Source: Pseudomonas sp. S35 (GTDB lineage Bacteria > Pseudomonadota > Gammaproteobacteria > Pseudomonadales > Pseudomonadaceae). Taken from it: DNA of 64,000 nt. Position 1 is the stretch's first letter. Every line of letters starts with the position of its first letter. The stretch is taken from contig NZ_CP019431.1 in the NCBI RefSeq assembly GCF_009866765.1, positions 992,001 to 1,056,000 of the forward strand, given 5' to 3'. This document shows, piece after piece, positions 1-64,000 of this stretch. The position numbers and the translations under genes were made by a program. Below the pieces are notes generated by a model. The model worked only from the letters and a program-made list of their open reading frames with translations. It did not search any database and was not told where the DNA came from.

Positions 1-1
1 C

Positions 2-1861
2 AGCCGCGATCAGGAAAAGGACATGCGTACCTTTAGCTACAACGCGGGCGGTACCCCACTGCTCAACCGTCGTGACCAGGCGCAATACACCAGCCGTCTG
101 GATCGTTGGAGCTTGCTGGGGCGCCTGGAGTACAAACCGAATGAAAACCTCTATTCGTCACTGCTCGGGGCGCACTACAGCTACGACTCCGACGAGTACC
201 GCTACCTGAACATCCTTGAAGGCCGTTCTCCCAGCAACATCACGGCCAGCGGCGGCAGCTATAGCCAGGGTCGCAACCGTTACCGTGTGGACTACTTCCC
301 GGAAACCACGGCTACTGACCTGGCCATCTGGGACATCGACTTCAAACCCACCGAACAGCAGCGCCTGACCAGCAAACTCTACGCGGCACGCAGCACCTAT
401 CGACGCACCGATGACGGTCAATTCGAGTTCCGCTCCGGCTACAGCTCCAACTTCGGCTACCAGTACGACCTGACCCAACAAGATGCCGAAAACCGTGATA
501 TGTCGACCATCACGCCCGCCAACCCATCGGCAATGAACAATCCAGCGAACTACCAGTTGTTCAACATTCAGCCAGAAAAGCTCGAACGCCAGCAAACCAT
601 CAAAGAATGGCAAGGTACTTACGGTTTTAACACCGACCCTCAAGACCGTGGCCTGGGTGCCAAGGTCGGCACGAGCTGGCGGCGGATGGATGTGAGCCAG
701 GACATCGACCAGCAAACCTACCTGCCCAACAGCGCGAGCAGCCTGCCAGCCACCACGTTTGATAATGCGGCTGATTACTACAAGGCCACCAACCGCTACT
801 TCGCCGACAACCAAGGGCTGTTTCATCTCGACCAGGCCAACAGCGCGCTGCTCAGCACCCAGAACGACCTGAGTTACCAGGAAAATATCGCCGCCGGCTT
901 CGGCTTGCTCCGGTATCGCGGCGAGCGCTTCGAAATCCTCGGCGGCGCTCGCTATGAACACACTCAGTTCGACTCCTCGGCTTATCAGAACAACAACGGT
1001 GTGCTCAACCCGAGCAGCAACTCCGGGCGTTATGACAATCTGCTGCCCTCGTTCAGCGCCTATTACGACCTTACGAAATCGGTACGCTTGCGTGCAGGGT
1101 TCAGCCAGTCCCTGGGGCGTCCGAACCCTGAGTATGTGGTGCCGCTGAACAGCGTCACCCAAGTCGATGGGCAGATCAATATCAACCGCGGTAACCCGGG
1201 CCTAAAACCCATCACCTCCAACAACTACGACCTGGCTGTGGATTACTACTTCGGCCAGGGCGCCCTGTTGTCCATGGCGCTGTTTCAAAAAGACCTGAAA
1301 AACGAAATCTTCGTCGGCAGCTCCAGCAGCACCGACAGCAACGGTATCCAGACCGTCATCTCGCAACCGCTCAATACCTCGGCCGCGCAGGTTCGTGGCC
1401 TGTCGCTGAACCTGATCAAGGACCGCCTGGACTTCCTGCCGTTCCCGTTCGACGGGTTGGGGATCAAGCTCAACAGCACCTGGCTCGACGGCTCGATGGA
1501 CGTGCCGATGGCCGACGGCTCGTCGCGTCGCGCCAGCCAGTTGATTGGCGCGCCCAAGCAGCAATACAACGCCACGCTGATGTACGGCCTCGGCGATTTC
1601 AAATCACAGATCAGTTACGCCGTGGTTGGTGATCGCCGTACCAGCCTCAGTGTCCAGAACCCACTCCAGGACAAGTTCGAAGAGCGCTACGGCCAGCTCG
1701 ACGCGCAAATGAGCTACCAACTCACCTCGAACGTGACCGTCTACACCGAGGGCCGCAACCTCACCGACCAGAAACGTTTGATTCGCGATGCGGACAACAA
1801 CCTGCTTGAACGCAACAGCTTCGGGCAATCCTTCTGGCTCGGGATGAAAGTCAAACTCTGA
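2..1861 (+). CDS. TonB-dependent outer-membrane receptor, C-terminal part (5' end outside window)
   Basis: The reading frame is open from the window edge, so only the beta-barrel part of the receptor is present (about 619 residues). It should import a bulky nutrient across the outer membrane using TonB energy. The visible part has alternating aromatic strands, an RPNPEY element, a GNPGLKP element and a late NLTDQKR motif. These are typical of the barrel of the TIGR01782-like (Xanthomonas/Caulobacter type) receptors rather than siderophore receptors. The plug and TonB box are not visible. It lies 57 bp upstream of a dedicated exbB-exbD-tonB set and a glycerol-3-phosphate transporter, which suggests a phosphorylated or phosphodiester substrate. 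The substrate is inference from neighbours only. Confidence 0.88.
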   Translation, partial: SRDQEKDMRTFSYNAGGTPLLNRRDQAQYTSRLDRWSLLGRLEYKPNENLYSSLLGAHYSYDSDEYRYLNILEGRSPSNITASGGSYSQGRNRYRVDYFPETTATDLAIWDIDFKPTEQQRLTSKLYAARSTYRRTDDGQFEFRSGYSSNFGYQYDLTQQDAENRDMSTITPANPSAMNNPANYQLFNIQPEKLERQQTIKEWQGTYGFNTDPQDRGLGAKVGTSWRRMDVSQDIDQQTYLPNSASSLPATTFDNAADYYKATNRYFADNQGLFHLDQANSALLSTQNDLSYQENIAAGFGLLRYRGERFEILGGARYEHTQFDSSAYQNNNGVLNPSSNSGRYDNLLPSFSAYYDLTKSVRLRAGFSQSLGRPNPEYVVPLNSVTQVDGQININRGNPGLKPITSNNYDLAVDYYFGQGALLSMALFQKDLKNEIFVGSSSSTDSNGIQTVISQPLNTSAAQVRGLSLNLIKDRLDFLPFPFDGLGIKLNSTWLDGSMDVPMADGSSRRASQLIGAPKQQYNATLMYGLGDFKSQISYAVVGDRRTSLSVQNPLQDKFEERYGQLDAQMSYQLTSNVTVYTEGRNLTDQKRLIRDADNNLLERNSFGQSFWLGMKVKL

Positions 1862-1918
1862 TGCGCCAGGCCGCGCATCGCACCCCACACCCTTTGATTC
1901 ACACGGAGACACTTTTCA

Positions 1919-2617
1919 ATGCAATCTTCCATGTCCATCGTCAGCTTGATAGAAGGCGCCAGCCCGGTTGCTCAGACCGTCATGATGATCCTGCTGCTGG
2001 CCTCTGCCTTGAGCTGGCTGCTGATTTTTCTGCGCGGGCTGGACCTGCGTCTGGACAGCCGCGACCTGGCCGAGTTCGAACAGCGCTTTCATTCGGGCAT
2101 CGACCTCAACCAGCTGTACAAAGACCTGCCGGAGCAACCAACAGGTGTGAGTAAGGTGTTCCGCGACGGCTTTCGCAACTTTTGCCAACTGAGCCACAGC
2201 AACATCGATCCGGCGGTGACCATGGAAGCTGTCGGCAGCGCCATGCGCCTGGCCCTGTCCCGCGAAGGCATGCGCCTGAACCGCCATTTGGTGGTCCTCG
2301 CCACCATCAGTTCGGCCAGCCCTTATATTGGTTTGTTCGGGACGGTGTGGGGCATTATGGGATCGTTCCAAGCCCTCGGCGCGACGTCCCAGGCGACCCT
2401 GGCCACGGTGGCACCGTGGATTGCCGAGGCCCTGGTGGCGACCGCGATTGGCTTGTTCACCGCCATTCCCGCCGTGATTGCCTATAACGGCCTGTCCAAA
2501 CGGGTCGCAGACTTGCAGACACGCCTGGCCGACATCGCCGAAGAACTGCACACCTTGTTGCTGACCAGCCTGCACACCCGGCCCAACCTGCGCGTTGCCG
2601 CAAGGGAGAAAGCATGA
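1919..2617 (+). CDS. exbB: ExbB/TolQ-type proton channel protein
   Basis: A MotA/TolQ/ExbB family inner-membrane protein of 232 residues, near the usual size. Hydrophobic segments lie at about residues 18-38, 127-150 and 166-190. The conserved IGLFGTVWGIMGSF and AEALVATAIGLFTAIPAVIAYN-like blocks of TM2 and TM3 are present. With ExbD it converts proton motive force into TonB movement. Its stop overlaps the exbD start (ATGA), so the two are translationally coupled. The TM2-TM3 sequence is as close to TolQ as to ExbB, but the tonB neighbour favours ExbB. It is likely co-transcribed with the receptor upstream. Confidence 0.92.
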   Translation: MQSSMSIVSLIEGASPVAQTVMMILLLASALSWLLIFLRGLDLRLDSRDLAEFEQRFHSGIDLNQLYKDLPEQPTGVSKVFRDGFRNFCQLSHSNIDPAVTMEAVGSAMRLALSREGMRLNRHLVVLATISSASPYIGLFGTVWGIMGSFQALGATSQATLATVAPWIAEALVATAIGLFTAIPAVIAYNGLSKRVADLQTRLADIAEELHTLLLTSLHTRPNLRVAAREKA

Positions 2618-3060
2618 ATCAGAAAGGCTCCTTCCACTCGGTCTCGCGGGGCAAGATCTCCAGCGAGATGAACGTGGTGCCGTTCATCGACGTGGTCCTG
2701 GTGTTGCTGGTGATCTTCATGGTCGCCACGCCGCTGATGACCCAAGGGGTGCATGTCGATCTGCCGCGCCTTGGCGCGCAGGCCATTGACACCCCGGAGC
2801 ATCCGCCACTGGTGGTCAGTATCGATGCCGATGGCCAGTACTACCTGAACCGTGGCGACGACGAGCGTGTCAGCCTGGCCTTGCCGACTGTCGGCGAGCA
2901 AGTGCGCAGTGCGCTCGGCGATCAAGCCAATACGGCGGTGTTGATTCGCGGTGATCGCGCGGTCAGCTATGGCCGGATCATGGAACTGATGGGCGCCTTG
3001 CAACAAGCCGGCGTGCCCAATGTCGGGCTTATTTCGCAAACGCCGGATGCCACACCATGA
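2614..3060 (+). CDS. exbD: ExbD/TolR-type energy transducer
   Basis: A 148-residue ExbD/TolR family protein with one N-terminal membrane helix. The essential membrane Asp is seen as Asp26 in NVVPFIDVVLVLLVIFM. The periplasmic domain follows and ends in a typical segment on GRIMELMGALQQAGV. It partners ExbB in the proton-driven motor. The start overlaps the exbB stop and its own stop overlaps the tonB start (both ATGA). This gives a tight exbB-exbD-tonB unit, presumably serving the receptor just upstream. Confidence 0.93.
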   Translation: MNQKGSFHSVSRGKISSEMNVVPFIDVVLVLLVIFMVATPLMTQGVHVDLPRLGAQAIDTPEHPPLVVSIDADGQYYLNRGDDERVSLALPTVGEQVRSALGDQANTAVLIRGDRAVSYGRIMELMGALQQAGVPNVGLISQTPDATP

Positions 3061-4034
3061 AACCAGCCCTGCAGCTTCCAGAACTCGGCCTGTCGTTCGC
3101 CCCGGCCACCGCCGTGCTGCCAGAACAGCGGGTGCGCTGCCGCTTCAACGTGCATTCGGGCGATGAAACGGTGAGAACCGCTGCCATCGCCTTCCCCGTC
3201 GCAACGCCGCACCTGAGGCTGCTCCCGCCGTTGCGCACGCCCCCATCACGCAGCGTGTCACCGAACTCGGCGCGTCTGGCGCTGGTGCTGGTGCCGCTGG
3301 TGGTCGCCGTGCACCTGCTGGCCTTGTGGCTGAGTAACGCCCAGTCGGTTCCCGAGACCGTTGAACCGGACAAGCAAACCGTGGTGATCCACACCGGGCT
3401 CGCAGCGGACCCGGCCATCGCGGCGGCGGCCCAGGCGCGCGCAGCTGCACAGGCCGCCGAAGCACAGCGTCAGCAGGCGGCCGAACAGGCGCAAGCGGCC
3501 AAACAGCAGGCACAGCTGGAAGCCAGCCATCTGGCGGAGCAAGCGCAGATCCAGGCCCGCGAAAAGGCCGCAGCACGACCACCGGTAAAACCTGCACCGC
3601 AGCGCAGTGCGACACCACCGGCGCAAACACCATCCCTCGCGCTGTCCAACCCGAACCCGGCGCCCGCCGCAGCGGCAGCTGCAGCGGCAGCGCAAACCGC
3701 GCAACCCGCCGCCAGTTCCGGAGCGCCAACTGACGTGCCGGCAGGCGCGGGCAAGCAATACGTACCGCTGGTCAAAACCGCCCCGGACTACCCGACGGCG
3801 GCGCTGGAAAACGAGTTGGAAGGTGACTGCACCGTGGAATACGACTTGCTGCCCAACGGTACGACAACGGCGCCGCGCCTGGTCAAAGGGCTATGCGACG
3901 CCTCGCATTTCGGCACGGCCTCACTCAAGGCTGCCGCCGGCTTTCGCTATAGCCCGCAAGAGGCTGATGGGCATCCGGTCAAAGTCATCGGGGTGCGCAA
4001 TACCTTTCACTACCGGCTACAGAATGCGCAGTAG
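3057..4034 (+). CDS. tonB: TonB energy transducer with a long N-terminal extension
   Basis: A TonB-family protein of 325 residues. The single membrane anchor is at about residues 73-93, followed by an Ala/Gln-rich, probably helical stretch (about 105-175), a Pro/Ala-rich linker and a C-terminal TonB domain (about 235-325, YPTAALENELEG to FHYRL). It carries energy across the periplasm to the receptor. The start chosen overlaps the exbD stop (ATGA), which leaves an unusual cytoplasmic tail of about 70 residues before the anchor. A later start cannot be excluded, but no other start has the same coupling. It closes the receptor-exbB-exbD-tonB cluster. Confidence 0.88.
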   Translation: MKPALQLPELGLSFAPATAVLPEQRVRCRFNVHSGDETVRTAAIAFPVATPHLRLLPPLRTPPSRSVSPNSARLALVLVPLVVAVHLLALWLSNAQSVPETVEPDKQTVVIHTGLAADPAIAAAAQARAAAQAAEAQRQQAAEQAQAAKQQAQLEASHLAEQAQIQAREKAAARPPVKPAPQRSATPPAQTPSLALSNPNPAPAAAAAAAAAQTAQPAASSGAPTDVPAGAGKQYVPLVKTAPDYPTAALENELEGDCTVEYDLLPNGTTTAPRLVKGLCDASHFGTASLKAAAGFRYSPQEADGHPVKVIGVRNTFHYRLQNAQ

Positions 4035-4124
4035 CAGGTGCGCTATCGATTACCACACTCCAAGTGTTGAACGCCGCCAGGCAGACGCCTGACGATCAGC
4101 ACTGTGGCGCGTCCTGATCGTTAA

Positions 4125-4160
4125 CTGTCAGTCGAGGAGGCCCCGTCACAAATATTACAC
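4125..4160 (+). promoter_or_regulatory. Possible weak Pho box upstream of ugpB
   Basis: CTGTCAG and, further on, CCGTCAC-AAAT-ATTACAC lie just before the ugpB start. The second is a degenerate 7-4-7 direct repeat resembling the PhoB site CTGTCAT-N4-CTGTCAT; the first half matches well, the second poorly. ugp genes belong to the Pho regulon in other bacteria, so regulation by phosphate starvation is plausible. The site itself is weak evidence. Confidence 0.25.
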
Positions 4161-4203
4161 ATTGGTTGTATTAAATGAGGCTCCCCTGTCACGGTCGCCG
4201 ATC

Positions 4204-5508
4204 ATGCGTGTCCTCCTCGCGGTCTTCCTCGCCCTGCTGCTCAGGCCGGTCATGGCCGGTGCTGCTGAGCCCGTGGAGTTCTGGTACGGACACAGCGGCG
4301 CCGCCGGGGCGGTGATCGAGCGATTGTGCTCGCACTTCAACGCCAGCCACCCCGGGCTGAGACCTCTGCGTTGTGTGGCCCAAGGAAGCTATGAACAGAC
4401 GCTGCAAAAAACCGTGGCCGCCTACCGCGCCGGCAACAGCCCGGCGCTGGTGGAAATCTATGACGTCGCGACCCTCGATATGCTGCTGGGAGGCGCCAGC
4501 ATGGCCGTGCAACAGGTCATGACCGAACAGCACCAACAAAACGCCCCCCACGATTTTTTGCCGGCGGTCCAGCGCTATTACGCTGATCGCGATGGCCAGT
4601 TAGCGGCCCAGCCATTCGCCGTGTCCACCGCGGTGCTCTACAGCCACCGCGCCACACTGGCCGCTGCGGGCATCAGCGAACCGCCTGCTACCTGGGAAGC
4701 CTTCGACGCGGCACTGCAAGCGCTGAAACGCCACGGCCTGACCTGCCCGGCAGTGACGGACTTCAATCCGTGGATCTGGCTGGAGCAGAGCAGCGCGGCG
4801 ATGGGGGTCCCTGTGGCCAGTGCTGCCAATGGCACAGAAGGACTGCACGCGCGTTATCGCTTCGACAGCGGTCCGCACCCGCGACTGCTGGCCGATCTGG
4901 CGCGCTGGGTCGCCCAAGGCAGCCTGGTCAACCAGGCCGCGACCCGCAGCGGCCGTCAGGAGCTGGCCTTTGCCGCCGGCGACTGCGCGCTGCTGCTGAG
5001 TTCCACCGGCGCGTGGAATCTGCTGGCCAGCGGGCAGATCGATGACGTCGTGATCAGTCCGATCCCGGTGTACCAGGGCTTCCCTCGCCAGGCCACGGTT
5101 ATTGGCGGCGCCGCACTCTGGGTGCTGCGCGGGCAATCGCCAGAGGCCTATGCCACGGTAGCCGCCTTCCTCGCCTACCTTCGCCAACCCGCGGTGCAGA
5201 TCTCGTTCAGCCGCCAAACCGGTTACCTGCCGGTGACTCAGCAGGCCGCCGCCCTGATCCTGGCCAGCCAGCCGTCCGACTCCGCAGTGGCAGTGGGCCT
5301 GTCCTCCCTGAGGCGGGCAGACGGGCAAACCAGCACGCCACTGCGCACAGGTTTTCTGACCCGTCTGCGCCTGATCTGGACCCAGGAACTGCAAAACGCC
5401 CTGGCCCGCCACAGCAGCACCGACGTAGCCGTGCAGCAGATCGTAGAGCGCGGCAACGACTTGCTGACCACTTTCGAAGAGACCTACCGCTATGTCCCAA
5501 CGCTCTGA
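4204..5508 (+). CDS. ugpB: sn-glycerol-3-phosphate-binding periplasmic protein (UgpB-like)
   Basis: An extracellular solute-binding protein (family 1) that captures glycerol-3-phosphate or glycerophosphodiesters for an ABC importer. The ATG chosen gives a clear signal peptide (MRVLLAVFLALLL then AGAAEP); an upstream in-frame ATG would put 14 extra residues before it. UgpB hallmarks are present: FWYGHSG near the mature N-terminus, a YEQTLQKTVAAYRAGNSPALVE block, IGGAALWV, and a C-terminal VERGNDLLTTFE that matches E. coli UgpB (VERGNQLLRRFE). It is the first gene of ugpBAEC plus a phosphodiesterase. Ligand preference within the family cannot be read from sequence. Confidence 0.9.
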   Translation: MRVLLAVFLALLLRPVMAGAAEPVEFWYGHSGAAGAVIERLCSHFNASHPGLRPLRCVAQGSYEQTLQKTVAAYRAGNSPALVEIYDVATLDMLLGGASMAVQQVMTEQHQQNAPHDFLPAVQRYYADRDGQLAAQPFAVSTAVLYSHRATLAAAGISEPPATWEAFDAALQALKRHGLTCPAVTDFNPWIWLEQSSAAMGVPVASAANGTEGLHARYRFDSGPHPRLLADLARWVAQGSLVNQAATRSGRQELAFAAGDCALLLSSTGAWNLLASGQIDDVVISPIPVYQGFPRQATVIGGAALWVLRGQSPEAYATVAAFLAYLRQPAVQISFSRQTGYLPVTQQAAALILASQPSDSAVAVGLSSLRRADGQTSTPLRTGFLTRLRLIWTQELQNALARHSSTDVAVQQIVERGNDLLTTFEETYRYVPTL

Positions 5509-5529
5509 GCTCCTCTGCAGGGCGCAGCC

Positions 5530-6426
5530 ATGAGCGATGGTGCGCGTTTCCCTCAGCGTTATCTGCCGCTGCTGTTTGCCCTGCCGCAGTTGCTCGCGCT
5601 GCTGTTGTTTTTCTATTGGCCAAGCCTGCAAGCGTTTTGGTGGTCGTTGCACCGCATACAGCCGTTCGGTAACGGCGAGCGGTTTACCGGGCTGGCCAAT
5701 TATGTGCGTGTGCTGAACGACCCCGGGGTGTTGGCGGCGTTGCGTGCGACCTGGATTTTCAGCCTGAGCGCTACACTGTTGGCGATGTTGATCGCCTTGC
5801 TGCTGGCGGCCTGCCTTGAGCTAAAATTGCGCGGGCGCCAGTTGGCCCGCAACCTGCTTATCTGGCCCTACGCGGTCTCTGGCGCGACCCTCGGGATGAT
5901 CGTCCAGGTGATCGCCAACCCACTGTTCGGCCCACTGGCCTGGCTCAACCACCTCGTGCCCGGCAGTTGGGCGCCCCATGCCGAACCCTGGCAAGCCATG
6001 ACGTTATTGGTGGTCGGTTACGCCTGGTGCCAGGTGCCGTTCAACCTGATAATGCTGATCGCCAGCCTGCAAACATTGCCCGAAGATTGCCTGGCGGCTG
6101 CGGCCCTGGATGGCGCCGGTCCCTGGCGGCGTCTGCGCGATATGCAACTGCCGCTGATCGCGCCCTACCTGGTGTTTGTGTTTATCGTCGGCCTGCTCGA
6201 CAGCCTATCCAACAGTTTTGGCCTAGTCGATACCCTGACCAAGGGCGGCCCTGGCGATAGCACCCAGGTGTTGGCTTACAAGATTTATCAGGATGGATTC
6301 ACCGGCATGGACCTGGCCGGCTCGTCGACTTTGTCAGTGTTGATGTTGCTGCTTATTGGCGCGTTGAGCCTGGTGCAATGGCGCTTCATGGCTTGGCGCT
6401 CTAGGCGCCGAGGTGCTCATGGTTGA
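5530..6426 (+). CDS. ugpA: Glycerol-3-phosphate ABC transporter permease (UgpA-like)
   Basis: An inner-membrane permease of the MalF/UgpA type, 298 residues with about six membrane helices. The cytoplasmic EAA loop is visible as AAALDGAGPWRRLRDMQLPLI, which contacts the ATPase. It starts 21 bp after ugpB and its end overlaps the start of the next permease by a few bases. It pairs with UgpE to form the channel. Assignment to UgpA rests on position between a UgpB-like protein and UgpE/UgpC homologues. Confidence 0.9.
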   Translation: MSDGARFPQRYLPLLFALPQLLALLLFFYWPSLQAFWWSLHRIQPFGNGERFTGLANYVRVLNDPGVLAALRATWIFSLSATLLAMLIALLLAACLELKLRGRQLARNLLIWPYAVSGATLGMIVQVIANPLFGPLAWLNHLVPGSWAPHAEPWQAMTLLVVGYAWCQVPFNLIMLIASLQTLPEDCLAAAALDGAGPWRRLRDMQLPLIAPYLVFVFIVGLLDSLSNSFGLVDTLTKGGPGDSTQVLAYKIYQDGFTGMDLAGSSTLSVLMLLLIGALSLVQWRFMAWRSRRRGAHG

Positions 6427-7312
6427 GCGCAGCCCGCTGCTGAATGCATTGGCCTATGGGCTGCTGGCCCTGGGTATGACCTTTGCCCTCGGCCCGATGT
6501 ACCTGGCGTTGTGTGCGGCCACGGTCAGCAATGCGCATCTGCTGAACCAAGGCATCCCACTGCTGCCCGGGGATCAATGGCTACACAACATGGCGCAAGT
6601 GTCGCAGCGTATCGACCTGCTGCGCCTGCTGGGCAACAGCTTACTGGTGGCAACGTCAGTGGTCATCGGCAAACTGACGCTGTCGGCACTGACGGCGTTT
6701 GCCGTGGTGTACTTTCGCGGCCCCTTCACGTCGCTGATTTTCTTCGCCGTGCTGGGCACCCTGTTGTTGCCGGTGGAGGTTCGTGTCATCCCGACCTATG
6801 CGGTAGCCGGCGACCTGCTAGGCCCGCTGCGAACGCTGCTACACGCACTGGGTATTACCAGCTTACCGGTTCCCACCCTGAACGTGCTCGACAGCTACCC
6901 AGGACTAGCCCTGCCGCTGATGGCCTCGGCGACAGGCACCTTCCTGTTTCGCCAATTCTACAAAACCCTACCCGCCGATCTGGTGGAAGCCGCGCGCCTG
7001 GATGGCGCGGGCCCCTGGCGTTTTTTCTTCGACATCTTGCTGCCGCTGTCGAAAGCCAACTTTGCCGCGCTCGGCACCTTGGTGTTCATCGGTGCGTGGA
7101 AAGACTACCTGTGGCCGATGGTGGCAACCAATCGCCCGGAAATGCGGACCTTGGTGCTGGGCATCGCGAGTTTCGCGCCAACCGACAGCACTCAACTGCC
7201 AGAATGGAACCTGCTGATGGCGGCGGCGATTGTCAGCCTGATCCCACCGATCCTGGTTATCGCGCAGATGCAACGCTGGTTCGCCAAAGGCCTCGTCGGA
7301 GTCAACAAATGA
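6419..7312 (+). CDS. ugpE: Glycerol-3-phosphate ABC transporter permease (UgpE-like)
   Basis: The second permease of the importer, MalG/UgpE type, with about six membrane helices and the EAA loop EAARLDGAGPWRFFFDILLPLS. An ATG two codons upstream is also possible; the chosen start (MVERSPLLNALAY) removes two residues with little support. It overlaps ugpA, and its stop overlaps the ugpC start (ATGA), so the three membrane and ATPase genes are translationally coupled. Confidence 0.89.
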   Translation: MVERSPLLNALAYGLLALGMTFALGPMYLALCAATVSNAHLLNQGIPLLPGDQWLHNMAQVSQRIDLLRLLGNSLLVATSVVIGKLTLSALTAFAVVYFRGPFTSLIFFAVLGTLLLPVEVRVIPTYAVAGDLLGPLRTLLHALGITSLPVPTLNVLDSYPGLALPLMASATGTFLFRQFYKTLPADLVEAARLDGAGPWRFFFDILLPLSKANFAALGTLVFIGAWKDYLWPMVATNRPEMRTLVLGIASFAPTDSTQLPEWNLLMAAAIVSLIPPILVIAQMQRWFAKGLVGVNK

Positions 7313-8421
7313 ACGCGCTCGTATCCCTCAAACAGGCTCCCGATGTCACCCTGCAAGGGTTGACGAAGCGATACGCTAATCACGGCCCAGCGGTGCTTGA
7401 CGGACTCGACCTGGAACTCTCGGCCGGTCAGTTCAACGTGATTCTGGGACCGTCCGGCTGTGGCAAGTCGACCCTGTTGCGCCTGGTCGCCGGTCTTGAG
7501 CAGCCCGACAGCGGGCGCGTGTTGATCGGTGGCCAGGACGTTACCCGCTTACCGCCTGCCCAACGTCAGTGCGCCATGGTGTTTCAACATTACGCGCTGT
7601 ACCCACACATGACCGTGCGCGACAACATCGGCTATGGCTTGCGTGTGGCCGGCGTTCCCAAGGCAGAACGCGACGCCCGCGTCGAAGAGATCGCCCGCAC
7701 CCTGACCCTGGACGCGTTACTCGAGCGCAAGCCAGCGCAACTGTCCGGTGGTCAGCGCCAGCGTGTCGCAATTGGCCGCGCACTGGTGAGACGGCCGCCG
7801 GTGTTGCTGTTCGATGAGCCGCTGTGCAACCTCGACAGCGCCTTGCGCCAGGACATGCGCCTGGAGTTGCGCCGCCTGCACCAGCAAACTGGTTGCACCA
7901 TTCTGTACGTCACCCACGACCAGACCGAAGCCATGGCTCTCGCGGACCGGATCATTGTGCTGGACCGTGGCCGTATCGAACAAATCGACACCCCACAGGT
8001 GCTCTATCGTCAGCCGGCATCGACTCGCGTGGCCCGTTGCCTCGGCACGCCGCCGATGAACCTCCTTGCAGTCCATCGCGAAGGCGCCGGGGCGCTGATC
8101 CTCAATGACGGACAGCGGCTAGCGTTGCAACTGCCCGCTGAACTCCCGGTATCGCCCACCCTACTGCTGGGTATTCGCCCCGAAAGCGTACGGTTCGGCG
8201 CGCATGCATTGCAGGCGAGCCTGCACAGCGTCGAAGAGCTCGGCAGCCACAGATTGCTGCATTGTCGGCTGGCCGGAGAGCCAATTCTGGTCAGCCATCC
8301 TAGCCCCTTACACCTGAAACCCGGAGACGCCGTAGGGCTAGAGTTTGCTGCCGCCGACGCGGTGCTGTTCGACGCTGCCAGCGGTCGCCGTCTCCCTTTT
8401 TCCTTAGTCCCCTGCCCCTAG
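7309..8421 (+). CDS. ugpC: Glycerol-3-phosphate ABC transporter ATP-binding protein (UgpC-like)
   Basis: An ABC ATPase of the MalK/UgpC subfamily, 370 residues, powering the importer. Walker A is GPSGCGKST (residues 47-55), Q-loop Gln93, signature LSGGQ (145-149), Walker B VLLFDE (165-170) and the switch His203. A C-terminal MOP/TOBE-like regulatory domain (about 240-370) follows, as in UgpC and MalK. The open frame extends far upstream through ugpE, but the ATG overlapping the ugpE stop fits the family N-terminus and length. All catalytic residues are intact. Confidence 0.93.
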   Translation: MNALVSLKQAPDVTLQGLTKRYANHGPAVLDGLDLELSAGQFNVILGPSGCGKSTLLRLVAGLEQPDSGRVLIGGQDVTRLPPAQRQCAMVFQHYALYPHMTVRDNIGYGLRVAGVPKAERDARVEEIARTLTLDALLERKPAQLSGGQRQRVAIGRALVRRPPVLLFDEPLCNLDSALRQDMRLELRRLHQQTGCTILYVTHDQTEAMALADRIIVLDRGRIEQIDTPQVLYRQPASTRVARCLGTPPMNLLAVHREGAGALILNDGQRLALQLPAELPVSPTLLLGIRPESVRFGAHALQASLHSVEELGSHRLLHCRLAGEPILVSHPSPLHLKPGDAVGLEFAAADAVLFDAASGRRLPFSLVPCP

Positions 8422-8437
8422 TCAACAGTGAGCGCCC

Positions 8438-9196
8438 ATGCCTGTAGCAAACCCTGTCGTGCGTAGTGCTTTGATTGCCCATCGCGGCGCCAGCGCCTAC
8501 GCCCCCGAAAACACTCTTGCGGCCCTGGAAATAGCGGCTGGCTTGGGAGCCCGGTGGGTGGAAGTCGACGTGAAATTGACCCGCGACGGCCAGCTCGTGG
8601 TAATTCACGACGACATGCTGGAGCGCACCACCAATGGGCGTGGCGCGGTGGCGTTGCATGACCTGGCGCTGATCCGGCAGCTCGATGCTGGTTCCTGGTT
8701 CTCCCCCACCTTTGCCGGCACCCAGGTCCCGACCTTTCAGGAAGTGGTGGAGTGCGCGTTGCGCCTGGGCCTCGGCTTGCAGGTCGAACTCAAACCGACG
8801 ATTGGCGATGACGTGGAAACTGCCGAGGCCGCGATTCCCTTGTTACGTCGGCTGTGGCCGCAAGGGCGTGGGCAGCTGTTTGTCTCCAGTTTTTCGGTGC
8901 GCTCGCTCTGCGCCGCTCGACGCCTATGGCCAGAAGTCCCGCTGGGGCTCGCCAGCCTGCTCGCCCCGGCGGATCCGGCCAGTCTGCTGGCGGAGTACGG
9001 CTGCCAGGTGCTGCATGTGTTCGATGACATGCTGGACGAGCACCACTTGCGACGGCTTCAGGCCAGCGGCGTGGAGTTCGCCGTCGCAATCATCAACAAC
9101 CCGGACCGCGCCCGCTATTTACTAGCCAACGGCGCCCAGTCAATCCTCAGTGACTACCCAGACTTGCTCACCACTACGTCATTGAGGAAGCTTTGA
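8438..9196 (+). CDS. ugpQ: Glycerophosphodiester phosphodiesterase (UgpQ-like)
   Basis: A 252-residue cytosolic-type GDPD that hydrolyses glycerophosphodiesters to glycerol-3-phosphate and an alcohol. The active-site set is visible: HRGA with His15/Arg16, PENT with Glu24, Glu42 and Asp44 in VEVDVKLTRDG, the second catalytic His57 in VIHDD, and a later metal ligand in QVELKP. There is no signal peptide, so it should act on imported diesters. It lies 16 bp after ugpC, the same arrangement as ugpQ in E. coli. It is the last gene of the cluster. Confidence 0.93.
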   Translation: MPVANPVVRSALIAHRGASAYAPENTLAALEIAAGLGARWVEVDVKLTRDGQLVVIHDDMLERTTNGRGAVALHDLALIRQLDAGSWFSPTFAGTQVPTFQEVVECALRLGLGLQVELKPTIGDDVETAEAAIPLLRRLWPQGRGQLFVSSFSVRSLCAARRLWPEVPLGLASLLAPADPASLLAEYGCQVLHVFDDMLDEHHLRRLQASGVEFAVAIINNPDRARYLLANGAQSILSDYPDLLTTTSLRKL

Positions 9197-9258
9197 TGAA
9201 CTGAGAAATAAACAGTCGCCAATGCATCTGTCACGGCATTGACATCTCAGTAGCTGGG

Positions 9259-9535
9259 TCAATTCGCCATCGGCGTCAACATGGTCGTCTCATACAGCGC
9301 CTCTTCCATCGCCGGGTCGCTGTAGCCGAACCAGTTTTGCATCAGATGAACACGCGGCAGCGCCATCAGTGGGTAGGTGGGACGACCACCTTCGGCCTTT
9401 GGATAACGTGGCGCGATCAGGGCGATAAAGGCCTTCCAAGGCAGCATCTGATTATCTCGATCAGGAACAATTCCTTACGGTCTGCTTGCGTTTTCCGGCG
9501 TACTCGGCGTCGGCGAAGATCATATGTTTCATCAT
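9259..9535 (-). pseudogene. IS5-family transposase remnant (N-terminal piece, frameshifted)
   Basis: Reading leftwards there is an IS5-type transposase N-terminus (MKHMIFADAEYAGKRKQT), then a break in frame near a lost base, then GRPTYPLMALPRVHLMQNWF and GYSDPAMEEALYETTML, which are standard for IS5/ISPs-type transposases. The match stops after about 90 residues and the catalytic DDE part is absent. A possible terminal repeat (GGGAGCCCTGAAAAA on the minus strand) lies just upstream, next to the stop of the neighbouring recombinase. This is a dead fragment left by a partial insertion or deletion. Confidence 0.8.
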
Positions 9536-9606
9536 CGAAAAGCTCGGCGACTGGCGTTGGGGCGTTTTGCCAAATCATTAAGTCTTTTTCAGGGCTCCCC
9601 TAAAAA

Positions 9607-11763
9607 TCAGCACCTTTTTGTTTCGATTTCATTTGGGGCGCGCCCGTCAAGCGTTGGAACATTGTCCAGTTTTCGAATAAGGCCGTTCAGTTTCTCCAAA
9701 TCGCCCTCCACAATGGCCTGTTCATCCGCTGTCAACGGCACCGCCTCCAGGTAACGCCCAATTGAAGCTTTGCTTTCCAGCGCTTGAGCCCTTGCACTTG
9801 CTTTCGGCAGGTTAAAATCACACCCGGCACAGGCCATGCGATGCGGGCAACTGCTCCAAAACGGGTTCGAGCAATATGAGTCGCCCAAGTCATAAAATGC
9901 GTAGGGCTCTTGCGCCTGACGCGCAATTACGTCGTGATCAATCAGAACCGAAATCAAATGAGACATCTGATCGGCCTTGGCAAAAGAGGCCGCCAGCTTG
10001 GTGGGTCGGATCCGAATATAATGCAACGTCGAACTCGGTGAGCTGTGTCCCGACCACTGCATCAATTCAATCAGTGACATGCCCTGTGGAACGCTGGCCA
10101 GCGCCGTTACCGCAGAGGCCCGACCACGGTGGCTGGTGATGCGGCCACGGCTGTCCTCCAATGGCACACCGGCTTTGGCACAAAGCATGGGAATGATCGT
10201 GCTATTGATGACGCCAGCTCCCATGCGTTTACCGCGAAACTGGAACAGGTAGCTGACTTTTTCACCGGTGCGCTGATCCAGCAGCGGTGCTTGATTGACG
10301 GGCCTTTCCAGCAGCCAGCCGTCAATGCGATCCTTGACCACGGCTGCTACGGGTTTGACGAAGGCTTTAAAGGTCTTACTGGCCGGAATGTCGAGGTAGC
10401 ACAAGGTTCCTGCAGGGACGGTGGTACCGTCCTCATGAATGACATCGCTCGACTGAGTATGGGCGCAACCGATGGCAAGTCGCCTAATTTCATTGCTGCG
10501 CAGCCCAGAATGGGTCCATACAACGGCCATTGCTTGGACCATGGACAGCGGGTAATGAATTTCCGAGAGCAAATCCTTGCGTTCTAAATTAAGACTGGCC
10601 CAGATCAATTTGAGCCAGCTTGAATCGTCAATGACGCGAGGGTTGATACCTGAATTGAAGGCCACGGACTGAGGAGTCGCCAGATGGTGCCGAGGACTGA
10701 ATTTCAACCCTCCCCAGCTCCACAGCTCAACGTCGATAAAAAAGCGTCGTACGGCTTGCAAAAAGCCCCCTTTTGAATTCGGTGCGATTGGGAGGCCAAG
10801 TCTCTTAAGTTTCGTACCTCGGCCCGACGCTAGGGCCCATTCACCAACCGTCATGCGATCTACCGCCGCAATAAACGCCGCGCAAGTCGACAGGCCCCAA
10901 TCGACAGGGGAGCTGACCCAGGGTTGCTCGCGCGCGAGCCAAATACCGGTTCTCAAGATAAAACTGTAATTGCTTTCCCGAGTGCGGGGACGCAAAGTCG
11001 ATGTGTCTCGCCACCGACGACACCACTCGACCCAGCCGGGATCAATGCCCTCAATGCTTTTTGTGCGCCAGCTCACGTAGCCGCGCATGCGCAATGGTTT
11101 TTCCAAAATCCCCAGTGCGGCAAGTCCGTGTGAAACTTTTCCAACCAACCTGGCCACACCATCGCTTCGATGCGCCTGACCTTTCAGCAAAAGCGCCTCA
11201 GTGAAGGTTTCAAGCCGCGGGTCGCCGTTTTCCAACATCAGTGCACCGAGCACACTGCTCAGAAATTGCTTGAGGTGACGTGCCTCATATCCCAGCGATT
11301 TCAACACCTGGCTTAAACGCCCATGTTCAGATTCGAATATGGTGTGACCAAAGATAAAGGATGCGTAGATCGCCGATTGGCGAAATTTCGCGATGCGTTG
11401 GGGCGTATGAAAACCACCCAAGTGGTAAGCGACCGCTGCCAGGTAAGGACGAGATCCTGCTCGGGTGTTGAGCAAGTCAAGCCATTGCATGTCTGACCAG
11501 ACCCAATAAGGGCTGCCTATCTTGCTGACCTGCCAAAGTATGGCCGCCACTGACGGCGCGGCCAATCGATCAGAAACTCCACTGTAGACGACGAGGTCAA
11601 TCAGGGGATTTATAAGCCCCGGCATGATCGATTGCAGAAAAGGCCAATCAGAACGGTAAAGGTGATTAGAAAGCACGGCCTGCTCATCATCGGACAGTAC
11701 CTCTTGCCGCGTATACCGACCCGCATCAAACGCTACATAATCCGCTGCCGATGCAAGGTTCAT
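9607..11763 (-). CDS. Large tyrosine recombinase (TnpB/integron-like element type)
   Basis: A 718-residue site-specific recombinase. The catalytic set is readable: Arg422 (HSGLRSNEI), His545 and Arg548 (SHRGR), His573 (SGHSS) and nucleophile Tyr582 (LHYIRI). A Cys-rich C-terminal region (Cys631, 639, 645 and 648, in CSNPFWSSCPHRMACAGC) may bind zinc. The long N-terminal part of about 400 residues is typical of the large partners of multi-recombinase elements, not of tRNA integrases. It overlaps the upstream 339-residue recombinase (ATGA), so the two are coupled and probably act together. All catalytic residues are intact. Confidence 0.85.
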   Translation of the reverse strand: MNLASAADYVAFDAGRYTRQEVLSDDEQAVLSNHLYRSDWPFLQSIMPGLINPLIDLVVYSGVSDRLAAPSVAAILWQVSKIGSPYWVWSDMQWLDLLNTRAGSRPYLAAVAYHLGGFHTPQRIAKFRQSAIYASFIFGHTIFESEHGRLSQVLKSLGYEARHLKQFLSSVLGALMLENGDPRLETFTEALLLKGQAHRSDGVARLVGKVSHGLAALGILEKPLRMRGYVSWRTKSIEGIDPGWVEWCRRWRDTSTLRPRTRESNYSFILRTGIWLAREQPWVSSPVDWGLSTCAAFIAAVDRMTVGEWALASGRGTKLKRLGLPIAPNSKGGFLQAVRRFFIDVELWSWGGLKFSPRHHLATPQSVAFNSGINPRVIDDSSWLKLIWASLNLERKDLLSEIHYPLSMVQAMAVVWTHSGLRSNEIRRLAIGCAHTQSSDVIHEDGTTVPAGTLCYLDIPASKTFKAFVKPVAAVVKDRIDGWLLERPVNQAPLLDQRTGEKVSYLFQFRGKRMGAGVINSTIIPMLCAKAGVPLEDSRGRITSHRGRASAVTALASVPQGMSLIELMQWSGHSSPSSTLHYIRIRPTKLAASFAKADQMSHLISVLIDHDVIARQAQEPYAFYDLGDSYCSNPFWSSCPHRMACAGCDFNLPKASARAQALESKASIGRYLEAVPLTADEQAIVEGDLEKLNGLIRKLDNVPTLDGRAPNEIETKRC

Positions 11764-12779
11764 GACAATGACTCCGAACTAAAGAGCTCACTGAACAACC
11801 GCTCATCCAAGCTACCCACTGATTTCGCCATTTTCGCGGTCAGGTCCGCGCCGGATAAGTGCAGGTACATCAGGGTGGTTTTCGGATCGCGATGACCGGC
11901 GTAGGCCGTGAGCTCATGAAGCTTCCAGCCTGCGCGAGCCAAATGCGTCAACCGCAGGTGGCGGAAGGTGTGCGTGCTGAGACCGTCAAGGTCCGACTGC
12001 CTGGCCCAGGACTCTACTGTTTTACTCCAGGTCCAGCGTGTCAGCCCCGCGCCCCGGTTGCGGTCTGAATCGGAGCGAAACAATGGTCCTTTTGTCCACC
12101 CTGCACGGTGAAGCTGCTGAAGGTGGGCCATCAAGACCGGGGCAATGCCGGGGCTGTAACACACCACCCGACTACGTCGGCCCTTTGTGGTTTCAGCCCG
12201 CACCGAGATCAGTCGGTGTGCTACGTCCAGGTCTTCGATGTTTAAGGCCACCAATTCCGCACGGCGCAGTGCCCCGCAATACGCCAGCGAGAGCATCAGT
12301 CGGTCGCGCACCGACGCGCTGGCAGCGATGCTCAGGAAATGCCGCCATTGTTCATCGTTGAAGAGGTAGGGGAGTTTGACCAGACGCGGCACCAGGCCCC
12401 GGGTAAAGCCTGCGTGAGTCGGTGGGTGGAGCAGACGTGTGTGTTGCCCACGCGGTATGGGGTTTTGCTCGCGAAGCCCTTGGAAGACCAAATGGTCATA
12501 CCACAAACGGAGGGCACTGAGACGTTGGTGCAGGGTGGCATTCGCCACCGCACTGGCTTGACCGGGGAGAAGTTGGCGGATGTAGAGTGTGATCTGCTCG
12601 AAGGTTACGGCTTCAGCGTCCCACCCAGCGCTTTCGCAGTAGCCCAGGTAATGCGCCAGACCCCGCGCATACGCATCGAGCGTAGCCGGTGCACGGCCCA
12701 GGTTACCGAGCAGTTGCAGCCACTCTTCAACACTGGGGTAGCGGTTTAGCATCACGGCATAGGAGGAGGTGGAAGTCAT
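11760..12779 (-). CDS. XerC-like tyrosine recombinase (TnpA type)
   Basis: A phage-integrase-fold recombinase with a SAM-like N-terminal domain (about residues 10-100) and a C-terminal catalytic domain. Counting from an upstream in-frame start 19 codons earlier, the catalytic residues are Arg191 (GALRRAEL), Lys218, His289/Arg292 (HTFRH), His315 (AGHRD) and Tyr324 (LMYLHL). The start used here (MTSTSSYAV) follows a GGGGAG Shine-Dalgarno sequence. It reads away from the truncated rulB gene and overlaps the large recombinase. It most likely catalysed insertion of this module into rulB. Confidence 0.86.
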   Translation of the reverse strand: MTSTSSYAVMLNRYPSVEEWLQLLGNLGRAPATLDAYARGLAHYLGYCESAGWDAEAVTFEQITLYIRQLLPGQASAVANATLHQRLSALRLWYDHLVFQGLREQNPIPRGQHTRLLHPPTHAGFTRGLVPRLVKLPYLFNDEQWRHFLSIAASASVRDRLMLSLAYCGALRRAELVALNIEDLDVAHRLISVRAETTKGRRSRVVCYSPGIAPVLMAHLQQLHRAGWTKGPLFRSDSDRNRGAGLTRWTWSKTVESWARQSDLDGLSTHTFRHLRLTHLARAGWKLHELTAYAGHRDPKTTLMYLHLSGADLTAKMAKSVGSLDERLFSELFSSESLS

Positions 12780-12844
12780 GGGAGTCTCCCCAGAACGCCA
12801 GAGGCGTTCAGCGTAGCTCAAGAAAAAGCATTCCACCTAACCTA

Positions 12845-13099
12845 CTACAACGCATAATTGCTGCTGAACGCCACGATCCCATGCCGCCGCAACGTGTCCT
12901 TGATTTGAAAATACGGTGCGCCCATTTTAACGAAGGGCTTGGCGTCGTAGCTGCGCGCAATGACGCAACCATCGTTGTTGCTCAGAACGACGATGGGCGT
13001 GCTTGACAGGTCTGGCCGGAAAACACGCTCGCAGCTGGCATAGAAACTGTTGCAGTCCGCGAGCGCGAAGACCGGCAAGGTAGGATCGAGGGCGCTCAT
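12845..13099 (-). pseudogene. rulB: rulB/umuC-type Y-family DNA polymerase, truncated after 84 codons
   Basis: The N-terminus is a clear UmuC/RulB polymerase: FALADCNSFYASCERVFRPD, then VVLSNNDGCVIARSYDAK and GIVAFSSNYAL. The protein would normally run to about 420 residues, but the homology ends at SSNYAL, followed at once by a stop. The first metal-binding Asp is present but the rest of the catalytic site is lost, so this cannot be an active polymerase. The start overlaps the rulA stop (ATGA), the normal rulAB arrangement. The break point is the edge of the recombinase module. Confidence 0.92.
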
Positions 13100-13530
13100 G
13101 ATGAATGCTCATGGTCGCGCACGCTGTAGCTGACCACGCCCCATATCACCAACTCGTCCCCTTCCATCACGTGTCTGGGCGGGAATCTTGGGTTTTCGGC
13201 CATCAACACTACCTGGCCGTCACGCATGTGAAGGCGCTTGCAAACGGACTCGGTGTTGAGGGCTGCAATTACGATATCGCCATGGCGAGCCGTTTTGCTT
13301 CGATCGACGATCACCAGGTCACCGTTGAAAATGCCGGCTCCCTGCATGCTGTCGCCCGAAATCTTCGCCAAGTACACGTGCGGCGCTCGGATCTCAAAAA
13401 GCTCATCCAGCGATATTAATTTTTCTAGGTGGTCGGCCGCCGGCGATGGAAAGCCGGCCGAGACCTGGCTGGAATACATCGGTAGAGAATGGCCACCTGT
13501 GGAAATGGGACCAAGAAGGGTCGCGCTCAT
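13096..13530 (-). CDS. rulA: RulA/UmuD-type SOS mutagenesis protease
   Basis: An S24 peptidase-family protein of 144 residues. The self-cleavage site is Ala25-Gly26 (SAGFPSPAAD). The catalytic pair is Ser61 (SGDSM) and Lys98 (VCKRL), matching Ser60 and Lys97 of E. coli UmuD. After RecA-stimulated cleavage it normally activates the UmuC/RulB polymerase, but its partner here is broken. It is presumably LexA-controlled, since a LexA-like box lies just upstream. Mobile rulAB operons give UV tolerance in Pseudomonas; this copy is probably non-functional as a pair. Confidence 0.93.
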   Translation of the reverse strand: MSATLLGPISTGGHSLPMYSSQVSAGFPSPAADHLEKLISLDELFEIRAPHVYLAKISGDSMQGAGIFNGDLVIVDRSKTARHGDIVIAALNTESVCKRLHMRDGQVVLMAENPRFPPRHVMEGDELVIWGVVSYSVRDHEHSS

Positions 13531-13548
13531 AACCTGGCCTGAATTTAA

Positions 13549-13564
13549 CTGTATGGATAGCCAG
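13549..13564. promoter_or_regulatory. LexA (SOS) box upstream of rulAB
   Basis: CTGTATGGATAGCCAG matches the gammaproteobacterial LexA site CTGT-N8-ACAG in seven of eight outer positions. It lies about 20 bp upstream of the rulA start, where repression of an SOS operon is expected. Confidence 0.7.
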
Positions 13565-13636
13565 TTAACTGTTTGCTTGATGCCACGTCAATTTGATCCG
13601 ACCGAATGCCGGTTCTGGGTCAGTGACAGTGATGGC

Positions 13637-13665
13637 ATAAAAATGGCCACCCCGAAGGTGGCCTT
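13637..13665 (-). terminator. Rho-independent terminator after the SNF2-type gene
   Basis: Minus-strand GGCCACC-TTCG-GGGTGGCC with a stable UUCG tetraloop, followed by ATTTTTAT. It lies just past the stop of the SNF2-type gene and separates the ICE core operon from rulAB. Confidence 0.8.
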
Positions 13666-13669
13666 GTGG

Positions 13670-15910
13670 TCATACAGCAATTAATTGTCTAGCAAGTGCC
13701 ATTTCTACGGAGTCGCCATCCTGATTTAGAGAGTCGAGACCAGACTCCGGTACGTCTCCCGACGTGCTCTGAGCCACCGCGATCTTTTTGGCCATCAACT
13801 GCAAGCAGGTAATCTGCGAGCTTTGCGCATAGCCAAAAAACACCACCCGCACCGGGTGTTTCTGCCCGATCCTCCATGACCGCCGTGCTGCCTGCTGAAG
13901 GGTATAGACGTTATACCCGGTCTGCATGAACGCAATGGTCGGGAAGTCGAGCAGATCCAGTCCAGTTTTTACCAGCTCCGGGTTGGTGATCAGCACGTCG
14001 ACGCCGCGATCAACCTGATCCAGGATCCAGTCCTCGCGCCTGGACGTGTCGACCGAGGCTCTAAGGACTGCCACTTTTAAGCCTGCTTGTTCCAACAACC
14101 GCTTGAGTCTGCTGGTGGTGTCTCTCGTCCCGGTGTACACGGAGTAAGCCAAAACCTTCCGATTCTTTGCTTTCTCCGATAGGCACAGGTCCAACAGCGC
14201 CTTCTCCTTCGGCATCAGTTCATCGTCTGCGAAAATCGAAGGAACAAATGCCAGTGTTTCCTTGGAGCGGGGGTGTTTCACCACCTCCGGCCGGAAACAG
14301 CAGTCAGGCCATGCCAGCAGCACGTTGAGTACCACACCCAAAAGTGTGGTATCCCGGCGAGCAAGTGCCTGGCGAAGTTCAACAGCCAATGTTCCGGCTA
14401 GCTTCTGGTAAGCCGATCCCTGATCCAATGCCATGGGTACGTCGACCAGTTCCTCCTGATAATCGGGCAAGATGTTTCCACCGATGTCTTTGAGCTTCAA
14501 AAAGACGGTGAACGGCAATACGAAACGGTGAATACCTTTCGGGCCGAAACCCGGAGCTTTCACTGTACGCACTGAGAGTTTTTTACCCTTGGCGGTTTTG
14601 TGCGACTGATTGTCCCGCTCGCTGTAAATATCCTTCAGCACGCCATGATCACGCATGAACGACATGGCTGCAGGTGCCATGCTGCCGCGTGAGTTTGGTC
14701 GGTAACCGTCCTCGATCATGCGGCAGGTAAGGATACGAAACAGAAGGTAGAACAGATCGTCGGCATAGCCCCCCATGAGCGTGCCCGTCAGCAGCACGGT
14801 TTTACGTGCTTTTGCTGCCAGCACTCCCATGGCTTGGCCCTGGGCAGAGCCGCTGTTCTTGTACTCATGCCCTTCGTCCACCACCAGCAGGTCAAAATAT
14901 CCATCAGGCAAGTAGCGTTTGATGAATTCCGTAGGTTGATAGCCGCCTTCACCAAAGCCAAACTCAATGTTGGCCATGGCACGCTCCATGCGTTTGGCCT
15001 GCCGGTCGCTGAAGATGAAGTTGCCCTTGGCGTCCATTAGATTGATGAATTCGCTGACGTTATCGATCAGCATCGAGGCGAGAAAATCCTCCCCGAAGTC
15101 ATTCAGCAATCTGTCTGCACGTATTGGGCCGATGGTCGGAATTCGGCACATCGACTTCAGTATGGTTGCTCGACGTGTTCCGTTTTCGGCCTTGCCTGGA
15201 CGCATCAGCGTCCAGAGTTGGCCATGACAGTGAGGGCAGCTTTGACGGCGTTCCTCTCGGTGAAACTCTTCGACAGTGATCCTGTTGCCTTCTAGATCCT
15301 CCAGAAGACGGCCGCAATCTGGGCAGCCTGCAAAGCGGTGTCCGCCGGCTGAGCGACGTGACCAGCACGCGGGACGCCAGTGAAACCCCATCCGCATGCG
15401 CACGCGCCCTAGGATGAAGAACTCTTGCCGACCATCGTAGGGATCTCCCAGTTGATCACGCAGCTTGAGCAGTTTGACTAGGGTATCGGGGCCGTTGAGC
15501 ACCCAAACCCGAGCATCTGGGATGGTTTCAAGAATCTCTCGCCGCCATTTATAGACCAGGTGAGGAGGTGATACGACCAGGGTGCGGCGGTAGCCAGCGC
15601 CGTGCATCACGGCCGCAACAGCAATGGCCATCATGGTTTTACCTGTGCCCATTTCGGCGTTGATGACAGCGGCCTGCTCGTTGTGGTCCAGCAGCAGTGC
15701 GGTTACGGCCTGGACAACCTCGGCTTGCGCCGGGAACGGTTGGCGTTTGAGCGTGTTCATGATCCGTTGCCGGATTTCGTTGATGTTGCCAGCGTAAACC
15801 GGTGGGTTAGAGCGGTTGAGTGAATCCAGCAACTCATCACCGAACTCGTCGATAAATTCGGTCAAACTGATGGTCAAAGGTGGGCATGCGGTGTGTGATA
15901 GGTCGTTCAT
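13670..15910 (-). CDS. SNF2-family DEAD/DEAH ATPase with inserted zinc-finger region
   Basis: A 746-residue superfamily-2 ATPase of SNF2 type, acting on DNA or DNA-protein complexes. Walker A is GTGKT (about residues 88-92), the DEAH-like box is DEGH (345-348), and a C-terminal helicase lobe ends in a QAARRSWRIGQ arginine-finger motif. Between the first motifs is a four-Cys insert (Cys196, 199, 225, 228) that should bind zinc. The start with MNDLSHTA follows a GGAG site; an upstream start lacks one. It is next to a DUF6094 methyltransferase, a pairing common in this ICE class. The role is unknown. Confidence 0.85.
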   Translation of the reverse strand: MNDLSHTACPPLTISLTEFIDEFGDELLDSLNRSNPPVYAGNINEIRQRIMNTLKRQPFPAQAEVVQAVTALLLDHNEQAAVINAEMGTGKTMMAIAVAAVMHGAGYRRTLVVSPPHLVYKWRREILETIPDARVWVLNGPDTLVKLLKLRDQLGDPYDGRQEFFILGRVRMRMGFHWRPACWSRRSAGGHRFAGCPDCGRLLEDLEGNRITVEEFHREERRQSCPHCHGQLWTLMRPGKAENGTRRATILKSMCRIPTIGPIRADRLLNDFGEDFLASMLIDNVSEFINLMDAKGNFIFSDRQAKRMERAMANIEFGFGEGGYQPTEFIKRYLPDGYFDLLVVDEGHEYKNSGSAQGQAMGVLAAKARKTVLLTGTLMGGYADDLFYLLFRILTCRMIEDGYRPNSRGSMAPAAMSFMRDHGVLKDIYSERDNQSHKTAKGKKLSVRTVKAPGFGPKGIHRFVLPFTVFLKLKDIGGNILPDYQEELVDVPMALDQGSAYQKLAGTLAVELRQALARRDTTLLGVVLNVLLAWPDCCFRPEVVKHPRSKETLAFVPSIFADDELMPKEKALLDLCLSEKAKNRKVLAYSVYTGTRDTTSRLKRLLEQAGLKVAVLRASVDTSRREDWILDQVDRGVDVLITNPELVKTGLDLLDFPTIAFMQTGYNVYTLQQAARRSWRIGQKHPVRVVFFGYAQSSQITCLQLMAKKIAVAQSTSGDVPESGLDSLNQDGDSVEMALARQLIAV

Positions 15911-15939
15911 GTTTGTTTCTCCGTAAGGAATGAAACAGG

Positions 15940-15980
15940 GCATGCACGACACCCCGACGGGTATGGTGAATACCCTGGGG
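15940..15980 (-). promoter_or_regulatory. Structured leader (pseudoknot-like) before the SNF2-type gene
   Basis: Read on the minus strand: CCCC, then hairpin GGGTA-loop-TACCC, then GGGG. The loop holds CACC, which can pair with GGTG just after the stem. It has the same architecture as the other seven leaders of this region. Confidence 0.5.
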
Positions 15981-16006
15981 TCTGTTAAGGAAATACCTTA
16001 TAAGTG

Positions 16007-17464
16007 TCAGTAGTCCGATGGCAGCAACACGGTCGTGCTGCTCCGGTCCGCTTCCGTGATGATCCACAACCGTGTTTCATCGCCGGCATCGACGTTGTAG
16101 CTGGAAAACAATCGCTCCCCGGTAGTCAGTGCGCGCTGATTGCTGGTCCAGTCTTCATCGGGCAGTTCTCCCCAGTCACCCGAGAAATGGCGTCGTAAGT
16201 AAAGGCTAGGGTCGAGATGTCCTTGCTCTACTAGGTATTGCACCGAGTGGGTCATCACTAAGCGTCCGGGTTCAAATATCATCCGCGGTGCTTGGTTAGG
16301 AGTGGGAGTAGCTTCTGGTTCTTCAGGCCCAGTCTGTGGATCCGCCGATGAACTGATGGTGATCACCTTGCCGAAGTTGGTGGAGCCTGGCGTCATGTCC
16401 CATGCCCGAATAATGGGTACGAAACGATCTGTCAGGATCCTTACCTCTGAGACGTTGCCGTCCTGGTCTTCGGTGAACTCGGTCTTGCGGACCTTATCTT
16501 TGTAGGTGTCGCCCTTGAGTGCCAATACGCGACCGGTTTTGGATGTCACCACGCCGGATATCGCGCCGGCAGCCAAGGCCAACGCCAAGTGCCAACGCGA
16601 GAGTTCCCTTACGGGAGGTCGTGGCTGAGCGCCGCTTTGACCAAAATGCAGTGTGAAGTCCGGCCACATGCCACGAAGGCGTTTGACCTCATCGCTGAGC
16701 TGTTCAGGTTCAAGGCTGATACGGTAGAAGTGTTCCAGCTCAGTGGATGTCGGGAGAACCCTGTAGGGCTCCCATGGCCAACTCGTTGGTAACGCTTCCG
16801 CACTCAATGTGCCGGCGCCAATTGCCTGGAGGCGTGCGCGTACGTATTTGACCTCTTGCGGTCGAGCCAGGTCCTGGCGGCGAATACGAACACCGAAGAT
16901 CACCACCTGTTTGAAGGTTGGATCAGCGGCATTGTAGATCCGCAGTTCAGTGAAGTGGTTGCACAACCATCCGCATAGCTCATCGTCCAGCACGTAGTGC
17001 GGAACAATCAGCACCATGACCCCACCGTACTGCAGCAGTGGAAGCGCCCGTTGATAGAACATCTTCTCCAGGCGCCGACGGCCGTTACCTTGGTACTGTG
17101 ACGCACCTGCATGGTCAGCGACCAAGTCACCGTAGGGCGGGTTGAGCCAGAGCAGGCCAAAGGCTTGGCGGCTGATCATGGTGTCCATCAGATCGCTATG
17201 CAGCACGCGATCCAGCAGTTTCTTGCAGTGATTGGCACGTTCCTGGTCGTACTCGACTGCGTAAGTCTCTACGCGGTCACGTCCGAGCGCATGAGCCGTT
17301 TCAGCCAGCGCAACACCCTCACCAGCACAGGGATCAAAGATCCGCATCTTGCCAGTGGGAGAGGGTGCCAACGCCTGCAGGGTCCGTTCCAGCGTTATTT
17401 CGTCAGTGGGGTAGTAGCCATTGCGAGCGAAGTTGCGCGCCAAGCGTGGGAACATCAAGGCCAT
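16007..17464 (-). CDS. DUF6094-type adenine DNA methyltransferase-like protein
   Basis: A class I SAM-dependent methyltransferase of 485 residues. The SAM-binding motif is DPCAGEG (residues 44-50) and the catalytic motif IV NPPY (108-111), as in N6-adenine DNA methylases. The N-terminus FARNGYYPTDEITLERTLQAL is typical of the DUF6094 proteins found in ICEs. There is no restriction enzyme next to it, so it may protect or mark the element rather than be part of a restriction system. The next upstream gene ends 22 bp before its start, so it is read from the same transcript. Confidence 0.85.
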   Translation of the reverse strand: MALMFPRLARNFARNGYYPTDEITLERTLQALAPSPTGKMRIFDPCAGEGVALAETAHALGRDRVETYAVEYDQERANHCKKLLDRVLHSDLMDTMISRQAFGLLWLNPPYGDLVADHAGASQYQGNGRRRLEKMFYQRALPLLQYGGVMVLIVPHYVLDDELCGWLCNHFTELRIYNAADPTFKQVVIFGVRIRRQDLARPQEVKYVRARLQAIGAGTLSAEALPTSWPWEPYRVLPTSTELEHFYRISLEPEQLSDEVKRLRGMWPDFTLHFGQSGAQPRPPVRELSRWHLALALAAGAISGVVTSKTGRVLALKGDTYKDKVRKTEFTEDQDGNVSEVRILTDRFVPIIRAWDMTPGSTNFGKVITISSSADPQTGPEEPEATPTPNQAPRMIFEPGRLVMTHSVQYLVEQGHLDPSLYLRRHFSGDWGELPDEDWTSNQRALTTGERLFSSYNVDAGDETRLWIITEADRSSTTVLLPSDY

Positions 17465-17486
17465 GATGAGGCTCCTGAATCAAGGC

Positions 17487-18086
17487 TCAAAACTGAGCGT
17501 GGGTTGAGAGTTGCCCTTGGCGAATGAGATCGCCTAAAGCAGGTTCGAGGACGTCGAGTTGCAACGACAAACGCCATGCCGCGACAGCGCCGGATGTTCC
17601 GGGCAAGAGCTGCAACATGTCGTGTTGGGTGAGCCAGTCCATCACCGGCTTCTGCCAATGTGGCAGCAGTGGTAAAGGGCAGGTGTCCTGGATCAACGGC
17701 CAAAGCCTTTGATGAGGTGACTGCCCGTTCTCAAGAAGGGCGTAGGCGAAGTGGTTGGCTCGATCCGGCTGCACGCAGCGTCGGTCGAACAACCAGAGGT
17801 GAATCAAGCTGCCGAACAAAGTCCCGCGCATTTGACGCGTGGTGCGTTTTTCCAGCAGATCGATGTTGGGAAAGACGGGGAGACTTCGACCGTCCACAAC
17901 AAGGTGAAACTGACTCAGACCATCCTCGGCAGCGCCGAGGGTCAGCCTGGCCATGAACTCCTGCAGTGCCGTGTCACGGCCCCATGCAGAGAGAAACACC
18001 AAGTTGCGTTGCTCGTCACACGCGCAAGCGTCGACGAATAGGTCATTGCACTCCTCGATTGGGAAGAGCGGGGTAGGGCTGGGCAT
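17487..18086 (-). CDS. ICE-associated protein of unknown function
   Basis: A protein of 199 residues with no recognised domain. It starts MPSPTPLFPIEECNDLFVDA, and a GGAGG site 8 nt upstream selects this ATG over another four codons earlier. It is soluble, mixed alpha/beta in appearance, with several Trp and Leu-rich segments and no signal peptide. It sits directly before the DUF6094 methyltransferase gene and follows a structured leader, so it belongs to the ICE core operon. Confidence 0.7.
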   Translation of the reverse strand: MPSPTPLFPIEECNDLFVDACACDEQRNLVFLSAWGRDTALQEFMARLTLGAAEDGLSQFHLVVDGRSLPVFPNIDLLEKRTTRQMRGTLFGSLIHLWLFDRRCVQPDRANHFAYALLENGQSPHQRLWPLIQDTCPLPLLPHWQKPVMDWLTQHDMLQLLPGTSGAVAAWRLSLQLDVLEPALGDLIRQGQLSTHAQF

Positions 18087-18110
18087 GGGAACCTCCATTA
18101 TGAAGAGGGA

Positions 18111-18146
18111 ACCCGCCCGGAGGGGCGGTGAGCCCCTCGGGGGTGT
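18111..18146 (-). promoter_or_regulatory. Structured leader before the 199-residue unknown gene
   Basis: Minus strand: CACCCC, hairpin GAGGGG-CTCACCG-CCCCTC, then CGGGCGGGTT. Outer CCC/GGG pairing is possible. The loop-to-downstream pairing (ACC/GGT) is short here. Confidence 0.5.
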
Positions 18147-18158
18147 TATCAGTGAGTG

Positions 18159-18440
18159 TTATTGCTTGGGAAACAGCTCTACGTCCGATTTGAACGTTTT
18201 ATCGTTCGGGTCGAACGAAACCGTGTCGTTATGAAACAGAGGGCTGTGCTTAGTCAGAAAGATTTTTCCCAGGTACTGGGAGCGGAGTGCCACGGCGGCA
18301 TCAGCTTGTTCAGCCGTCATGTCGAGCTCTTCTATGAAGAAATCCCACAGTTCCTCATCCGTCGATACTTCGTTGTTGGCAAGTTGATCGTCGATATTGT
18401 TCAGAACTGCAGCGGTCAGGTTGCTGAAAATTGGGTTCAT
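18159..18440 (-). CDS. Small acidic ICE protein of unknown function
   Basis: 93 residues, starting MNPIFSNLTAAVL behind a good ACGGAG site; longer in-frame starts lack one. It is acidic, with a DDQLANNEVSTDEELWDFFIEELDMT stretch in its middle that could be a protein-binding helix pair. No family is recognised. It is preceded by one of the recurring hairpin leaders and is part of the run of small genes between SNF2 and the pilus operon. Confidence 0.65.
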   Translation of the reverse strand: MNPIFSNLTAAVLNNIDDQLANNEVSTDEELWDFFIEELDMTAEQADAAVALRSQYLGKIFLTKHSPLFHNDTVSFDPNDKTFKSDVELFPKQ

Positions 18441-18461
18441 ATAGTGCTCCGTAAATGCGAA

Positions 18462-18494
18462 GGAGCGCCCATGAGGGAGCCCCTCAAGGGTGGG
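18462..18494 (-). promoter_or_regulatory. Structured leader before the 93-residue gene
   Basis: Minus strand: CACCC, hairpin TGAGGG-GCT-CCCTCA, then TGGGC. The outer CCC/GGG pair is kept and the loop is short. The nearby GGAGC (the ribosome site) could pair with the GCTCC of the loop and stem, which would affect translation (inference). Confidence 0.5.
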
Positions 18495-18505
18495 TGTTGG
18501 AACAA

Positions 18506-19123
18506 TCAGAAATTGGAGATCGTCCAGACTTGTAGTTTGAAATCCAGCACGTAGCCGAGCTCGCCCAAGCGAGTGCATTGCTGACGTAAGCGGTGACGAT
18601 CAACGGTGGTGTCAAGCTTGACGGTATCGCCCAGAGGCCAGATTGTGCCGAACAGGTCCGCATCTTGTTCTGCGCTGCTGGTCATGTTCGGCAGAGGCAT
18701 TCCAAAGGGGGCATTCTCTGCTGCAGATGGTTCGACAGCGCCGTTTGCTCCCTTGGGCGACGCCAGCTTTTTACGTTGTTGGAGAGGCCTTGGCGGCGCT
18801 GAAGAGGTCTCTTCATCAATGGGGTCGGGCTCACTCGCAGAGAGCGTGGCAGCGTCTTCCGCTGTCAACTTATCCACATCGTCCAAGCTCATGCTTTCGA
18901 GTTTTGCACGAATCTCGACGACTAGCCGACCCGATGTCGAGTAGTACGAAGGGCGAATTTCTGTGATCAGGAAATCGCCTCGGTATTTACCCTCATTGTA
19001 CTGATCGAGGAGCGCGTCTTTGATGACGAACTCACCGATTGAAGTTGAAAGTCGTCCTACGTTGAAGTCGCCGTTACGGCCGCTGATGGTACGGATGGCC
19101 AGTTGGCCTGGGATGTTGATCAT
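18506..19123 (-). CDS. DUF3275 family ICE protein
   Basis: 205 residues. The N-terminal block MINIPGQLAIRTISGRNGDF followed by NVGRLSTSIGEFVIKDA is the hallmark of DUF3275, a family confined largely to ICEs of this class. A GTGGAGC site supports this ATG over one four codons upstream. The second half is Ser/Pro/Glu-rich, probably disordered, with an acidic EPDPIDEE run. The biochemical role is unknown. It is preceded by a terminator rather than the hairpin leader, unlike its neighbours. Confidence 0.85.
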   Translation of the reverse strand: MINIPGQLAIRTISGRNGDFNVGRLSTSIGEFVIKDALLDQYNEGKYRGDFLITEIRPSYYSTSGRLVVEIRAKLESMSLDDVDKLTAEDAATLSASEPDPIDEETSSAPPRPLQQRKKLASPKGANGAVEPSAAENAPFGMPLPNMTSSAEQDADLFGTIWPLGDTVKLDTTVDRHRLRQQCTRLGELGYVLDFKLQVWTISNF

Positions 19124-19146
19124 GTGCAGCTCCACACTGCTATGAA

Positions 19147-19174
19147 TGAAAAAAGCCCGACAAATGTCGGGCTT
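19147..19174 (-). terminator. Rho-independent terminator upstream of the DUF3275 gene
   Basis: Minus strand AGCCCGACA-TT-TGTCGGGCT followed by TTTTTC. It lies between the 111-residue small gene and DUF3275, so it ends or attenuates the transcript coming from upstream. Confidence 0.85.
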
Positions 19175-19201
19175 GGGGGAGTGCTGTGAATGCCGAAGCG
19201 G

Positions 19202-19537
19202 TTATGGGCAAGAAGTGTGCATTTCTTCTTTGAGTGAGATGTAGAGGTAGAAAACGCCAGGTGGCGATTCAATTCGGTCAAGTTTCAAGTCCAACCAGAC
19301 TCGATCTGAGCTGTTGCCGTCAGGCAGCAGGCGATAGAGGCCGAAATGGATCAGGTCGCTGTCAGGTTGCAAATGCAGCTCTCGGTAGGCCTCCAGGACA
19401 ACATCGCCCAGTCGCTGACTGATAACAGAGGCATCCTGTTGGTTTTCAATATGTACCGCTTCTTGCCAGGCCCTAGGGGTCAACACGACCGGTAGCTTGA
19501 GCAAATCAGGCGATACTAGGTGAGAAAGTTTTTTCAT
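19202..19537 (-). CDS. Small ICE protein, paralogue A
   Basis: 111 residues starting MKKLSHLVSPDLLKL after a CTGGAG site. No family is recognised. Its C-terminal half (RLLPDGNSSDRVWLDLKLDR, then ESPPGVF and HTSCP) closely resembles that of the next upstream gene, so the two are tandem paralogues. The shared part looks like a beta-rich domain ending in a conserved Ser-Cys-Pro. It is part of the run of small leader-controlled genes. Confidence 0.65.
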   Translation of the reverse strand: MKKLSHLVSPDLLKLPVVLTPRAWQEAVHIENQQDASVISQRLGDVVLEAYRELHLQPDSDLIHFGLYRLLPDGNSSDRVWLDLKLDRIESPPGVFYLYISLKEEMHTSCP

Positions 19538-19550
19538 GGTCGACTCCAGG

Positions 19551-19597
19551 TGTGAAAACCACCTGGCCCATACGGGAGGTGGTTTCCCGTTGGGTGT
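19551..19597 (-). promoter_or_regulatory. Structured leader with strong pseudoknot potential, before paralogue A
   Basis: Minus strand: CACCC, hairpin ACGGG-loop-CCCGT, then TGGGCC. The loop AAACCACCT is exactly complementary to the downstream AGGTGGTTT. This is the clearest copy of the motif. Confidence 0.6.
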
Positions 19598-19637
19598 GTA
19601 TAGGGTATTAAGACGGTGATTTAGGCTTTGTATCCTG

Positions 19638-20087
19638 TCAGTACTCGTCGTCACATGGGCAAGAAATGTGTATCTCTTGGACTCGGAAGTCGAGGGAGAA
19701 AACGCCAGGTGACGATTCATTTCGGTCAAGTCTCACGTCCAACAAGACTTGATCTGAACTGCCGTCAGGCAGCATTCGACACTCCTCGTCAGGCCCAAGC
19801 GCGAGTAGCTGCACTTCTTCTGCTATCAGGAACCCTTCTTCTTCAGTCAAGCGTGAACAAACTCTGCCATTAATGGCCGCGTGTACTCCCTTATCCCAAG
19901 CTCGATTGAGCGAGGGAACGGTCTTGAACAACTCGGGTACGTTGGGCAGGCCGGCGCGGTATGCGTCGGCGCCTAGGATATGAGCCTCGATCACATAGAT
20001 AATCTGATCAATCTTATTTTCAAAGATCACTGCTTTTGCATAAGCAACGCGTATGTCAAGAGCTTGTGTAAATAACGTGTTCATCAT
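19638..20087 (-). CDS. Small ICE protein, paralogue B
   Basis: 149 residues, starting MMNTLFTQALDIRVAY behind GGAG. The N-terminal half is helical and lacks a counterpart in paralogue A. The C-terminal half (RMLPDGSSDQVLLDVRLDR, ESSPGVF, HISCP) is shared with it. It ends in an acidic DDEY after the conserved Ser-Cys-Pro. Function unknown. A hairpin leader precedes it. Confidence 0.65.
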   Translation of the reverse strand: MMNTLFTQALDIRVAYAKAVIFENKIDQIIYVIEAHILGADAYRAGLPNVPELFKTVPSLNRAWDKGVHAAINGRVCSRLTEEEGFLIAEEVQLLALGPDEECRMLPDGSSDQVLLDVRLDRNESSPGVFSLDFRVQEIHISCPCDDEY

Positions 20088-20104
20088 GGTGAGTCTCCAA
20101 TGTA

Positions 20105-20143
20105 TGAGAATCACCGTACCCAGAAGGGCGGTGTTCCCTTCGG
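20105..20143 (-). promoter_or_regulatory. Structured leader before paralogue B
   Basis: Minus strand: hairpin GAAGGG-AACACCG-CCCTTC, then TGGGTACGGTG. Loop CACCG is complementary to downstream CGGTG. Confidence 0.55.
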
Positions 20144-20144
20144 A

Positions 20145-20171
20145 TGATGAAAGGCACCCGAAGGGTGCCTT
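20145..20171 (-). terminator. Probable terminator after the STY4534-family gene
   Basis: Minus strand AGGCACCC-TTC-GGGTGCCT followed by a short T run (TTTCATC). The stem is strong but the T tract weak, so partial termination is likely. Confidence 0.55.
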
Positions 20172-20184
20172 GCAACAGAGTGAA

Positions 20185-20721
20185 TCAAGATGCCTTACGC
20201 TGCCGTTTAGCAGGCGTTGGCTCCGGTTGTTCCTCCGCAACTGGCTCGATTGCTTCTTCGCTTTCGAGTGGTGCTTCAGATTGTGCTTCGCCTTGTTCAG
20301 CAACTGTTTCAACTTCACGAGGCTTGGCTTCATAAACGGTTTGCCCGTCTACCTTGATCCAGCCGATAAACAAAAGTCGTCCTTTGAGGCTTGCTCCAGG
20401 TTGACCCTTTTTATCGCCTTTCTCATAGGTAAAAGCATCGGTCCAGATATCGCCGATACGGAAGCTCACAAGGACCTTCTTTCCTGCTTCAACGGCCGCT
20501 TGGCTGCGACGAATCAGCTTTTCAGCTTCGGCGCCGACAATGTTGCAGTCGATGTAGGAGTACTCGGCTTCATCTGTAGAACCGCGCAGCGCCGCAACGG
20601 TGACAGCCATGAATGGCTTACCTTTGCCGCGAGGTTTCACTTCACGGATACGGTTGAGGTAACCGATACCAGTGGTGTGAAGGTCGAAGAATTTGGCTTC
20701 GTTGGTTTGAGTAGTGCTCAT
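20185..20721 (-). CDS. STY4534-family ICE protein (DUF3577)
   Basis: 178 residues from MSTTQTNEAKFFDLHTTGIG, with the DUF3577 features YLNRIREV, KGKPFMAVTVAALRG and YIDCNIVG. Such proteins are annotated as ICE replication proteins (STY4534 family of SPI-7) and look OB-fold/SSB-like, with a beta-rich core (about 1-130) and an acidic Glu/Pro tail, though the C-terminus ends basic (KRQRKAS). The start follows a TTGGAG site. It probably binds DNA or a replication partner during ICE excision and replication (family-level inference). Confidence 0.85.
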   Translation of the reverse strand: MSTTQTNEAKFFDLHTTGIGYLNRIREVKPRGKGKPFMAVTVAALRGSTDEAEYSYIDCNIVGAEAEKLIRRSQAAVEAGKKVLVSFRIGDIWTDAFTYEKGDKKGQPGASLKGRLLFIGWIKVDGQTVYEAKPREVETVAEQGEAQSEAPLESEEAIEPVAEEQPEPTPAKRQRKAS

Positions 20722-20751
20722 GATGATTCTCCAATTTCGAAATAACAGAAA

Positions 20752-20795
20752 GCGGAGAAACACTTCGCCCTTGGGGGAAAGTATTCCCCGCGAGG
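20752..20795 (-). promoter_or_regulatory. Structured leader before the STY4534-family gene
   Basis: Minus strand: CACCCT, hairpin GGGG-AATACTT-TCCCC, then AAGGGCGAAGTGTTTCTCCG. Loop AATACTT pairs throughout with AAGTGTT, allowing one G-U. It is near-identical in layout to the leader of the 99-residue gene. Confidence 0.6.
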
Positions 20796-20817
20796 GTGGT
20801 AGAGCTAAGGAGTTTGC

Positions 20818-21057
20818 TTAGTGCAAGAGTTTCATGGCAGCAATCAGCACACCAGTGGTGGCTGACAACATGACACCCATGCGAATGGTGAGTCTTACTT
20901 CGAGCTGAGCGATTTCAGCACGAATAGCAGTGATATCAGCTTTAGTGGCGAGTAGCGTGAGCATGTCGGTCTCCAAAGCCTCAATGACAGCATTAGCTTT
21001 CTGTTCCGATACGTTGATCGAGATCAGCGCTTGGTAGAGAGCCAGTTCGGTTTTCAT
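20818..21057 (-). CDS. Small coiled-coil membrane protein
   Basis: 79 residues, starting MKTELALYQALISINV after a strong GGAGGT site. A helical region with heptad-like spacing (AIRAEIAQLEVRLTIRMG) runs into a C-terminal hydrophobic segment (VMLSATTGVLIAAMKLL). It resembles the DUF1640/CCDC90-like small coiled-coil, tail-anchored proteins, but the match is loose. It may sit in the inner membrane with its coiled coil in the cytoplasm. Role unknown. Confidence 0.65.
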   Translation of the reverse strand: MKTELALYQALISINVSEQKANAVIEALETDMLTLLATKADITAIRAEIAQLEVRLTIRMGVMLSATTGVLIAAMKLLH

Positions 21058-21076
21058 CAGACCTCCAAAAAATTGA

Positions 21077-21110
21077 GAGGCCTGCCCTGACGGGGTAGGC
21101 CCGTCATGGG
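21077..21110 (-). promoter_or_regulatory. Structured leader before the coiled-coil gene
   Basis: Minus strand: CACCC, hairpin TGACGGG-CCTAC-CCCGTCA, then GGGCAGGCC. The AGGCC can pair with GGCCT at the stem-loop border. Confidence 0.5.
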
Positions 21111-21113
21111 TGG

Positions 21114-21251
21114 GGGAAGGTGCTTCCATCGACTTAGTCGACTGACCGCGCTGCCGGAAGCTATGGCGATCTTGGGAATGGATCAATGCGGTAAACCGCA
21201 TCGTAGTCTCTCGGATCCAGACTACTTGGGCATGTTGCTGACAACGTCAGC
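21114..21251 (-). repeat. Duplicated leader region, copy 1
   Basis: About 140 bp that match the region upstream of the 99-residue gene with many substitutions. Shared blocks are AAGGTGCTTC, GACCGCGCT, GACAACGTCAGC and, on the minus strand, GCTGACGTTGTCAGC (a palindrome) at the 5' end. It stands directly upstream of the coiled-coil gene leader, so it is probably a duplicated promoter or control region, or a duplicated small RNA. Confidence 0.65.
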
Positions 21252-21363
21252 GATACATGTGCAGATCATGAAAATACGAATGCCGCTTGTCAAGCCCCTC
21301 CCGTAAAAACTCCAATGAAGCCTTCCCAACGGGAAGGCTTCCTACGGGGAGAGGATAAGCGGC

Positions 21364-21663
21364 TTAGCAAGTTGCAGATGTCAGTGATCGCGCAATGGGT
21401 TTCTTACGAGACCGGCGAGCGGGTTTTTCGACCACTCGTGTATTTGCCGCGTACCAATGGTTCAGATCAACACCTTTACGAGCTAATGCTGGCAGGTGAT
21501 CCATTTCACGCACCAGGCGATCGGGTACGCAAGGTGGAGGAAGCAATGGACCTGCTTTGGCATGGATAGCGGTAGGCGCAGCGCTAGGTTTTCTCATGGC
21601 GCGCAGGAAACTACGCGTGACAGTGCCGATCGCGAAACCCAAGCTGTAAGCGAGTTTGGACAT
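21364..21663 (-). CDS. Small basic protein of unknown function
   Basis: 99 residues, starting MSKLAYSLGFAIGTVTRSFL after a CAGGAG site. It has a short hydrophobic N-terminus followed by a Pro-rich middle and a very basic tail (RRSRKKPIARS). It could be a small membrane-attached or nucleic-acid-binding protein. No family is recognised. It is the first of the small-gene run after the pilus operon and has both the hairpin leader and a duplicated 140-bp control region upstream. Confidence 0.55.
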   Translation of the reverse strand: MSKLAYSLGFAIGTVTRSFLRAMRKPSAAPTAIHAKAGPLLPPPCVPDRLVREMDHLPALARKGVDLNHWYAANTRVVEKPARRSRKKPIARSLTSATC

Positions 21664-21687
21664 GGTGATTCTCCTGCAGGTTAAGTG

Positions 21688-21731
21688 CGGAGAACACACT
21701 GGCCCTGTTGGGGAAGTGATTCCCCGCGAGG
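21688..21731 (-). promoter_or_regulatory. Structured leader before the 99-residue gene
   Basis: Minus strand: ACCTCGC, hairpin GGGG-AATCACT-TCCCC, then CAGGGCCAGTGTGTTCTCCG. Loop CACT pairs with downstream AGTG. Very similar to the leader of the STY4534-family gene. Confidence 0.6.
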
Positions 21732-21734
21732 TGA

Positions 21735-21874
21735 GTTGCTTAAGGTGCTTCTATCGACAGTTGCCGACCGACCGCGCTACCAGAAGCTCAGCGGTCTTGG
21801 GCGGATCAGACACGAAAATCGTATCGCAGTCTTCAAGATCCTGACTGCCTGGGCATGATGCTGACAACGTCAGC
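21735..21874 (-). repeat. Duplicated leader region, copy 2
   Basis: The second copy of the region described upstream of the coiled-coil gene. The same blocks occur in the same order, ending with the palindrome GCTGAC-AAC-GTCAGC. Divergence is substantial, so the duplication is not recent, yet the palindrome is exact in both. Confidence 0.65.
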
Positions 21875-22209
21875 AAAACACGCTCATATCATCGAAGGGG
21901 GGAAGTGATGTGTCAAGCGGGAGGGGAAATTCGGGGGAAGGCAAAAGCAGATTTAACTGAACAGGAGAAACTACCGAGAGTAGCTGGGTCAACAGTCACC
22001 CTCGGTTGTAGTTAAGACACGTCTTTCAGAAAAAAATACCACCTGTGAGAGATTGAGAAGTCATCGATCCCTGGGCTGTGATCTAAACATCTCACTTCCT
22101 ACACCTGGCCGATTATCGTGGCTGAGGCCAGCAAACATAAGGCACGCATCCGCGCACAAAAGGAGCCCTGCGTTTCGCCGGCGGGCCACCGGCAGGGAAA
22201 AGCGGCTAC

Positions 22210-22257
22210 CAATGGGTAGCCTGATCATCCTTTGCAAGACGATCAGGCTACCCATTG
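22210..22257. repeat. 17-bp perfect inverted repeat with 14-nt spacer
   Basis: CAATGGGTAGCCTGATC and its exact reverse complement GATCAGGCTACCCATTG are separated by ATCCTTTGCAAGAC. The stem is perfect and no T run follows on either strand, so it is not a standard terminator. It may be a small-RNA structure, a protein-binding site or a mobile-element end. Confidence 0.8.
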
Positions 22258-22264
22258 TGTGAGC

Positions 22265-22302
22265 TTTAAAAAGTATGGGCCACAACACCAGTGTGGCCCT
22301 TA
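22265..22302 (-). terminator. Probable terminator after the pilus operon
   Basis: Minus strand GGGCCACA-CTGGTGT-TGTGGCCC followed by ATACTTTTT. It lies about 300 bp beyond pilM in the direction of transcription, a likely end of the pilus transcript. Confidence 0.6.
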
Positions 22303-22595
22303 GACTACGGTGCTTCGAACCTCAACAAAGCCCTATGTGCCTATGAACTCGCAATTCACGAGTTAGACGGCTGCGTGTCTGGCTTGGACAGGGAGACACA
22401 GGGAGAGCCTTGAATCAGGTCCGCACGCCCTTCCCGGAGCTATGCGTGCTTTAGGGTTGATGATGAGGCACGCCGCATCACCGGGCGCTACTGATGACCG
22501 CCAGTAGCCAGCGGGGTGGAAACTTTGTCGCGTTCATTATGTTGAGAGCCCGAGGTATATGCAACCTCGCACCGGATACAAAGACGCTAATCAAG

Positions 22596-23036
22596 TCAGT
22601 TGACTGCCACGGCTGCGCCTTCAGGAATGACGTTGGGGAGAATGATGTCTGTTTTTCCCGACCTGGGCGAAATCAACACTCCTGCTCGGTTCACTCCTAC
22701 TGTGATCGACTGGGTTCGCTCCACCAAAGCTGCAGGTAATCCTGGAGGTGCCGTACCCGCAAAGTAGGTATAGCTTTGTCCCGCAGATATGTAGGTCATA
22801 ACCCCTGGAGGTTTTGAAAACCATGCTGGCAGGTTGAGTGCTTCATCAGCCGGCGTCCCTGTATACCCGGCGTTTGCCTTCGCATACTCAGCTGCTGCGG
22901 ATCTATAGACGAGCAAATTGCGACTCAGAGAGTCGAGGGTCGCATAGTCTGTGATTTGTTCGGATTGCTTTTGCTGTTGATTGAACAAACCCACAGCGAT
23001 CAGCAGGATTGTGAGAACTGCCCAATTTAGCGACAT
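22596..23036 (-). CDS. pilM: PilM-type conjugative pilus protein
   Basis: 146 residues with an N-terminal membrane anchor (SLNWAVLTILLIAVGLF), then a helical stretch and a small C-terminal domain. The size, anchor and place at the end of a pilL-to-pilV operon match PilM of the R64/PAPI-1 type IVb thin pilus. It presumably helps assemble the pilus at the inner membrane. An unknown open frame of about 440 bp separates it from pilV. Confidence 0.75.
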   Translation of the reverse strand: MSLNWAVLTILLIAVGLFNQQQKQSEQITDYATLDSLSRNLLVYRSAAAEYAKANAGYTGTPADEALNLPAWFSKPPGVMTYISAGQSYTYFAGTAPPGLPAALVERTQSITVGVNRAGVLISPRSGKTDIILPNVIPEGAAVAVN

Positions 23037-23182
23037 GACTGAGCCTCAAGAGTGTCAGACGTAATTGTCACCGAAGCTCAACCAGATCGTCTTGGGAAAA
23101 TACGAGGTCGGGCTACAACAGATTTTGCTGCTTCGGACTATAGTCGGCTGACGACAATAGTCAGGCCCTCAGAGTTCGAAAG

Positions 23183-23623
23183 CTAAGCTCGTATTTGCCG
23201 AGCTAAAAGTAAAGAGTAATATAATATAATGCAGGTAGTTATAATTATTGCTGTAAGTTTCAAAGGGTGTCGATCTGCAAAGGAAGTGGTCTTTCTTACT
23301 TTGTGGGCTGCTGAAATAATATCAGAGGTTTTTACGCATATAACTCTATATCGTCCTGATCCTAATGGGGTAAGGCGATAGGTGTGATCTCCTACCTCGA
23401 AGGCTTCTAAGCCCTTAAGGGCCGGAGCCCATAATGCGCTTGAGCAAATCCGGCTTCTAGAATTTAGCCATGCTTGCAGCTGATGATCATTATATTCAGT
23501 GCCATTCTCAAGGTGGTCCATCAAGCAAGTACCTGTCAGCAGCATAGGAAAATTGGTTTTACGACCAGATCTCAACGCATATGAATGAATATCAACAAAC
23601 AAAACGCAAAAGTATTCGTGCAA
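23183..23623 (-). CDS. Hypothetical AT-rich membrane-anchored protein between pilV and pilM
   Basis: An open frame of up to 146 residues, AT-rich compared with its neighbours, ending in a hydrophobic anchor (LTAIIITTCIILYYSLLLA). The longest version starts with TTG; internal ATGs (MLLTGTC, MDHLEN) are possible and none has a good ribosome site. No family is recognised. Its base composition and place inside an otherwise standard pilus operon suggest an acquired insertion. An alternative is that it is untranslated sequence. Confidence 0.45.
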   Translation of the reverse strand: MHEYFCVLFVDIHSYALRSGRKTNFPMLLTGTCLMDHLENGTEYNDHQLQAWLNSRSRICSSALWAPALKGLEAFEVGDHTYRLTPLGSGRYRVICVKTSDIISAAHKVRKTTSFADRHPLKLTAIIITTCIILYYSLLLARQIRA

Positions 23624-23626
23624 ACA

Positions 23627-24949
23627 CTATTTTAGGCACTGCCAATAAAATACCCCAGCCCAACCAGCTCTGACCGCGTAAAGAAACCAGTTCCCAGCTC
23701 CGTCCCGATACACTTGACCGGACTCGTCTTGACCAACGGCCGCAGCACCAGAGAGAGTACATATAGTCCAAGTTGAGTCAGCAATAGCACAAACGTTTGG
23801 ATTCCATCCGCCGTAACCCTGGCAGGCGCCGGAGATGTAGTTTTTGAATTTTGCCCCGGTGATAGTCCACACCCCGGATTGGCACGAAAGTGGTATGCCC
23901 GCCGCATTTTTTGCCATGAGCCTGTTGTCATTGCACGCTGCTCCCTCTGTCGCTTGGCCACCGATCGATAGAAATTCATTGGTCGAGAGACGGCCGTTGG
24001 CACTAATGGTGCCGGTCGAGGTGACCTGTCCAGCAGCAACTGTCCCACCTGTAGAGAGCCCTTTGTTGTTATAGACACGCACCCAGTCAGAATCGGACTG
24101 GTAGATGCCTCCACCCCATTTCTCGCTGTACCAGCCAGTATCACCTCGAGTTCTGAACCAGCCCCCTGTGTAGGTCTCGCCAGTGACGTTCGCAGTTGCT
24201 GCGGATACAGTGTTCGTCGCTGTCACATTTCGAGCATTGACGTCAGCGCCTGTGGTCACATTGCCGGTAGCCGTAATTGCAGCCGCATTGTTGATATTGT
24301 GGCCGCCTAAACTGAGGTCGGTGTTCATGGTGTTGAGCTCGGGATGTCCCGGCACCGCGTTGCGATATAGGTAGTCATTGGCGAGTTGGCCATCCATCAG
24401 GAACAATGCGCTGGCGGTATGACCTGGACCAGGGTTGATAGAGTAATTACTTAGCGCTACCTGCCAGCCCCCGCGTACACCCTGAACGATGTTAGGGTTG
24501 GTTGAAGAAATGAAACCACCAGGTCCGCCTAGATTTTCAGCGATGACACGAATGCCCATTTCTGGGATTGTTTGCCCACCTGTGGTGACGACGATCACCT
24601 CCAGTTGGTTGGGATTAGGCTTCCGGGCCAGGCCGAGAATGGTCTGCCCGAAGGTATTGGTGGAGCTAAAACCTGCAGGAAGATAGCTGGTGTTGATCAG
24701 CATCGGAACGGTAATTTGCGCTGGTACGGTCGCTGTAGCGTTGTTCAATAAGGCATTGAAATTGTCCTTCATGTATTTTGCCACTGCTTCAGAGATGGTT
24801 CTCTGTTGATCTGCGGCAATGCGGTAATCCTGACCGTCCATTTGCCTGATTTGCCATATTGTCGCCAAGGTGACGACGACGGAAAAGACGATCAATCCGA
24901 TTGCCATATCCAGGCTCAAGAACCCCCGCTGTTTGTTTTTACTGGTCAT
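23627..24949 (-). CDS. pilV: PilV minor pilin / tip adhesin
   Basis: 440 residues. The type IV prepilin leader is short (MTSKNKQRG cut before FLSLD) followed by a hydrophobic helix. The middle matches the shufflon-type PilV N-terminal domain, including GGWFRTRGDTGWYSEKWGGG. The C-terminal region is Gly/Cys-rich and would sit at the pilus tip, choosing recipient cells. In R64 this end is shuffled by the Rci recombinase; no rci gene or inverted C-terminal segments are seen here. The start overlaps the end of pilT. Confidence 0.9.
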   Translation of the reverse strand: MTSKNKQRGFLSLDMAIGLIVFSVVVTLATIWQIRQMDGQDYRIAADQQRTISEAVAKYMKDNFNALLNNATATVPAQITVPMLINTSYLPAGFSSTNTFGQTILGLARKPNPNQLEVIVVTTGGQTIPEMGIRVIAENLGGPGGFISSTNPNIVQGVRGGWQVALSNYSINPGPGHTASALFLMDGQLANDYLYRNAVPGHPELNTMNTDLSLGGHNINNAAAITATGNVTTGADVNARNVTATNTVSAATANVTGETYTGGWFRTRGDTGWYSEKWGGGIYQSDSDWVRVYNNKGLSTGGTVAAGQVTSTGTISANGRLSTNEFLSIGGQATEGAACNDNRLMAKNAAGIPLSCQSGVWTITGAKFKNYISGACQGYGGWNPNVCAIADSTWTICTLSGAAAVGQDESGQVYRDGAGNWFLYAVRAGWAGVFYWQCLK

Positions 24950-25880
24950 TCCAGAGGCTCCTAGAGGATTGGTGAGCGATGTCTTGTTCGAGTAGGGTGA
25001 TCTTCCCTGCATGGACTTTTTCTCGAATGCCCGGTCCGTCAGGGTCAGTGAAAAGCAGACTCTGCAACGTAAGTCGACGGCTCCCATCAGTCCCCATAGA
25101 CAGAGACTGGTGAATGACCGCTACTAGGCCTTTGGAAAGCAACTCTCGGGCGTTATTCAGCAAGGGCTGGGCCAAGGCCGAGATTCTTTCAATGCCTTGA
25201 GTGACGCTGCCAGCATGGCCTGTACAAATAATGAGATGACCATTTATTGATGCCTGGATGACTTGAGCCGCGGTCGAGCTGTCGCGAATTTCCCCGACAA
25301 ACAGCAAGTCAGCTCTCGTGCGCAGCGCCAATATCAACGCCTCCTCGTAGCCTCCCATACGGCGAGAAACTGGAACTTGAATACAGCGCCCTTCACCGTG
25401 TCGACCATTCAGATAGGGTTCTGGGGGATCCTCTACAGCCACACAAATTCCACCCCAGGCCTCAAGGCGAGCCTTTACAAGGGAGGCCGCGCTTGAAGTC
25501 TTTCCTGTGCCCATTTCTCCGCAGATGAAGATCAGGCCGCGTACAGAGTCGCTCATCAATGCATCCTGCAGATAATCTGGCAGGCCTAGCATGTCCAATG
25601 GTCGGATCTGAACCGATGACTTGCTCAGGACGAATACTGGTTTACCGTTCAAATCCAGTAGTTGGGTTACGCGTAGGACTACGCCATCTTCAATCAAAGC
25701 GAATTCAGGATCCTGAGTAGCAGCGTGCTTTTCCTGACACTGCAGCCGCAAGCGCTCGAGGTCCGCACGCCATTCGACTGGTGCTTCAACTCTTCGCGCA
25801 TGCCCAGGAAGACCTTTGGCATCGGCAAATCCCTCGCCTAGGTACAGGTCGACGAATTCAGCATCGGAGATCACGCTCAC
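24939..25880 (-). CDS. pilT: PilT-type pilus ATPase
   Basis: 313 residues of a GspE/PilT-family ATPase for thin-pilus retraction or assembly. Walker A is GEMGTGKTS (about residues 121-129), followed by Asp-box VEDPPE, Walker B FVGEIRD and the His-box TGHAGS. The start is a GTG behind AAGGAG just after pilS; upstream in-frame residues overlap pilS and lack a ribosome site. The end overlaps pilV by about 11 bases. Confidence 0.88.
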   Translation of the reverse strand: MSVISDAEFVDLYLGEGFADAKGLPGHARRVEAPVEWRADLERLRLQCQEKHAATQDPEFALIEDGVVLRVTQLLDLNGKPVFVLSKSSVQIRPLDMLGLPDYLQDALMSDSVRGLIFICGEMGTGKTSSAASLVKARLEAWGGICVAVEDPPEPYLNGRHGEGRCIQVPVSRRMGGYEEALILALRTRADLLFVGEIRDSSTAAQVIQASINGHLIICTGHAGSVTQGIERISALAQPLLNNARELLSKGLVAVIHQSLSMGTDGSRRLTLQSLLFTDPDGPGIREKVHAGKITLLEQDIAHQSSRSLWNDQ

Positions 25881-25890
25881 ACAGGGCTCC

Positions 25891-26406
25891 TTAATACGAA
25901 GTCCAGGCAATGGTATTGGCGTCCGATGAGCAACTTGTAGCCGCTGCCACTGCAGTGATTTCTCCAGCAATGGCAGTACCACCGTTGATTGCCGTCGTCG
26001 TCTGTTTGTCCTTGGCCATATTTGAGGCGAGGGTGATACAGGCATTTTTCGGGAGGTTGGATTCGGTGATCGTAAAGGTCATGCCGTTGCTCACTACGGT
26101 CACAGCACCGTTCCAGCGGTTGGACAGGGCATTGCCGTTGATGCTCATGCCGCCGGTAGCTTCGAGGTTGATTAAGGAGGGCGCCAGGTTGGTGCCGGCA
26201 GTGGCGTAACCCGTAGTACTTTTCAGTCTTTTGGTATTGCTGAGCAACGTACCGAGGTTGCTCTGTTCGATGGTGACGTCCGAGCTGCCGAACGTTCTGT
26301 ACCCCATAAAGACGATGAAGCCGAGCGCCACCGCAATCAGCATCAGCCAGAACATTCCGTCCAGGGAAAGGAAACCTCTTTGGTTTTGGCGAATATTTTT
26401 TGGCAT
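25891..26406 (-). CDS. pilS: PilS major type IVb prepilin
   Basis: 171 residues. The leader MPKNIRQNQRG is cut before FLSLD (after Gly11), with Asp rather than Glu at the fifth mature position, as in the pilV product here. The hydrophobic helix GMFWLMLIAVALGFIVFMG follows, then a domain with two Cys (CITLAS, TSCSSD) that can form the usual C-terminal disulfide. It is the main subunit of the conjugative thin pilus. No prepilin peptidase is encoded in the operon. Confidence 0.9.
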   Translation of the reverse strand: MPKNIRQNQRGFLSLDGMFWLMLIAVALGFIVFMGYRTFGSSDVTIEQSNLGTLLSNTKRLKSTTGYATAGTNLAPSLINLEATGGMSINGNALSNRWNGAVTVVSNGMTFTITESNLPKNACITLASNMAKDKQTTTAINGGTAIAGEITAVAAATSCSSDANTIAWTSY

Positions 26407-26431
26407 TTTCAGTACCTCATTTGAGTTTGGG

Positions 26432-27571
26432 TTAAAGCGTTTCAGTCACAGTGCCGGCCAGCTGGAAGATCCCGATCACCACCAGAATCATCATGATCCC
26501 CATGGCCATGGAGGACACACCGATGAGCGATTTAGCGATGGCTTCGACGCGCTGGAGGGTTTGCTCCAGCCAGCGGTTGGAAAACCGTTCCATCGACTCT
26601 GCGAAGCCTTTGCGTATGGCAAGTACTTCAAGAAAATGCATGGCCATGGGGTCTGGAAATTGATGACCCGCGAGCTTCAGCGCAGTACCGAAGTTTTTGC
26701 CAGCGCTGACGCCGTAATGAATGGCCGTCAGCCGCTCCTTTAGCCAGGGCGAAGCATTGCGCTGAAGAGAGGTGAGTGCATCGAGCTGGTTGATGCCGGA
26801 GCGCAACATCACGGCCATGTTGAGCAAAAAGATGGAGCCGTGAAGTGCCTTGTAGACCGACCAAGGGGGAAGGCGCTCTGCTCGGACTCTCAAGACCTGG
26901 AGCAACTTGTTCAACTGCAGCTTCCATGACGGGCTGGCCGCCGTGATCTGAAGCCCGCAAAACACCGGTAGGGTGATGATCGATACGAAGATGAAGACGA
27001 CGACCGCGATCAAGGTCACCAGACCGTAGTGGGTCACGAAATTTGATAGGGCGTACAGAAACGCCGGTACACCCGTCCAGGCTTCGGGGTTAGACCGACG
27101 TGTCATGGAGGGCACCATCCACACGGCGATCACATACAGCAGAGCCGCCATGACGCTCCACACAACGGATGGGAACACGGTGGCCGAGGCCACGAGTTTG
27201 CTGATCCGTTGGCGTACTTCAATGATCCTCACGCAGTCACGACAAGCCTGCACCAGGTTGCCCGTGTCTTCACCGGAGGCGATCAGTGAGTTCTCGTCGT
27301 AGGGAACCCAGCCTTCGCAGGAAATGCTAAGGGATTTTCCGTCTTTTACCGATTGCGCGATGTCTCTGCAGGCTAGAGATACGGGGTGCAATTTCTGACC
27401 GTTATCGCTGAACGCTCTGGCGACCGTGTGCAGCGCGTCCTCAAGTGACACACCATCCTCAAGGATTCCCATGAGGCTCTCGTAGAATTGGATTCGCTCG
27501 TTTTTGCCGAACTGCTTGGCATAGAAGACTTCTGCCCAACGATTCAGCATCCCCCTGAAGTCACTCATCAT
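26432..27571 (-). CDS. pilR: PilR inner-membrane platform protein (GspF family)
   Basis: 379 residues with the GspF/PilC fold: cytoplasmic domain, membrane helices near the middle (VFPSVVWSVMAALLYVIAVW and VTLIAVVVFIFVSIITLP), then a second cytoplasmic domain and a final helix (SSMAMGIMMILVVIGIF). It anchors the PilQ ATPase and passes pilins to the fibre. The start MMSDF overlaps pilQ by a few bases and has TTGGAG upstream. Confidence 0.9.
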   Translation of the reverse strand: MMSDFRGMLNRWAEVFYAKQFGKNERIQFYESLMGILEDGVSLEDALHTVARAFSDNGQKLHPVSLACRDIAQSVKDGKSLSISCEGWVPYDENSLIASGEDTGNLVQACRDCVRIIEVRQRISKLVASATVFPSVVWSVMAALLYVIAVWMVPSMTRRSNPEAWTGVPAFLYALSNFVTHYGLVTLIAVVVFIFVSIITLPVFCGLQITAASPSWKLQLNKLLQVLRVRAERLPPWSVYKALHGSIFLLNMAVMLRSGINQLDALTSLQRNASPWLKERLTAIHYGVSAGKNFGTALKLAGHQFPDPMAMHFLEVLAIRKGFAESMERFSNRWLEQTLQRVEAIAKSLIGVSSMAMGIMMILVVIGIFQLAGTVTETL

Positions 27572-29117
27572 GAGAGAGCTCCAAGGTTTGTCGATCAAAG
27601 TCCAGTGGGCCTACCATCATTTCCGCGTGGCGCGGATCTACCAGGCCTTGCTTGAGTTTCATTATGGTGTGGGCAGTTTTGGTAATGCCGCCCATTTCCT
27701 TGACCCAGTGGCGACGTGCTGCACTCGCACCGTGCTTATTGAAAACCTGCATAAATTTGAGGTCGGTAAGGAGTGTTTCAGCAACTGCGGTGCGGCCACC
27801 GACGCCTAAACCTTTGCAGTGTGGGCACCCCGGGCCTTTCAGGTAAATCAGCTCGATGGCCTGTAGGTCTTGCAAGCGCTGCGTCAGTGAAGCGCTGAGC
27901 TGGTCCAGATTTGCAGATGCAGGTATGCGGCAGTGGTGGCATAGCTCAGGCAGCAAAGACTGATTCACGACGCTGGTCATCAAGGCCGGGTCAGTGACCA
28001 GGTAGCGATCCACCCCCATGTCGATCAGACGCTGCAGGCCGGCTACGGCATTGTTGGTGTGCAGTGTCGAAAGTACCAAGTGACCGGTCATTCCGCCACG
28101 GAACGCCGCTTGGGCTGATTCAAGATCCCGGATTTCCCCGTACATCAGAATGTCGGGGTCCAGCCGCATGGTGTTGGTGATACCTGCGTTCCAGGTTTCA
28201 CCAGGACCCAGTGGCGACTGGTTGGCCATGATTGGATATTCAGGCGGATCTTCCATGGTCAAAATGTGTTTGGTGCCACCACATTCTTCATGCAGCAGGT
28301 TGAGGTTGACTTGTTGGGACTTGGACTTCCCGGAACCTGTGGGGCCAGTAATCAGGTTCACCCCATAAGGCAAACTACGGATGCGGCTGAATGCCTCGAT
28401 CTGCTGGGGAAGAAAACCGAGCTCCTCAAATGTCATTTTGGTTTTGTCGTCGTACAGCAGACGTAGAACCATCAGGGGGCCGTCAACCAGCGGCCGGGTG
28501 GCAACCCGGGCGCCGAACAGACCAAGCTGTTCGACATAGGCTCGTTTCACCCTGGCGTCCTGGCTCACCTGCGGCTGATAGTGGTCCTTAGCTACATCGC
28601 ACATGCTGTTGTAGAGGGATGAGCAGAGCTCCATGCCCACCTGGCTCTGATGCTGCTCTGCCTCCCACAAAAGTCCGTGTATGCGAAAAAAAACTCGAGT
28701 GATGTCGTGGCCAACGACAAAATGAACGTCGCTCGCATTGCGCCGGTGGGCCTCTCCCAGCAGTTGTACTACCTGGGCTTGGCGTTTTGTATCGGTGGAC
28801 AGGATTTTACCATTTACATCCTCATTCGCTTGATACAGAGCCTTGATCGTGCTCATGGAGCAGACCTTGACTTCGAAAGGATGATTTTCGTGTTCCAACT
28901 GATCCTCGAATGCCATGACATAGGCATCCGTTTGATGTTGGGCAGACACAAACAGAATCCCATCGCTGGTCAGCGCACACAGTTGACGCAACTCGGGTTT
29001 CAGTTCAAACGGTCCTCCAGTAGCGGTCAGCAACTTTTTGTGCGAAATCAGAATTTCCACAGCAGGCTCGTCGGAGCCTACTTCCGTTGCCTGGGGATTT
29101 TCGGTCGGGATCGTCAT
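27561..29117 (-). CDS. pilQ: PilQ pilus assembly ATPase (GspE family)
   Basis: 518 residues, the thin-pilus assembly ATPase. Walker A is GPTGSGKS (residues 258-265), then the Asp box EDPPEYP, Walker B MYGEIRD and the His box STLHTN. A four-Cys metal site (CHHC and CPHC) lies near residue 400, as in GspE/PilB. Neighbouring genes pilP and pilR fit the R64/PAPI-1 order. Confidence 0.92.
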   Translation of the reverse strand: MTIPTENPQATEVGSDEPAVEILISHKKLLTATGGPFELKPELRQLCALTSDGILFVSAQHQTDAYVMAFEDQLEHENHPFEVKVCSMSTIKALYQANEDVNGKILSTDTKRQAQVVQLLGEAHRRNASDVHFVVGHDITRVFFRIHGLLWEAEQHQSQVGMELCSSLYNSMCDVAKDHYQPQVSQDARVKRAYVEQLGLFGARVATRPLVDGPLMVLRLLYDDKTKMTFEELGFLPQQIEAFSRIRSLPYGVNLITGPTGSGKSKSQQVNLNLLHEECGGTKHILTMEDPPEYPIMANQSPLGPGETWNAGITNTMRLDPDILMYGEIRDLESAQAAFRGGMTGHLVLSTLHTNNAVAGLQRLIDMGVDRYLVTDPALMTSVVNQSLLPELCHHCRIPASANLDQLSASLTQRLQDLQAIELIYLKGPGCPHCKGLGVGGRTAVAETLLTDLKFMQVFNKHGASAARRHWVKEMGGITKTAHTIMKLKQGLVDPRHAEMMVGPLDFDRQTLELSHDE

Positions 29118-29129
29118 AGCATTGGTCTC

Positions 29130-29711
29130 TCAGCGTTGGCCAGGGATTAAGCCAGGCAGCACAGGGGCCGACGCGGTGTTGCTGACTGCGGGGTTATTGG
29201 CGTTGCCTGGGACGACTGGAGGAGTATTGGAAAAACCGAGGGGATAGCGCTTACCGCTTCGCTCAAGCGTCACGTTGTCGAAGGTGAGGATTGCCACTCG
29301 GTAACCCCCAGGCAATTCCCTGGAGGAGGTATCAGCGTCAATCTCAACCCCACCGCTGTAGAGAAGGGTGGCGCGTAGACGCTTTGCTGAGCCGAAGACG
29401 GCTTTTACAACAGGCAACTCAGGCTGTGAGTCAGCGCTGCGGGCCGAGGCAGAAGTCGGAGGCGTGAGGTAGCCTTGAGAAAAAATCATTGGCGAAGGCT
29501 GCGCCGTCGCAGTTTGGTCTTCGCCGTTGATGGATCTTTCGGCTTTGGCCTTCTCGGCCTTTGCGTTCAACAGAATCGTCTGGCTTTGAATGATGGCCAA
29601 CTCGCCGACGTTTACCCCGGATGGCGTGTTTTCGCTCGCCCAACAAATGGGGGCTCCGAAGGCAAGGATTGAACACCACAAGCGCAACGTCTTATTTCGC
29701 ATAGAGGTCAC
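29130..29711 (-). CDS. pilP: PilP-type pilus assembly protein
   Basis: 193 residues with an N-terminal signal or anchor (LWCSILAFGAPICWA), a helical linker and a C-terminal domain with LPVVKAVFGSAKRLRATLLY, typical of conjugative PilP. It likely links PilO to the secretin in the periplasm. Its start overlaps pilO. Confidence 0.8.
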   Translation of the reverse strand: MTSMRNKTLRLWCSILAFGAPICWASENTPSGVNVGELAIIQSQTILLNAKAEKAKAERSINGEDQTATAQPSPMIFSQGYLTPPTSASARSADSQPELPVVKAVFGSAKRLRATLLYSGGVEIDADTSSRELPGGYRVAILTFDNVTLERSGKRYPLGFSNTPPVVPGNANNPAVSNTASAPVLPGLIPGQR

Positions 29712-31023
29712 CTATTACTGACCAGACAAGGTGGCCAGCCTGATATTGGGTTTTGATTTCACGCAGGCGTAGGCCTTGACTGGGCGCACCGGATAAAGAG
29801 TCCAGTGGGGTAAGCCCGGAGGTGTAACGCAGTTCGAATAGCTTCCATTGAGGAGGTGGCGGCGGCGGTGGTGCAGGCTGACCAGGAATGGCTGGTTTAA
29901 CGGGCACAACAACCGGCATCTCTTTCAGGGTGGGGGTCTGCATGAAGCTATGCAGCCAAGACGATAGGTTTGCCAGCATTACGATCGCTTCTTCAAGCGG
30001 TTCATCACCAGCGGCAGGTAAGGAAATGTCGAGCTTCAACGTGGCCGAATTACCCTCGTCAAAGAACGCCGGCCTATCAGAATAGTGGCCTTGAGTGGCC
30101 TGTATCAGTTCGTCGGCCGTGCTATTGCCCGAGCGTGTGTAAGAGGACAGGACCTGTGCGCCATCGCACACGGCACTCGTGAACATCCATCCCTTAATGG
30201 ATAGTGGCGATTGATAAATACCGCTGCTACAACCACCTAAGAAATCTTTAACAGAGGGACGTTTGGCCCAGGGATGTTCAAGCGCTTGGGGAGGTTGCTC
30301 CACACCCGATTCTTTTTGCAGCCTGGCCAACTCGGCTAGACGTTGTTGTTCAGCCTGGAACGCTGCCTCCTTGGCTATTTGCTCCTGATGGCTCTGCCAT
30401 TGCGCCCAGCCAATGACGCCGACTGCGATCAGCGCTGCAAGAATCGAGAGCTGCACCAGCTCGGTCTTGGAGAGCCCAAATACGAGCGGTCGAAGTCGAT
30501 ATTCACGTTTGAGTTTCTCGGGCTGGAGCAGATCCTCGACGTCCAGAGGATGCCCGCCCATCTCAAACTCTGGAGGGAGGTACTCATGGCTGAATTGAAT
30601 GCCGCGACTGCGTTGTTGCACGACCCTGCGCCGCACTTCGGCGCCTGTACCGATCATGTCACAGCCTGAAATCACACCACCTTGGTACACTGCAACCAAA
30701 GCGTACTGGTCAAGATCCGGGGCCGTCTGCCAGGCCGCAATCCACGAATCACCCAACTGTCCAGCCAGGGTCGCTGCAAGCGAATACATGCCCTTGGTGA
30801 CGCTGTCACTGTGCGCTACAAAACCTGCCTGAATGATCGCCGGCGTTCTACGAATAGCTACAATGTCTAGCTGGTGTTCACGCCCATATTGACGCGCTTC
30901 TTTCATGTGACCGGTGACGCTGCCCAACGGATGCCAGCGCAGACCAGTGACAAACGATTTTCCTCTGTGCTGCAGTACCTGGACGCGAGCAGAGCGCGGG
31001 CTTTTAGACACTTCCGAAACCAT
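29692..31023 (-). CDS. pilO: PilO-type pilus accessory protein
   Basis: 443 residues. A cytoplasmic N-terminal domain (about 1-190) precedes one membrane helix (LVQLSILAALIAVGVIGWA) and a periplasmic C-terminal part with a Pro-rich run before the end. This layout matches the PilO2-like protein of conjugative thin pili. It is distinct from PilO of chromosomal type IVa pili and from the glycosyltransferase also called PilO. Confidence 0.85.
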   Translation of the reverse strand: MVSEVSKSPRSARVQVLQHRGKSFVTGLRWHPLGSVTGHMKEARQYGREHQLDIVAIRRTPAIIQAGFVAHSDSVTKGMYSLAATLAGQLGDSWIAAWQTAPDLDQYALVAVYQGGVISGCDMIGTGAEVRRRVVQQRSRGIQFSHEYLPPEFEMGGHPLDVEDLLQPEKLKREYRLRPLVFGLSKTELVQLSILAALIAVGVIGWAQWQSHQEQIAKEAAFQAEQQRLAELARLQKESGVEQPPQALEHPWAKRPSVKDFLGGCSSGIYQSPLSIKGWMFTSAVCDGAQVLSSYTRSGNSTADELIQATQGHYSDRPAFFDEGNSATLKLDISLPAAGDEPLEEAIVMLANLSSWLHSFMQTPTLKEMPVVVPVKPAIPGQPAPPPPPPPQWKLFELRYTSGLTPLDSLSGAPSQGLRLREIKTQYQAGHLVWSVIGDLYAK

Positions 31024-31026
31024 GGC

Positions 31027-32838
31027 TTACCCCTTAAAACCTGCGCAATGCAGTACTGGGCTAGGGCAAGAACCCCATGGATCATTGGCAGCCGGTAAAT
31101 TCAGGGTGCTAGGGCTTGCGGAGTCGTTATCGACAACAGGTGTAATCAGCACGACCAGCACGTTATGGTCTGTGCTGCGAATTCGACTGCCACCTAAACC
31201 GAAGAACCCTGGGTCACCTACACCTGACTTGGTTGCGTTTTCGCTGTTCTCCTCGAAACCGGTCAACACCAGTGTTTGACCGCTGCGTAGTCGAACTTTG
31301 GGAGAGAGGTTCCTGGTGTCGTAATCGACTGTCTGAACGCTGGAGCCGTTGCTGGTGAAGGGGGTGAAGGTGGGTCTGCTGCTCATGCTCAAAGTGATCA
31401 TCAGCAGCAGGTTGTCCTGGTCGATAATTCGAGGTAGCAACATCATGTTGAACCCGCTGGTGATAGTCGCGGGAGTCAGTGATGTGGACGATCCGACGGA
31501 GGCGGTTGTGGTTGTGGAACTCGATGCAATATAGCTTTGCACGTTCCCGACCTGGATAGGAGCAGGCTGTAAATTCAAAGTTGTGACCGAGGGCGACCGG
31601 ACATTTGAGACGCGGTACTGTTCGGAAAGGGCTTTAATAATCAGATTGGAACCAGCCCAGGGAGAGTTTGAAGTATCTAAAACATTGAACGAGCTCGAGA
31701 CCGCATTGGTGCTAACTCCCGTGGTGGCATTTTTTAGGGAAAAGCCCCACTTGCTGCTCAGATTGGTGTAAACCGCCGACCAATCCAGGCCTGTTTGATC
31801 CTTGTCAGAGAGGGTCACCTCAAAGACTTTGACATTGAACAGAACCTGGCGCGTGATGCTGCGGTTGATCGAGTTCAAGTATTTCGAAACGTTGGAAAGA
31901 ACCTCTGGACGATCACTCACCGTCAAGGTGCCAGTGGATCGAGAAAGGAACATCCGACCTGGTGGTTGCTGGCTCAGCATTGCCTTGACGTTCTTTTCGA
32001 TATCCCCGATCAGTGATGTTTTGATTGAGACAGTGGTGCTTTGGTTACTGCCGGACTCACCCGACGCACCTGATGACGAAGATCCTCCACCACCACCTGA
32101 GCTCCCACTGCCAGATGAGGTCAGCAAGCCCGACTTCACCGTGCTTTCAATGACCTGGTCATCGCCAAACGCCCAAACATCGAACGTCTTGGTGTCGAAG
32201 TAAGTGATATGCACGCTGCGGTCGTCGGAGGAATAGCTCCACGCTAAGCCTAACTGAGCGGTCGATTGATTAAGCAGTCCTGACAGCTTGCCGCTGTACT
32301 TGATAGGGAATGTGCTGGGAGCAATTTGTCCGACCATATTCATGGAGCGTGCATTGCCCGGCACGTTGGCAATAACACCAGCAGGCATGAAGTTGGACAG
32401 GTTGTCGGGTTGATTCATACTCGGGGGAGCGGTTGGGCCTGGGTTCCCTTGTGTTGCACTGGTAAGGACGCTTGGATCGATGGCATCAGGCGCTACGATG
32501 ACGGGAACGCCGCACTCGCTGGTGATGTAACGCGCAATCTCTGCGATTCCAACGTTATAAGCAGGGCGATAGGTGATGTCGCAATCCATGGTCAGCGGTA
32601 ACCCACGCTTGGTAACCATCGGTTGTTTTGAGACCCAGGGTTTGTCGCTGAACACCACCGTAGCGCGCGCGGGCTCTTGCTGCTGATTTCTCAGAAACCG
32701 GCTGTATTGCGAGGCGGTCGCCGCATCATTTTCTGCGCGACTGGCTGACTCATTCACTCGCTGAACAGAGCAGGAACACACTAGAGCCACAATGAGCGAT
32801 ATTGCTGTGCCTCGGATCCAGAGACGCGCAGTCATCAT
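31027..32838 (-). CDS. pilN: PilN lipoprotein secretin
   Basis: 603 residues, the outer-membrane channel of the thin pilus. A lipoprotein signal ends near Cys23 (VCSC). N-domains follow, then a Gly/Ser-rich loop (about residue 245-270), a long secretin core (about 300-560) and the usual SPKVRLRSGQTLVLTGF motif near the C-terminus. It overlaps pilL at the start (ATGA) and is followed 3 bp later by pilO. Confidence 0.92.
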   Translation of the reverse strand: MMTARLWIRGTAISLIVALVCSCSVQRVNESASRAENDAATASQYSRFLRNQQQEPARATVVFSDKPWVSKQPMVTKRGLPLTMDCDITYRPAYNVGIAEIARYITSECGVPVIVAPDAIDPSVLTSATQGNPGPTAPPSMNQPDNLSNFMPAGVIANVPGNARSMNMVGQIAPSTFPIKYSGKLSGLLNQSTAQLGLAWSYSSDDRSVHITYFDTKTFDVWAFGDDQVIESTVKSGLLTSSGSGSSGGGGGSSSSGASGESGSNQSTTVSIKTSLIGDIEKNVKAMLSQQPPGRMFLSRSTGTLTVSDRPEVLSNVSKYLNSINRSITRQVLFNVKVFEVTLSDKDQTGLDWSAVYTNLSSKWGFSLKNATTGVSTNAVSSSFNVLDTSNSPWAGSNLIIKALSEQYRVSNVRSPSVTTLNLQPAPIQVGNVQSYIASSSTTTTASVGSSTSLTPATITSGFNMMLLPRIIDQDNLLLMITLSMSSRPTFTPFTSNGSSVQTVDYDTRNLSPKVRLRSGQTLVLTGFEENSENATKSGVGDPGFFGLGGSRIRSTDHNVLVVLITPVVDNDSASPSTLNLPAANDPWGSCPSPVLHCAGFKG

Positions 32839-33983
32839 TTTTTCCTCTCTGCAATGTAAATCAGCATCTGTGATGAACTGCCGTCGACCACAAAGGACCG
32901 TGGGGCCGAGTCATAAAGCGGGAAAATTTCTCTTATGGCCTCTTCGAAGCTGCCCTCGAATCGAAGTGGTGCGTCAATTGGGTAATCAAGATCATCGGTC
33001 TGCCAGATCAGTCGCCAGCGCGCTTTTTCAGCCCAGCCTTCTACGGTTTGACGAAGTGATGATCCAGTTGAAGCCGTCCATATCTGGGCCAGCGGCTTGG
33101 CCGCGGCGGTGGCTGCAATAGCTGGAGTAACCGTAATGGGTGCAGCGATGGCTGGAGTCGCGGGAGTCGCCGCTGCAGCGGACTTGGTACTCGAACTGCT
33201 GGACTTGCTCGAGGCAGAACTGGGCGCCGGCAACGCAGGCGTTTCTTTCGTTGCGCCCTCCTTGGGCATCACAGCAGGAGAGGACATCGGTTTGGGGGAG
33301 GATGTATTGGTTATAGATGTAGAGACCGTCGTGTTCTTTGTGAATGGCGTTGTTTGCGGTACAGCGGCGATTACTACTTGGCCGGCTGAATCATTGCTGA
33401 CTGTGGTTGCGGCAACGGTTTGAGCTGTGGAGTGCGCATTGAGTTGAGCAACATGCGTCGATGCAGGCCGTGAAGAGTCAGGGAGCTGATAACCAGGGCG
33501 TAGCACGTAGCAAACCTGGCGATTGACCTCGTCGACCTTCACCTGCCAGGCCGGACCCGCGAGCACTTGTAGGGTGTTGCGCAGTGTCATTGGGCCGAGT
33601 TTGTACTGAGCTGCTGGCAGTGGCCGGGTGTAAAGGATGTTGACGTGCCCAGTGTCTGCCGAGCAAAGCGTATAACCTGATCGATCCACCACGTATTGCA
33701 TTGCATCGTGCACATTTGGGTGCATGTTGGCAGGGATGCTGATGTCGATAATCTGGGCCATCAGGTCACGTTGGCCGGAATCTGGCAAGGTACTGACCAG
33801 GGTGTAGCGGCCATAGCGCACTACCGGTTCTTTTTCAGGAACGGCGCCGCTAGGGTAGAGGTCTGGAGCCAACATGTCCGGATTGCGACTGCTGTCGAAA
33901 GCGGGCTTGGGTGTCTGTGCCGTTTGGGTCGTGCAACTTGCGATTAACGCGAGCAGCGAGAGCGTGGTGACGTGCCTGATCAT
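32835..33983 (-). CDS. pilL: PilL lipoprotein, first gene of the thin-pilus operon
   Basis: 382 residues with a lipobox ending at Cys17 (LIASC). An N-terminal folded domain (about 50-180, with DRSGYTLC) precedes a long Ala/Pro/Ser/Thr-rich linker (about 190-300) and a C-terminal TcpQ-like domain (LRQTVEGWAEKARWRLIWQT) seen in PilL. It likely supports secretin assembly. A hairpin GCCCTC/GGGGGC lies between its start and the upstream terminator. Confidence 0.85.
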   Translation of the reverse strand: MIRHVTTLSLLALIASCTTQTAQTPKPAFDSSRNPDMLAPDLYPSGAVPEKEPVVRYGRYTLVSTLPDSGQRDLMAQIIDISIPANMHPNVHDAMQYVVDRSGYTLCSADTGHVNILYTRPLPAAQYKLGPMTLRNTLQVLAGPAWQVKVDEVNRQVCYVLRPGYQLPDSSRPASTHVAQLNAHSTAQTVAATTVSNDSAGQVVIAAVPQTTPFTKNTTVSTSITNTSSPKPMSSPAVMPKEGATKETPALPAPSSASSKSSSSSTKSAAAATPATPAIAAPITVTPAIAATAAAKPLAQIWTASTGSSLRQTVEGWAEKARWRLIWQTDDLDYPIDAPLRFEGSFEEAIREIFPLYDSAPRSFVVDGSSSQMLIYIAERKK

Positions 33984-34129
33984 GTGCCGAGAGGCCCCCT
34001 TTGATGATGGAGGGCACGGTGGCAGGCAGCTAGCTAGGATGCAGCAGTAAATAGATTATTCGGCTTGGGAGGATTTATTGATGTTGATTCTGATAGCACA
34101 TCAGTAATTTTTGCCAGCGATCTAAAGTA

Positions 34130-34158
34130 ACAAAAAGCCCACTCATTTGAGTGGGCTT
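34130..34158 (-). terminator. Rho-independent terminator after the TumE-type pair
   Basis: Minus strand AGCCCACTCA-AA-TGAGTGGGCT followed by TTTTTG. It separates the toxin-antitoxin-like pair and helicase unit from the pilus operon, implying a separate promoter for pilL. Confidence 0.85.
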
Positions 34159-34172
34159 GATAAGGAGGAAAC

Positions 34173-34589
34173 TCACTTCTGTCGTGATTTAGGCTGAGTC
34201 TTTTCAGCCTCGACACGCGAGACTTTAACGATTAAGCCGCCTCTCAAGCGAGCTGATGCAAATGTATAATCTTTTAATACCTGCATAGCAACGCGCTCAA
34301 AAACAGAGGCGTCAAGAAACTCGAGTGAACGAAATTTAAAGTCTTTCGAATCCAGCTTGAGCGCACCCTTGGTTTTCTGTTTTTCTCCACCGCCACCCTG
34401 AATTACGCTTAAAGATGCCTTCACCTTCTGGCGATGCTGTTCTGATTGGTACGTTTTCATCTCATCAGCATCTTCAAAGCTGATACTTTCGCAAGCGTCT
34501 ACTGACTCGCCACGGTCAAGCTGGTGAGCAAGCGAATTCATACGGGCGAAAAAATCCGTTTGGGATTCGTGCCTGATGATTTTCTTCAT
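34173..34589 (-). CDS. Probable partner (antitoxin) of the TumE-like protein
   Basis: 138 residues, starting MKKIIRHESQTDFFARM behind AGAGG and overlapping the end of the TumE-like gene by 4 bases. An N-terminal helical part (LAHQLDRGESVDACESISFE) resembles antitoxin-type segments; the rest is basic with a Lys-rich end. The gene order toxin-then-partner, overlap and size suggest a toxin-antitoxin module. Antitoxin function is inferred only from this context. Confidence 0.55.
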   Translation of the reverse strand: MKKIIRHESQTDFFARMNSLAHQLDRGESVDACESISFEDADEMKTYQSEQHRQKVKASLSVIQGGGGEKQKTKGALKLDSKDFKFRSLEFLDASVFERVAMQVLKDYTFASARLRGGLIVKVSRVEAEKTQPKSRQK

Positions 34590-34924
34590 TTGCTTTTCCT
34601 CTTGGCCAGATGTTGGTGCCATTGGTCTTCGAACAGCTTCATGGTTTTTGCAAAAGACTCAAACTCGACGGGGATATATTGGCCCATGACATGTTTATGA
34701 TGCTCGCCATGTGCATTGTCAAATCCGATGACTCGGCCATTATCCACGGAGCAGATTGAGTCATTGATGTAGGCCATGCTGTAAGTGACAACCTCACCAG
34801 TGGCCTCATTGATCAGGTATTCGATTCGCAGCTGACCATTACCTTTTTTTTGAGGAATGATATCCGTATGCGAAATTTTCTTGAGGATAGGTTCCTTCCT
34901 CTTGACGCCTTTCTTAGCTGCCAT
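34586..34924 (-). CDS. DUF6516/TumE-like putative toxin
   Basis: 112 residues from MAAKKGVKRKEPILKK (an ATG 19 codons upstream is possible). Features that match TumE-family toxins are a beta-rich core with RIEYLINEATGEVVTYSMAY and the motif VIGFDNAHGEHHKHVMGQ, in which an Asp-Asn and several His stand together. TumE proteins are toxins of type II modules. In an ICE such a pair could promote stable maintenance. The match is by motif only. Confidence 0.55.
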   Translation of the reverse strand: MAAKKGVKRKEPILKKISHTDIIPQKKGNGQLRIEYLINEATGEVVTYSMAYINDSICSVDNGRVIGFDNAHGEHHKHVMGQYIPVEFESFAKTMKLFEDQWHQHLAKRKSK

Positions 34925-34991
34925 TATAGACCTAATAGCCTCTTCAATGAAGTCAGGACTGCGATTCGGTAGGTGTGCCATCATATAGCAA

Positions 34992-36947
34992 TTACAGATG
35001 TGCCGAAAGCTCCGCCCTGTTAGCTGTAGCAAGGTCCGGTTCAATCAAATCCTGAGTTAACTGACGCTTATCGAGCAGCATTTGCCAGAGCATCTGGTCG
35101 ATGGTGTTTTCCACAAGCGGGATTTTCACCACGACCATGCGCAACTGACCGTTTCGATAGGCTCTGTCCTCTGCCTGGTCTTGCAATCCTGGTGTCCATG
35201 GCAGCCCCAAAAACATGACGTAGTTGGCGGCGGTGAGGTTGTTGCCGGTGCCAGCAGCAGATGTCGTAGCGGCAAATACACGGGTGTCAGGATCGCTTTG
35301 GAATTTGTCGATCGCTTTCTGCCGCTTGCCTACCGAGTCACTGCCGACAACCGTAACGCACCCGTACTCTGCTTGCTCACACCGAGAGCGCAATGTTCCT
35401 ACCGTGTCCTTGAACTCACAGAACAAGATAACTTTGTCCTCCGCGTCCAGTTCGCACAGCAGATCCATAACGACGCGAACCTTCACCTGCTCAAGTAATT
35501 GACGCAGTGATCCCAGCCTGGCGAGGCTAGGTCTATCTTCTAGGCGAATCTGATCGTATTGCTTGCGTTCTTCAATGGTGAGTTCAACGGGTAACGTTTG
35601 CCGCTGTTTGCCTTTAAGTCCTGGTAAAACATCCTTGCGTCGACGCAGCATCCAATCGCCAATCGCATCGCGAAGATTCTTGCGAAAATCCGGACTGCCA
35701 GCGAACTGTTCGCAGAACTCTTTAAGGGGCAGCTTTCCGACAGGATGACCGGACAGGCGCAGCAGCGTATGAAGTTCTGATTCTCGATTGAGTACCGGGG
35801 TACCCGTCAGCAGGTATCGATTCGGCACCTTGGCAGCAATATCGAAGCCATGACGTGTCCACGCAGCGGTAGGCTCTTTCAGGCGGTGAGCTTCATCGAT
35901 GATCATTACCTCAAATTGGCCTGCATGCAGGACAAAATCGCCCAGGCGTTCGTAGTTGGTGATAATCCACTGAGAAGATGGATCATAGACCTGCTGACCG
36001 ATTGTGGCGTTGGGATACACCATCTGGATCTCGCGTTGCCAGTTGATGATCAACGTCGACAAGGTGATGACCAAGATAGGTCTATCAGAGGCTCTGACAG
36101 CAGCTGCAATGATTGCCTGGCGTGTTTTGCCAAGCCCCATATCATCCGCGAGTAAGGCGCTGGTTCGCTGTAACAGGTGCCGAATGCCCGCCGGTTGATG
36201 GTCCAGTAAAGAATATCCAGCCAAGGCCTGATTGATTTGCTCGGTGGTGAACTCGGTGCGCTCGATGGAGGGCACGGCCGCGAGATACACATCGGTTGAG
36301 GTGCTGTCATCAGTCGCTTGTGCTGAACGTTCTTGGGGAGGTCCTCCAAGACTGATACGCGTGATTTCATCAGCAGGAACAATGGATCCATCAGTCAGCA
36401 GTTCCTGCATGGTGTCCAGGATCTCGAACTGATCCTCTGACACACCAAGTTCAAGAATCAGGTTGCTTCGCACCAACTCCGCACCGGCATCGATGCGCCA
36501 TGATTTGGAGTGCCCGAGGAACACGCCGTGCATACGCCGAGCAACTGCCACTAAGCCTGGGTGGTAGTCACCCGATAGTAGGATCCCCCCTTGAACCAGC
36601 GGAGCGATTCGAAAGGTCAGCCCCCAAGTGAATGCCTGCCGATCTGGGACTTTCTGTGCGGCTGTGATTTTATGTGAAAACGTCTCCCAGCTTTCGTTGA
36701 AGCGGTTCTCGCACAACTCGATTAAACGGTGAAAGAGCACATCCAGGTCATCCAGCAACTTGCCTTTAGGCAAGCGCCAATAGCGATGCTGGGGATGCTC
36801 GGCACGTCGGATGTAGAAACCATCACGTTCGAGAAACAGCCGATTGGCTCCGTCGACGTACTGCAACAAAATGCCGAAGTCATAGCCGTCAAAAATGACC
36901 TTTTCGACTAGGTCCTGCCGGCGATTCATGAGGCGCGGACGGCTCAT
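34992..36947 (-). CDS. SNF2-family DNA-dependent ATPase
   Basis: 651 residues. The N-terminal part (about 1-240) is of unknown fold, followed by a SNF2 ATPase core: Walker A DDMGLGKT (268-275), DEAH box (IIDEAHRLK) and C-terminal lobe with DQAEDRAYRNGQ. It could remodel or translocate on DNA during transfer, or act in defence. The ATG chosen overlaps the stop of the PcfJ-like gene (ATGA). It differs from the first SNF2 protein of the window and lacks its zinc insert. Confidence 0.85.
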   Translation of the reverse strand: MSRPRLMNRRQDLVEKVIFDGYDFGILLQYVDGANRLFLERDGFYIRRAEHPQHRYWRLPKGKLLDDLDVLFHRLIELCENRFNESWETFSHKITAAQKVPDRQAFTWGLTFRIAPLVQGGILLSGDYHPGLVAVARRMHGVFLGHSKSWRIDAGAELVRSNLILELGVSEDQFEILDTMQELLTDGSIVPADEITRISLGGPPQERSAQATDDSTSTDVYLAAVPSIERTEFTTEQINQALAGYSLLDHQPAGIRHLLQRTSALLADDMGLGKTRQAIIAAAVRASDRPILVITLSTLIINWQREIQMVYPNATIGQQVYDPSSQWIITNYERLGDFVLHAGQFEVMIIDEAHRLKEPTAAWTRHGFDIAAKVPNRYLLTGTPVLNRESELHTLLRLSGHPVGKLPLKEFCEQFAGSPDFRKNLRDAIGDWMLRRRKDVLPGLKGKQRQTLPVELTIEERKQYDQIRLEDRPSLARLGSLRQLLEQVKVRVVMDLLCELDAEDKVILFCEFKDTVGTLRSRCEQAEYGCVTVVGSDSVGKRQKAIDKFQSDPDTRVFAATTSAAGTGNNLTAANYVMFLGLPWTPGLQDQAEDRAYRNGQLRMVVVKIPLVENTIDQMLWQMLLDKRQLTQDLIEPDLATANRAELSAHL

Positions 36948-38824
36948 GTTTTGCTCAGGCGCAGGTTGATCCATTTCGCGCACGCTTGAGCATGCATTTT
37001 TTTCCGGTTTCGATTTGTATAGCGAGACATGGATAGCGTCTGGTCTGGCCATTCCAGGTTGATGGCGAGTTCACCCGATTTGATCTTTGCCCAAAACCAT
37101 TGATAGGCCCGGTCAACCCTGGATCCAGACTTAGGTGTACGATTTTTATGGCCTCTCAGTTGTATCGTCACCAGGTGTTTGGGAGTCAATTTTGCTAGCG
37201 TTTCGCCCCATGCGCTCTCATCCATTTGGATTTCGGCAGAGGCCAACGATTTCCCGTTTTCGCGAACCGACATAAGACGGCAGTTGCCCCGATAAGCGCT
37301 GTAGTCGTAACCATCAATGCAATGCCCCAGTGCTCGATGTTCCGCATAAAGATCGGCTGGGCATTTCAGCTCGACAATTTGCAGCCCATTCGGGCTTACG
37401 AGAAGTGTGTCGTTTGAGTTAAGCAGCGTCCTCCAGGGTGTTAAAGAGTCTGTTTTGGTTTGGGGATCTGCGGCATCAAGAGCTTCACGTATGTCCATCA
37501 TTGCGAGGTGAAAGCCATCCACCAAGCTGGCGATCTGGTGATAGGTGGCAGTACCAATGAAGCTTTTGAGTTTTTGCAGTGCTTCACAGGCATCAGGTCC
37601 GTAGCTCTCATCTATGTTGTTGAAGAGCTCGTTCAGGTCTCGCAAGTCGTCGGCGATTTTGGACCAACTGGGATCCGACCAATCAGTTGGACACCCCGAC
37701 AGCAGCCTGTTCCAGTCCTGCGTTTGCTCCCGCAGTTGATACGGAATTTTATCCAACAAGGCGAAGAATGTGATCCAGTGTGCTTTTTTAAGGGGACGTC
37801 GATTGCCCAGTGAAGCTCCTAGCAGCAGTCGATGCCAGGGCCGTTCAGGCCCCTCACGATTGATACGGGTCAATGCACTGCCGGTATCGAATACCCGTTG
37901 TTGCCCTAAGTAGCGCACTGCAGTACGCGGCGTCTGTAGCAGCCACGCCAGCGTGTCGGTAAGCGGAAGGCCTGCATCTGCAATGCGACCGATCAGGCAC
38001 TCTTGCGCGATGATCAAAGAGCCATCCCCGCTCCAGTTTGGGCGGCATTCTTGAAGGTCGTCCCACGGGCAGGTCATGTATACCTGCTGCTGCTCATCCC
38101 ACGGCCACGGCCATTGATCAACTAGTACCAGAAGTGGAATCAGTACCGGTTGGGCTTTCAGGGCCTGCATGCGGCGTTTGCGGTCGCCTTGAGCCAGCCA
38201 GTTATAGAGCTTGGGGGAGGGGCATTGCGCTGAACGGATGGCGAACAGTAATTCCTGTTCCAGGCACCGGCAAAACTGCTTCAGCGTGCTGCCAATCTGC
38301 TTCAGGTAAAACCGGTTTCGAGGAGAGAAATACCGATTGTTGCTCACCGTCGAATCGTAGCCTCTGCGATTAAAGCCTCCTAGATCTTCAATCGATAGGG
38401 CTTGCGCCCTTTCTCCAGCCGACTTGCTGAAGGAGGTCAGCAGAACGTCTGCATACCAACGTTTTTCAAACCTGAGCAGCAGCTGCTGGGCCACCAATAC
38501 GGTGGGTTTTTTCTTGTGGACGCGGTCCTTGCTGGTGATTTTGCAGGCCTTCACCTGATAACCATCGAAGTACTGGAGGTGGTCGCCGATTCTGGCCAAA
38601 ACTGGTCGTGTTTGATTACTTGTTGAAGGCAGGGTGACGCACCAGCACCGCGTGTGTGCGGTTGAACCCAGATAGGTATCGATGAATGACGTCAGTTGGT
38701 AGGGCGGTACGTTAAAATGCAAAGCCCAGGTCTGGGCAACTTCAATTTGCCGGTCTGAGAACTTCTGGAGCTTCGGCGCTAAGATGCGCAGTCCCAACAC
38801 CGATTGTCTCTTCTGTACGCTCAC
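36944..38824 (-). CDS. PcfJ-like protein
   Basis: 626 residues. The C-terminal part carries PcfJ-like features: LGHCIDGYDYSAYRG, then LMSVRENGKSLASAEIQ. The N-terminal two thirds is of unknown fold. PcfJ-type proteins occur on conjugative elements but their action is not known. The start is a GTG 7 nt after AGGAGG, a better fit than a nearby ATG. It overlaps the downstream SNF2 gene. A hairpin CCTCTGCG-AAAT-CGCAGAGG covers the ribosome site. Confidence 0.7.
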   Translation of the reverse strand: MSVQKRQSVLGLRILAPKLQKFSDRQIEVAQTWALHFNVPPYQLTSFIDTYLGSTAHTRCWCVTLPSTSNQTRPVLARIGDHLQYFDGYQVKACKITSKDRVHKKKPTVLVAQQLLLRFEKRWYADVLLTSFSKSAGERAQALSIEDLGGFNRRGYDSTVSNNRYFSPRNRFYLKQIGSTLKQFCRCLEQELLFAIRSAQCPSPKLYNWLAQGDRKRRMQALKAQPVLIPLLVLVDQWPWPWDEQQQVYMTCPWDDLQECRPNWSGDGSLIIAQECLIGRIADAGLPLTDTLAWLLQTPRTAVRYLGQQRVFDTGSALTRINREGPERPWHRLLLGASLGNRRPLKKAHWITFFALLDKIPYQLREQTQDWNRLLSGCPTDWSDPSWSKIADDLRDLNELFNNIDESYGPDACEALQKLKSFIGTATYHQIASLVDGFHLAMMDIREALDAADPQTKTDSLTPWRTLLNSNDTLLVSPNGLQIVELKCPADLYAEHRALGHCIDGYDYSAYRGNCRLMSVRENGKSLASAEIQMDESAWGETLAKLTPKHLVTIQLRGHKNRTPKSGSRVDRAYQWFWAKIKSGELAINLEWPDQTLSMSRYTNRNRKKMHAQACAKWINLRLSKT

Positions 38825-38865
38825 CCATGACCTCCTCTGCGATTTCGCAGAGGAATGTCAGGTAT

Positions 38866-38881
38866 AGGGCGGGAGGGCTTC
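38866..38881 (-). repeat. 16-bp leader motif, copy before the PcfJ-like gene
   Basis: Minus strand GAAGCCCTCCCGCCCT, shared except for one base with the leader of topB (GAAGCCCTACCGCCCT). It probably marks a shared control element of the two leaders. Confidence 0.5.
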
Positions 38882-38934
38882 CAGGGTTAATGCGTAACGG
38901 CGTTGACGGTGATTTATATCGGGAATGGCTGAAG

Positions 38935-40833
38935 TCACACCCCTCTGGGTTTATTGAGATCTGGTTTGCCATTTAAGTTTGGAAAACTCACCCTGCATCC
39001 ATTCGATTTGAAGCCTGTACACCCCCAAAAGTCATATCCACCGTCCCCTTTCTTCTGTCGCCTTGCGAGGGGTTGATTGCATTTGGGACAGTTGAAATCG
39101 CCACTTGCAGCGTCTGGGCGTGGAGCGGACGCCATGGGCACACTCGGCATTCCACGCTGCTGGGACAGTTCCTCTTCCAGTCGCCTATGCAGACGCGCAA
39201 CTACAGCTCCATAGGTGTCTTGGCCCTGGGCGATTTTGTCCAAATCGCGCTCCAGCTCCCGCGTAAAATCGAGCTCCACGAAACTGAAGAAACCTTCCAG
39301 CTTGGCGATTGTTTCCTCACCAAGTGGGGCCGGTACTAGTTTGCGGCTTTTTTCCTCGATCAGGCCTTTGCTGGTGATGTTCTTCAAGATCGAGGCGAAC
39401 GTACTGGGACGGCCAATACCGCGGCGCTCCATTTCCTTGATCAAACTGGCCTTCGTGTAGCGCGAAGGCGGTTGGGTTTCCTTCTGCAGCAGTTCTCCGT
39501 TGTGCACAGCGAGAATCTGTTTAGGTGAGAGTGCAGGCACTGGGTTGCTGGCTGTTGCATCTTCCTCATCGTCAGTGTCATCGCCTTTCAGCAGTTTTCG
39601 CCACCCAGGATGGAAGAGGGTTTCACCTGTTGCATTGAATCGCAGCGGCTTACCATTTGGGCCAACCGCGAGCAGTTTTACGGTACGCACATCGAACACT
39701 GCAGCTTCAAGCTGGCTGGCAAGAGCCCGGACCCATATCAACTTGTACAGGGCGAGCTCCTCGTCGTTTTCACCAGCCTTGGCATCAGCCCAATGCGTCG
39801 GTGTAATTGCGGGGTGGCCTTCCTGAGCACCTTCGGCGGACTTAAATGTACGTCGCACGTCGACAGCCTCCACCCCGATAGATCTGGCCACGGTTCTAAT
39901 ATCCTCCATGGCTTCGTCTGGAACGTTGGGGTTGTCCGTCCGGTGGTAGGTGATGACGCCTTGCTCGTACAACCGCTGGGCGACCTGCATGGTCTTATCC
40001 GGGTCCCATTTCAAGGCGTTGCTCGCCGCTTGCTGAAGTGTGGAAGAGATGAAGGGGGCAGGAGGGTTGCGTTCGGCCTTGCGGTCGTCACAGGATTCGA
40101 CAACGACATTGCGTGTGCCGACAACGAGCTGCGCCAGATTCCCGTCCTGGACGTAGGGGAAATCCTTGGTCGCGAAGTCAGGCACGGGTTGCCAGTCTGC
40201 GTACCAGTCCCCCATTGGTCCCTGGAAGTTGAGCCGCACGCCAAAGTGATTGATAACGCGGAAGGTGCGAATCTCGCGCTCGCGCAACACCACCAGGTAT
40301 ACAGCCGGTGATTGGACTCGTCCCGCTGAAGTTGGTTTGCCCATGAGGCGGCGAAGCTCCTGTGTCACCAGGTAACCCACCAGACGGTCCAGTACACGCC
40401 GGCACTCTTGTGAGGCGACCCTGTTCAGGTCAATTTTGCGCGGATTGGCCAGGGCTTCTTCAACACGCTTCAGAGTGATTTCGTTGAAGGTGATGCGTTG
40501 GTAGTCCTTGATGCCCAGCACCTGTTGGATATGCCAGCTGATGCTTTCCCCTTCACGATCCGGGTCTGTTGCAAGGTAGATTTCGCTGGCTTGTTTCGAT
40601 GCCGCCTTGATGTTCCGCACGGCCTTGGTGCTTTTATCCAGGATCTCATACACCGGCGTGTAATTTTTTCGTACGCCGGTGGTTATCATGTTGTCGTCCT
40701 GCCCTCGGGCCGGTAGGTCCCGGATGTGCCCACCACTGGCAACCACCTGCCAGTCTTCGCCTGGGCGCAGCTTCTTCATCATTGGCTGGAGCTTTTTCAG
40801 CTTACCTGGTGCCTCGATGATTAATAGCTTCAT
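38935..40833 (-). CDS. topB: Type IA DNA topoisomerase (TopB/TraE-like)
   Basis: 632 residues that relax or decatenate single-stranded regions. The Toprim domain is N-terminal (IIEAPGK, then DPDREGE at 90-96), the catalytic Tyr296 lies in VITYHRTD with Arg298, and a C-terminal zinc finger (CPKCNQPLARRQKKG to CTGFKSNGC) ends the protein. Such enzymes are standard in ICEs of this class and act in replication and transfer. The start MKLLIIEAPGK is preceded by GAGAGG. Confidence 0.93.
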   Translation of the reverse strand: MKLLIIEAPGKLKKLQPMMKKLRPGEDWQVVASGGHIRDLPARGQDDNMITTGVRKNYTPVYEILDKSTKAVRNIKAASKQASEIYLATDPDREGESISWHIQQVLGIKDYQRITFNEITLKRVEEALANPRKIDLNRVASQECRRVLDRLVGYLVTQELRRLMGKPTSAGRVQSPAVYLVVLREREIRTFRVINHFGVRLNFQGPMGDWYADWQPVPDFATKDFPYVQDGNLAQLVVGTRNVVVESCDDRKAERNPPAPFISSTLQQAASNALKWDPDKTMQVAQRLYEQGVITYHRTDNPNVPDEAMEDIRTVARSIGVEAVDVRRTFKSAEGAQEGHPAITPTHWADAKAGENDEELALYKLIWVRALASQLEAAVFDVRTVKLLAVGPNGKPLRFNATGETLFHPGWRKLLKGDDTDDEEDATASNPVPALSPKQILAVHNGELLQKETQPPSRYTKASLIKEMERRGIGRPSTFASILKNITSKGLIEEKSRKLVPAPLGEETIAKLEGFFSFVELDFTRELERDLDKIAQGQDTYGAVVARLHRRLEEELSQQRGMPSVPMASAPRPDAASGDFNCPKCNQPLARRQKKGDGGYDFWGCTGFKSNGCRVSFPNLNGKPDLNKPRGV

Positions 40834-40873
40834 GGGGTGCCCTCTCAATTATCCAGAGTGGGACTGTCGCGTC

Positions 40874-40889
40874 AGGGCGGTAGGGCTTC
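40874..40889 (-). repeat. 16-bp leader motif, copy before topB
   Basis: Minus strand GAAGCCCTACCGCCCT, matching the copy before the PcfJ-like gene with one difference (position 9). Confidence 0.5.
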
Positions 40890-40929
40890 AATGGGAAATG
40901 CTCAATGAGCAAGAAAGGGCTTTCAGCTG

Positions 40930-41127
40930 CTAGAGGTCAAGCGATAGCTGCTGTTCCTGGGCTAAGCCCTTTAGCCACGACGCGCGCATGGCGGGGTGAT
41001 GGTAAGGGCAGTCATACACCCGTAGCCCTTTTCGGGCGGCCTCCGCACCGGCTATTTGCACAGCAGCGTGGGGGTTATTGAATTGCCGCCTATCTGCTGG
41101 CTTTAATACGGGGTGGGTTGACGCCAT
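40930..41127 (-). CDS. Small conserved-looking protein before topB
   Basis: 65 residues (MASTHPVLKPADRRQF to QQLSLDL). It is basic with one Cys and two His (CPYHH), but no recognised motif. It is in the same direction as topB and ends shortly before the topB leader. The start is plausible but not strongly supported by a ribosome site. Confidence 0.45.
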   Translation of the reverse strand: MASTHPVLKPADRRQFNNPHAAVQIAGAEAARKGLRVYDCPYHHPAMRASWLKGLAQEQQLSLDL

Positions 41128-41282
41128 CGGAGGCGGTCCTCGAAGAGCTGATCAATGAGGCAGTAGTATTGCGAACTGTTTTATTGCGATAGTACTGAAA
41201 GAATTTACTTTCAGTGCTTAATATTTACGATTTGTAGGTTATTTAAACCTGAAGGATCACGATTAGAGCGATTTTTTTCACT

Positions 41283-41729
41283 TCAATCTACTTGTTGTTC
41301 TTCCAGCTCGGGAGCTTGTTCGTCCGACCATGCGGCACTCCAAATCCAATCGATAAAGGCCTCAGTGGTTTGCCCGCTCAGAACACGTAGTTGCTCCAGA
41401 CCACCGAAGAGCTGTTCTGTCATATATCCATCATCGTCGAAATCGACGCTGTACTCAGTATCGAGGCGGGCCGCGTCGAACAGTTTGTCGCGAAATCGGC
41501 GTGCTTGCCAGGTATCAAGATCAGTCTCACTGCGCCTACCCATTTGGTGCTCGCCCGTTCGCCAACCACTTGGTGCCCAAGATGCACTGTTCAAATCTAG
41601 AGTAAGTCCGTAGTAGTCGGGGGCATTCACCTCGCTTTCATCGAAGTACGCCCAGAAAACACGGCCTAAAACCGGATGCTCTGCAGCAATGACAACGTAC
41701 CCGGTTGGATCTCTAAAGTTTTTGCACAT
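41283..41729 (-). CDS. Acidic ICE protein of unknown function
   Basis: 148 residues from MCKNFRDPTGYVVIAA, behind CGGAG; a GTG 27 codons earlier is less likely. It is acidic, rich in Asp and Trp, ending in ELEEQQVD. The first part (VVIAAEHPVLGRVFWAYF) looks like a beta-rich core. No family is recognised. It lies between ssb and topB, and the AT-rich 155 bp downstream of it holds a perfect ACTGAAAG/CTTTCAGT hairpin. Confidence 0.6.
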   Translation of the reverse strand: MCKNFRDPTGYVVIAAEHPVLGRVFWAYFDESEVNAPDYYGLTLDLNSASWAPSGWRTGEHQMGRRSETDLDTWQARRFRDKLFDAARLDTEYSVDFDDDGYMTEQLFGGLEQLRVLSGQTTEAFIDWIWSAAWSDEQAPELEEQQVD

Positions 41730-41840
41730 CGGTAACTCCGACTTCGAAGCGAGTTTCCAAACTGGGTGAGGGTAACGATGAGCCGTATCCCCCACCACCG
41801 GCAGCCTCACGAATGGGGCCGAAAATTAAGCCCCTGGTTT

Positions 41841-42305
41841 TCAGAAGTTCGGAGGATCAGATTCTGGATATTCATCAGGACCTGGTGCCGGCTGCGGCTG
41901 CGATTTTGGTCCGTTGGACTGTTGCGAGTTCTGGCTCTGTGAGGGCGCAAGATTCACCATGGTCAAACGGTGTGGCAGCATGCCAATACGGCTGGCCTGA
42001 ATTTTCAGGGCTTCGAATTCGCCCTGGTCGTTCTCCCAGCGGTCCATAACGGCGCGGCCGGAAACGATCACGCGCATGCCTTTCTGAAACAGCTGCGAAT
42101 AGTGTTCCGCGTCCTTGTGCCACCATTCGACGTTTGCCCAGAATCCGCCACGGTCTTCATAACCGCCTTTACCGTCCGGAATCGAATTGTCGAAGTAGAC
42201 GTTGATCCGCATGAGTCGACGTGGATCTTTGTTGCCGTTGGGGAATTCTTTGAACTCCGGTGTCGAGCCGATGTTGCCTTCCCAGCCTTGTACTGGCGTA
42301 CCCAT
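41841..42305 (-). CDS. ssb: Single-stranded DNA-binding protein (ICE type)
   Basis: 154 residues with an N-terminal OB-fold (about 1-112, WANVEWWHKDAEHY, GMRVIVSGRAVMDRWENDQG) and a flexible Gln/Pro-rich tail. The end, DEYPESDPPNF, is an acidic tip like the interaction tail of SSB proteins. It protects single-stranded DNA during conjugative transfer or replication. It is followed in the operon by an acidic unknown protein and topB. Confidence 0.93.
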   Translation of the reverse strand: MGTPVQGWEGNIGSTPEFKEFPNGNKDPRRLMRINVYFDNSIPDGKGGYEDRGGFWANVEWWHKDAEHYSQLFQKGMRVIVSGRAVMDRWENDQGEFEALKIQASRIGMLPHRLTMVNLAPSQSQNSQQSNGPKSQPQPAPGPDEYPESDPPNF

Positions 42306-42320
42306 GAGTGTTCTCCGAGG

Positions 42321-42860
42321 TTATTGGTTTTGCATTGGTTTGGTGAGCTGCTGCAAGCGAGCCATGTACACGGCCTCCGCCTGGCCCATTTTTTCTGCAC
42401 ATTCGGCGGCCTGTTTGGCGATGGAGTGGACCAAGCTCATCTGCATGTTTAACGTGATCCGCTGCAGCTCCATCGCGTACAGGTCCTGCAGCATGGATTC
42501 CGGTGTTCTGGGGGAGCCCATCATGTCCGCCCAAACCCCAACGCCCATTCGGCGATCTGTAACCTGTTGCCATCTCAGAAATTGCGTTCCGGCTTGAGTG
42601 TTTTGCTCGGTGAGCCGAACAGGCACCAAGGTGAACGGATACCGACGGGCCTGTTCCAGTACTCCCTGAGCAAGGGCTTTTAAACCCGACTCCTGATCTC
42701 GGCATAGCGCGGCAAATTGGGTCAGCTCCCCCTTACCTTTAAAAGGCTTTAAAAGGCCTTTTAGTGAGGCAGCCTGTTGCAGTTGCTGAAAGGCATCCTG
42801 TTGCAGTGGCCGAAAGGCAGTCTGTTGCAGCGCTCCATCGTCGGATTTTTGCTGGCCCAT
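42321..42860 (-). CDS. DUF3158 family ICE protein
   Basis: 179 residues from MGQQKSDDGALQQ. It has a Gln-rich N-terminal repeat (LQQTAFRPLQQDAFQQLQQ) encoded by a 24-bp DNA repeat, then the DUF3158 body (LTQFAALCRDQESGLKALAQ, RYPFTLVPVRLTEQ). The family occurs next to ssb and the TIGR03761 gene in ICEs and has unknown function. A TTG start three codons upstream is possible. Confidence 0.8.
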   Translation of the reverse strand: MGQQKSDDGALQQTAFRPLQQDAFQQLQQAASLKGLLKPFKGKGELTQFAALCRDQESGLKALAQGVLEQARRYPFTLVPVRLTEQNTQAGTQFLRWQQVTDRRMGVGVWADMMGSPRTPESMLQDLYAMELQRITLNMQMSLVHSIAKQAAECAEKMGQAEAVYMARLQQLTKPMQNQ

Positions 42861-42865
42861 GTGCT

Positions 42866-43591
42866 TCAACCTTCTTCGGCCTCATCGAAGTGATCTTCCA
42901 CCCCGGTTTGTTGCTGGCCGCGAATGATGGGTGGAGCGAAGTTCGAACGGCGGGTGCCTTCCAGGATGTCCTGTGGCAGTTCTCCATAACGCTCGTACAT
43001 TTTGCGGGCTGCATCAGCTTTGGCATTATTGGCGGCGAAGTCATCGCGTGCAGCACCGGAGTATTTATAGTTCTGGGCCAATCCAAAAAGTCTCCTGAGT
43101 ACCGCTGCGCCTTCATCTATCCAGGTTTCCATATCGTGACGCCCGACGAGTCCAACGTGCTGGGCCAGTAAGATGCGCCTAACTATTTCGTCGTAGTTGG
43201 TCAGCAGGAATACGGCCTGAAAGCCGAGAGGGTTGGAGATATAAAGCGGGAGACTGACTGGCTGAATTGAAAGGTTCTCACTGATGCTAATGGCCGGTGG
43301 CAGGGAAGCCATGGCCATGTCCAAGCGCTCTTCGATGTTCTTCAGTGCTTGCTTGGACTCATTGATTTTTTCTTCTATAAGAATCATCCACCAATCAGAG
43401 TACGGATCGTCCTGCTGGGCTCCGCGTGACATGCGATTGACGACACTACAAAAACCCGACAAGCCAATGATGCCGACTTTTAGATCGTTTTTTGGACGTC
43501 CCATCCAGATGCGTGCGGCGTGGTGAGTGTGAAGAGTGAGCTTCACATCGCTACGCAGTGAACCGATGTTGAGCCGGAAATTATCAGCCAT
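42866..43591 (-). CDS. TIGR03761-type (PFL_4669) ICE protein
   Basis: 241 residues from MADNFRLNIGSLRSDVKLTL. The start block, with HTHHAARIWMGR following, is the hallmark of the PFL_4669/TIGR03761 family found in PFGI-1-like ICEs. It is soluble with a long helical middle and an acidic tail (EDHFDEAEEG). Function unknown. It overlaps the tandem-repeat gene upstream by a few bases. Confidence 0.85.
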   Translation of the reverse strand: MADNFRLNIGSLRSDVKLTLHTHHAARIWMGRPKNDLKVGIIGLSGFCSVVNRMSRGAQQDDPYSDWWMILIEEKINESKQALKNIEERLDMAMASLPPAISISENLSIQPVSLPLYISNPLGFQAVFLLTNYDEIVRRILLAQHVGLVGRHDMETWIDEGAAVLRRLFGLAQNYKYSGAARDDFAANNAKADAARKMYERYGELPQDILEGTRRSNFAPPIIRGQQQTGVEDHFDEAEEG

Positions 43592-44069
43592 GGTGCAGTT
43601 TTTCCTTGGGAAGAGGAGTGACGTGCCCATGCTGCAATCTGGCTATAAGAGGCGCACCAACAAATCCATTACCCGATGGAAGGGGATTTGTTGATGTTTC
43701 TTTATATATGGAGAGATCAGGCCGCCCGCTTGGTTGAGTACTGTTATCGATGCCGGATCCTGACATAGTGATGCGGGCCGCATAGCTCTGATATGGATAG
43801 TTCGATTGGCCGCTGCTGATATTGGAACTCTGACGATCTATGCGGGCCGCATAGCTCTGATATGGATAGTTCGATTGGCCACTGCTGATATTGGAACTCT
43901 GACGATCTATGCGGGCCGCATAGCTCTGATATGGATAGTTCGATTGGCCACTGCCGATATTGGAATTCTGTCGATCTATGCGGGCCGCATAGCTCGGCTT
44001 GCTGTCCATGCTCATACCTGGATCTGCCAAGTAGATTGGGGCCGAGCTTACTATCGGGGTTGTTATCAT
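43584..44069 (-). CDS. Tandem-repeat protein of unknown function
   Basis: 161 residues, of which about 75 are three full copies and a partial copy of a 23-residue unit (SYAARIDRQ then SNISSGQSNYPYQ). The protein is Ser/Asn/Gln/Tyr-rich and looks disordered; the last 50 residues are non-repeated and Pro-rich. The start overlaps the end of the replication gene upstream (ATGA), so it is likely translated. The near-identity of the repeats at DNA level, including third positions, suggests recent expansion or a DNA-level role. Confidence 0.6.
   Translation of the reverse strand: MITTPIVSSAPIYLADPGMSMDSKPSYAARIDRQNSNIGSGQSNYPYQSYAARIDRQSSNISSGQSNYPYQSYAARIDRQSSNISSGQSNYPYQSYAARITMSGSGIDNSTQPSGRPDLSIYKETSTNPLPSGNGFVGAPLIARLQHGHVTPLPKEKLHHG
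43772..44000 (-). repeat. 69-bp tandem repeat, 3 full copies plus partial
   Basis: Units begin TGCGGGCCGCATAGCTC at exact 69-bp steps. Copies one and two differ at one base, two and three at about three. The unit is a multiple of three and open in the reading frame of the overlapping gene. Each copy contains the palindrome TGCGGCCCGCA-like core (GCGGGCCGC). Confidence 0.95.
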
Positions 44070-45367
44070 GGATGCGTACCCCGATTGGGTCTGAGCAGAT
44101 GCAACATTCCGCTGAGTGTGTTTCTAGCGGTTTGTACCGACTCAGGACTGCGGGTTTCTGCAACCGTTTTAGCCGGTTGAGTGGCATTGGATGGAGGATT
44201 TGCAACTCCCTGGCGTGAGGGGCTGGATCTTGCTTTGTCATCAGGATCCCAGTGGCTGTTGAAGTCTCCACGGACCGCCATGCCGACAAGTGTCATCAAG
44301 TAGCCCAGCGGGTTTCGTATCCCCCCTGAGTCACAGCGGTGCACCCATTGTTTGATGAGCGCTGGCTTCAGCTCTTCTGGGACTTTTTGCAGCGCCACCA
44401 CCGCGCTCTGTTTTTGATCCGCCGGTAGCCGATGCAGTGCATCGAGCAAATCGGCGGCCATGTCGGTCGAAGTCAGCGGTACATGTACAGAGCTTTTACA
44501 AACATCTTTGTGTGTATCTGTATACGTACTATATGAGTTCGGATGCCGAACTAAGTCCGAACCCATTGATTTTTGGCTGAGTTCGGCATCCGAACTTGGC
44601 TCAAAAGCGATTCGCTCGCCGCTGTGTCCACTTAGTTCGGCATCCGAACTCTGTGGCAACTGTGGTGTAATTTGCTGAGTTCGGACTCCGAACTCAGTCG
44701 CTTTTAGAGGTATTGCCGTGCGCGCCGTTGTCCAGGCCTGGCTTTTCAAACGAGACTCGATGACGTCCAATCGGCTTGGTAAGCGCTGACCCACGTCTGG
44801 ATCGGCAGCGAATTCTTTCCAGGCAATCTGCGCGACTTCACGGATTACCTTGGTCTGATGCTCCATGGACTGCACAAGTAGCTGTAAATAATCCTTATCG
44901 AATTCTATGGCTTCGGCTGGTGTGACCGGTTCGTCATGAAGTAAGTAGACGTTACCTTGAACTTGTCCACTCAGGTCATTGCGCACACGGCGGCCCAGGC
45001 TAAGCCAGCGTGTGAGCCGTAGAGTGACCAATGCTTTTGATACGGTTTCTCGCGAGGCTGGCCTGCCGGGTTGCATGCCCAAAAATGGCCGTAGTTGGTC
45101 ATAGGTGGGGAACGCCGTAAGGCCGTCGTCATTGATCAGTAACCGGAACACCTGCCAGGTGTTTCTTTCAAGCGGGGTCAGTCGGTCATCCAGAAGCAAT
45201 CTGCGAGGCACCGTCTCGTGTGGGTTCCCGCTGAATATGATTCCGGAGTAGGGGGCAGAACCTTCGATCCCCGGAGGCGCCGACTCTTTTTTCTGAAGCA
45301 AGTGAGCTTCAAGGTGGCCCGAGGCCGAGTCTAAAAGCGTCGACAATGGGAGCCGAGACAACCTCAT
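44066..45367 (-). CDS. STY4528-family replication-associated protein
   Basis: 433 residues. The N-terminal half carries the family hallmark (RRLLLDDRLTPLERNTWQVF) and a winged-helix-like part (ASRETVSKALVTLRLTRWLSLGRRV). The middle is Ser-rich, where four 17-bp DNA palindromes lie; the C-terminal third (about 290-400) is helical. The family is annotated as pathogenicity-island replication protein (STY4528 of SPI-7). Its gene overlaps the DUF2857 gene upstream and the repeat gene downstream, so it sits in a coupled operon. Confidence 0.85.
   Translation of the reverse strand: MRLSRLPLSTLLDSASGHLEAHLLQKKESAPPGIEGSAPYSGIIFSGNPHETVPRRLLLDDRLTPLERNTWQVFRLLINDDGLTAFPTYDQLRPFLGMQPGRPASRETVSKALVTLRLTRWLSLGRRVRNDLSGQVQGNVYLLHDEPVTPAEAIEFDKDYLQLLVQSMEHQTKVIREVAQIAWKEFAADPDVGQRLPSRLDVIESRLKSQAWTTARTAIPLKATEFGVRTQQITPQLPQSSDAELSGHSGERIAFEPSSDAELSQKSMGSDLVRHPNSYSTYTDTHKDVCKSSVHVPLTSTDMAADLLDALHRLPADQKQSAVVALQKVPEELKPALIKQWVHRCDSGGIRNPLGYLMTLVGMAVRGDFNSHWDPDDKARSSPSRQGVANPPSNATQPAKTVAETRSPESVQTARNTLSGMLHLLRPNRGTHP
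44536..44694. repeat. Cluster of four 17-bp palindromes (AGTTCGG-N3-CCGAACT)
   Basis: The four copies start at 44536, 44580, 44634 and 44678. Arms are identical in all four and the 3-nt spacers are ATG, CAT, CAT and ACT. Steps are 44, 54 and 44 bp, close to whole helical turns apart from a constant shift. Since 44 is not a multiple of three, the copies are read in different frames in the overlapping gene. A half copy (AGTCCGAAC) follows the first. Probably a protein-binding cluster on DNA. Confidence 0.9.
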
Positions 45368-46059
45368 AGTACGGGATCACCTTCCGCCGGTGTCGCTGCA
45401 GGCTGAGCCAGTCGATGAGAAGACACCAGCTGTAGCTTTCTTGGGAGGCCCGTGCTTGCAGGGGGATAAAGCCCCTCCTTTATCCAGGACTGAATGCGAT
45501 GCCAGATGATTGCTAGACTGAGGTTCTCGGAGCTTTCATCTGCATGGGTGTCCTGGGGTGTGTTGAGCTCTTCGGCGACTAGCATGGCGATATCCAGCAT
45601 GGCGAGGCTGTCTTCAAGTTCAACCTGATGTTCCTGCATCAGGTGCGTCCATCTGTACCAAAGGTGAGCGTCCATCTCCTCACTGAATTCTCGCCACCGG
45701 CCGCGACGTGCCGTTACACCGATCATTAGGCGTTGAAGGGCTACGTCCTGGGGTGATAGCCCGAAGAACTGTTGCAGCATCTGAGTGGTCGCGCCTAGTC
45801 GAAGCGCACGTTCGATCGTGCGCACTTCTTCATCGGACCGCTGCGCCCCTATCAGCAGTTTTTTCACCATCTCTCCATCGATGGTGACGTTGCACCAAGA
45901 GACTGGAGTGTTGAGCAATAAGCTCAGGACTGACGGTTGTTGGAGCTGTGCCAGGATTTCAGGCTCCAAACCCATCTCGATGCAACGCCGGAGTTGGCCG
46001 TTGCGCATGTGATGAAGCACCTGAGACAGGATGGCTTCGTTGATTGGTATCTTGGACAT
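45364..46059 (-). CDS. DUF2857 family ICE protein
   Basis: 231 residues. The start MSKIPINEAILSQVLHHMRN and the segment VKKLLIGAQRSDEEVRTIER fit DUF2857, a family placed between parB and the replication gene in SPI-7/PFGI-1-type ICEs. It is helical, with a likely helix-turn-helix-like segment in the second quarter (ALRLGATTQMLQQFFGLSPQ). A regulator of ICE replication or maintenance is possible. The stop overlaps the next gene (ATGA). Confidence 0.85.
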   Translation of the reverse strand: MSKIPINEAILSQVLHHMRNGQLRRCIEMGLEPEILAQLQQPSVLSLLLNTPVSWCNVTIDGEMVKKLLIGAQRSDEEVRTIERALRLGATTQMLQQFFGLSPQDVALQRLMIGVTARRGRWREFSEEMDAHLWYRWTHLMQEHQVELEDSLAMLDIAMLVAEELNTPQDTHADESSENLSLAIIWHRIQSWIKEGLYPPASTGLPRKLQLVSSHRLAQPAATPAEGDPVL

Positions 46060-46086
46060 GACGACTCCCCTCGTAGTGGTCCTGTT

Positions 46087-47859
46087 TTAGCTGGCTGGGT
46101 TCGCACTATCGCCGGCAGTTAACTTGACCTCTAAATCAATCAAACGCCTTGCGAGTCGAATTATTCGGAAGAGCTTCACCAGTGCGCCGTCGCTGAGGCG
46201 GCCTTCAGTCTCTGGGGGGGTGTCGTTCGTATAAGGCTGGCCAAGTAAGAGCTGCCCAAGCCCAGCTGCGAATTCAAAGTCGGTCAAAGCGTCGACCTGC
46301 AGATCGGGCTGCTCCTGAATCATTTTCAGAACGATGGCCACCGAACCGCTTAAAGACTGAAGAAGCGTCAACGTATGCTGGGCTGTAGCAGTGATTTCCA
46401 ATTCTCCTTCAGCATCGGGGTGTCGATAGCTGAAACCCACGCCACCTTCTATATCGATAAATTGACCTGGTGCTTTTACCGAGCTGGCAATTTCACGAGC
46501 CAATTGCGCGATGTGCTGACGCAGAGTCATGGCATTGTCGATTTCACGCTCGATGTACCAAAGGTCAGATATGGGGTTGAGACCACCAGCTTGAACAGGG
46601 ATGGCCACCAAGGCGTTGGAGGCAAAGTCGGGTAATACTTCACCATCAAGCGCAGCGAGCTCCCGTTTCATCTTGTCGACTTTGGGGGAGCTTTTCACTG
46701 GACTTGCAATGTGCCCATCAATGCGCTTTTGGCGCTCTTGCGGGCTCATTTGCTCTTGAGGGGGAGGGGCCAGCTTATGTTGGCCAACTCGATGGGGAGG
46801 GCTCGCCGTGGTCATAGTTGGCTTAGGCGTGCCATCAGAAACATGAGTTGATGGTAATTGTGACGGGTTCTGATTTGACTCAATGCTATTGTTTTGGGGA
46901 CTCGACTGAGGCAACCCCTCAAGTTGCGAGACAGGATGCTGAGGCATCTCAAGTACTGGTGTTGATCGGCGTAACTGGTCCTGGTTCTGAGTGATTTCCA
47001 GCAGAATTTTCTCGTAACCGAGATTTAACGGCTTTTTGAGCTGATCAATCAGCTCGTCCTGGAAGCGCTGGAACAGAAACTCCTCGGCGTCTCCCTCAAA
47101 CTGGGAGAGGACATCTTGAAAAATCGTATCAAACTCTAGGTGCTGCCCTTGTTCTTGATAATTGCGCTCCCAGCACTGAAGCGCTGTCTTGCGTAGTGCA
47201 AGAAGCTTCGAAATTCGATCAACGCCGAGGCCGGAATATAGCACTGCCGGAATTGCCGGCAATAAGTACCGAAGAGTGTCCTGCATCCGACTGATGTGAG
47301 GTTGAGAAACAGGGTAGCCATCAGCTTTCAAACGTCGAGAAAGCTCACTTTGAGAAATAGCCTCACCAGACTCCTCCTCATACAAAGCTCTGGCCTTGTC
47401 GACGCCAATAGCCCGCTCAATGAACAGGAGTTGACCTTGCAGATCGTTTTCGGCCAGGTGCCCGGTGAGCGAGATGATCTCCCCACGAACGGTGTCCCAG
47501 GGACGGAACAGGCAGTGGAACTTGAAGAACTTCTCGTCCCCGGTCTCACGGTACAGCTCGTTTAGAATGGCCAGGCGCGTGTTGCCACCGTTTCGGATCC
47601 GGTACTTCTCCTCACCAGGTTTGCGCGTGACGGGAGGGGGCGTGTCGAGACCTCGATTGCGTATGGACTCTTTAATTTCATCGTACTTCGGGTTTCGAGT
47701 TGTCCGTGGGTTCTCGTCATACGGCAATGTTTCATCGAGCGTCAACAGCATAGGGGTATCGACGATTGGATCGCTCATGCGCGCAGCTACCGGCGAATTT
47801 GATTGAAAGGCCGGCAGTTGCAGTTTCTCTTTCATAGTCTGAGCCAAAGACTGTTTCAT
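46087..47859 (-). CDS. parB: ParB-family partition protein of ICE type (TIGR03764-like)
   Basis: 590 residues. The ParB/Spo0J nuclease-like N-domain is visible ([10 protein letters not shown], then [12 protein letters not shown]), followed by a helix-turn-helix centre ([20 protein letters not shown]). A long Gln/Pro-rich linker (about 325-400) precedes a helical C-terminal part. It should bind a parS-like site and act with Soj/ParA to keep the excised element. It differs from short plasmid ParBs by its length. The gene overlaps the small Arc-type gene upstream by 4 bases. Confidence 0.88.
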
Positions 47860-48092
47860 GCCCTGGCTCCAGGCAGCTCACAGGCTGGTGCTGCTGCCAA
47901 AAGTTGATCAATGATTTTTAGTGCACGACCAAGCGCCGCCTCAAGCTCGACTGTAGTCTCAAGGCGATGGACAATTTCCGAGTTCATTGAGCGGGTGTTT
48001 TCGCGCGCTTGCAGCGCGATCCGTTCACGCATCCCATCGGGAAGGCGGACGACGAATTTTTCTTCAAGCTGACGTTTTGGTTGGTTGCTCAT
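47856..48092 (-). CDS. Arc-type ribbon-helix-helix DNA-binding protein
   Basis: 78 residues with the Arc/MetJ pattern: a short strand ([10 protein letters not shown]) and two helices ([20 protein letters not shown]). It probably represses its own operon, which continues into parB. The C-terminal tail is Ala-rich. The start precedes parB with a 4-base overlap, so it is co-translated with it. Confidence 0.85.
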
Positions 48093-48127
48093 AGCGTGCT
48101 CCGATGTCTAGGGTTGTGTATTTGTGT

Positions 48128-49129
48128 TCAGCGACGTTTCAACTGATCGCTAAGCTGAGTGGGCAGGCCCTTGATGGTTAACGTCCCGGACGGCTCGTCG
48201 TACTCGATTTTGTCGCCCAGCAGGTGCGCTTCAAAGCTGATGGACAAGCCTTCGGCACGACCGGTGAAACGGCGAAATTGGTTTAGGGTGCGTTTGTCCA
48301 TGGGGATCTCCGGTGACAGGCCGTAGTCCTTGTTTCGGATGTGGTCGAAGAACGCCTTGGGCCGATCTTCATCAATCAAGCCCGACAGCTCTTCAAGGCC
48401 CATGGGCTCGCCGAGCTTGGCCTGGCTGCTGGCGTAGTCCACCAGAGTCTTGGTTTTTTCGCGGGCCGACTCGTCCGGCAGGTCTTCGCTTTCCACGAAG
48501 TCACTGAAGGCCTTGAGCAGGGTGCGGGTCTCGCCCGGCCCGTCGACACCTTCCTGGCAGCCGATAAAGTCACGGAAGTACTCCGAGAATTTTTTGCCGT
48601 TCTTGCCTTTGATAAACGAGATGTACTGCTTGGACTGCTTGTTGTTCTGCCACTCGGACACGTTGATCCGTGCCGCCAGGTGCAGTTGGCCCAGGTCCAG
48701 GTGACGGGAGGGCGTCACGTCCAGCTCGTCGGTCACCGCCACGCCTTCGCTGTGGTGCAGCAGGGCGATCGCCAGGTAGTCGGTCATACCTTGCTGGTAG
48801 TGGGCAAACAGCACGTGGCCGCCGGTGGAGAGGTTGGACTCTTCCATTAGTTTTTGCAGATGTTCGACGGCGGTGCGGCTGAACGTGGTGAAATCCTGGC
48901 CACCCTCGAAATATTCTTTCAACCAGCCGCTGAACGGGTGCGCGCCGGACTCGGCATGGAAGAAGCCCCAGGCCTTGCCTTGTTTGGCGTTGTAGCTCTC
49001 GTTGAGGTCGGCAAGCATGTTCTCGATGGCGACCGATTCGGATAGCTCCGAATCGCGTGCCTGGAGAACAGCTGGTGTGCCATCGGGTTTTTTGTCGATC
49101 AGGTGGACGATGCAATGACGGATAGGCAT
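48128..49129 (-). CDS. NdpA/YejK-type nucleoid-associated protein
   Basis: 333 residues, full length for the 37-kDa nucleoid-associated family (YejK/NdpA): [41 protein letters not shown] and a C-terminal LGDKIEYD. Codon use looks like high-expressed chromosomal genes (strong third-position C/G), unlike its neighbours. This suggests recent recruitment into the ICE. A chromosomal copy is expected elsewhere in the genome. It may help silence or condense ICE DNA. It overlaps the HicA-like gene by one base (TAATG). Confidence 0.9.
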
Positions 49130-49368
49130 TAGATTGCCTCCTGCGAGTGTAGGGTTTGAGCTCTATCTGCACGACGAATACGTGCTTTGGCATTGAGGCC
49201 TGAGCGGTAATCGCTTGCGGTTGATGAGGTGTAAATCGATCCAAGGCCAGATTTCGTGAACTTGATGTGGCCACCTTGAGTGCGAGACACAGTCCAGCCA
49301 TTCGCTTCAGCAAACTTCACGAGTACACGAAGGCTCTCGCTTTTTCCGCGTAGGAGATTGGTGGTCAT
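49129..49368 (-). CDS. HicA-like small protein without a visible HicB
   Basis: 79 residues. The first part ([22 protein letters not shown]) has the HicA double-stranded-RNA-binding-like pattern with the conserved Gly-His-x-x-Phe. No HicB-type antitoxin gene lies beside it, and the rest is basic ([10 protein letters not shown]). It may be a domesticated RNA-binding protein rather than a toxin. The gene overlaps its neighbours at both ends in the operon. Confidence 0.55.
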
Positions 49369-49886
49369 AGCTCTGCATCCCTGTCTGCCAGAACGTTACC
49401 GGCCTGGATCGCGATGATTTCGGCCTGGTCACCTGGGAATTTGCTGCCGAGCTCATGCAGAAAATGGCGAGTTGCCTCGCGAGAGCCAGGCACGCGGAAC
49501 ACAACGGTGCAGTGCTGCACAGGGGCTGGGTGTTGCAGGTGAGCCATGACCGCAACTTTCAGTGAGCAGCTTTGGAGGTGCCGGGGGACCCAAACCGACC
49601 AGAAGTAGCTTGATAGCAAGGCGCCTGCGCACAGCAGTTCAACGGTGATGGTTGCGCTGAGCGTGTCGGCCAGCTCGACGTAGCCGAGCTTCTGAAATTC
49701 CAGCAGGTCCTCGCGCATGCTCATTGGGACAACGGTGCTGTGGTCACGAGTAAGACGGCCGACTGCTTGAGCTAGAGCATCAAGTTCTACTGGGTTGACG
49801 CCTGTTTTGTGGGCGTGAACCACGGCAGAGGCTTCGAAGACTTCACCGGCTTGAATGCTTGGAAAAAACGCAGCGTTACTGTGCAT
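49365..49886 (-). CDS. ICE protein of unknown function
   Basis: 173 residues, mixed helical, starting MHSNAAFFPSIQAGEVFEAS. A hydrophobic segment is seen near the middle (ATITVELLCAGALLSSYFWSVW). The C-terminal part (HPAPVQHCTVVFRVPGSREATRHFLHEL) looks like an alpha/beta domain. It overlaps the genes on both sides. No family is recognised with confidence. Confidence 0.65.
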   Translation of the reverse strand: MHSNAAFFPSIQAGEVFEASAVVHAHKTGVNPVELDALAQAVGRLTRDHSTVVPMSMREDLLEFQKLGYVELADTLSATITVELLCAGALLSSYFWSVWVPRHLQSCSLKVAVMAHLQHPAPVQHCTVVFRVPGSREATRHFLHELGSKFPGDQAEIIAIQAGNVLADRDAEL

Positions 49887-50064
49887 CTGACACCTCCCGA
49901 AGCTCCTCGATGTCGTAGCTGTTGCAACTGGGACAAATCAGAATGTCCACTTCAGCATTGAGAGCGGTTGGGGCAGGCACGCATTGCTGGACTTGCTGCA
50001 ATGCATGATGTGTATCGCAGTTGCGGCACCAATGGGTGATTGCAACCGGAGAGAGGGGGCTCAT
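49876..50064 (-). CDS. Small zinc-ribbon-like protein
   Basis: 62 residues with two Cys pairs (CRNC near the N-terminus and CPSC after a 30-residue gap), plus His-Thr-His between, fitting a zinc-ribbon. Its start overlaps the dnaB stop (ATGA), so it is translationally coupled. Possibly a DNA- or protein-binding accessory of replication (inference). Confidence 0.65.
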   Translation of the reverse strand: MSPLSPVAITHWCRNCDTHHALQQVQQCVPAPTALNAEVDILICPSCNSYDIEELREVSDAQ

Positions 50065-51410
50065 AGGTGTGCTCCTTGCCAGCTACTGTTGGCACTGAGG
50101 TTTGCAAAGCGGGTTTGGTGCGCTATGAACGCCGTGCGAACGGTACCAGTAGGACCGTTGCGAGCCTTGCCGATGATGATCTCGGCTATGCCTTTGTGTT
50201 CGGTCTGTGAGTGGTACACCTCGTCCCGGTAGACGAATATGATCAGGTCTGCGTCCTGTTCGATGGCGCCGCTATCACGCAGGTCTGCGTTGATCGGACG
50301 TTTGTTTGGTCGGCGCTCCAGCTCCCGATTGAGCTGAGAGAGTGCTACCACCGGGCAATTCATCTCCTTCGCCAGGGCCTTGAGGCTCTGGGATATAGCG
50401 CTGATTTCGTTCGCCCTGTTTTCCTGGCCTGGGCAGCGCATGAGCTGCAGGTAATCGATCAGGATCAAGCTCGGGTGTCCGAAGCGACGGGCTGCGCGAC
50501 GAGATTTGGCCCTGATAACGGCAGGTGTGAGCGCTGATGAGTCGTCGATGACCAGCCGCTCGCCATATGCATTGATACGTGAAACGGCTGCAGTCAGCTT
50601 CGGCCAGTCTTCGTCATCAAGCTTGCCCTTCAATAGCTTCCCAAGATCGATATGGCCAAGAATTGCCATCAACCGATAGAGCAGTGCTTTGGCGGGCATT
50701 TCCATGCTGAAGACTTGAACAGTACGATCAAGCTTTGCCTGCAGAGCCGTATCGATGAAGTTCAAGGCTAGGGACGTTTTACCCATCGAAGGACGTGCAC
50801 CGAGAATGATCAGGTCGGCTTCTTGAAAACCCGACGTCAACTCGTCCAAATCTTCCAGGCCTGAAGGCACGCCGGTCACGGTGATATTGCCGTTGAAATG
50901 TTCGTCAATTTGCTCGACGACAGTAGTCAGGCACTGGTTGATGTCGACGAATTCAGATGCGCTCTTGCCTTCGCCAAGCGCGAAAAGTTGTTGTTCAATG
51001 GTCTCTTGAACATCTTCCGCGTTGGCCAGCGGATCCGTGGCATCGCGAGAGCATTGGTAGCCAAGAGACATGAGTTGTCTGAGCCTGGAGCGATTACGCA
51101 CGATGGATGCGTAATGCTCAATGTTGGCTACAGACGGCGTATTCTTGGCCAGCTCGCCCAGGTAGCTCAGCCCTCCGGCTTCGTCTGGATCCTCCAGCGC
51201 GTTGAAAACGATGACGATATCGAATGGAGCGGACTTGTCAGCAAGGCCGGCTATTGCCCGAAACAGCAACCGGTGGTCATGCCGAAAAAAGTCAGACGCA
51301 TCCAGTTTGTCCGCGATGAGATCCCAGGTGTTGTTGTCGAGCAGTAGCCCACCTAACACACCTTGTTCAGCCTCTACGGAGTAGGGCGGTGAGAGGTCAA
51401 GGTGATTCAT
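50061..51410 (-). CDS. dnaB: Replicative DNA helicase (DnaB-like)
   Basis: 449 residues, normal DnaB length. N-terminal domain (about 1-110, PYSVEAEQGVLGGLLLDN), linker, then RecA-type ATPase with Walker A GARPSMGKTS, Walker B LILIDYLQLM and an SQLNRELERRPNKRP loop. It would unwind DNA when the excised element replicates. ICEs of this class carry their own DnaB near soj. It overlaps the gene upstream (ATGA). Confidence 0.93.
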   Translation of the reverse strand: MNHLDLSPPYSVEAEQGVLGGLLLDNNTWDLIADKLDASDFFRHDHRLLFRAIAGLADKSAPFDIVIVFNALEDPDEAGGLSYLGELAKNTPSVANIEHYASIVRNRSRLRQLMSLGYQCSRDATDPLANAEDVQETIEQQLFALGEGKSASEFVDINQCLTTVVEQIDEHFNGNITVTGVPSGLEDLDELTSGFQEADLIILGARPSMGKTSLALNFIDTALQAKLDRTVQVFSMEMPAKALLYRLMAILGHIDLGKLLKGKLDDEDWPKLTAAVSRINAYGERLVIDDSSALTPAVIRAKSRRAARRFGHPSLILIDYLQLMRCPGQENRANEISAISQSLKALAKEMNCPVVALSQLNRELERRPNKRPINADLRDSGAIEQDADLIIFVYRDEVYHSQTEHKGIAEIIIGKARNGPTGTVRTAFIAHQTRFANLSANSSWQGAHL

Positions 51411-51625
51411 TTCCCGGACTCCTCGCCGATCTGGATAAAACCAGTGCCGTTGATTGCGCCCAGAGCTTTAACCATGTCGACTTCAACCTTCGCTGAATTG
51501 ATCATGACCTGAGCAACCTCGGCGACGGCTTTGGCCCGGTCGATTTCCATAGGCTTGTCTGGATCCAGGAGGCCCTCAATCGCGACGAACAGATGATTAC
51601 GTAGATCTTCAATCTTGTTCTTCAT
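51407..51625 (-). CDS. Small protein of unknown function before dnaB
   Basis: 72 residues from MKNKIEDLRNHLFVAIEGLL, after GGGAGG. It is helical with a DRAKAVAEVAQVMINSAKVEVD segment typical of small phage- or ICE-associated proteins of unknown role. It overlaps dnaB and the HNH-type gene, indicating expression as part of the operon. Confidence 0.65.
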   Translation of the reverse strand: MKNKIEDLRNHLFVAIEGLLDPDKPMEIDRAKAVAEVAQVMINSAKVEVDMVKALGAINGTGFIQIGEESGK

Positions 51626-52328
51626 GTGCAACCTCCCGGATGGTGCGCTTGAGTTTGCTGATCGCTCGCATTGCGGATTTGAGCTCTTCTGGATAGCGAT
51701 GGATGGTGTTGCGCCGCATGCGCTCCGCACGCGTGATCAGTTCCAGATTGCCGATGGCGATGTTGGATTTGTTTTCATCCTTGAAGCACACGCAATGAGT
51801 TGTGGGGACAGGGCCAAAGTGTTCTTCCCAGAGCAGCACGTGCACGCCTTTCCAATCGACAGGGGGGTAACCGGTGTCGGTGATTTTTCTCTGGAGATAG
51901 CCGTCAGGAGTCGTGCGCAAGCTGCCAATAGGTAGCCAGTTCCCCGGTTTATTGCCCGTCTTAAACTGCGTCTGAGTCATACGGCCAGAGGAGGGGAGCC
52001 CCTTAAGGCCCTTATTCCATGGGACGGAACCCTTGGAGAAGCGGAATTCAGCGCCCAACTTGCCGTCAAGCCGGCCACAGAGACTACTGCGAAGAAACTC
52101 GGAGCTTTTGCTCAATCCCAGCCGTTTTGCTTTGGCATAGATCTGATAGACGCTGAGTCCCAATTCGGCGGCTAGGACCTGAGTCGGTTCATCGGGATAG
52201 CGGGCAATGAGCATGCGCTCTTCAGTCTCACTCCAAACATGGTGTTTATGAGCCGGGGCAAGCCCAAGTTGGGATCGGGCTTGTTCCAGCGCCGCTATGG
52301 CCAAAGGTGAAAGCGAATGAGTTCTCAT
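51609..52328 (-). CDS. HNH-endonuclease-motif protein with SANT-like DNA-binding part
   Basis: 239 residues from MRTHSLSPLAIAALEQAR. An early helix-turn-helix/SANT-like part (HHVWSETEERMLIARYP, then LGLSVYQIYAKAKRLGL) is followed by an HNH_3-like segment (VHVLLWEEHFGPVPTTHCV, then NIAIGNLELITRAERMRRN). It may be a homing-type or phage-derived nuclease fixed in the ICE operon: it overlaps its neighbours by 4 and 17 bases, so it has not interrupted a gene. Whether it cuts DNA is unknown. Confidence 0.78.
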   Translation of the reverse strand: MRTHSLSPLAIAALEQARSQLGLAPAHKHHVWSETEERMLIARYPDEPTQVLAAELGLSVYQIYAKAKRLGLSKSSEFLRSSLCGRLDGKLGAEFRFSKGSVPWNKGLKGLPSSGRMTQTQFKTGNKPGNWLPIGSLRTTPDGYLQRKITDTGYPPVDWKGVHVLLWEEHFGPVPTTHCVCFKDENKSNIAIGNLELITRAERMRRNTIHRYPEELKSAMRAISKLKRTIREVAHEEQD

Positions 52329-53026
52329 TGGCTCCCCCCATGCCCAAGGGCTTCTCGTGACTGATGTCCAACACCACGATGTAGCCTGGCATGCTTGCCC
52401 TGGTCCCATCCCGCTCGCAGAGACCGAGTGTCGTGACCTTTGGCTTCGATGGGTTTGATGATGAATTGCTTGAGGTTAGGGTGGTGCAATTCCAGGTAGG
52501 CCTGGATCTCCTGCGCCGTGGTTTCGTCTACCCCGCCTGCAAACTGGTTCACTTTCGATGCGACGGCATTCAGCCAACCCTCGGCAAAGAGTTGGCCCCG
52601 GTGACGCTTTGTCTTGAGTTGGCAGCGTTTCTGCTGAGCAACATGAGCTCGACGGGCTGCTACGAGTTGGTGATGCAGCGTTGAATAGGTGTGAGCGGCC
52701 AGCTCGGGCGAAATACCCTTCCCCAAAAACTTGAAGGACCAGCCTGCCAGCGGATGAAAATACGCCAAGTGGCTGCAGTCGAAGGCTTGGGAGCAGATTG
52801 TGGCCAGGTTGTGCAGCCAATCCTGCGGCGAACGCCGGGTCTTGGTGCCCACGCTGGCCTCTTCGATTGCATGAGCAACGACCTCGGTATGTTCGAGGTT
52901 GTACTGCTTCATCAAATGGCGCGCTTGGCGAAGTGCAATTTCCACTTCGTTGGGGGCAGCGCCTTGCGATTTGGCCAGCGCCATGAGTTTGGCGACCTTG
53001 CTGAGGACTTTTTGCTTGTCCATCAT
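52325..53026 (-). CDS. DUF2786 family protein
   Basis: 233 residues. The N-terminal DUF2786 domain (LSKVAKLMALAKSQGAAPNEVEIALRQA-type, ending HLMKQYNL) is clear; the middle and C-terminal parts are helical and basic. Function unknown, frequent in ICEs and phages. The start overlaps the stop of the next upstream gene (ATGA) and its stop overlaps the HNH gene. Confidence 0.85.
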   Translation of the reverse strand: MMDKQKVLSKVAKLMALAKSQGAAPNEVEIALRQARHLMKQYNLEHTEVVAHAIEEASVGTKTRRSPQDWLHNLATICSQAFDCSHLAYFHPLAGWSFKFLGKGISPELAAHTYSTLHHQLVAARRAHVAQQKRCQLKTKRHRGQLFAEGWLNAVASKVNQFAGGVDETTAQEIQAYLELHHPNLKQFIIKPIEAKGHDTRSLRAGWDQGKHARLHRGVGHQSREALGHGGSQ

Positions 53027-53781
53027 TCACCCCCTTCCTGTTGGTTACGGGGGGAGAGCGCCTCTGACCAAAGTCGCAGTGTTTCCTCCTCATCAGCAGA
53101 GAGGTGAATCCGGGTAAGACAATCCGCAACCTTCTGTTTCAAGGCATCAAGACGATCCTGAACACTTGAGCCGTCGTCGTAAGCAATCTCCTGCTCAACA
53201 GCTTGTACAAAGTCATTACGCACAGAGAGAACGATGCTTATCCAAAAAGCATTTGGGCTGGTCCAGCCAATTAGCTTTCGAGTTCGGTCTGGCGATAGGT
53301 AATCACGGAGCCTGAGATTGAACTCCCTAGGGGAATAACCATTACTGATAACCCCTGCACGATTGAGCGTCAGCGCTGTTTGAAGAATTTCTAGGAGAGG
53401 CTCCAGAGCCGCTGGCTCAGAGACAAAAGTTTTTAGATATGTTTCAGCTACCAGACGCTTGGCTTCGGCATATCGAGCTTGCTGACGCTGCTTGGCTTGG
53501 CTTTCGTCACGGCCGCGCTTTTCCTTCGCGTGTTTTATGTTCGAGTTCACGGACTCAATAAGCTTCGCAGCGTCCTGCAAAAGCTGACGCTGTTCAAAGC
53601 TCAACTGAGCGCCTATTCGACCTGCTAAGTGGCTACCGCTTGTCAGGGAGCGTATTTCTCGTGCGGATCCACTTAGCTTTGCTTGCAAGCTGCGCAATTG
53701 CTGAGCGCTGTAGTACTTGCCAACCTCTAGGATGACATCGGCAGTAATACTGCGGGCATCGGTGATGGAGGGCTTCGCCAT
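53023..53781 (-). CDS. ICE protein of unknown function after soj
   Basis: 252 residues, helical, starting MAKPSITDARSITADVILEV. A Lys/Arg/Gln-rich helix (HAKEKRGRDESQAKQRQQ) lies in the middle. It is the second gene of the soj operon, 1 bp after soj, and overlaps the DUF2786 gene. A gene of this size follows soj in related ICEs, but no function is known to me. Confidence 0.7.
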   Translation of the reverse strand: MAKPSITDARSITADVILEVGKYYSAQQLRSLQAKLSGSAREIRSLTSGSHLAGRIGAQLSFEQRQLLQDAAKLIESVNSNIKHAKEKRGRDESQAKQRQQARYAEAKRLVAETYLKTFVSEPAALEPLLEILQTALTLNRAGVISNGYSPREFNLRLRDYLSPDRTRKLIGWTSPNAFWISIVLSVRNDFVQAVEQEIAYDDGSSVQDRLDALKQKVADCLTRIHLSADEEETLRLWSEALSPRNQQEGGE

Positions 53782-53782
53782 T

Positions 53783-54643
53783 TCAACGATCCTCCCTCAC
53801 CAACTTTGCTACCTTCTCCTCGGTCATGGCCTCAAAACGGTCCCGCCATTCTGGAAAGAGCTCTATGGCCAATTGGCGGATGACGACAAGGGCTGCAGGG
53901 GATATGCGGTTGGAAGGCTGCCGGTATTCCAGGCGATGTACTGGGAGGCCCTGGGATGCAGCGCTACGAAAGACCACAGCGGTGGGGATGATGCTTTCCA
54001 GAACGCTGATTTCGTCATTCTCCTGAAATATTTCCCGTACTGACTGCTCGATCATCTGCGCGTCGGTGGTTTGGTCGAGGTTGTTGACGACGATCCGCAC
54101 GGGAGGAATTTTCATGCCCAGGCGCCCATAGGCGCGAAGGCCGTCTAACATCTGCATGGTTCCCCGGCTGAACTCCCGTGCAGCGAGCATGTTGGGTGGA
54201 AGTGGAGATATGACCAAATCAGAGGCTAGGACCACCATTTCGAGCATGGCCGATCTGGCGCCCTGAGTGTCAATCAGTACCAAGTCAAAATGATCTTTGA
54301 ATGCCGGCATCAGGTTGGCGAGGCGCAACCGTCCGTCGGGAGCCTGCAGGAGGAGGCTGTTCAGCTGGTTGTTGATGTCATTGGAGATCACCAACGACAG
54401 GTTTGGAATCGCGGTGCTGGATATGATCTTGGCTGAGTCGGTGATATTGAACGCGAGCAGATCGTAGATGCCGCCTTGGGCTTCATCTACCAATTGGTAA
54501 TACGAAGAAAGGGAGGGCTGAGCAGGATCCAGGTCGATAAGGAGTGTGCGAAGGCCCGCGTCCGCGCAGAATGCGCCGAGGTTGGCCTCAATAGTGGTTT
54601 TGCCTACGCCGCCCTTGGTCGAAACGACCGCAGTGATTTTCAT
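53783..54643 (-). CDS. soj: ParA/Soj partition ATPase of the ICE
   Basis: 286 residues with a deviant Walker A KGGVGKTT (residues 10-17), switch LIDLDPAQPS and the VLIDTQGARS Walker B region. Soj next to the attachment site is a hallmark of pKLC102/PAPI-1-class ICEs; in PAPI-1 it is needed to keep the excised form. It heads the long minus-strand operon. Its ribosome site is covered by an inverted repeat. ParB, its likely partner, is about 6 kb downstream. Confidence 0.93.
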   Translation of the reverse strand: MKITAVVSTKGGVGKTTIEANLGAFCADAGLRTLLIDLDPAQPSLSSYYQLVDEAQGGIYDLLAFNITDSAKIISSTAIPNLSLVISNDINNQLNSLLLQAPDGRLRLANLMPAFKDHFDLVLIDTQGARSAMLEMVVLASDLVISPLPPNMLAAREFSRGTMQMLDGLRAYGRLGMKIPPVRIVVNNLDQTTDAQMIEQSVREIFQENDEISVLESIIPTAVVFRSAASQGLPVHRLEYRQPSNRISPAALVVIRQLAIELFPEWRDRFEAMTEEKVAKLVREDR

Positions 54644-54650
54644 GGTTTGG

Positions 54651-54678
54651 AGCCTCTAATGTGGGTTCATTAGAGGCT
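54651..54678 (-). promoter_or_regulatory. Hairpin covering the soj ribosome site
   Basis: Perfect inverted repeat AGCCTCTAATG / CATTAGAGGCT with a 6-nt loop, just before the soj ATG. In the minus-strand RNA the only Shine-Dalgarno-like stretch (AGAGG) is in the 3' arm, so it would be hidden in the stem. It may be a translation switch or an operator. Confidence 0.6.
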
Positions 54679-54746
54679 GCGAGGCCACGGAAATAGCTAT
54701 GTGTAGCGAACACGATCCTGAGCTTTGAAGCACTAGAACCAATTGT

Positions 54747-54791
54747 CTTTTAACCAATTGGTCGTAGGTTCGAATCCCACACGACCCACCA
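54747..54791 (+). other. ICE attachment site: 3' fragment of tRNA-Lys
   Basis: 45 nt identical to the 3' part of Pseudomonas tRNA-Lys(UUU), from CTTTTAA (anticodon loop) to GACCCACCA. The 5' half is absent, so this is the duplicated target left by ICE insertion and not a working tRNA. It marks the soj-side end. The complete gene should be at the other end, which is outside the window. Confidence 0.93.
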
Positions 54792-54857
54792 TTTTTGAGA
54801 CCAGTTAACGCTGGAATCGAATCTTAAGATCAGAGGCCAAAAGCGCTGATCGAAGAA

Positions 54858-54884
54858 GGCGACTGAGAGGTCGCCTTTTTTTTA
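54858..54884 (+). terminator. Terminator downstream of the tRNA-Lys remnant
   Basis: GGCGAC-TGAGAG-GTCGCC followed by eight T. It would end transcripts of the original tRNA-Lys gene. Confidence 0.85.
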
Positions 54885-54885
54885 C

Positions 54886-54962
54886 CGGGGTATAGCGCAG
54901 TCCGGTAGCGCGCCTGCTTTGGGAGCAGGATGTCGGGAGTTCGAATCCCCCTACCCCGACCA
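54886..54962 (+). tRNA. tRNA-Pro (UGG)
   Basis: Complete 77-nt cloverleaf: acceptor CGGGGTA pairs with TACCCCG, the anticodon loop TTTGGGA reads UGG, the T-arm has GTTCGAATC, and CCA is encoded. It lies about 95 bp after the tRNA-Lys remnant, consistent with a tRNA-Lys/tRNA-Pro pair in the chromosome before ICE insertion. Confidence 0.97.
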
Positions 54963-54963
54963 T

Positions 54964-55003
54964 ATTAAAAATCCTCGTATCGAAAGATACGGGGATTTTT
55001 TTT
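54964..55003 (+). terminator. Terminator after tRNA-Pro
   Basis: AATCCTCGTATC-GAAA-GATACGGGGATT with a GAAA tetraloop, followed by TTTTTT. It ends the tRNA transcript. Confidence 0.9.
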
Positions 55004-55036
55004 GCTTGGGATTATCTCAAGTCCAACATAGAACTG

Positions 55037-55115
55037 ATGTGGTAGGGGGCAAGCTCTAGTACCAGTCAGTTAAGGACGAACACTGACTGGCATTAGGGTA
55101 ATGCCCCTACCACAT
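55037..55115. repeat. Two-tier inverted repeat (REP-like) after ndh
   Basis: Outer arms ATGTGGTAGGGG and its complement near the other end, inner arms CCAGTCAGT / ACTGACTGG. The outer arm GTGGTAGGGGGCAAGCTC resembles the REP-type hairpins common in fluorescent pseudomonads. It may also end ndh transcription. Confidence 0.6.
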
Positions 55116-55144
55116 TGAGTGAGTCCCACCAGAGACCCTTGTTG

Positions 55145-56443
55145 TCAGTGAAGTTTGAGTCGGGGCTCAGTCCCGCGGCCAATCTTGCTGCCCAGCATCA
55201 ACATCGCCGTGCGGAAGAAGCCATACAGCGCCATCTGGTGCATGCGGTACAGCGACACATAGAACATCCGCGCGAGCCAGCCTTCCAGCATCACGCTGCC
55301 CGTCAGGTTGCCCATCAAGTTACCCACAGCGGAAAAACGCGACAGCGAGATCAGCGATCCATAGTCGGTGTACTTGTAGCTCGGCAACTCCTTGCCTTCA
55401 ATTCGCAACTTGAGCGACTTGGCCAGCAACGAGGCCTGCTGGTGAGCTGCCTGGGCCCGTGGCGGCACGTTGCGGTCGGTGCCCGGTTGAGGGCACGCCG
55501 CGCAATCGCCGAAGGCAAAGATGTTTTCATCGCGGGTGGTTTGCAGCGTCGGCAGCACTTGCAGTTGATTGATGCGGTTGGTTTCCAGGCCATCAATGTC
55601 CTTGAGGAAGCCCGGTGCGCGAATGCCGGCGGCCCACACCTTGAGGCTGGCCGGAATGACTTGGCCGCTGCTGGTGATCAGTGCATCGGCGGTCACTTCA
55701 CTCACCGCCGAGTTGGTCAGCACGGTCACGCCAAGCTTCTCCAGGGTTTTATGCACAGGCCCGCCGATGCGTTCCGGCAGGGCAGGCAGCACCCGTGGGC
55801 CGGCTTCGATCAGGGTGATGTGCATGTTTTCCGGCTTGATGCGGTCCAGGCCATACGCCGCCAACTCATGGGCGGCGTTATGCAACTCGGCAGCCAGTTC
55901 GACGCCGGTCGCGCCAGCACCGACGATGGCGACGCTGATCTGTTCAACGGTATCGGTCTGCCCGGCATGGGCGCGCAGGTAGTGGTTGAGCAGTTGCTGG
56001 TGGAAGCGCTCGGCCTGTTTGCGGGTGTCGAGGAACAGACAGTGCTGCGCCGCGCCCTCGGTGCCGAAGTCATTGGTCGTGCTACCAACTGCGATCACCA
56101 GGCTGTCATAGCCCAGCACTCGCGCAGGCACCAGTTCGCGGCCTTCTTCGTCGAGGGTGGCGGCCAGCTGGATTTTTTTCTGCTCACGGTCAAGCCCACT
56201 CATGCGCCCCAGTTGGAACTCGAAGTGGTTCCATTTGGCCTGGGCGACGTAATTGAGTTCGTCTTCCGAAGAGTTCAGTGACCCGGCAGCCACTTCGTGC
56301 AGCAGCGGCTTCCAGATATGGGTCAGGTTGGCGTCCACCAGCGTGATGCTGGCGGTGCCACGCTTGCCCAGAGTCTTACCCAGACGGGTAGCCAACTCCA
56401 GGCCGCCGGCGCCGCCGCCGACGATAATAATACGATGGGTCAT
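55145..56443 (-). CDS. ndh: NADH dehydrogenase type II (Ndh)
   Basis: 432 residues, a membrane-surface flavoprotein that passes electrons from NADH to quinone without pumping protons. The FAD-binding motif IIIVGGGAGGLELATRLG is at the N-terminus, a second dinucleotide-binding region lies near the middle (VAIVGAGATGVELAAELH), and an FAFGDCAACP segment precedes the membrane-binding C-terminus. It belongs to the chromosomal flank. The ATG used is five codons inside the longest frame, which starts with TTG. Confidence 0.95.
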   Translation of the reverse strand: MTHRIIIVGGGAGGLELATRLGKTLGKRGTASITLVDANLTHIWKPLLHEVAAGSLNSSEDELNYVAQAKWNHFEFQLGRMSGLDREQKKIQLAATLDEEGRELVPARVLGYDSLVIAVGSTTNDFGTEGAAQHCLFLDTRKQAERFHQQLLNHYLRAHAGQTDTVEQISVAIVGAGATGVELAAELHNAAHELAAYGLDRIKPENMHITLIEAGPRVLPALPERIGGPVHKTLEKLGVTVLTNSAVSEVTADALITSSGQVIPASLKVWAAGIRAPGFLKDIDGLETNRINQLQVLPTLQTTRDENIFAFGDCAACPQPGTDRNVPPRAQAAHQQASLLAKSLKLRIEGKELPSYKYTDYGSLISLSRFSAVGNLMGNLTGSVMLEGWLARMFYVSLYRMHQMALYGFFRTAMLMLGSKIGRGTEPRLKLH

Positions 56444-56503
56444 GGGGATATCTCGCAAGGCTAAAAGAAATCGGAGCAGTTACCCCCGCGAGCGCCAGGC
56501 AGC

Positions 56504-56677
56504 TCATAGCGTCAGGTAACTCAAAAGGCGGCTCAGCAGGCCGAGCCCGATTACCACCACCAGCACCACACCCAGGAGCAGCCACGGCCGGAAAGGCTTG
56601 CGCTCGACTCGGTGTTGGGAGAGTTGCAGGTACTCTTCGACATGCTGTTGGTCGTCGGGGTTCAGGCGGCTGGTCAT
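56504..56677 (-). CDS. DUF3094 family small membrane protein
   Basis: 57 residues from MTSRLNPDDQQHVEEYL, with one C-terminal membrane helix (WLLLGVVLVVVIGLGLLSRLL). The N-terminal half is charged and helical. The family is confined to pseudomonads and relatives and has unknown function. It lies upstream of ndh in the same direction, the usual arrangement. Confidence 0.85.
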   Translation of the reverse strand: MTSRLNPDDQQHVEEYLQLSQHRVERKPFRPWLLLGVVLVVVIGLGLLSRLLSYLTL

Positions 56678-56732
56678 ATAAGGCCTCGTCAGATAGACGT
56701 TGCAAAAGGGCGCCACGTTACAGTCCGGGGGA

Positions 56733-57362
56733 TCAGAGGCTGATGCCCACATCGAACACTATGCTGCGGCCCAGGTTGTTGCGCAAGAAGTCCGGCGCGT
56801 CTGGGTGGGCGAACAACACTCGCGCAAACGTCGGACCCACCAGCGACAGCGAGCGCCAGCCCTGGCGCAAGTATTCCGTTGGAGGTGGAAAGTGGCTGTT
56901 GAGGTCGAGCACTTCGCGCTTGAGACTGGTGAAAGCGACGATATCCAGTTCCCCCAGGTCCATCCCGCGCTCTTTATAGTTGTGCGCTTTTTTGCGCAAT
57001 GTGGGTGCCAGGCGCAGCAGAAACTCATGGGCCGGGATGCGCCGAGGCTTGGCTTCGCGCCGCACCAGTTGGCTCAGGGAGAACGCACTGCGCCGGCGCA
57101 GCAATTCATCGCGCCATTCGTCGTTGAGGCGCCGGCCTTCATCCAGCACAAAAAACACCTCGAAACTGGCATCGCGAAACAGCACATCCGGCGGCTCTTG
57201 CCCGGCTGCATGAAACTCTTCGGCGCGGTACGGCACATTCAAGCCTTGCAGCAGACGCTGGCAGACCCAACGCTCACGCTCCCATTTGCGGGCATTGGAC
57301 AGGAACGCATTGGCTTGTTCGGCCGCTACAGTGAGCAGGCGCAAATAATCTGAGTCATCCAT
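56733..57362 (-). CDS. DUF1780 family protein
   Basis: 209 residues. It starts MDDSDYLRLLTVAAEQANAF and has the DUF1780 pattern, with a VFFVLDEGRRLNDEWRDEL segment in the middle that looks like a nuclease-like fold. Function unknown; conserved in Pseudomonas at this locus. Gene order DUF1780-DUF3094-ndh supports the call. Confidence 0.85.
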   Translation of the reverse strand: MDDSDYLRLLTVAAEQANAFLSNARKWERERWVCQRLLQGLNVPYRAEEFHAAGQEPPDVLFRDASFEVFFVLDEGRRLNDEWRDELLRRRSAFSLSQLVRREAKPRRIPAHEFLLRLAPTLRKKAHNYKERGMDLGELDIVAFTSLKREVLDLNSHFPPPTEYLRQGWRSLSLVGPTFARVLFAHPDAPDFLRNNLGRSIVFDVGISL

Positions 57363-57491
57363 GCTTGCAGCTTAGCGTCCAAATGATGACTGCAGGAAGT
57401 CTCGCTGCAAAAGGGCGGTGTAGACTGACGGCTCGACTTCAACGCCTGCGAAGAGGTGTGTGATGAGGTTTTTTACAGTGGCATTACAGCC

Positions 57492-58181
57492 ATGATCAGT
57501 GCCGCCGTGCTGGCGCCTGCAACGCTTGGCATCGGCTGGCTGTTGTATGCACCGCTGCTGCTGTGGGCGGTCCTGCGCTCGCCGTGGGTCGAGTTGTTCG
57601 CCGACCGACGGCGTCAGCATTTGCTGTTTGGTACGGTGTTCGCGTTGTTCATGTTGTGGCTGGTGCGGCGGGATTTCGATACTGGCGTGTCTTATCACTT
57701 TATCGGCATGACAGCCGTGACCCTGCTGCTGGATTGGCCCCTGGCAATCGTTGGGGGCTTTGCCGCCCAGTTTGGTTTAATGCTGCTGGGGCGCCAGGAT
57801 CTCGCGGCCCTTGGTGTCAACGGTCTGCTGTTGATCGTGCTGCCAGTGCTGGTCACCGAAGGCTGTGCACTGCTGGTAGAGCGCGCGCAACCGCGTAATC
57901 CCTTTGTGTATATCTTCTGTTCCGGCTTTTTTGCCGCCGCGCTATCGGCCTTGTTGTGCCTGTTGCTGGGGCTGGGCTTGCTTTGGTTCGACGGCCGTTT
58001 CGCCATGCCGCAATGGCTGGAGGATTTTGTCGGCTACCTGTGGCTGATCATCTTCCCCGAAGCCTTCATCAACGGCATGGTGATCAGCGCCCTGGTGGTG
58101 TTTTGCCCGGAATGGCTGGAGACCTTCAACCGCACCCGCTACCTCTCGGCGCCTTGGAACGATGACGATTCGCCGCGTTGA
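57492..58181 (+). CDS. Energy-coupling-factor-type membrane protein (CbiM-like)
   Basis: 229 residues with about six to seven membrane helices; ends with hydrophilic NDDDSPR. Sequences in this position of Pseudomonas genomes are annotated as energy-coupling factor ABC transporter permease. There are no ATPase genes beside it, so function is unsettled. The ATG chosen (MISAAVLAP) matches the usual N-terminus; a GTG 12 codons upstream extends it. Confidence 0.7.
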   Translation: MISAAVLAPATLGIGWLLYAPLLLWAVLRSPWVELFADRRRQHLLFGTVFALFMLWLVRRDFDTGVSYHFIGMTAVTLLLDWPLAIVGGFAAQFGLMLLGRQDLAALGVNGLLLIVLPVLVTEGCALLVERAQPRNPFVYIFCSGFFAAALSALLCLLLGLGLLWFDGRFAMPQWLEDFVGYLWLIIFPEAFINGMVISALVVFCPEWLETFNRTRYLSAPWNDDDSPR

Positions 58182-58257
58182 TCCAGATCAAATCCAGGCC
58201 GACCGAGCAGGCCCATGCTCTGCCAAATTTTAGATGAGTAAGGCGGGGGCACGGATC

Positions 58258-58473
58258 ATGAGTGTGTATGAGTGGGCACGGCAGGAGTTGCGCAGAAGCC
58301 AGGATGCGGCGCAGGAAATCGGTTTCGACCCAGGCTTGACCCTGCGCGCTATGCTCAGTGCGGTGGTGCAGCAGAGCAAGGGTGTGCGCAGCTTCGAAGA
58401 CCTGGCCGACGAGCTGCAGTACCTTGCAGAGAACCTCGACGACCAGCAGGAATACGCGTTTATGCGGCCTTAG
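58258..58473 (+). CDS. Small conserved Pseudomonas protein
   Basis: 71 residues from [15 protein letters not shown], helical and acidic at the end. It is conserved in this locus of pseudomonads between the ECF-type protein and yacG. No function known. An ATG eight codons upstream is possible. Its 3' end overlaps the end of yacG on the other strand. Confidence 0.75.
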
Positions 58474-58670
58474 TGGCGCGGCGGCAGGTCCTCGGAAAAC
58501 AATTCGTCTTCGGCATCCGGGGCCACGGGAATCTTGTGTTCTTCAGCGGCCCAGGCACCCAGGTCGATGAGTTTGCAACGGTCCGAACAGAACGGCCGGT
58601 TGAGGTTGGTCGCTTTCCATTCCACGGGTGCGCCGCAGGTTGGGCAGTCGACGGTCAAGGGTTGGCTCAT
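58470..58670 (-). CDS. yacG: YacG, zinc-containing DNA gyrase inhibitor
   Basis: 66 residues with the four zinc ligands Cys9, Cys12, Cys28 and Cys32 (CPTC and CSDRC). YacG binds GyrB and inhibits gyrase. The start overlaps the coaE stop, as in many gammaproteobacteria. Confidence 0.95.
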
Positions 58671-59290
58671 GATCGGCCTCCACGCAAAGTAAGGTAAAAG
58701 TGGTGCAGTCGCTCGACCTCGCTGTGCAGCCAGGCGAGGTCTTGGTCATTGACCAGCACGTCATCGGCATGGTTCAGGCGGTCTTCGCGGCTGGACTGGG
58801 CCTTGAGAATCGCCTGAACCTGTTGTTCGCTGATGCCGTCGCGCTGCAGGGTACGCTGAATCTGCAGTGATTGCGGCACGTCGATCACCAGGATGCGCTG
58901 GGTCATGCGGTACTGGCCAGACTCGATCAGCAGCGGCGATACCAGGATCGCGTAGGGCGAGCGGGCGCGCGCCAAGTGGCTGCGAATCTCCTCGCCGATC
59001 AGCGGGTGCAGCAAGCTTTCCAGCCAACGGCGTTCTTCGGGGAGTTCAAAGATCAGCTTGCGCAGCGCAGCGCGGTCCAGCTGGCCGTCAGGCTGTAACA
59101 CGCCGGCACCAAAGTGCTCGGCGATGCGTGCCAGCGCCGGCCGGCCAGGTTCGACCACCCAGCGGGCAGCGTGGTCGGCGTCGATCAGGTCTATGCCCAG
59201 GTCGATAAAATGTTGGGCCGCAGCGCTTTTGCCGCTACCGATACCGCCGGTAAGGCCAAGAATCCAGGGTGTTGCAACAGAAGTGGTCAT
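58667..59290 (-). CDS. coaE: Dephospho-CoA kinase
   Basis: 207 residues, normal length. It phosphorylates dephospho-CoA in the last step of coenzyme A synthesis. P-loop GGIGSGKS (15-22) and the [13 protein letters not shown] block are typical. The start overlaps the pilD stop (ATGA); the open frame runs further upstream into pilD without a real start. Confidence 0.96.
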
Positions 59291-60153
59291 CTGAAACCGA
59301 CGGACTGCAAATAGAAGTCGGTTATTTGACCACCCCAGAGCAATGCAATCCAGCCGGCAATCGCCAGGTACGGACCAAATGGCATTGGCGCCGATGCTTG
59401 GGTCTTGCGCAGACGCATCAGGGTCAAGCCGACAAAGACCCCAACCAGGGACGACATCAGCAGCGTCATCGGCAGTATCTGCCAGCCCCCCCATGCGCCG
59501 AGCAGTGCCAGTAGCTTGAAATCACCGTGGCCCATGCCGTCCTTGCCGGTAACCAGCTTGAATAGCCAGAACACGCTCCATAGGCTCATGTATCCGATTA
59601 CTGCGCCCCACAGGGCGTCGGGTAGTGTCGTCAGCCACTCAAAGCTGTTGACGATCAACCCCAGCCACAGCAGCGGCAGCACCAGGACATCGGGCAGCAA
59701 CTGGTGGTCTGCGTCGATCAGGCTCATCGCCAGCAACCCCCAACTCAACACGAGCACCACGCCGGCTTGCCAGCCAAAACCGAAGTGCCAGGCCACCAAT
59801 GCTGAGATCAGCCCGCATGCGAGTTCTGTGAGGGGATAGCGAGGACTGATCGTAGCCTGGCAATGGGCACAGCGGCCCCTGAGTACCAGGTAGCTGAGCA
59901 GTGGGATATTTTCCCAGGGCCGTATCGGATGGTCGCAATGCGGGCAGCATGAGTTAGGGTGCATCAGGTTGTAAGTCGGCCCGGCAGGTTCTACAGGCAA
60001 GCCGAGCACTTCATGGGCCTGGGCGCGCCATTCCCGTTCGAGCATTTTGGGCAGGCGCCACACCAGCACATTGAGAAAACTGCCAACGATCATCCCCAGC
60101 ACCCATGCCGTCACCACAAATGCCCACGGGTGTTCGCTCAGTAGCAGGCTCAA
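59287..60153 (-). CDS. pilD: Prepilin peptidase / N-methyltransferase PilD
   Basis: 288 residues, a polytopic aspartyl protease that cleaves and methylates prepilins and type II secretion pseudopilins. Two Cys pairs (Cys70, 73, 95, 98) and the catalytic Asp149 (DADHQLLPD) and Asp211 (GHGDFK) are intact. It overlaps pilC (ATGA). Since the ICE pilus operon has no peptidase, this enzyme may also process PilS and PilV of the ICE. Confidence 0.96.
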
Positions 60154-61358
60154 AATGCGCTCCCCAGTTGGAAGACCGGCAGATACAGGGCAATGACCAG
60201 CGCTCCGACGATGCCCCCCAGCACCACCATAATCAACGGTTCCATCAGGTTGGTGAGGGTGTCGACGTGGTTGTCCACATCGGTCTCATAGTGGCTGGCG
60301 ACCTTTTCCAGCATGTGGTCCAGCGTGCCTGACTCTTCGCCGATGGCCGTCATCTGGATAGCCATGCCGGGAAAAAGGCGGTTGTTGGCCATGGATTGAT
60401 TCAGCTGCATGCCAGTGGATACATCGTGACGCATACGCTCGATTGCCTGTTTGAACGGGTCGTTACCCACGGCGCCGGCTACCGAATCCAGTGCCTGCAC
60501 CAGCGGAACGCCCGCAGCGAAGGTGGTGGAAAGCGTGCGGGCGTAGCGGGCCACGGCGGATTTTGTCAGCAGTTTGCCTATCAGGGGCGCTTTCAACAAA
60601 CCGGTGTCGAGCCACAAGCGAAAACCCGGCAAGGTTCGATAGGCCTGGCGCAGCCCCACGGCACCGGTCGCTATGCCTATCGCCAGCATCCACCATGCTT
60701 GCTGCATGAACTCCGAGAGCGCGATCACCTGCAAGGTGAAGTCGGGCAATTTGCCGTTGACTCCCGCAAACAGGGCTTGGAACTGCGGCACTACGTGGAT
60801 CAAAAGCACACTGGTGACCAGGCTGGCCACTACCAGCACTGCGATAGGGTAGGCCATTGCTTTTTTTATCCTGGCCGTGAGCTGTTCACTTTTTTCGCGG
60901 TGGGTTGCTACTCGCTCCAGCAGGGTTTCAAGTGCCCCGGCTTGTTCGCCGACGGCCACCAGGTTGCAGTACAGGTCGTCGAAATAGCGCGGCTGTTTAC
61001 GCAAGGCATCGGCCAGGTTGGTACCGGCGGCGATTGCTTGTTTAAGTTGCTGCACCAGTTCACGTACCGATCGGTTGTCGAAGCCCTCGCTGATGATGTC
61101 GAAGGCTTGCAGAAGGGGAATCCCAGCCTTCAGCAGGGTGGCCAGTTGACGAGTGAGCAGGGTGATGTCGGCCGTCTTGACCGGTGGGGCAAGGCGTTGC
61201 CACACCGGCGATGCCTTGCGCACGCGAGCGAGGCTGATCCCTTGTTCGCGCAACTGTGCCTTGACCAGGGCAGGGTTGTACCCCGTGATTTGTCCGGACA
61301 CCCTGCGTCCTTTGCGGTTGATGCCTTCCCAGGCGTAGAGCGTCGAAGCGTTCGTCAT
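60150..61358 (-). CDS. pilC: Type IV pilus inner-membrane platform protein PilC
   Basis: 402 residues with the GspF fold: two repeated cytoplasmic domains and three membrane helices (about residues 168-190, 217-240 and 374-394). It anchors pilus assembly. The ATG chosen (MTNASTLYAWEG) is five codons inside the longest frame, which begins with GTG. In P. aeruginosa pilB stands directly upstream of pilC; here only about 200 bp separate pilC from the divergent pilA, so pilB is missing at this locus. Confidence 0.94.
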   Translation of the reverse strand: MTNASTLYAWEGINRKGRRVSGQITGYNPALVKAQLREQGISLARVRKASPVWQRLAPPVKTADITLLTRQLATLLKAGIPLLQAFDIISEGFDNRSVRELVQQLKQAIAAGTNLADALRKQPRYFDDLYCNLVAVGEQAGALETLLERVATHREKSEQLTARIKKAMAYPIAVLVVASLVTSVLLIHVVPQFQALFAGVNGKLPDFTLQVIALSEFMQQAWWMLAIGIATGAVGLRQAYRTLPGFRLWLDTGLLKAPLIGKLLTKSAVARYARTLSTTFAAGVPLVQALDSVAGAVGNDPFKQAIERMRHDVSTGMQLNQSMANNRLFPGMAIQMTAIGEESGTLDHMLEKVASHYETDVDNHVDTLTNLMEPLIMVVLGGIVGALVIALYLPVFQLGSAF

Positions 61359-61560
61359 GTCGCGGTTCCGCACACAGGTCGTTGAGGAGTTATAGCTTAG
61401 TCAGGTGACGATTTCGGACAGGGCGCTGGTGGTGGATAAAATGTCAGAATATGCGTCTTGCAGGCGATTGGGCGCGTGTGGGTGAGTACACTTGCGCCGC
61501 TGCACAACACGGGGCGCAGGATGCGCCTTGTCATGAGTTTTATTCTGGAGAGTGAATGTG

Positions 61561-61974
61561 ATGCGTCAAAAAGGCTTCACCTTGATCGAGTTGTTGATCG
61601 TCGTGGCAATCATCGGCATTTTGGCCACCATCGGCCTGCCCATGTACACCACGCACCAGGCCAAGGCCAAGGTTACCGCCGGCCTGGCTGAGATCAGCGC
61701 GCTGAAGGCCGGTTACGAAGACACCATCAACCAGGGCACCGTACCTACCCTGGCATTGATTGGCGGCACCAGTCCCACCGCCAATTGCAAGATTGATGTG
61801 GCCGGCGATGTGACCACCGGCGTGGGCTCCATCAGTTGCGAAATACTCGACGCGCCGGCGCCGGTGTTGGGCAAAACCATCAAGCTGACGCGCAGCGCCA
61901 CCACCGGCTGGAAGTGTACGACCAGCGCCGAAGCGAAATATGTCGGCAAGGGCTGCGGCGCCGATGGGGCATAA
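61561..61974 (+). CDS. pilA: Type IV major pilin PilA
   Basis: 137 residues. The class IVa leader is very short (MRQKG cut before FTLIELLIVVAIIG) with Glu at mature position 5. Two Cys near the C-terminus (WKCTT and KGCGA) form the disulfide loop; another pair (NCKID, SCEIL) lies in the middle. A GGAG site 10 nt upstream supports the ATG. It is divergent from pilC. Confidence 0.96.
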   Translation: MRQKGFTLIELLIVVAIIGILATIGLPMYTTHQAKAKVTAGLAEISALKAGYEDTINQGTVPTLALIGGTSPTANCKIDVAGDVTTGVGSISCEILDAPAPVLGKTIKLTRSATTGWKCTTSAEAKYVGKGCGADGA

Positions 61975-62009
61975 CTGCTAAACCATCCTCAGGGACGTAG
62001 AGGTGGCCG

Positions 62010-63410
62010 ATGGTGTTATCCGTACAGCAGCGCGGTGGTGTTTTCCTGGTCGTAGCAGTGTGCCTGCTGACTGTTGCGGTGTGCGCGCCATTCAGTGGCC
62101 ATGATCTGCAGCGCACAGTGCAGATTGCCTTTGGGTTTTGCGCCGTGTTGTATGGGCTGTCGGTTGCCCCTGTGGAACCCTTGGTGAATCGGCTTGCCGC
62201 AGTGGGGCTGGCACTGATTATTGTGCTGGGGCTGGTGTCTTCGGCATTGGCTCATCAACCGCTCTGGGCGTTCACCGAAGTGGCACTGTTTGTCTGCTGC
62301 GCCGCAATCGCCGTGGCGTTCTGCGTACTGCGCCGCAACGGTGGCGAGCCTTTGGATCGAGTGCTGATCCTGATGGTGGTGGTGTTGTGTCTGATCAAAT
62401 CGGCCCAGTACCTGTATGCCGGTACGCTTGCATTCACCAGTGGCGAGCGCACGTTGAACACTGACCTGCTGTTGTCGGGGTTTTCCAACAAGCGCTTCTA
62501 CGGCCAGTTCCAGACATTCACCCTGCCTTTGCTCGCGCTGCCCCTGCTGATACCCAATGTCTCCCGCGCCCTGCGAGGTGCGGCGTTTGCGTTGCTGTGC
62601 GTCTGGTGGTTGATCGCGATCAGCGGCGGTACGCGTGGTACCTGGCTGGGAATGGGCGTGGCGGGGATGGGGCTGGCGCTGCTTGGGCCTTGGGGGCGAC
62701 GTTGGTTGGGCTGGCAGTTAGCCGGCGTGCTGGGTGGGCTGTTGCTGTATGGGCTGCTGTTCACGTGGCTGGCGGATTACATGGGGATCGAGATAACCAG
62801 TGGTGCAGGTGATCGCCTGACTACGTCGCTGTCGGGCCGTGGTGTGATCTGGTGGCAAGCGTGGCATATGCTCGTCGAACGGCCTTGGTTGGGGTTCGGG
62901 CCGATGCATTTTGCCGATATTGCCAACCCGATCGCTTCCCATCCACACCAGGCCGTTTTGCAGTGGGCCAGCGAATGGGGTTTGCCGTCGGCCCTGTGCG
63001 TGATGGTTGTGGCCTGGCGGGGCAGTTGGGCCACGTTGCGCGTGCTGCGGGAGCGGGCGCTGTCCAGCGAGCGTGTGGACTTACTGCGGGTATGCCTGTT
63101 TGCCGCGTTGGTCGCGGCGCTGGTGCAGTCCATGGTCGATGGCGTGATCGTAATGCCCAACTCTCAGGCCTGGCTGGCGCTGGTGGTGGGCTGGCTGATG
63201 GCGCTGCATGTGTGGCGCACACCACCAGGCGCGGCATCGCCGTTGGCCTGGAGCGCGTGGAAGGTGTTAAGTGTGTTGGCCGTTGGTCTGTTGGTATTTA
63301 TCGCCGCGCGCGACCTGCCTCACCTTCAAAAAGCCCAGCGGCAGTACCTGAGTACCCATGACAATTACCTGCAACCGCGCTTCTGGGCGCAGGGAGTCAT
63401 TGCCCGCTGA
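62010..63410 (+). CDS. O-antigen-ligase-family protein (pilin glycosyltransferase-like)
   Basis: 466 residues with about ten to twelve membrane helices and a large periplasmic loop that holds SLSGRGVIWWQAWHML and PWLGFGPMHF, the conserved Wzy_C/O-antigen ligase part. In P. aeruginosa group I strains a gene of this type (tfpO/pilO) directly after pilA adds O-antigen units to the pilin C-terminal Ser. Position and size fit that role, but the pilin here ends in GADGA without a terminal Ser, so the target site may differ. Confidence 0.82.
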   Translation: MVLSVQQRGGVFLVVAVCLLTVAVCAPFSGHDLQRTVQIAFGFCAVLYGLSVAPVEPLVNRLAAVGLALIIVLGLVSSALAHQPLWAFTEVALFVCCAAIAVAFCVLRRNGGEPLDRVLILMVVVLCLIKSAQYLYAGTLAFTSGERTLNTDLLLSGFSNKRFYGQFQTFTLPLLALPLLIPNVSRALRGAAFALLCVWWLIAISGGTRGTWLGMGVAGMGLALLGPWGRRWLGWQLAGVLGGLLLYGLLFTWLADYMGIEITSGAGDRLTTSLSGRGVIWWQAWHMLVERPWLGFGPMHFADIANPIASHPHQAVLQWASEWGLPSALCVMVVAWRGSWATLRVLRERALSSERVDLLRVCLFAALVAALVQSMVDGVIVMPNSQAWLALVVGWLMALHVWRTPPGAASPLAWSAWKVLSVLAVGLLVFIAARDLPHLQKAQRQYLSTHDNYLQPRFWAQGVIAR

Positions 63411-63458
63411 AGGCTGCAAGTTGCCGGACGCCCGATGCGGTGCTAGCTTTAGCCCACT

Positions 63459-63531
63459 GCCCGTGTAGCTCAGCCGGTAGAGCAGCGCACTCGTAACGCG
63501 AAGGTCGCAGGTTCGATTCCTGTCTCGGGCA
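63459..63531 (+). tRNA. tRNA-Thr (CGU)
   Basis: Cloverleaf with acceptor GCCCGTG/CTCGGGC (one T-T mismatch), anticodon loop CTCGTAA reading CGU, and T-arm GGTTCGATTCC. The 3' CCA is not encoded (AAGAAC follows). A tRNA-Thr next to pilA is conserved in Pseudomonas and is a known place for pilin gene exchange. Confidence 0.95.
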
Positions 63532-63694
63532 AGAACGCACTACCGTTTCAACGGCATGCTTCAAAGGCAATGTTTTCAGATGATCCCAGAATGGTTCTGA
63601 AGGCCAGACGAGCCGGCATTTGCGCCTGCTCTTTTGTATCTGCGCAACCTTGATGACCCAGATGCATCCCCATTCCTCGATCTAAGAGAACGAC

Positions 63695-64000
63695 ATGACC
63701 ACGACTGAAATGACCCAGGAAGTTCGGCATCAAGCAGCCCTCGACCAATACCTCGAGGCGACGCCGCAGCTTAAAGAAGAGATCAAGGACCTGAGCGCCG
63801 ATGATCAGCGTGACCAGATCCAGTGGGCATTCGAGGACGAGGCCGAGAGCCAGGGCCTCCAGCCTTGGGAGTTGACTCTCAAGTACACCTCGACACCGGA
63901 AGCGTTCGAAGCTGCACGGCTGACCTTGCACAAGGAAGCGGCCGAGGTGCTGGGTGTCGAATGGGAAGAGTATTGCGAGATGAATAACCTGGTCGTTTAA
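63695..64000 (+). CDS. DUF6388-like small protein
   Basis: 101 residues, helical and acidic, starting MTTTEMTQEVRHQAALDQYL and ending EWEEYCEMNNLVV. The size and charge fit DUF6388, a pseudomonad family of unknown function. It is monocistronic here, ending at the window edge with its stop codon included. Not related to pilus functions. Confidence 0.7.
   Translation: MTTTEMTQEVRHQAALDQYLEATPQLKEEIKDLSADDQRDQIQWAFEDEAESQGLQPWELTLKYTSTPEAFEAARLTLHKEAAEVLGVEWEEYCEMNNLVV

Follow-up and report, generated by a model that had tools for sequence, protein, structure and literature searches.

Leaders in the window

The window (the entire 64 kb stretch of Pseudomonas sp. S35 DNA that was analyzed) contains eight leaders on the minus strand that share a common plan: CCC and GGG close an outer helix (P1), a G/C hairpin (P2) lies within it, and the hairpin loop can pair with a downstream strand. 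We denote the P2 5' arm together with the loop as A, the strand right after P1 as D and the region from the Shine-Dalgarno sequence (SD) to the start codon as E. An earlier note on this DNA had placed leaders before the genes starting at 15910, 19537, 20087, 20721 and 21663, and all five were located there. It had counted eight in total; the other three that fit the plan precede 18086, 18440 and 21057. Leaders were scored with R1, a covariance model that combines P1 and P2 with the sequence.

Leader 1 (21661..21733, 40.8 bits) lies 5' of a 99-aa ORF (21364-21663) and comprises the P1 5' strand (21729-21733), the P2 hairpin (21710-21725), GGG (21703-21705), D (21689-21701) and E, from SD to ATG (21661-21674). 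Leader 2 (21055..21112, 20.2 bits) precedes a 79-aa ORF (20818-21057); its P2 spans 21088-21106, GGG 21085-21087, D 21075-21084 and E 21055-21066, and its D:E pairing (-14.7 kcal/mol) is the strongest among the eight. Upstream of both lies a radC RNA (RF01754), a separate known motif, on the same strand: at 21747..21892, ending 9 nt before the leader-1 match, and at 21122..21269, ending 6 nt before the leader-2 match. Leader 3 (20719..20798, 50.5 bits; P2 20774-20789, GGG 20768-20770, D 20754-20766, E 20719-20732) is found 5' of a DUF3577 gene (20185-20721), and among the 30 DUF3577 matches examined by eye, most have the same plan 5' of them. A motif named DUF3577 reportedly figured among the 224 motifs of Weinberg et al. 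(2017), where part of this leader family may already have been sighted.

Leader 4 (20085..20146, 29.4 bits; P2 20123-20141, GGG 20119-20121, D 20106-20117, E 20085-20098) precedes a 149-aa ORF (19638-20087). Next comes leader 5 (19535..19596, 32.4 bits; P2 19572-19590, GGG 19567-19569, D 19553-19566, SD region 19535-19552), which serves a 111-aa ORF (19202-19537) and has the strongest loop:D pairing of all. A hairpin before 19123 is terminator-like and was not accepted as a ninth copy. Leader 6 (18438..18492, 23.0 bits; P2 18472-18486, GGG 18468-18470, D 18462-18468, E 18438-18450), 5' of a 93-aa ORF (18159-18440), has a loop of only 3 nt, and its pairing is chiefly GCTCC:GGAGC with the SD. 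Leader 7 (18084..18144, 28.1 bits; P2 18120-18138, GGG 18116-18118, D 18105-18115, E 18084-18096), with the weakest strict loop:D pairing (-1.5), belongs to a 199-aa ORF (17487-18086). The most diverged is leader 8 (15908..15980, 22.3 bits with filters off; P2 15959-15975, GGGG 15952-15955, D 15932-15946, E 15908-15922), 5' of an SNF2/DEAD helicase gene (13670-15910); helicase leaders were also detected at other loci. Inspection by eye revealed no U-tract right after P2 or P1 in any of the eight, and an intrinsic terminator was rejected.

With filters off, the top eight R1 matches in 13000-24000 are exactly the eight leaders (20.2-50.5 bits, E 1e-4 to 5e-14), and the next best (11.7 bits, E 0.045) is antisense to one of them. 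These scores are partly due to construction, since all eight leaders served as training sequences. With default filters, seven of the eight were recovered at E < 1e-3 in the whole window and nothing else fell below E 0.26; the leader before 15910 was the weakest (9.3 bits, E 1.4).

Occurrence in other elements and relation to known RNAs

R1 matches are present in 24 of the 369 sampled genomes of the class (Gammaproteobacteria). In pKLC102 the leader precedes 10 of the 12 genes of one module, and matches also occur in ICEhin1056, in plasmids (one of them IncC) and in other elements. The covariance-model search of related elements that the earlier note had proposed recovers the leader in pKLC102 and ICEhin1056. 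The scope it gave, ICEs of the pKLC102/PFGI-1/SPI-7 class, holds for pKLC102 but is too narrow: the leader is found on partly unrelated conjugative elements, including the IncC plasmid and other plasmids. The scanned stretches of F, R388 and pCAR1 yielded no leader match. Six genomes in other classes of the phylum gave one R1 match each (E 6e-5 to 9e-4), which were not counted. Two further matches in the genome of the window itself, 2594163 and 2387602, have no SD, ATG and ORF within 80 nt and are both probably false; the former resembles coding sequence.

The leaders do not coincide with any family of Rfam (release 15) in the window, nor in its 13-24 kb part at E up to 10. The same holds for 18 DUF3577 loci (E up to 0.5), for 19 of the 29 far loci (L152, L157, L158 and ten far loci lay outside the scan), for eight loci including pKLC102 and for four plasmid/ICE loci (E up to 1). 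The sole Rfam overlap consists of three radC matches whose 3' ends cover 34-37 nt of leader matches, while weak matches to miRNA, snoRNA and viral families scored far below the gathering scores and were dismissed. We also found no description of the leader in the literature searched, mostly at the level of listings, or in the portions consulted of PMC2864571 and PMC11541004. For the loci scanned, this agrees with the earlier note, which knew of no described motif for this class.

radC RNA and STAXI RNA (RF01728) are, like the leaders, candidate RNAs of mobile elements, but their sequence and fold are separate from those of the leader. In 23 of the 25 radC RNAs checked, a leader match starts 5-58 nt downstream or overlaps by 34-37 nt. 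We nevertheless rejected the leader as part of radC RNA, because matches to the 149-position RF01754 consensus end before the leaders or overlap only their start. STAXI RNA occurs about 60 nt 5' of the DUF3577 leader in an SGI-4 record. Many leaders have neither neighbor; among the 19 far loci scanned, radC was present in L120 only.

An SD, an ATG and an ORF follow 247 of 293 matches, compared with 150 of 2000 random places. On the other side, 56 of 96 leaders have an upstream frame that ends at most 60 nt 5' of P1, as do 236 of 1000 random places, so that many leaders lie between possibly co-transcribed genes. Because upstream frames frequently stop 10-60 nt before P1, translational coupling, in which ribosomes on the upstream gene cause attenuation, might be considered. 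Yet the distance from stop to P1 varies, leader 2 lies about 250 nt past the stop of the preceding gene and behind a radC RNA, and no leader peptide was noticed by eye in the eight leaders; we regard such coupling as highly improbable.

Pairing and competition for segment D

Pairings within the eight leaders were compared with all 40320 re-pairings of their segments, with loop and arm limits drawn by hand. For A:D, the leaders' own pairs averaged -13.32 kcal/mol against -8.91 for re-pairings, of which 3 were equally good. The corresponding values for loop:D were -4.79 and -2.96 kcal/mol (34 equally good), or -9.62 and -6.76 when two arm bases were added on each side (125 equally good). As A:D includes loop:D, the two tests are not independent. 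For D:E, 112 re-pairings were equally good. The A:B result was discarded as evidence because P2 had been picked for complementarity; a count of double changes in P2 was used instead. Strict loop:D pairing is strong in the leaders before 19537 (-12.3), 20087 (-7.5), 20721 (-5.1) and 15910 (-4.2). It is weak (-3.1 to -1.5) in those of 21663, 18440, 21057 and 18086, where adjacent arm bases supply the pairing or little of it remains.

For diverse leaders, 243 of the 293 matches were kept over three sets, with exclusion of those that lacked P2, had no start codon or offered fewer than 10 nt of D. The far set retained 124 of 128 rows (L124, L131 and L132 excluded). The analysis behind these swap tests drew on all rows of the 102-row set; one other analysis used 93, leaving out eight antisense images and the weak match L038 6189. 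From named plasmids and ICEs, 41 of 55 matches were used (the others were antisense or weak, or had no gene nearby), of which 33 were parsed and eight dropped. L059, L061 and L062 were removed as doubles of L033, L032 and L034.

In 96 leaders less than 70% alike, none of 5000 permutations equaled the own pairs for loop:D (z -12.7), D:E (z -16.2) or A:D (z -17.3), whereas the control pairs arm:E and B:D remained flat (z -0.9 and -0.6). The 54 leaders from other genera alone gave -9.5, -11.8 and -12.9 (controls -1.0 and -1.7); for the 33 leaders on named plasmids and ICEs the values were -10.0, -10.6 and -13.7 (controls 1.3 and -0.3). Swaps confined to the same locus (214 of the 243 parsed leaders, 41 loci, related loci kept) resulted in z of -13.2, -13.9 and -15.6, with B:D at -0.1 and arm:E, not quite flat, at -2.1 (38 of 2000). 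In 189 of the 223 leaders having both helices of at least 4 bp, D bases are common to both, as a raw count with no chance baseline.

In a largely independent alignment, P2 shows 76 double-change cells against 30.6 after shuffling and a covariation score of 0.185 against 0.076 (at most 0.065 at any slide), although the number of P2 pairs with a double change is ordinary (5 vs 3.8; 98 of 500). P1 and the top of P2, a small core, are largely invariant in sequence. P1 shows no compensatory change there and 50 of its 363 cells are unpaired; hence, P1 may be a recognized sequence rather than a helix.

Computation shows the fold, its covariation, the competition for D and the position before a start codon. 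The swap tests and P2 double changes uphold the earlier note's reading of a common covarying RNA plan with one copy per gene, probably for translational control, and its loop-to-downstream pairing exceeds chance. Its pseudoknot plan was incomplete: loop:D is real, but the P2 loop and arm, D and the SD region form a three-way competition, with D:E as the predicted default.

The same data bear on DNA operators, that is, inverted repeats to which a transcription regulator binds, which the note had offered as an alternative. Short G/C dyads 5' of genes would suit operators, and so would an antisense fold that is equally good in some leaders (more stable than the sense fold in four of the eight by energy and in two by z-score). 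Moreover, D:E lacks an excess of G-U over A-C (24 vs 17 outside the SD, 48 vs 49 overall), and the RNA nature of D:E consequently rests on position and competition. However, strict loop:D does favor G-U over A-C (20 vs 5; swapped pairs 228 vs 134). D, loop and E differ among copies of one element, leaving little common sequence beyond the G/C core, and D fits specifically the SD region of the gene that it precedes. Together with the location of many leaders between possibly co-transcribed genes, this makes operators very unlikely indeed.

A putative translational switch

We propose that each leader probably acts in cis as an RNA switch that governs whether its own gene is translated. P1 and P2 would present the loop. 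D is complementary to both A and E, and A resembles E, so that A and E would compete for D. In the predicted ground state, D:E would hide the ribosome site (OFF); loop:D, which could form first during transcription, would build a pseudoknot on the P1/P2 core, remove D and expose the site (ON). A common factor (a host protein, a small molecule or the folding pathway as such) might recognize the core and switch every gene of a module jointly. One factor could serve all copies, because P1 and the P2 top are largely constant while D, A and E co-vary for each gene. The leader could act as RNA in the cell in this manner, and its largely invariant core could be an aptamer or equally a protein site.

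The energies are consistent with an OFF default. In the minimum free energy fold of each of the eight window leaders, two to four of the four SD bases are paired. The SD has an unpaired probability of 0.24 in the 96 leaders against 0.37 for 304 further ORF starts in the same loci (p 6e-7). D:E is stronger than loop:D in 74% of the 96 (medians -14.75 vs -9.7). Against the switch, the two energies are not co-tuned (r 0.08), and in some leaders pseudoknot formation costs only part of D:E; the weak strict loop:D of about half of the eight and the missing compensatory changes in P1 also weigh against it. SD sequestration in the predicted ground state would also be expected of an RNA thermometer or of static low-level occlusion of the ribosome site, but neither needs the conserved P1/P2 core or the loop:D complementarity, and we give them very little credence. 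A self-timed switch without a ligand is a stronger contender, if still a rather unlikely one: an early pseudoknot would admit a few ribosomes before the stronger D:E shut the gene, producing a pulse of translation. Loop:D becomes possible before E has been transcribed, D:E is mostly the stronger helix, and the spread of the motif over different elements and hosts would make an element-specific factor unnecessary; the sequence constancy of P1 and the P2 top, however, would be left unexplained.

Sequestration of the SD is a known kind of control, of which the leader would be a new, widespread variant. In the SAM-II, SAM/SAH and preQ1 translational riboswitches the SD itself is usually inside the pseudoknot, and the ligand turns expression OFF. 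Like the leaders, these have a small hairpin whose loop pairs downstream, beside the SD. In the leaders, by contrast, the pseudoknot takes the anti-SD strand and ON would be expected; one element also has many copies, placed 5' of genes from different families. Mutually exclusive SD-hiding and SD-freeing folds, one mark of a translational riboswitch, are present at the computational level. In erm-type translational attenuators, 1:2 and 3:4 pairing (SD hidden) alternates with a pairing that frees the SD. The leaders resemble them in having four segments and an SD-freeing alternative, but differ in the lack of a noticed leader peptide, in pseudoknot topology and in the single copy per gene. Control of traJ by FinP-FinO in plasmid F is post-transcriptional, acts through pairing at the ribosome site and requires an antisense RNA. 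The leaders likewise would control conjugative-element genes through pairing at this site; unlike FinP, one small RNA is unlikely to pair with all of them, because D and the loop differ.

Joint activation of DNA-processing genes of conjugative elements has mostly been studied at promoters. The leaders suggest a second, RNA-level layer with one switch per gene in pKLC102, ICEhin1056 and an IncC plasmid. It is possible, if somewhat doubtful, that they belong to one class of RNA switches that has spread horizontally, with a single P1/P2 core adapted to the ribosome sites of dozens of unrelated genes, and that one host-wide signal, or fresh transcription after entry, opens the whole module. If so, pKLC102, ICEhin1056 and IncC plasmids would carry an element-borne post-transcriptional regulon opening a DNA-repair, DNA-modification and replication module at once. 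The model is explicit for each base pair and hence testable, the conserved core may serve as bait for the signal, and the leader provides a sequence handle for spotting modules of unknown genes.

Leader architecture and pairing strands

The genome containing the window is a single 6.6 Mb contig. The minus strand at ~13.7-21.7 kb of the window carries a gene row resembling that of pKLC102 (gene order compared), with members including DUF3577, DUF3275, a DUF6094 methyltransferase, an SNF2/DEAD helicase and proteins of unknown type. The eight leaders described in the earlier note are indeed present, at 8 of the 10 genes of this row; none stands before the genes for DUF3275 (19123) and the methyltransferase (17464). 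From 5' to 3', each leader consists of CCC (P1), A, B, GGG (P1), D and E. A G/C hairpin (P2) supplies A, its 5' arm together with the loop, and B, its 3' arm; E extends from the Shine-Dalgarno (SD) sequence through to the start codon. Beyond the loop:D pairing proposed initially, D is complementary to E too, and often to the arm within A. Since D is complementary to both, A resembles E and the two compete for D. Clear cases come from other elements, a Nitrogeniibacter plasmid (A GGGAGATCTCAC, D GATGCGATCTCCC, E GGAGATCGCATC) and ICEhin1056 (D GGTTTCTCC, E GGAGAAACC, A GGGGAAAC). MFE folds of the window leaders contain in each case both P2, mostly together with P1, and a hairpin pairing the SD at 2-4 of its 4 bases.

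To evaluate the pairings, we compared the eight window leaders with all 40320 of their re-pairings, using hand-set segment limits. The claimed loop:D pairing held up, as the leaders' own combination (-4.79 vs -2.96 kcal/mol re-paired) was equalled by only 34 re-pairings, or by 125 once two extra arm bases per side were included. The corresponding values were -11.36 vs -8.42 kcal/mol for D:E (112 as good) and -13.32 vs -8.91 kcal/mol for A:D (3 as good). In a wider set of 96 leaders clustered below 70% identity, none of 5000 permutations was as good (z = -12.7 for loop:D, -16.2 for D:E and -17.3 for A:D), compared with z = -0.9 and -0.6 for the control pairs arm:E and B:D. In the same order, the values for the 54 leaders from other genera alone were -9.5, -11.8 and -12.9 (controls -1.0, -1.7), and the 16 IncC and Alcaligenes leaders alone gave -6.1, -7.1 and -8.0 (controls 1.8, 0.1). 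Swaps within loci (214 leaders, 41 loci, related loci kept unthinned) yielded -13.2, -13.9 and -15.6 (controls -2.1, -0.1). Among 243 leaders tested, 223 had both helices of at least 4 bp, and in 189 of these loop:D and D:E had D bases in common, a raw count with no chance control beside it. The lower part of P2 covaries by cells (76 with a change in each strand, against 30.6 when shuffled), with just 5 pairs showing a two-sided change vs 3.8 in shuffles. Most rows keep CCC:GGG in P1 and GGG:CCC in upper P2, and 50 of the 363 cells of P1 are unpaired.

Two neighbouring genes at 19202-20087 of the window look like a duplication, having a common C-terminal stretch (LLPDGxSSDxVxLDxxLDRxE). Loop, D and E are not the same in the two leaders, each of which retains its own pairing.

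Distribution and downstream genes

The covariance model R1, a check suggested in the earlier note, was built on 23 leaders from P1, P2 and sequence only, with no loop:D or D:E pairs. At E up to 1 it gives 102 matches in 23 sources, its own training leaders counted. With E limited to 0.1, there are 63 matches across 11 named Pseudomonas/Stutzerimonas loci and 128 across a further 29, of which 26 belong to other genera. Of these 293 matches, 247 have an SD, an ATG and an open frame within the next 80 nt, vs 150 of 2000 random places. The window's own genome has 11 matches at E up to 1. Seven lie in the window, a second element near 2.13 Mb holds two more, one at E 0.9, and the two others are probably false. 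Among 369 genomes sampled evenly across the class Gammaproteobacteria, at least 24 (own included) have matches at E up to 0.001, at least 14 of them two or more, these counts being lower bounds. DUF3577 occurs in 20 of the 369 class genomes (the same sample as for R1, among the genomes listed), and in 16 it occurs together with the leader. In the phylum sample 15 of 398 genomes match, six of them outside the class with a single weak match apiece.

In the stretch of pKLC102 from the gene after pilM to the helicase, 10 of 12 plus-strand genes have a leader (three of the 10, at E 0.1-0.5, accepted by eye). An additional weak match (E 0.4) lies within pilO2. No match at E up to 2 came from 49 kb covering transfer and other genes. 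A plus-strand leader at 9550-9597, with an SD and a possible TTG start, falls inside the minus-strand annotated gene 9528-9707; a small gene was possibly missed by annotation. ICEhin1056 has matches at E 0.01, 0.03 and 0.8 plus a fourth leader by eye. Matches were also found in the SGI-4 record (E 0.005), a Vibrio plasmid (best E 1e-6), a Burkholderia plasmid (best E 4e-5) and the Nitrogeniibacter plasmid (E 0.3, clear by eye), and leaders are present in an Alcaligenes plasmid. The IncC plasmid has ten plus-strand matches at E up to 0.01, eight directly preceding annotated genes, ssb, bet and exo among them. Its CDS 9428 and 14263, ~5 kb apart, are preceded by nearly identical leader-type stretches that are absent from R1 matches at E up to 5. 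R1 probably captures only part of the family. Scans covering 40 kb of F, all of R388 and 50 kb of pCAR1 gave a single match at E up to 2 (pCAR1, E 0.84).

The 242 distinct proteins downstream of leaders form 66 BLAST clusters, 25 with at least two members and 41 singletons, some of which are perhaps spurious ORFs. Pfam types include DUF3577, helicase, methyltransferase, RecT, AAA (CbbQ-like), VWA/CobT and primase-type proteins; others look RadC-, ArdC- and DUF932-like by eye, from signatures in their sequences. Given this variety of clusters, the leader is not tied to any one gene family.

Probable RNA-level action and a proposed switch

In 56 of 96 leaders, P1 lies no more than 60 nt downstream of the end of an open frame of at least 60 codons (random places: 236 of 1000), which puts many leaders between possibly co-transcribed genes. 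Strict loop:D pairs have G-U over A-C at 20 to 5 (228 to 134 when swapped), and the SD is less accessible in leaders (0.24) than at other ORF starts of the same loci (0.37, p = 6e-7). Together with the fit of D to its own gene's SD region, these observations favour RNA over DNA as the acting form. A:D also shows a G-U excess (89 to 19), most of which may trace back to a single recurrent position, with GGGG of A opposite CUCC of D. D:E shows no such preference (24 to 17); neither this result nor the stable antisense folds of some leaders add support for RNA.

By default, D:E would close the ribosome site; formation of loop:D on the P1/P2 core would free it. We infer that the pseudoknot is the ON direction because D is the anti-SD strand. 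Since this core is found on different backbones, in hosts from Haemophilus to Pseudomonas, a host-wide factor or signal, or else a delay built into the folding, seems to us likelier than a regulator specific to one element.

SD-hiding translational switches are of an already known kind. What appears new is the three-way design in which A mimics the ribosome site, the many copies per element and the spread of the leader. In the window and the other loci scanned, no Rfam family was found over the leaders. Literature searches turned up no description of the leader; a possible exception is a motif that Weinberg in 2017 reportedly named DUF3577.

Neighbouring motifs

In 23 of 25 radC RNAs (RF01754; from the window, the far locus L120 and eight other loci), a leader match begins 5-58 nt after the radC RNA or overlaps it by 34-37 nt. 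In the SGI-4 record (7684-7835), a STAXI RNA (RF01728) fills the radC slot before the leader. Both are motifs separate from the leader. radC is listed among candidate RNAs in PMC2864571, and its Rfam type is cis-regulatory. As an idea only, radC and STAXI RNAs could be promoter-proximal elements, perhaps single-stranded-DNA promoters like Frpo.

At 12845-13530 of the window, an 84-aa UmuC-like fragment comes after a LexA/UmuD-like gene. The fragment stops where two tyrosine-recombinase-like genes (9607-12836) start, and it appears interrupted by an insertion; all these genes were named by eye from sequence. A long, near-perfect inverted repeat at 22206-22262 (GGGTAGCCTGATC..GATCAGGCTACCC) weakly matches an Rfam miRNA model on both strands.
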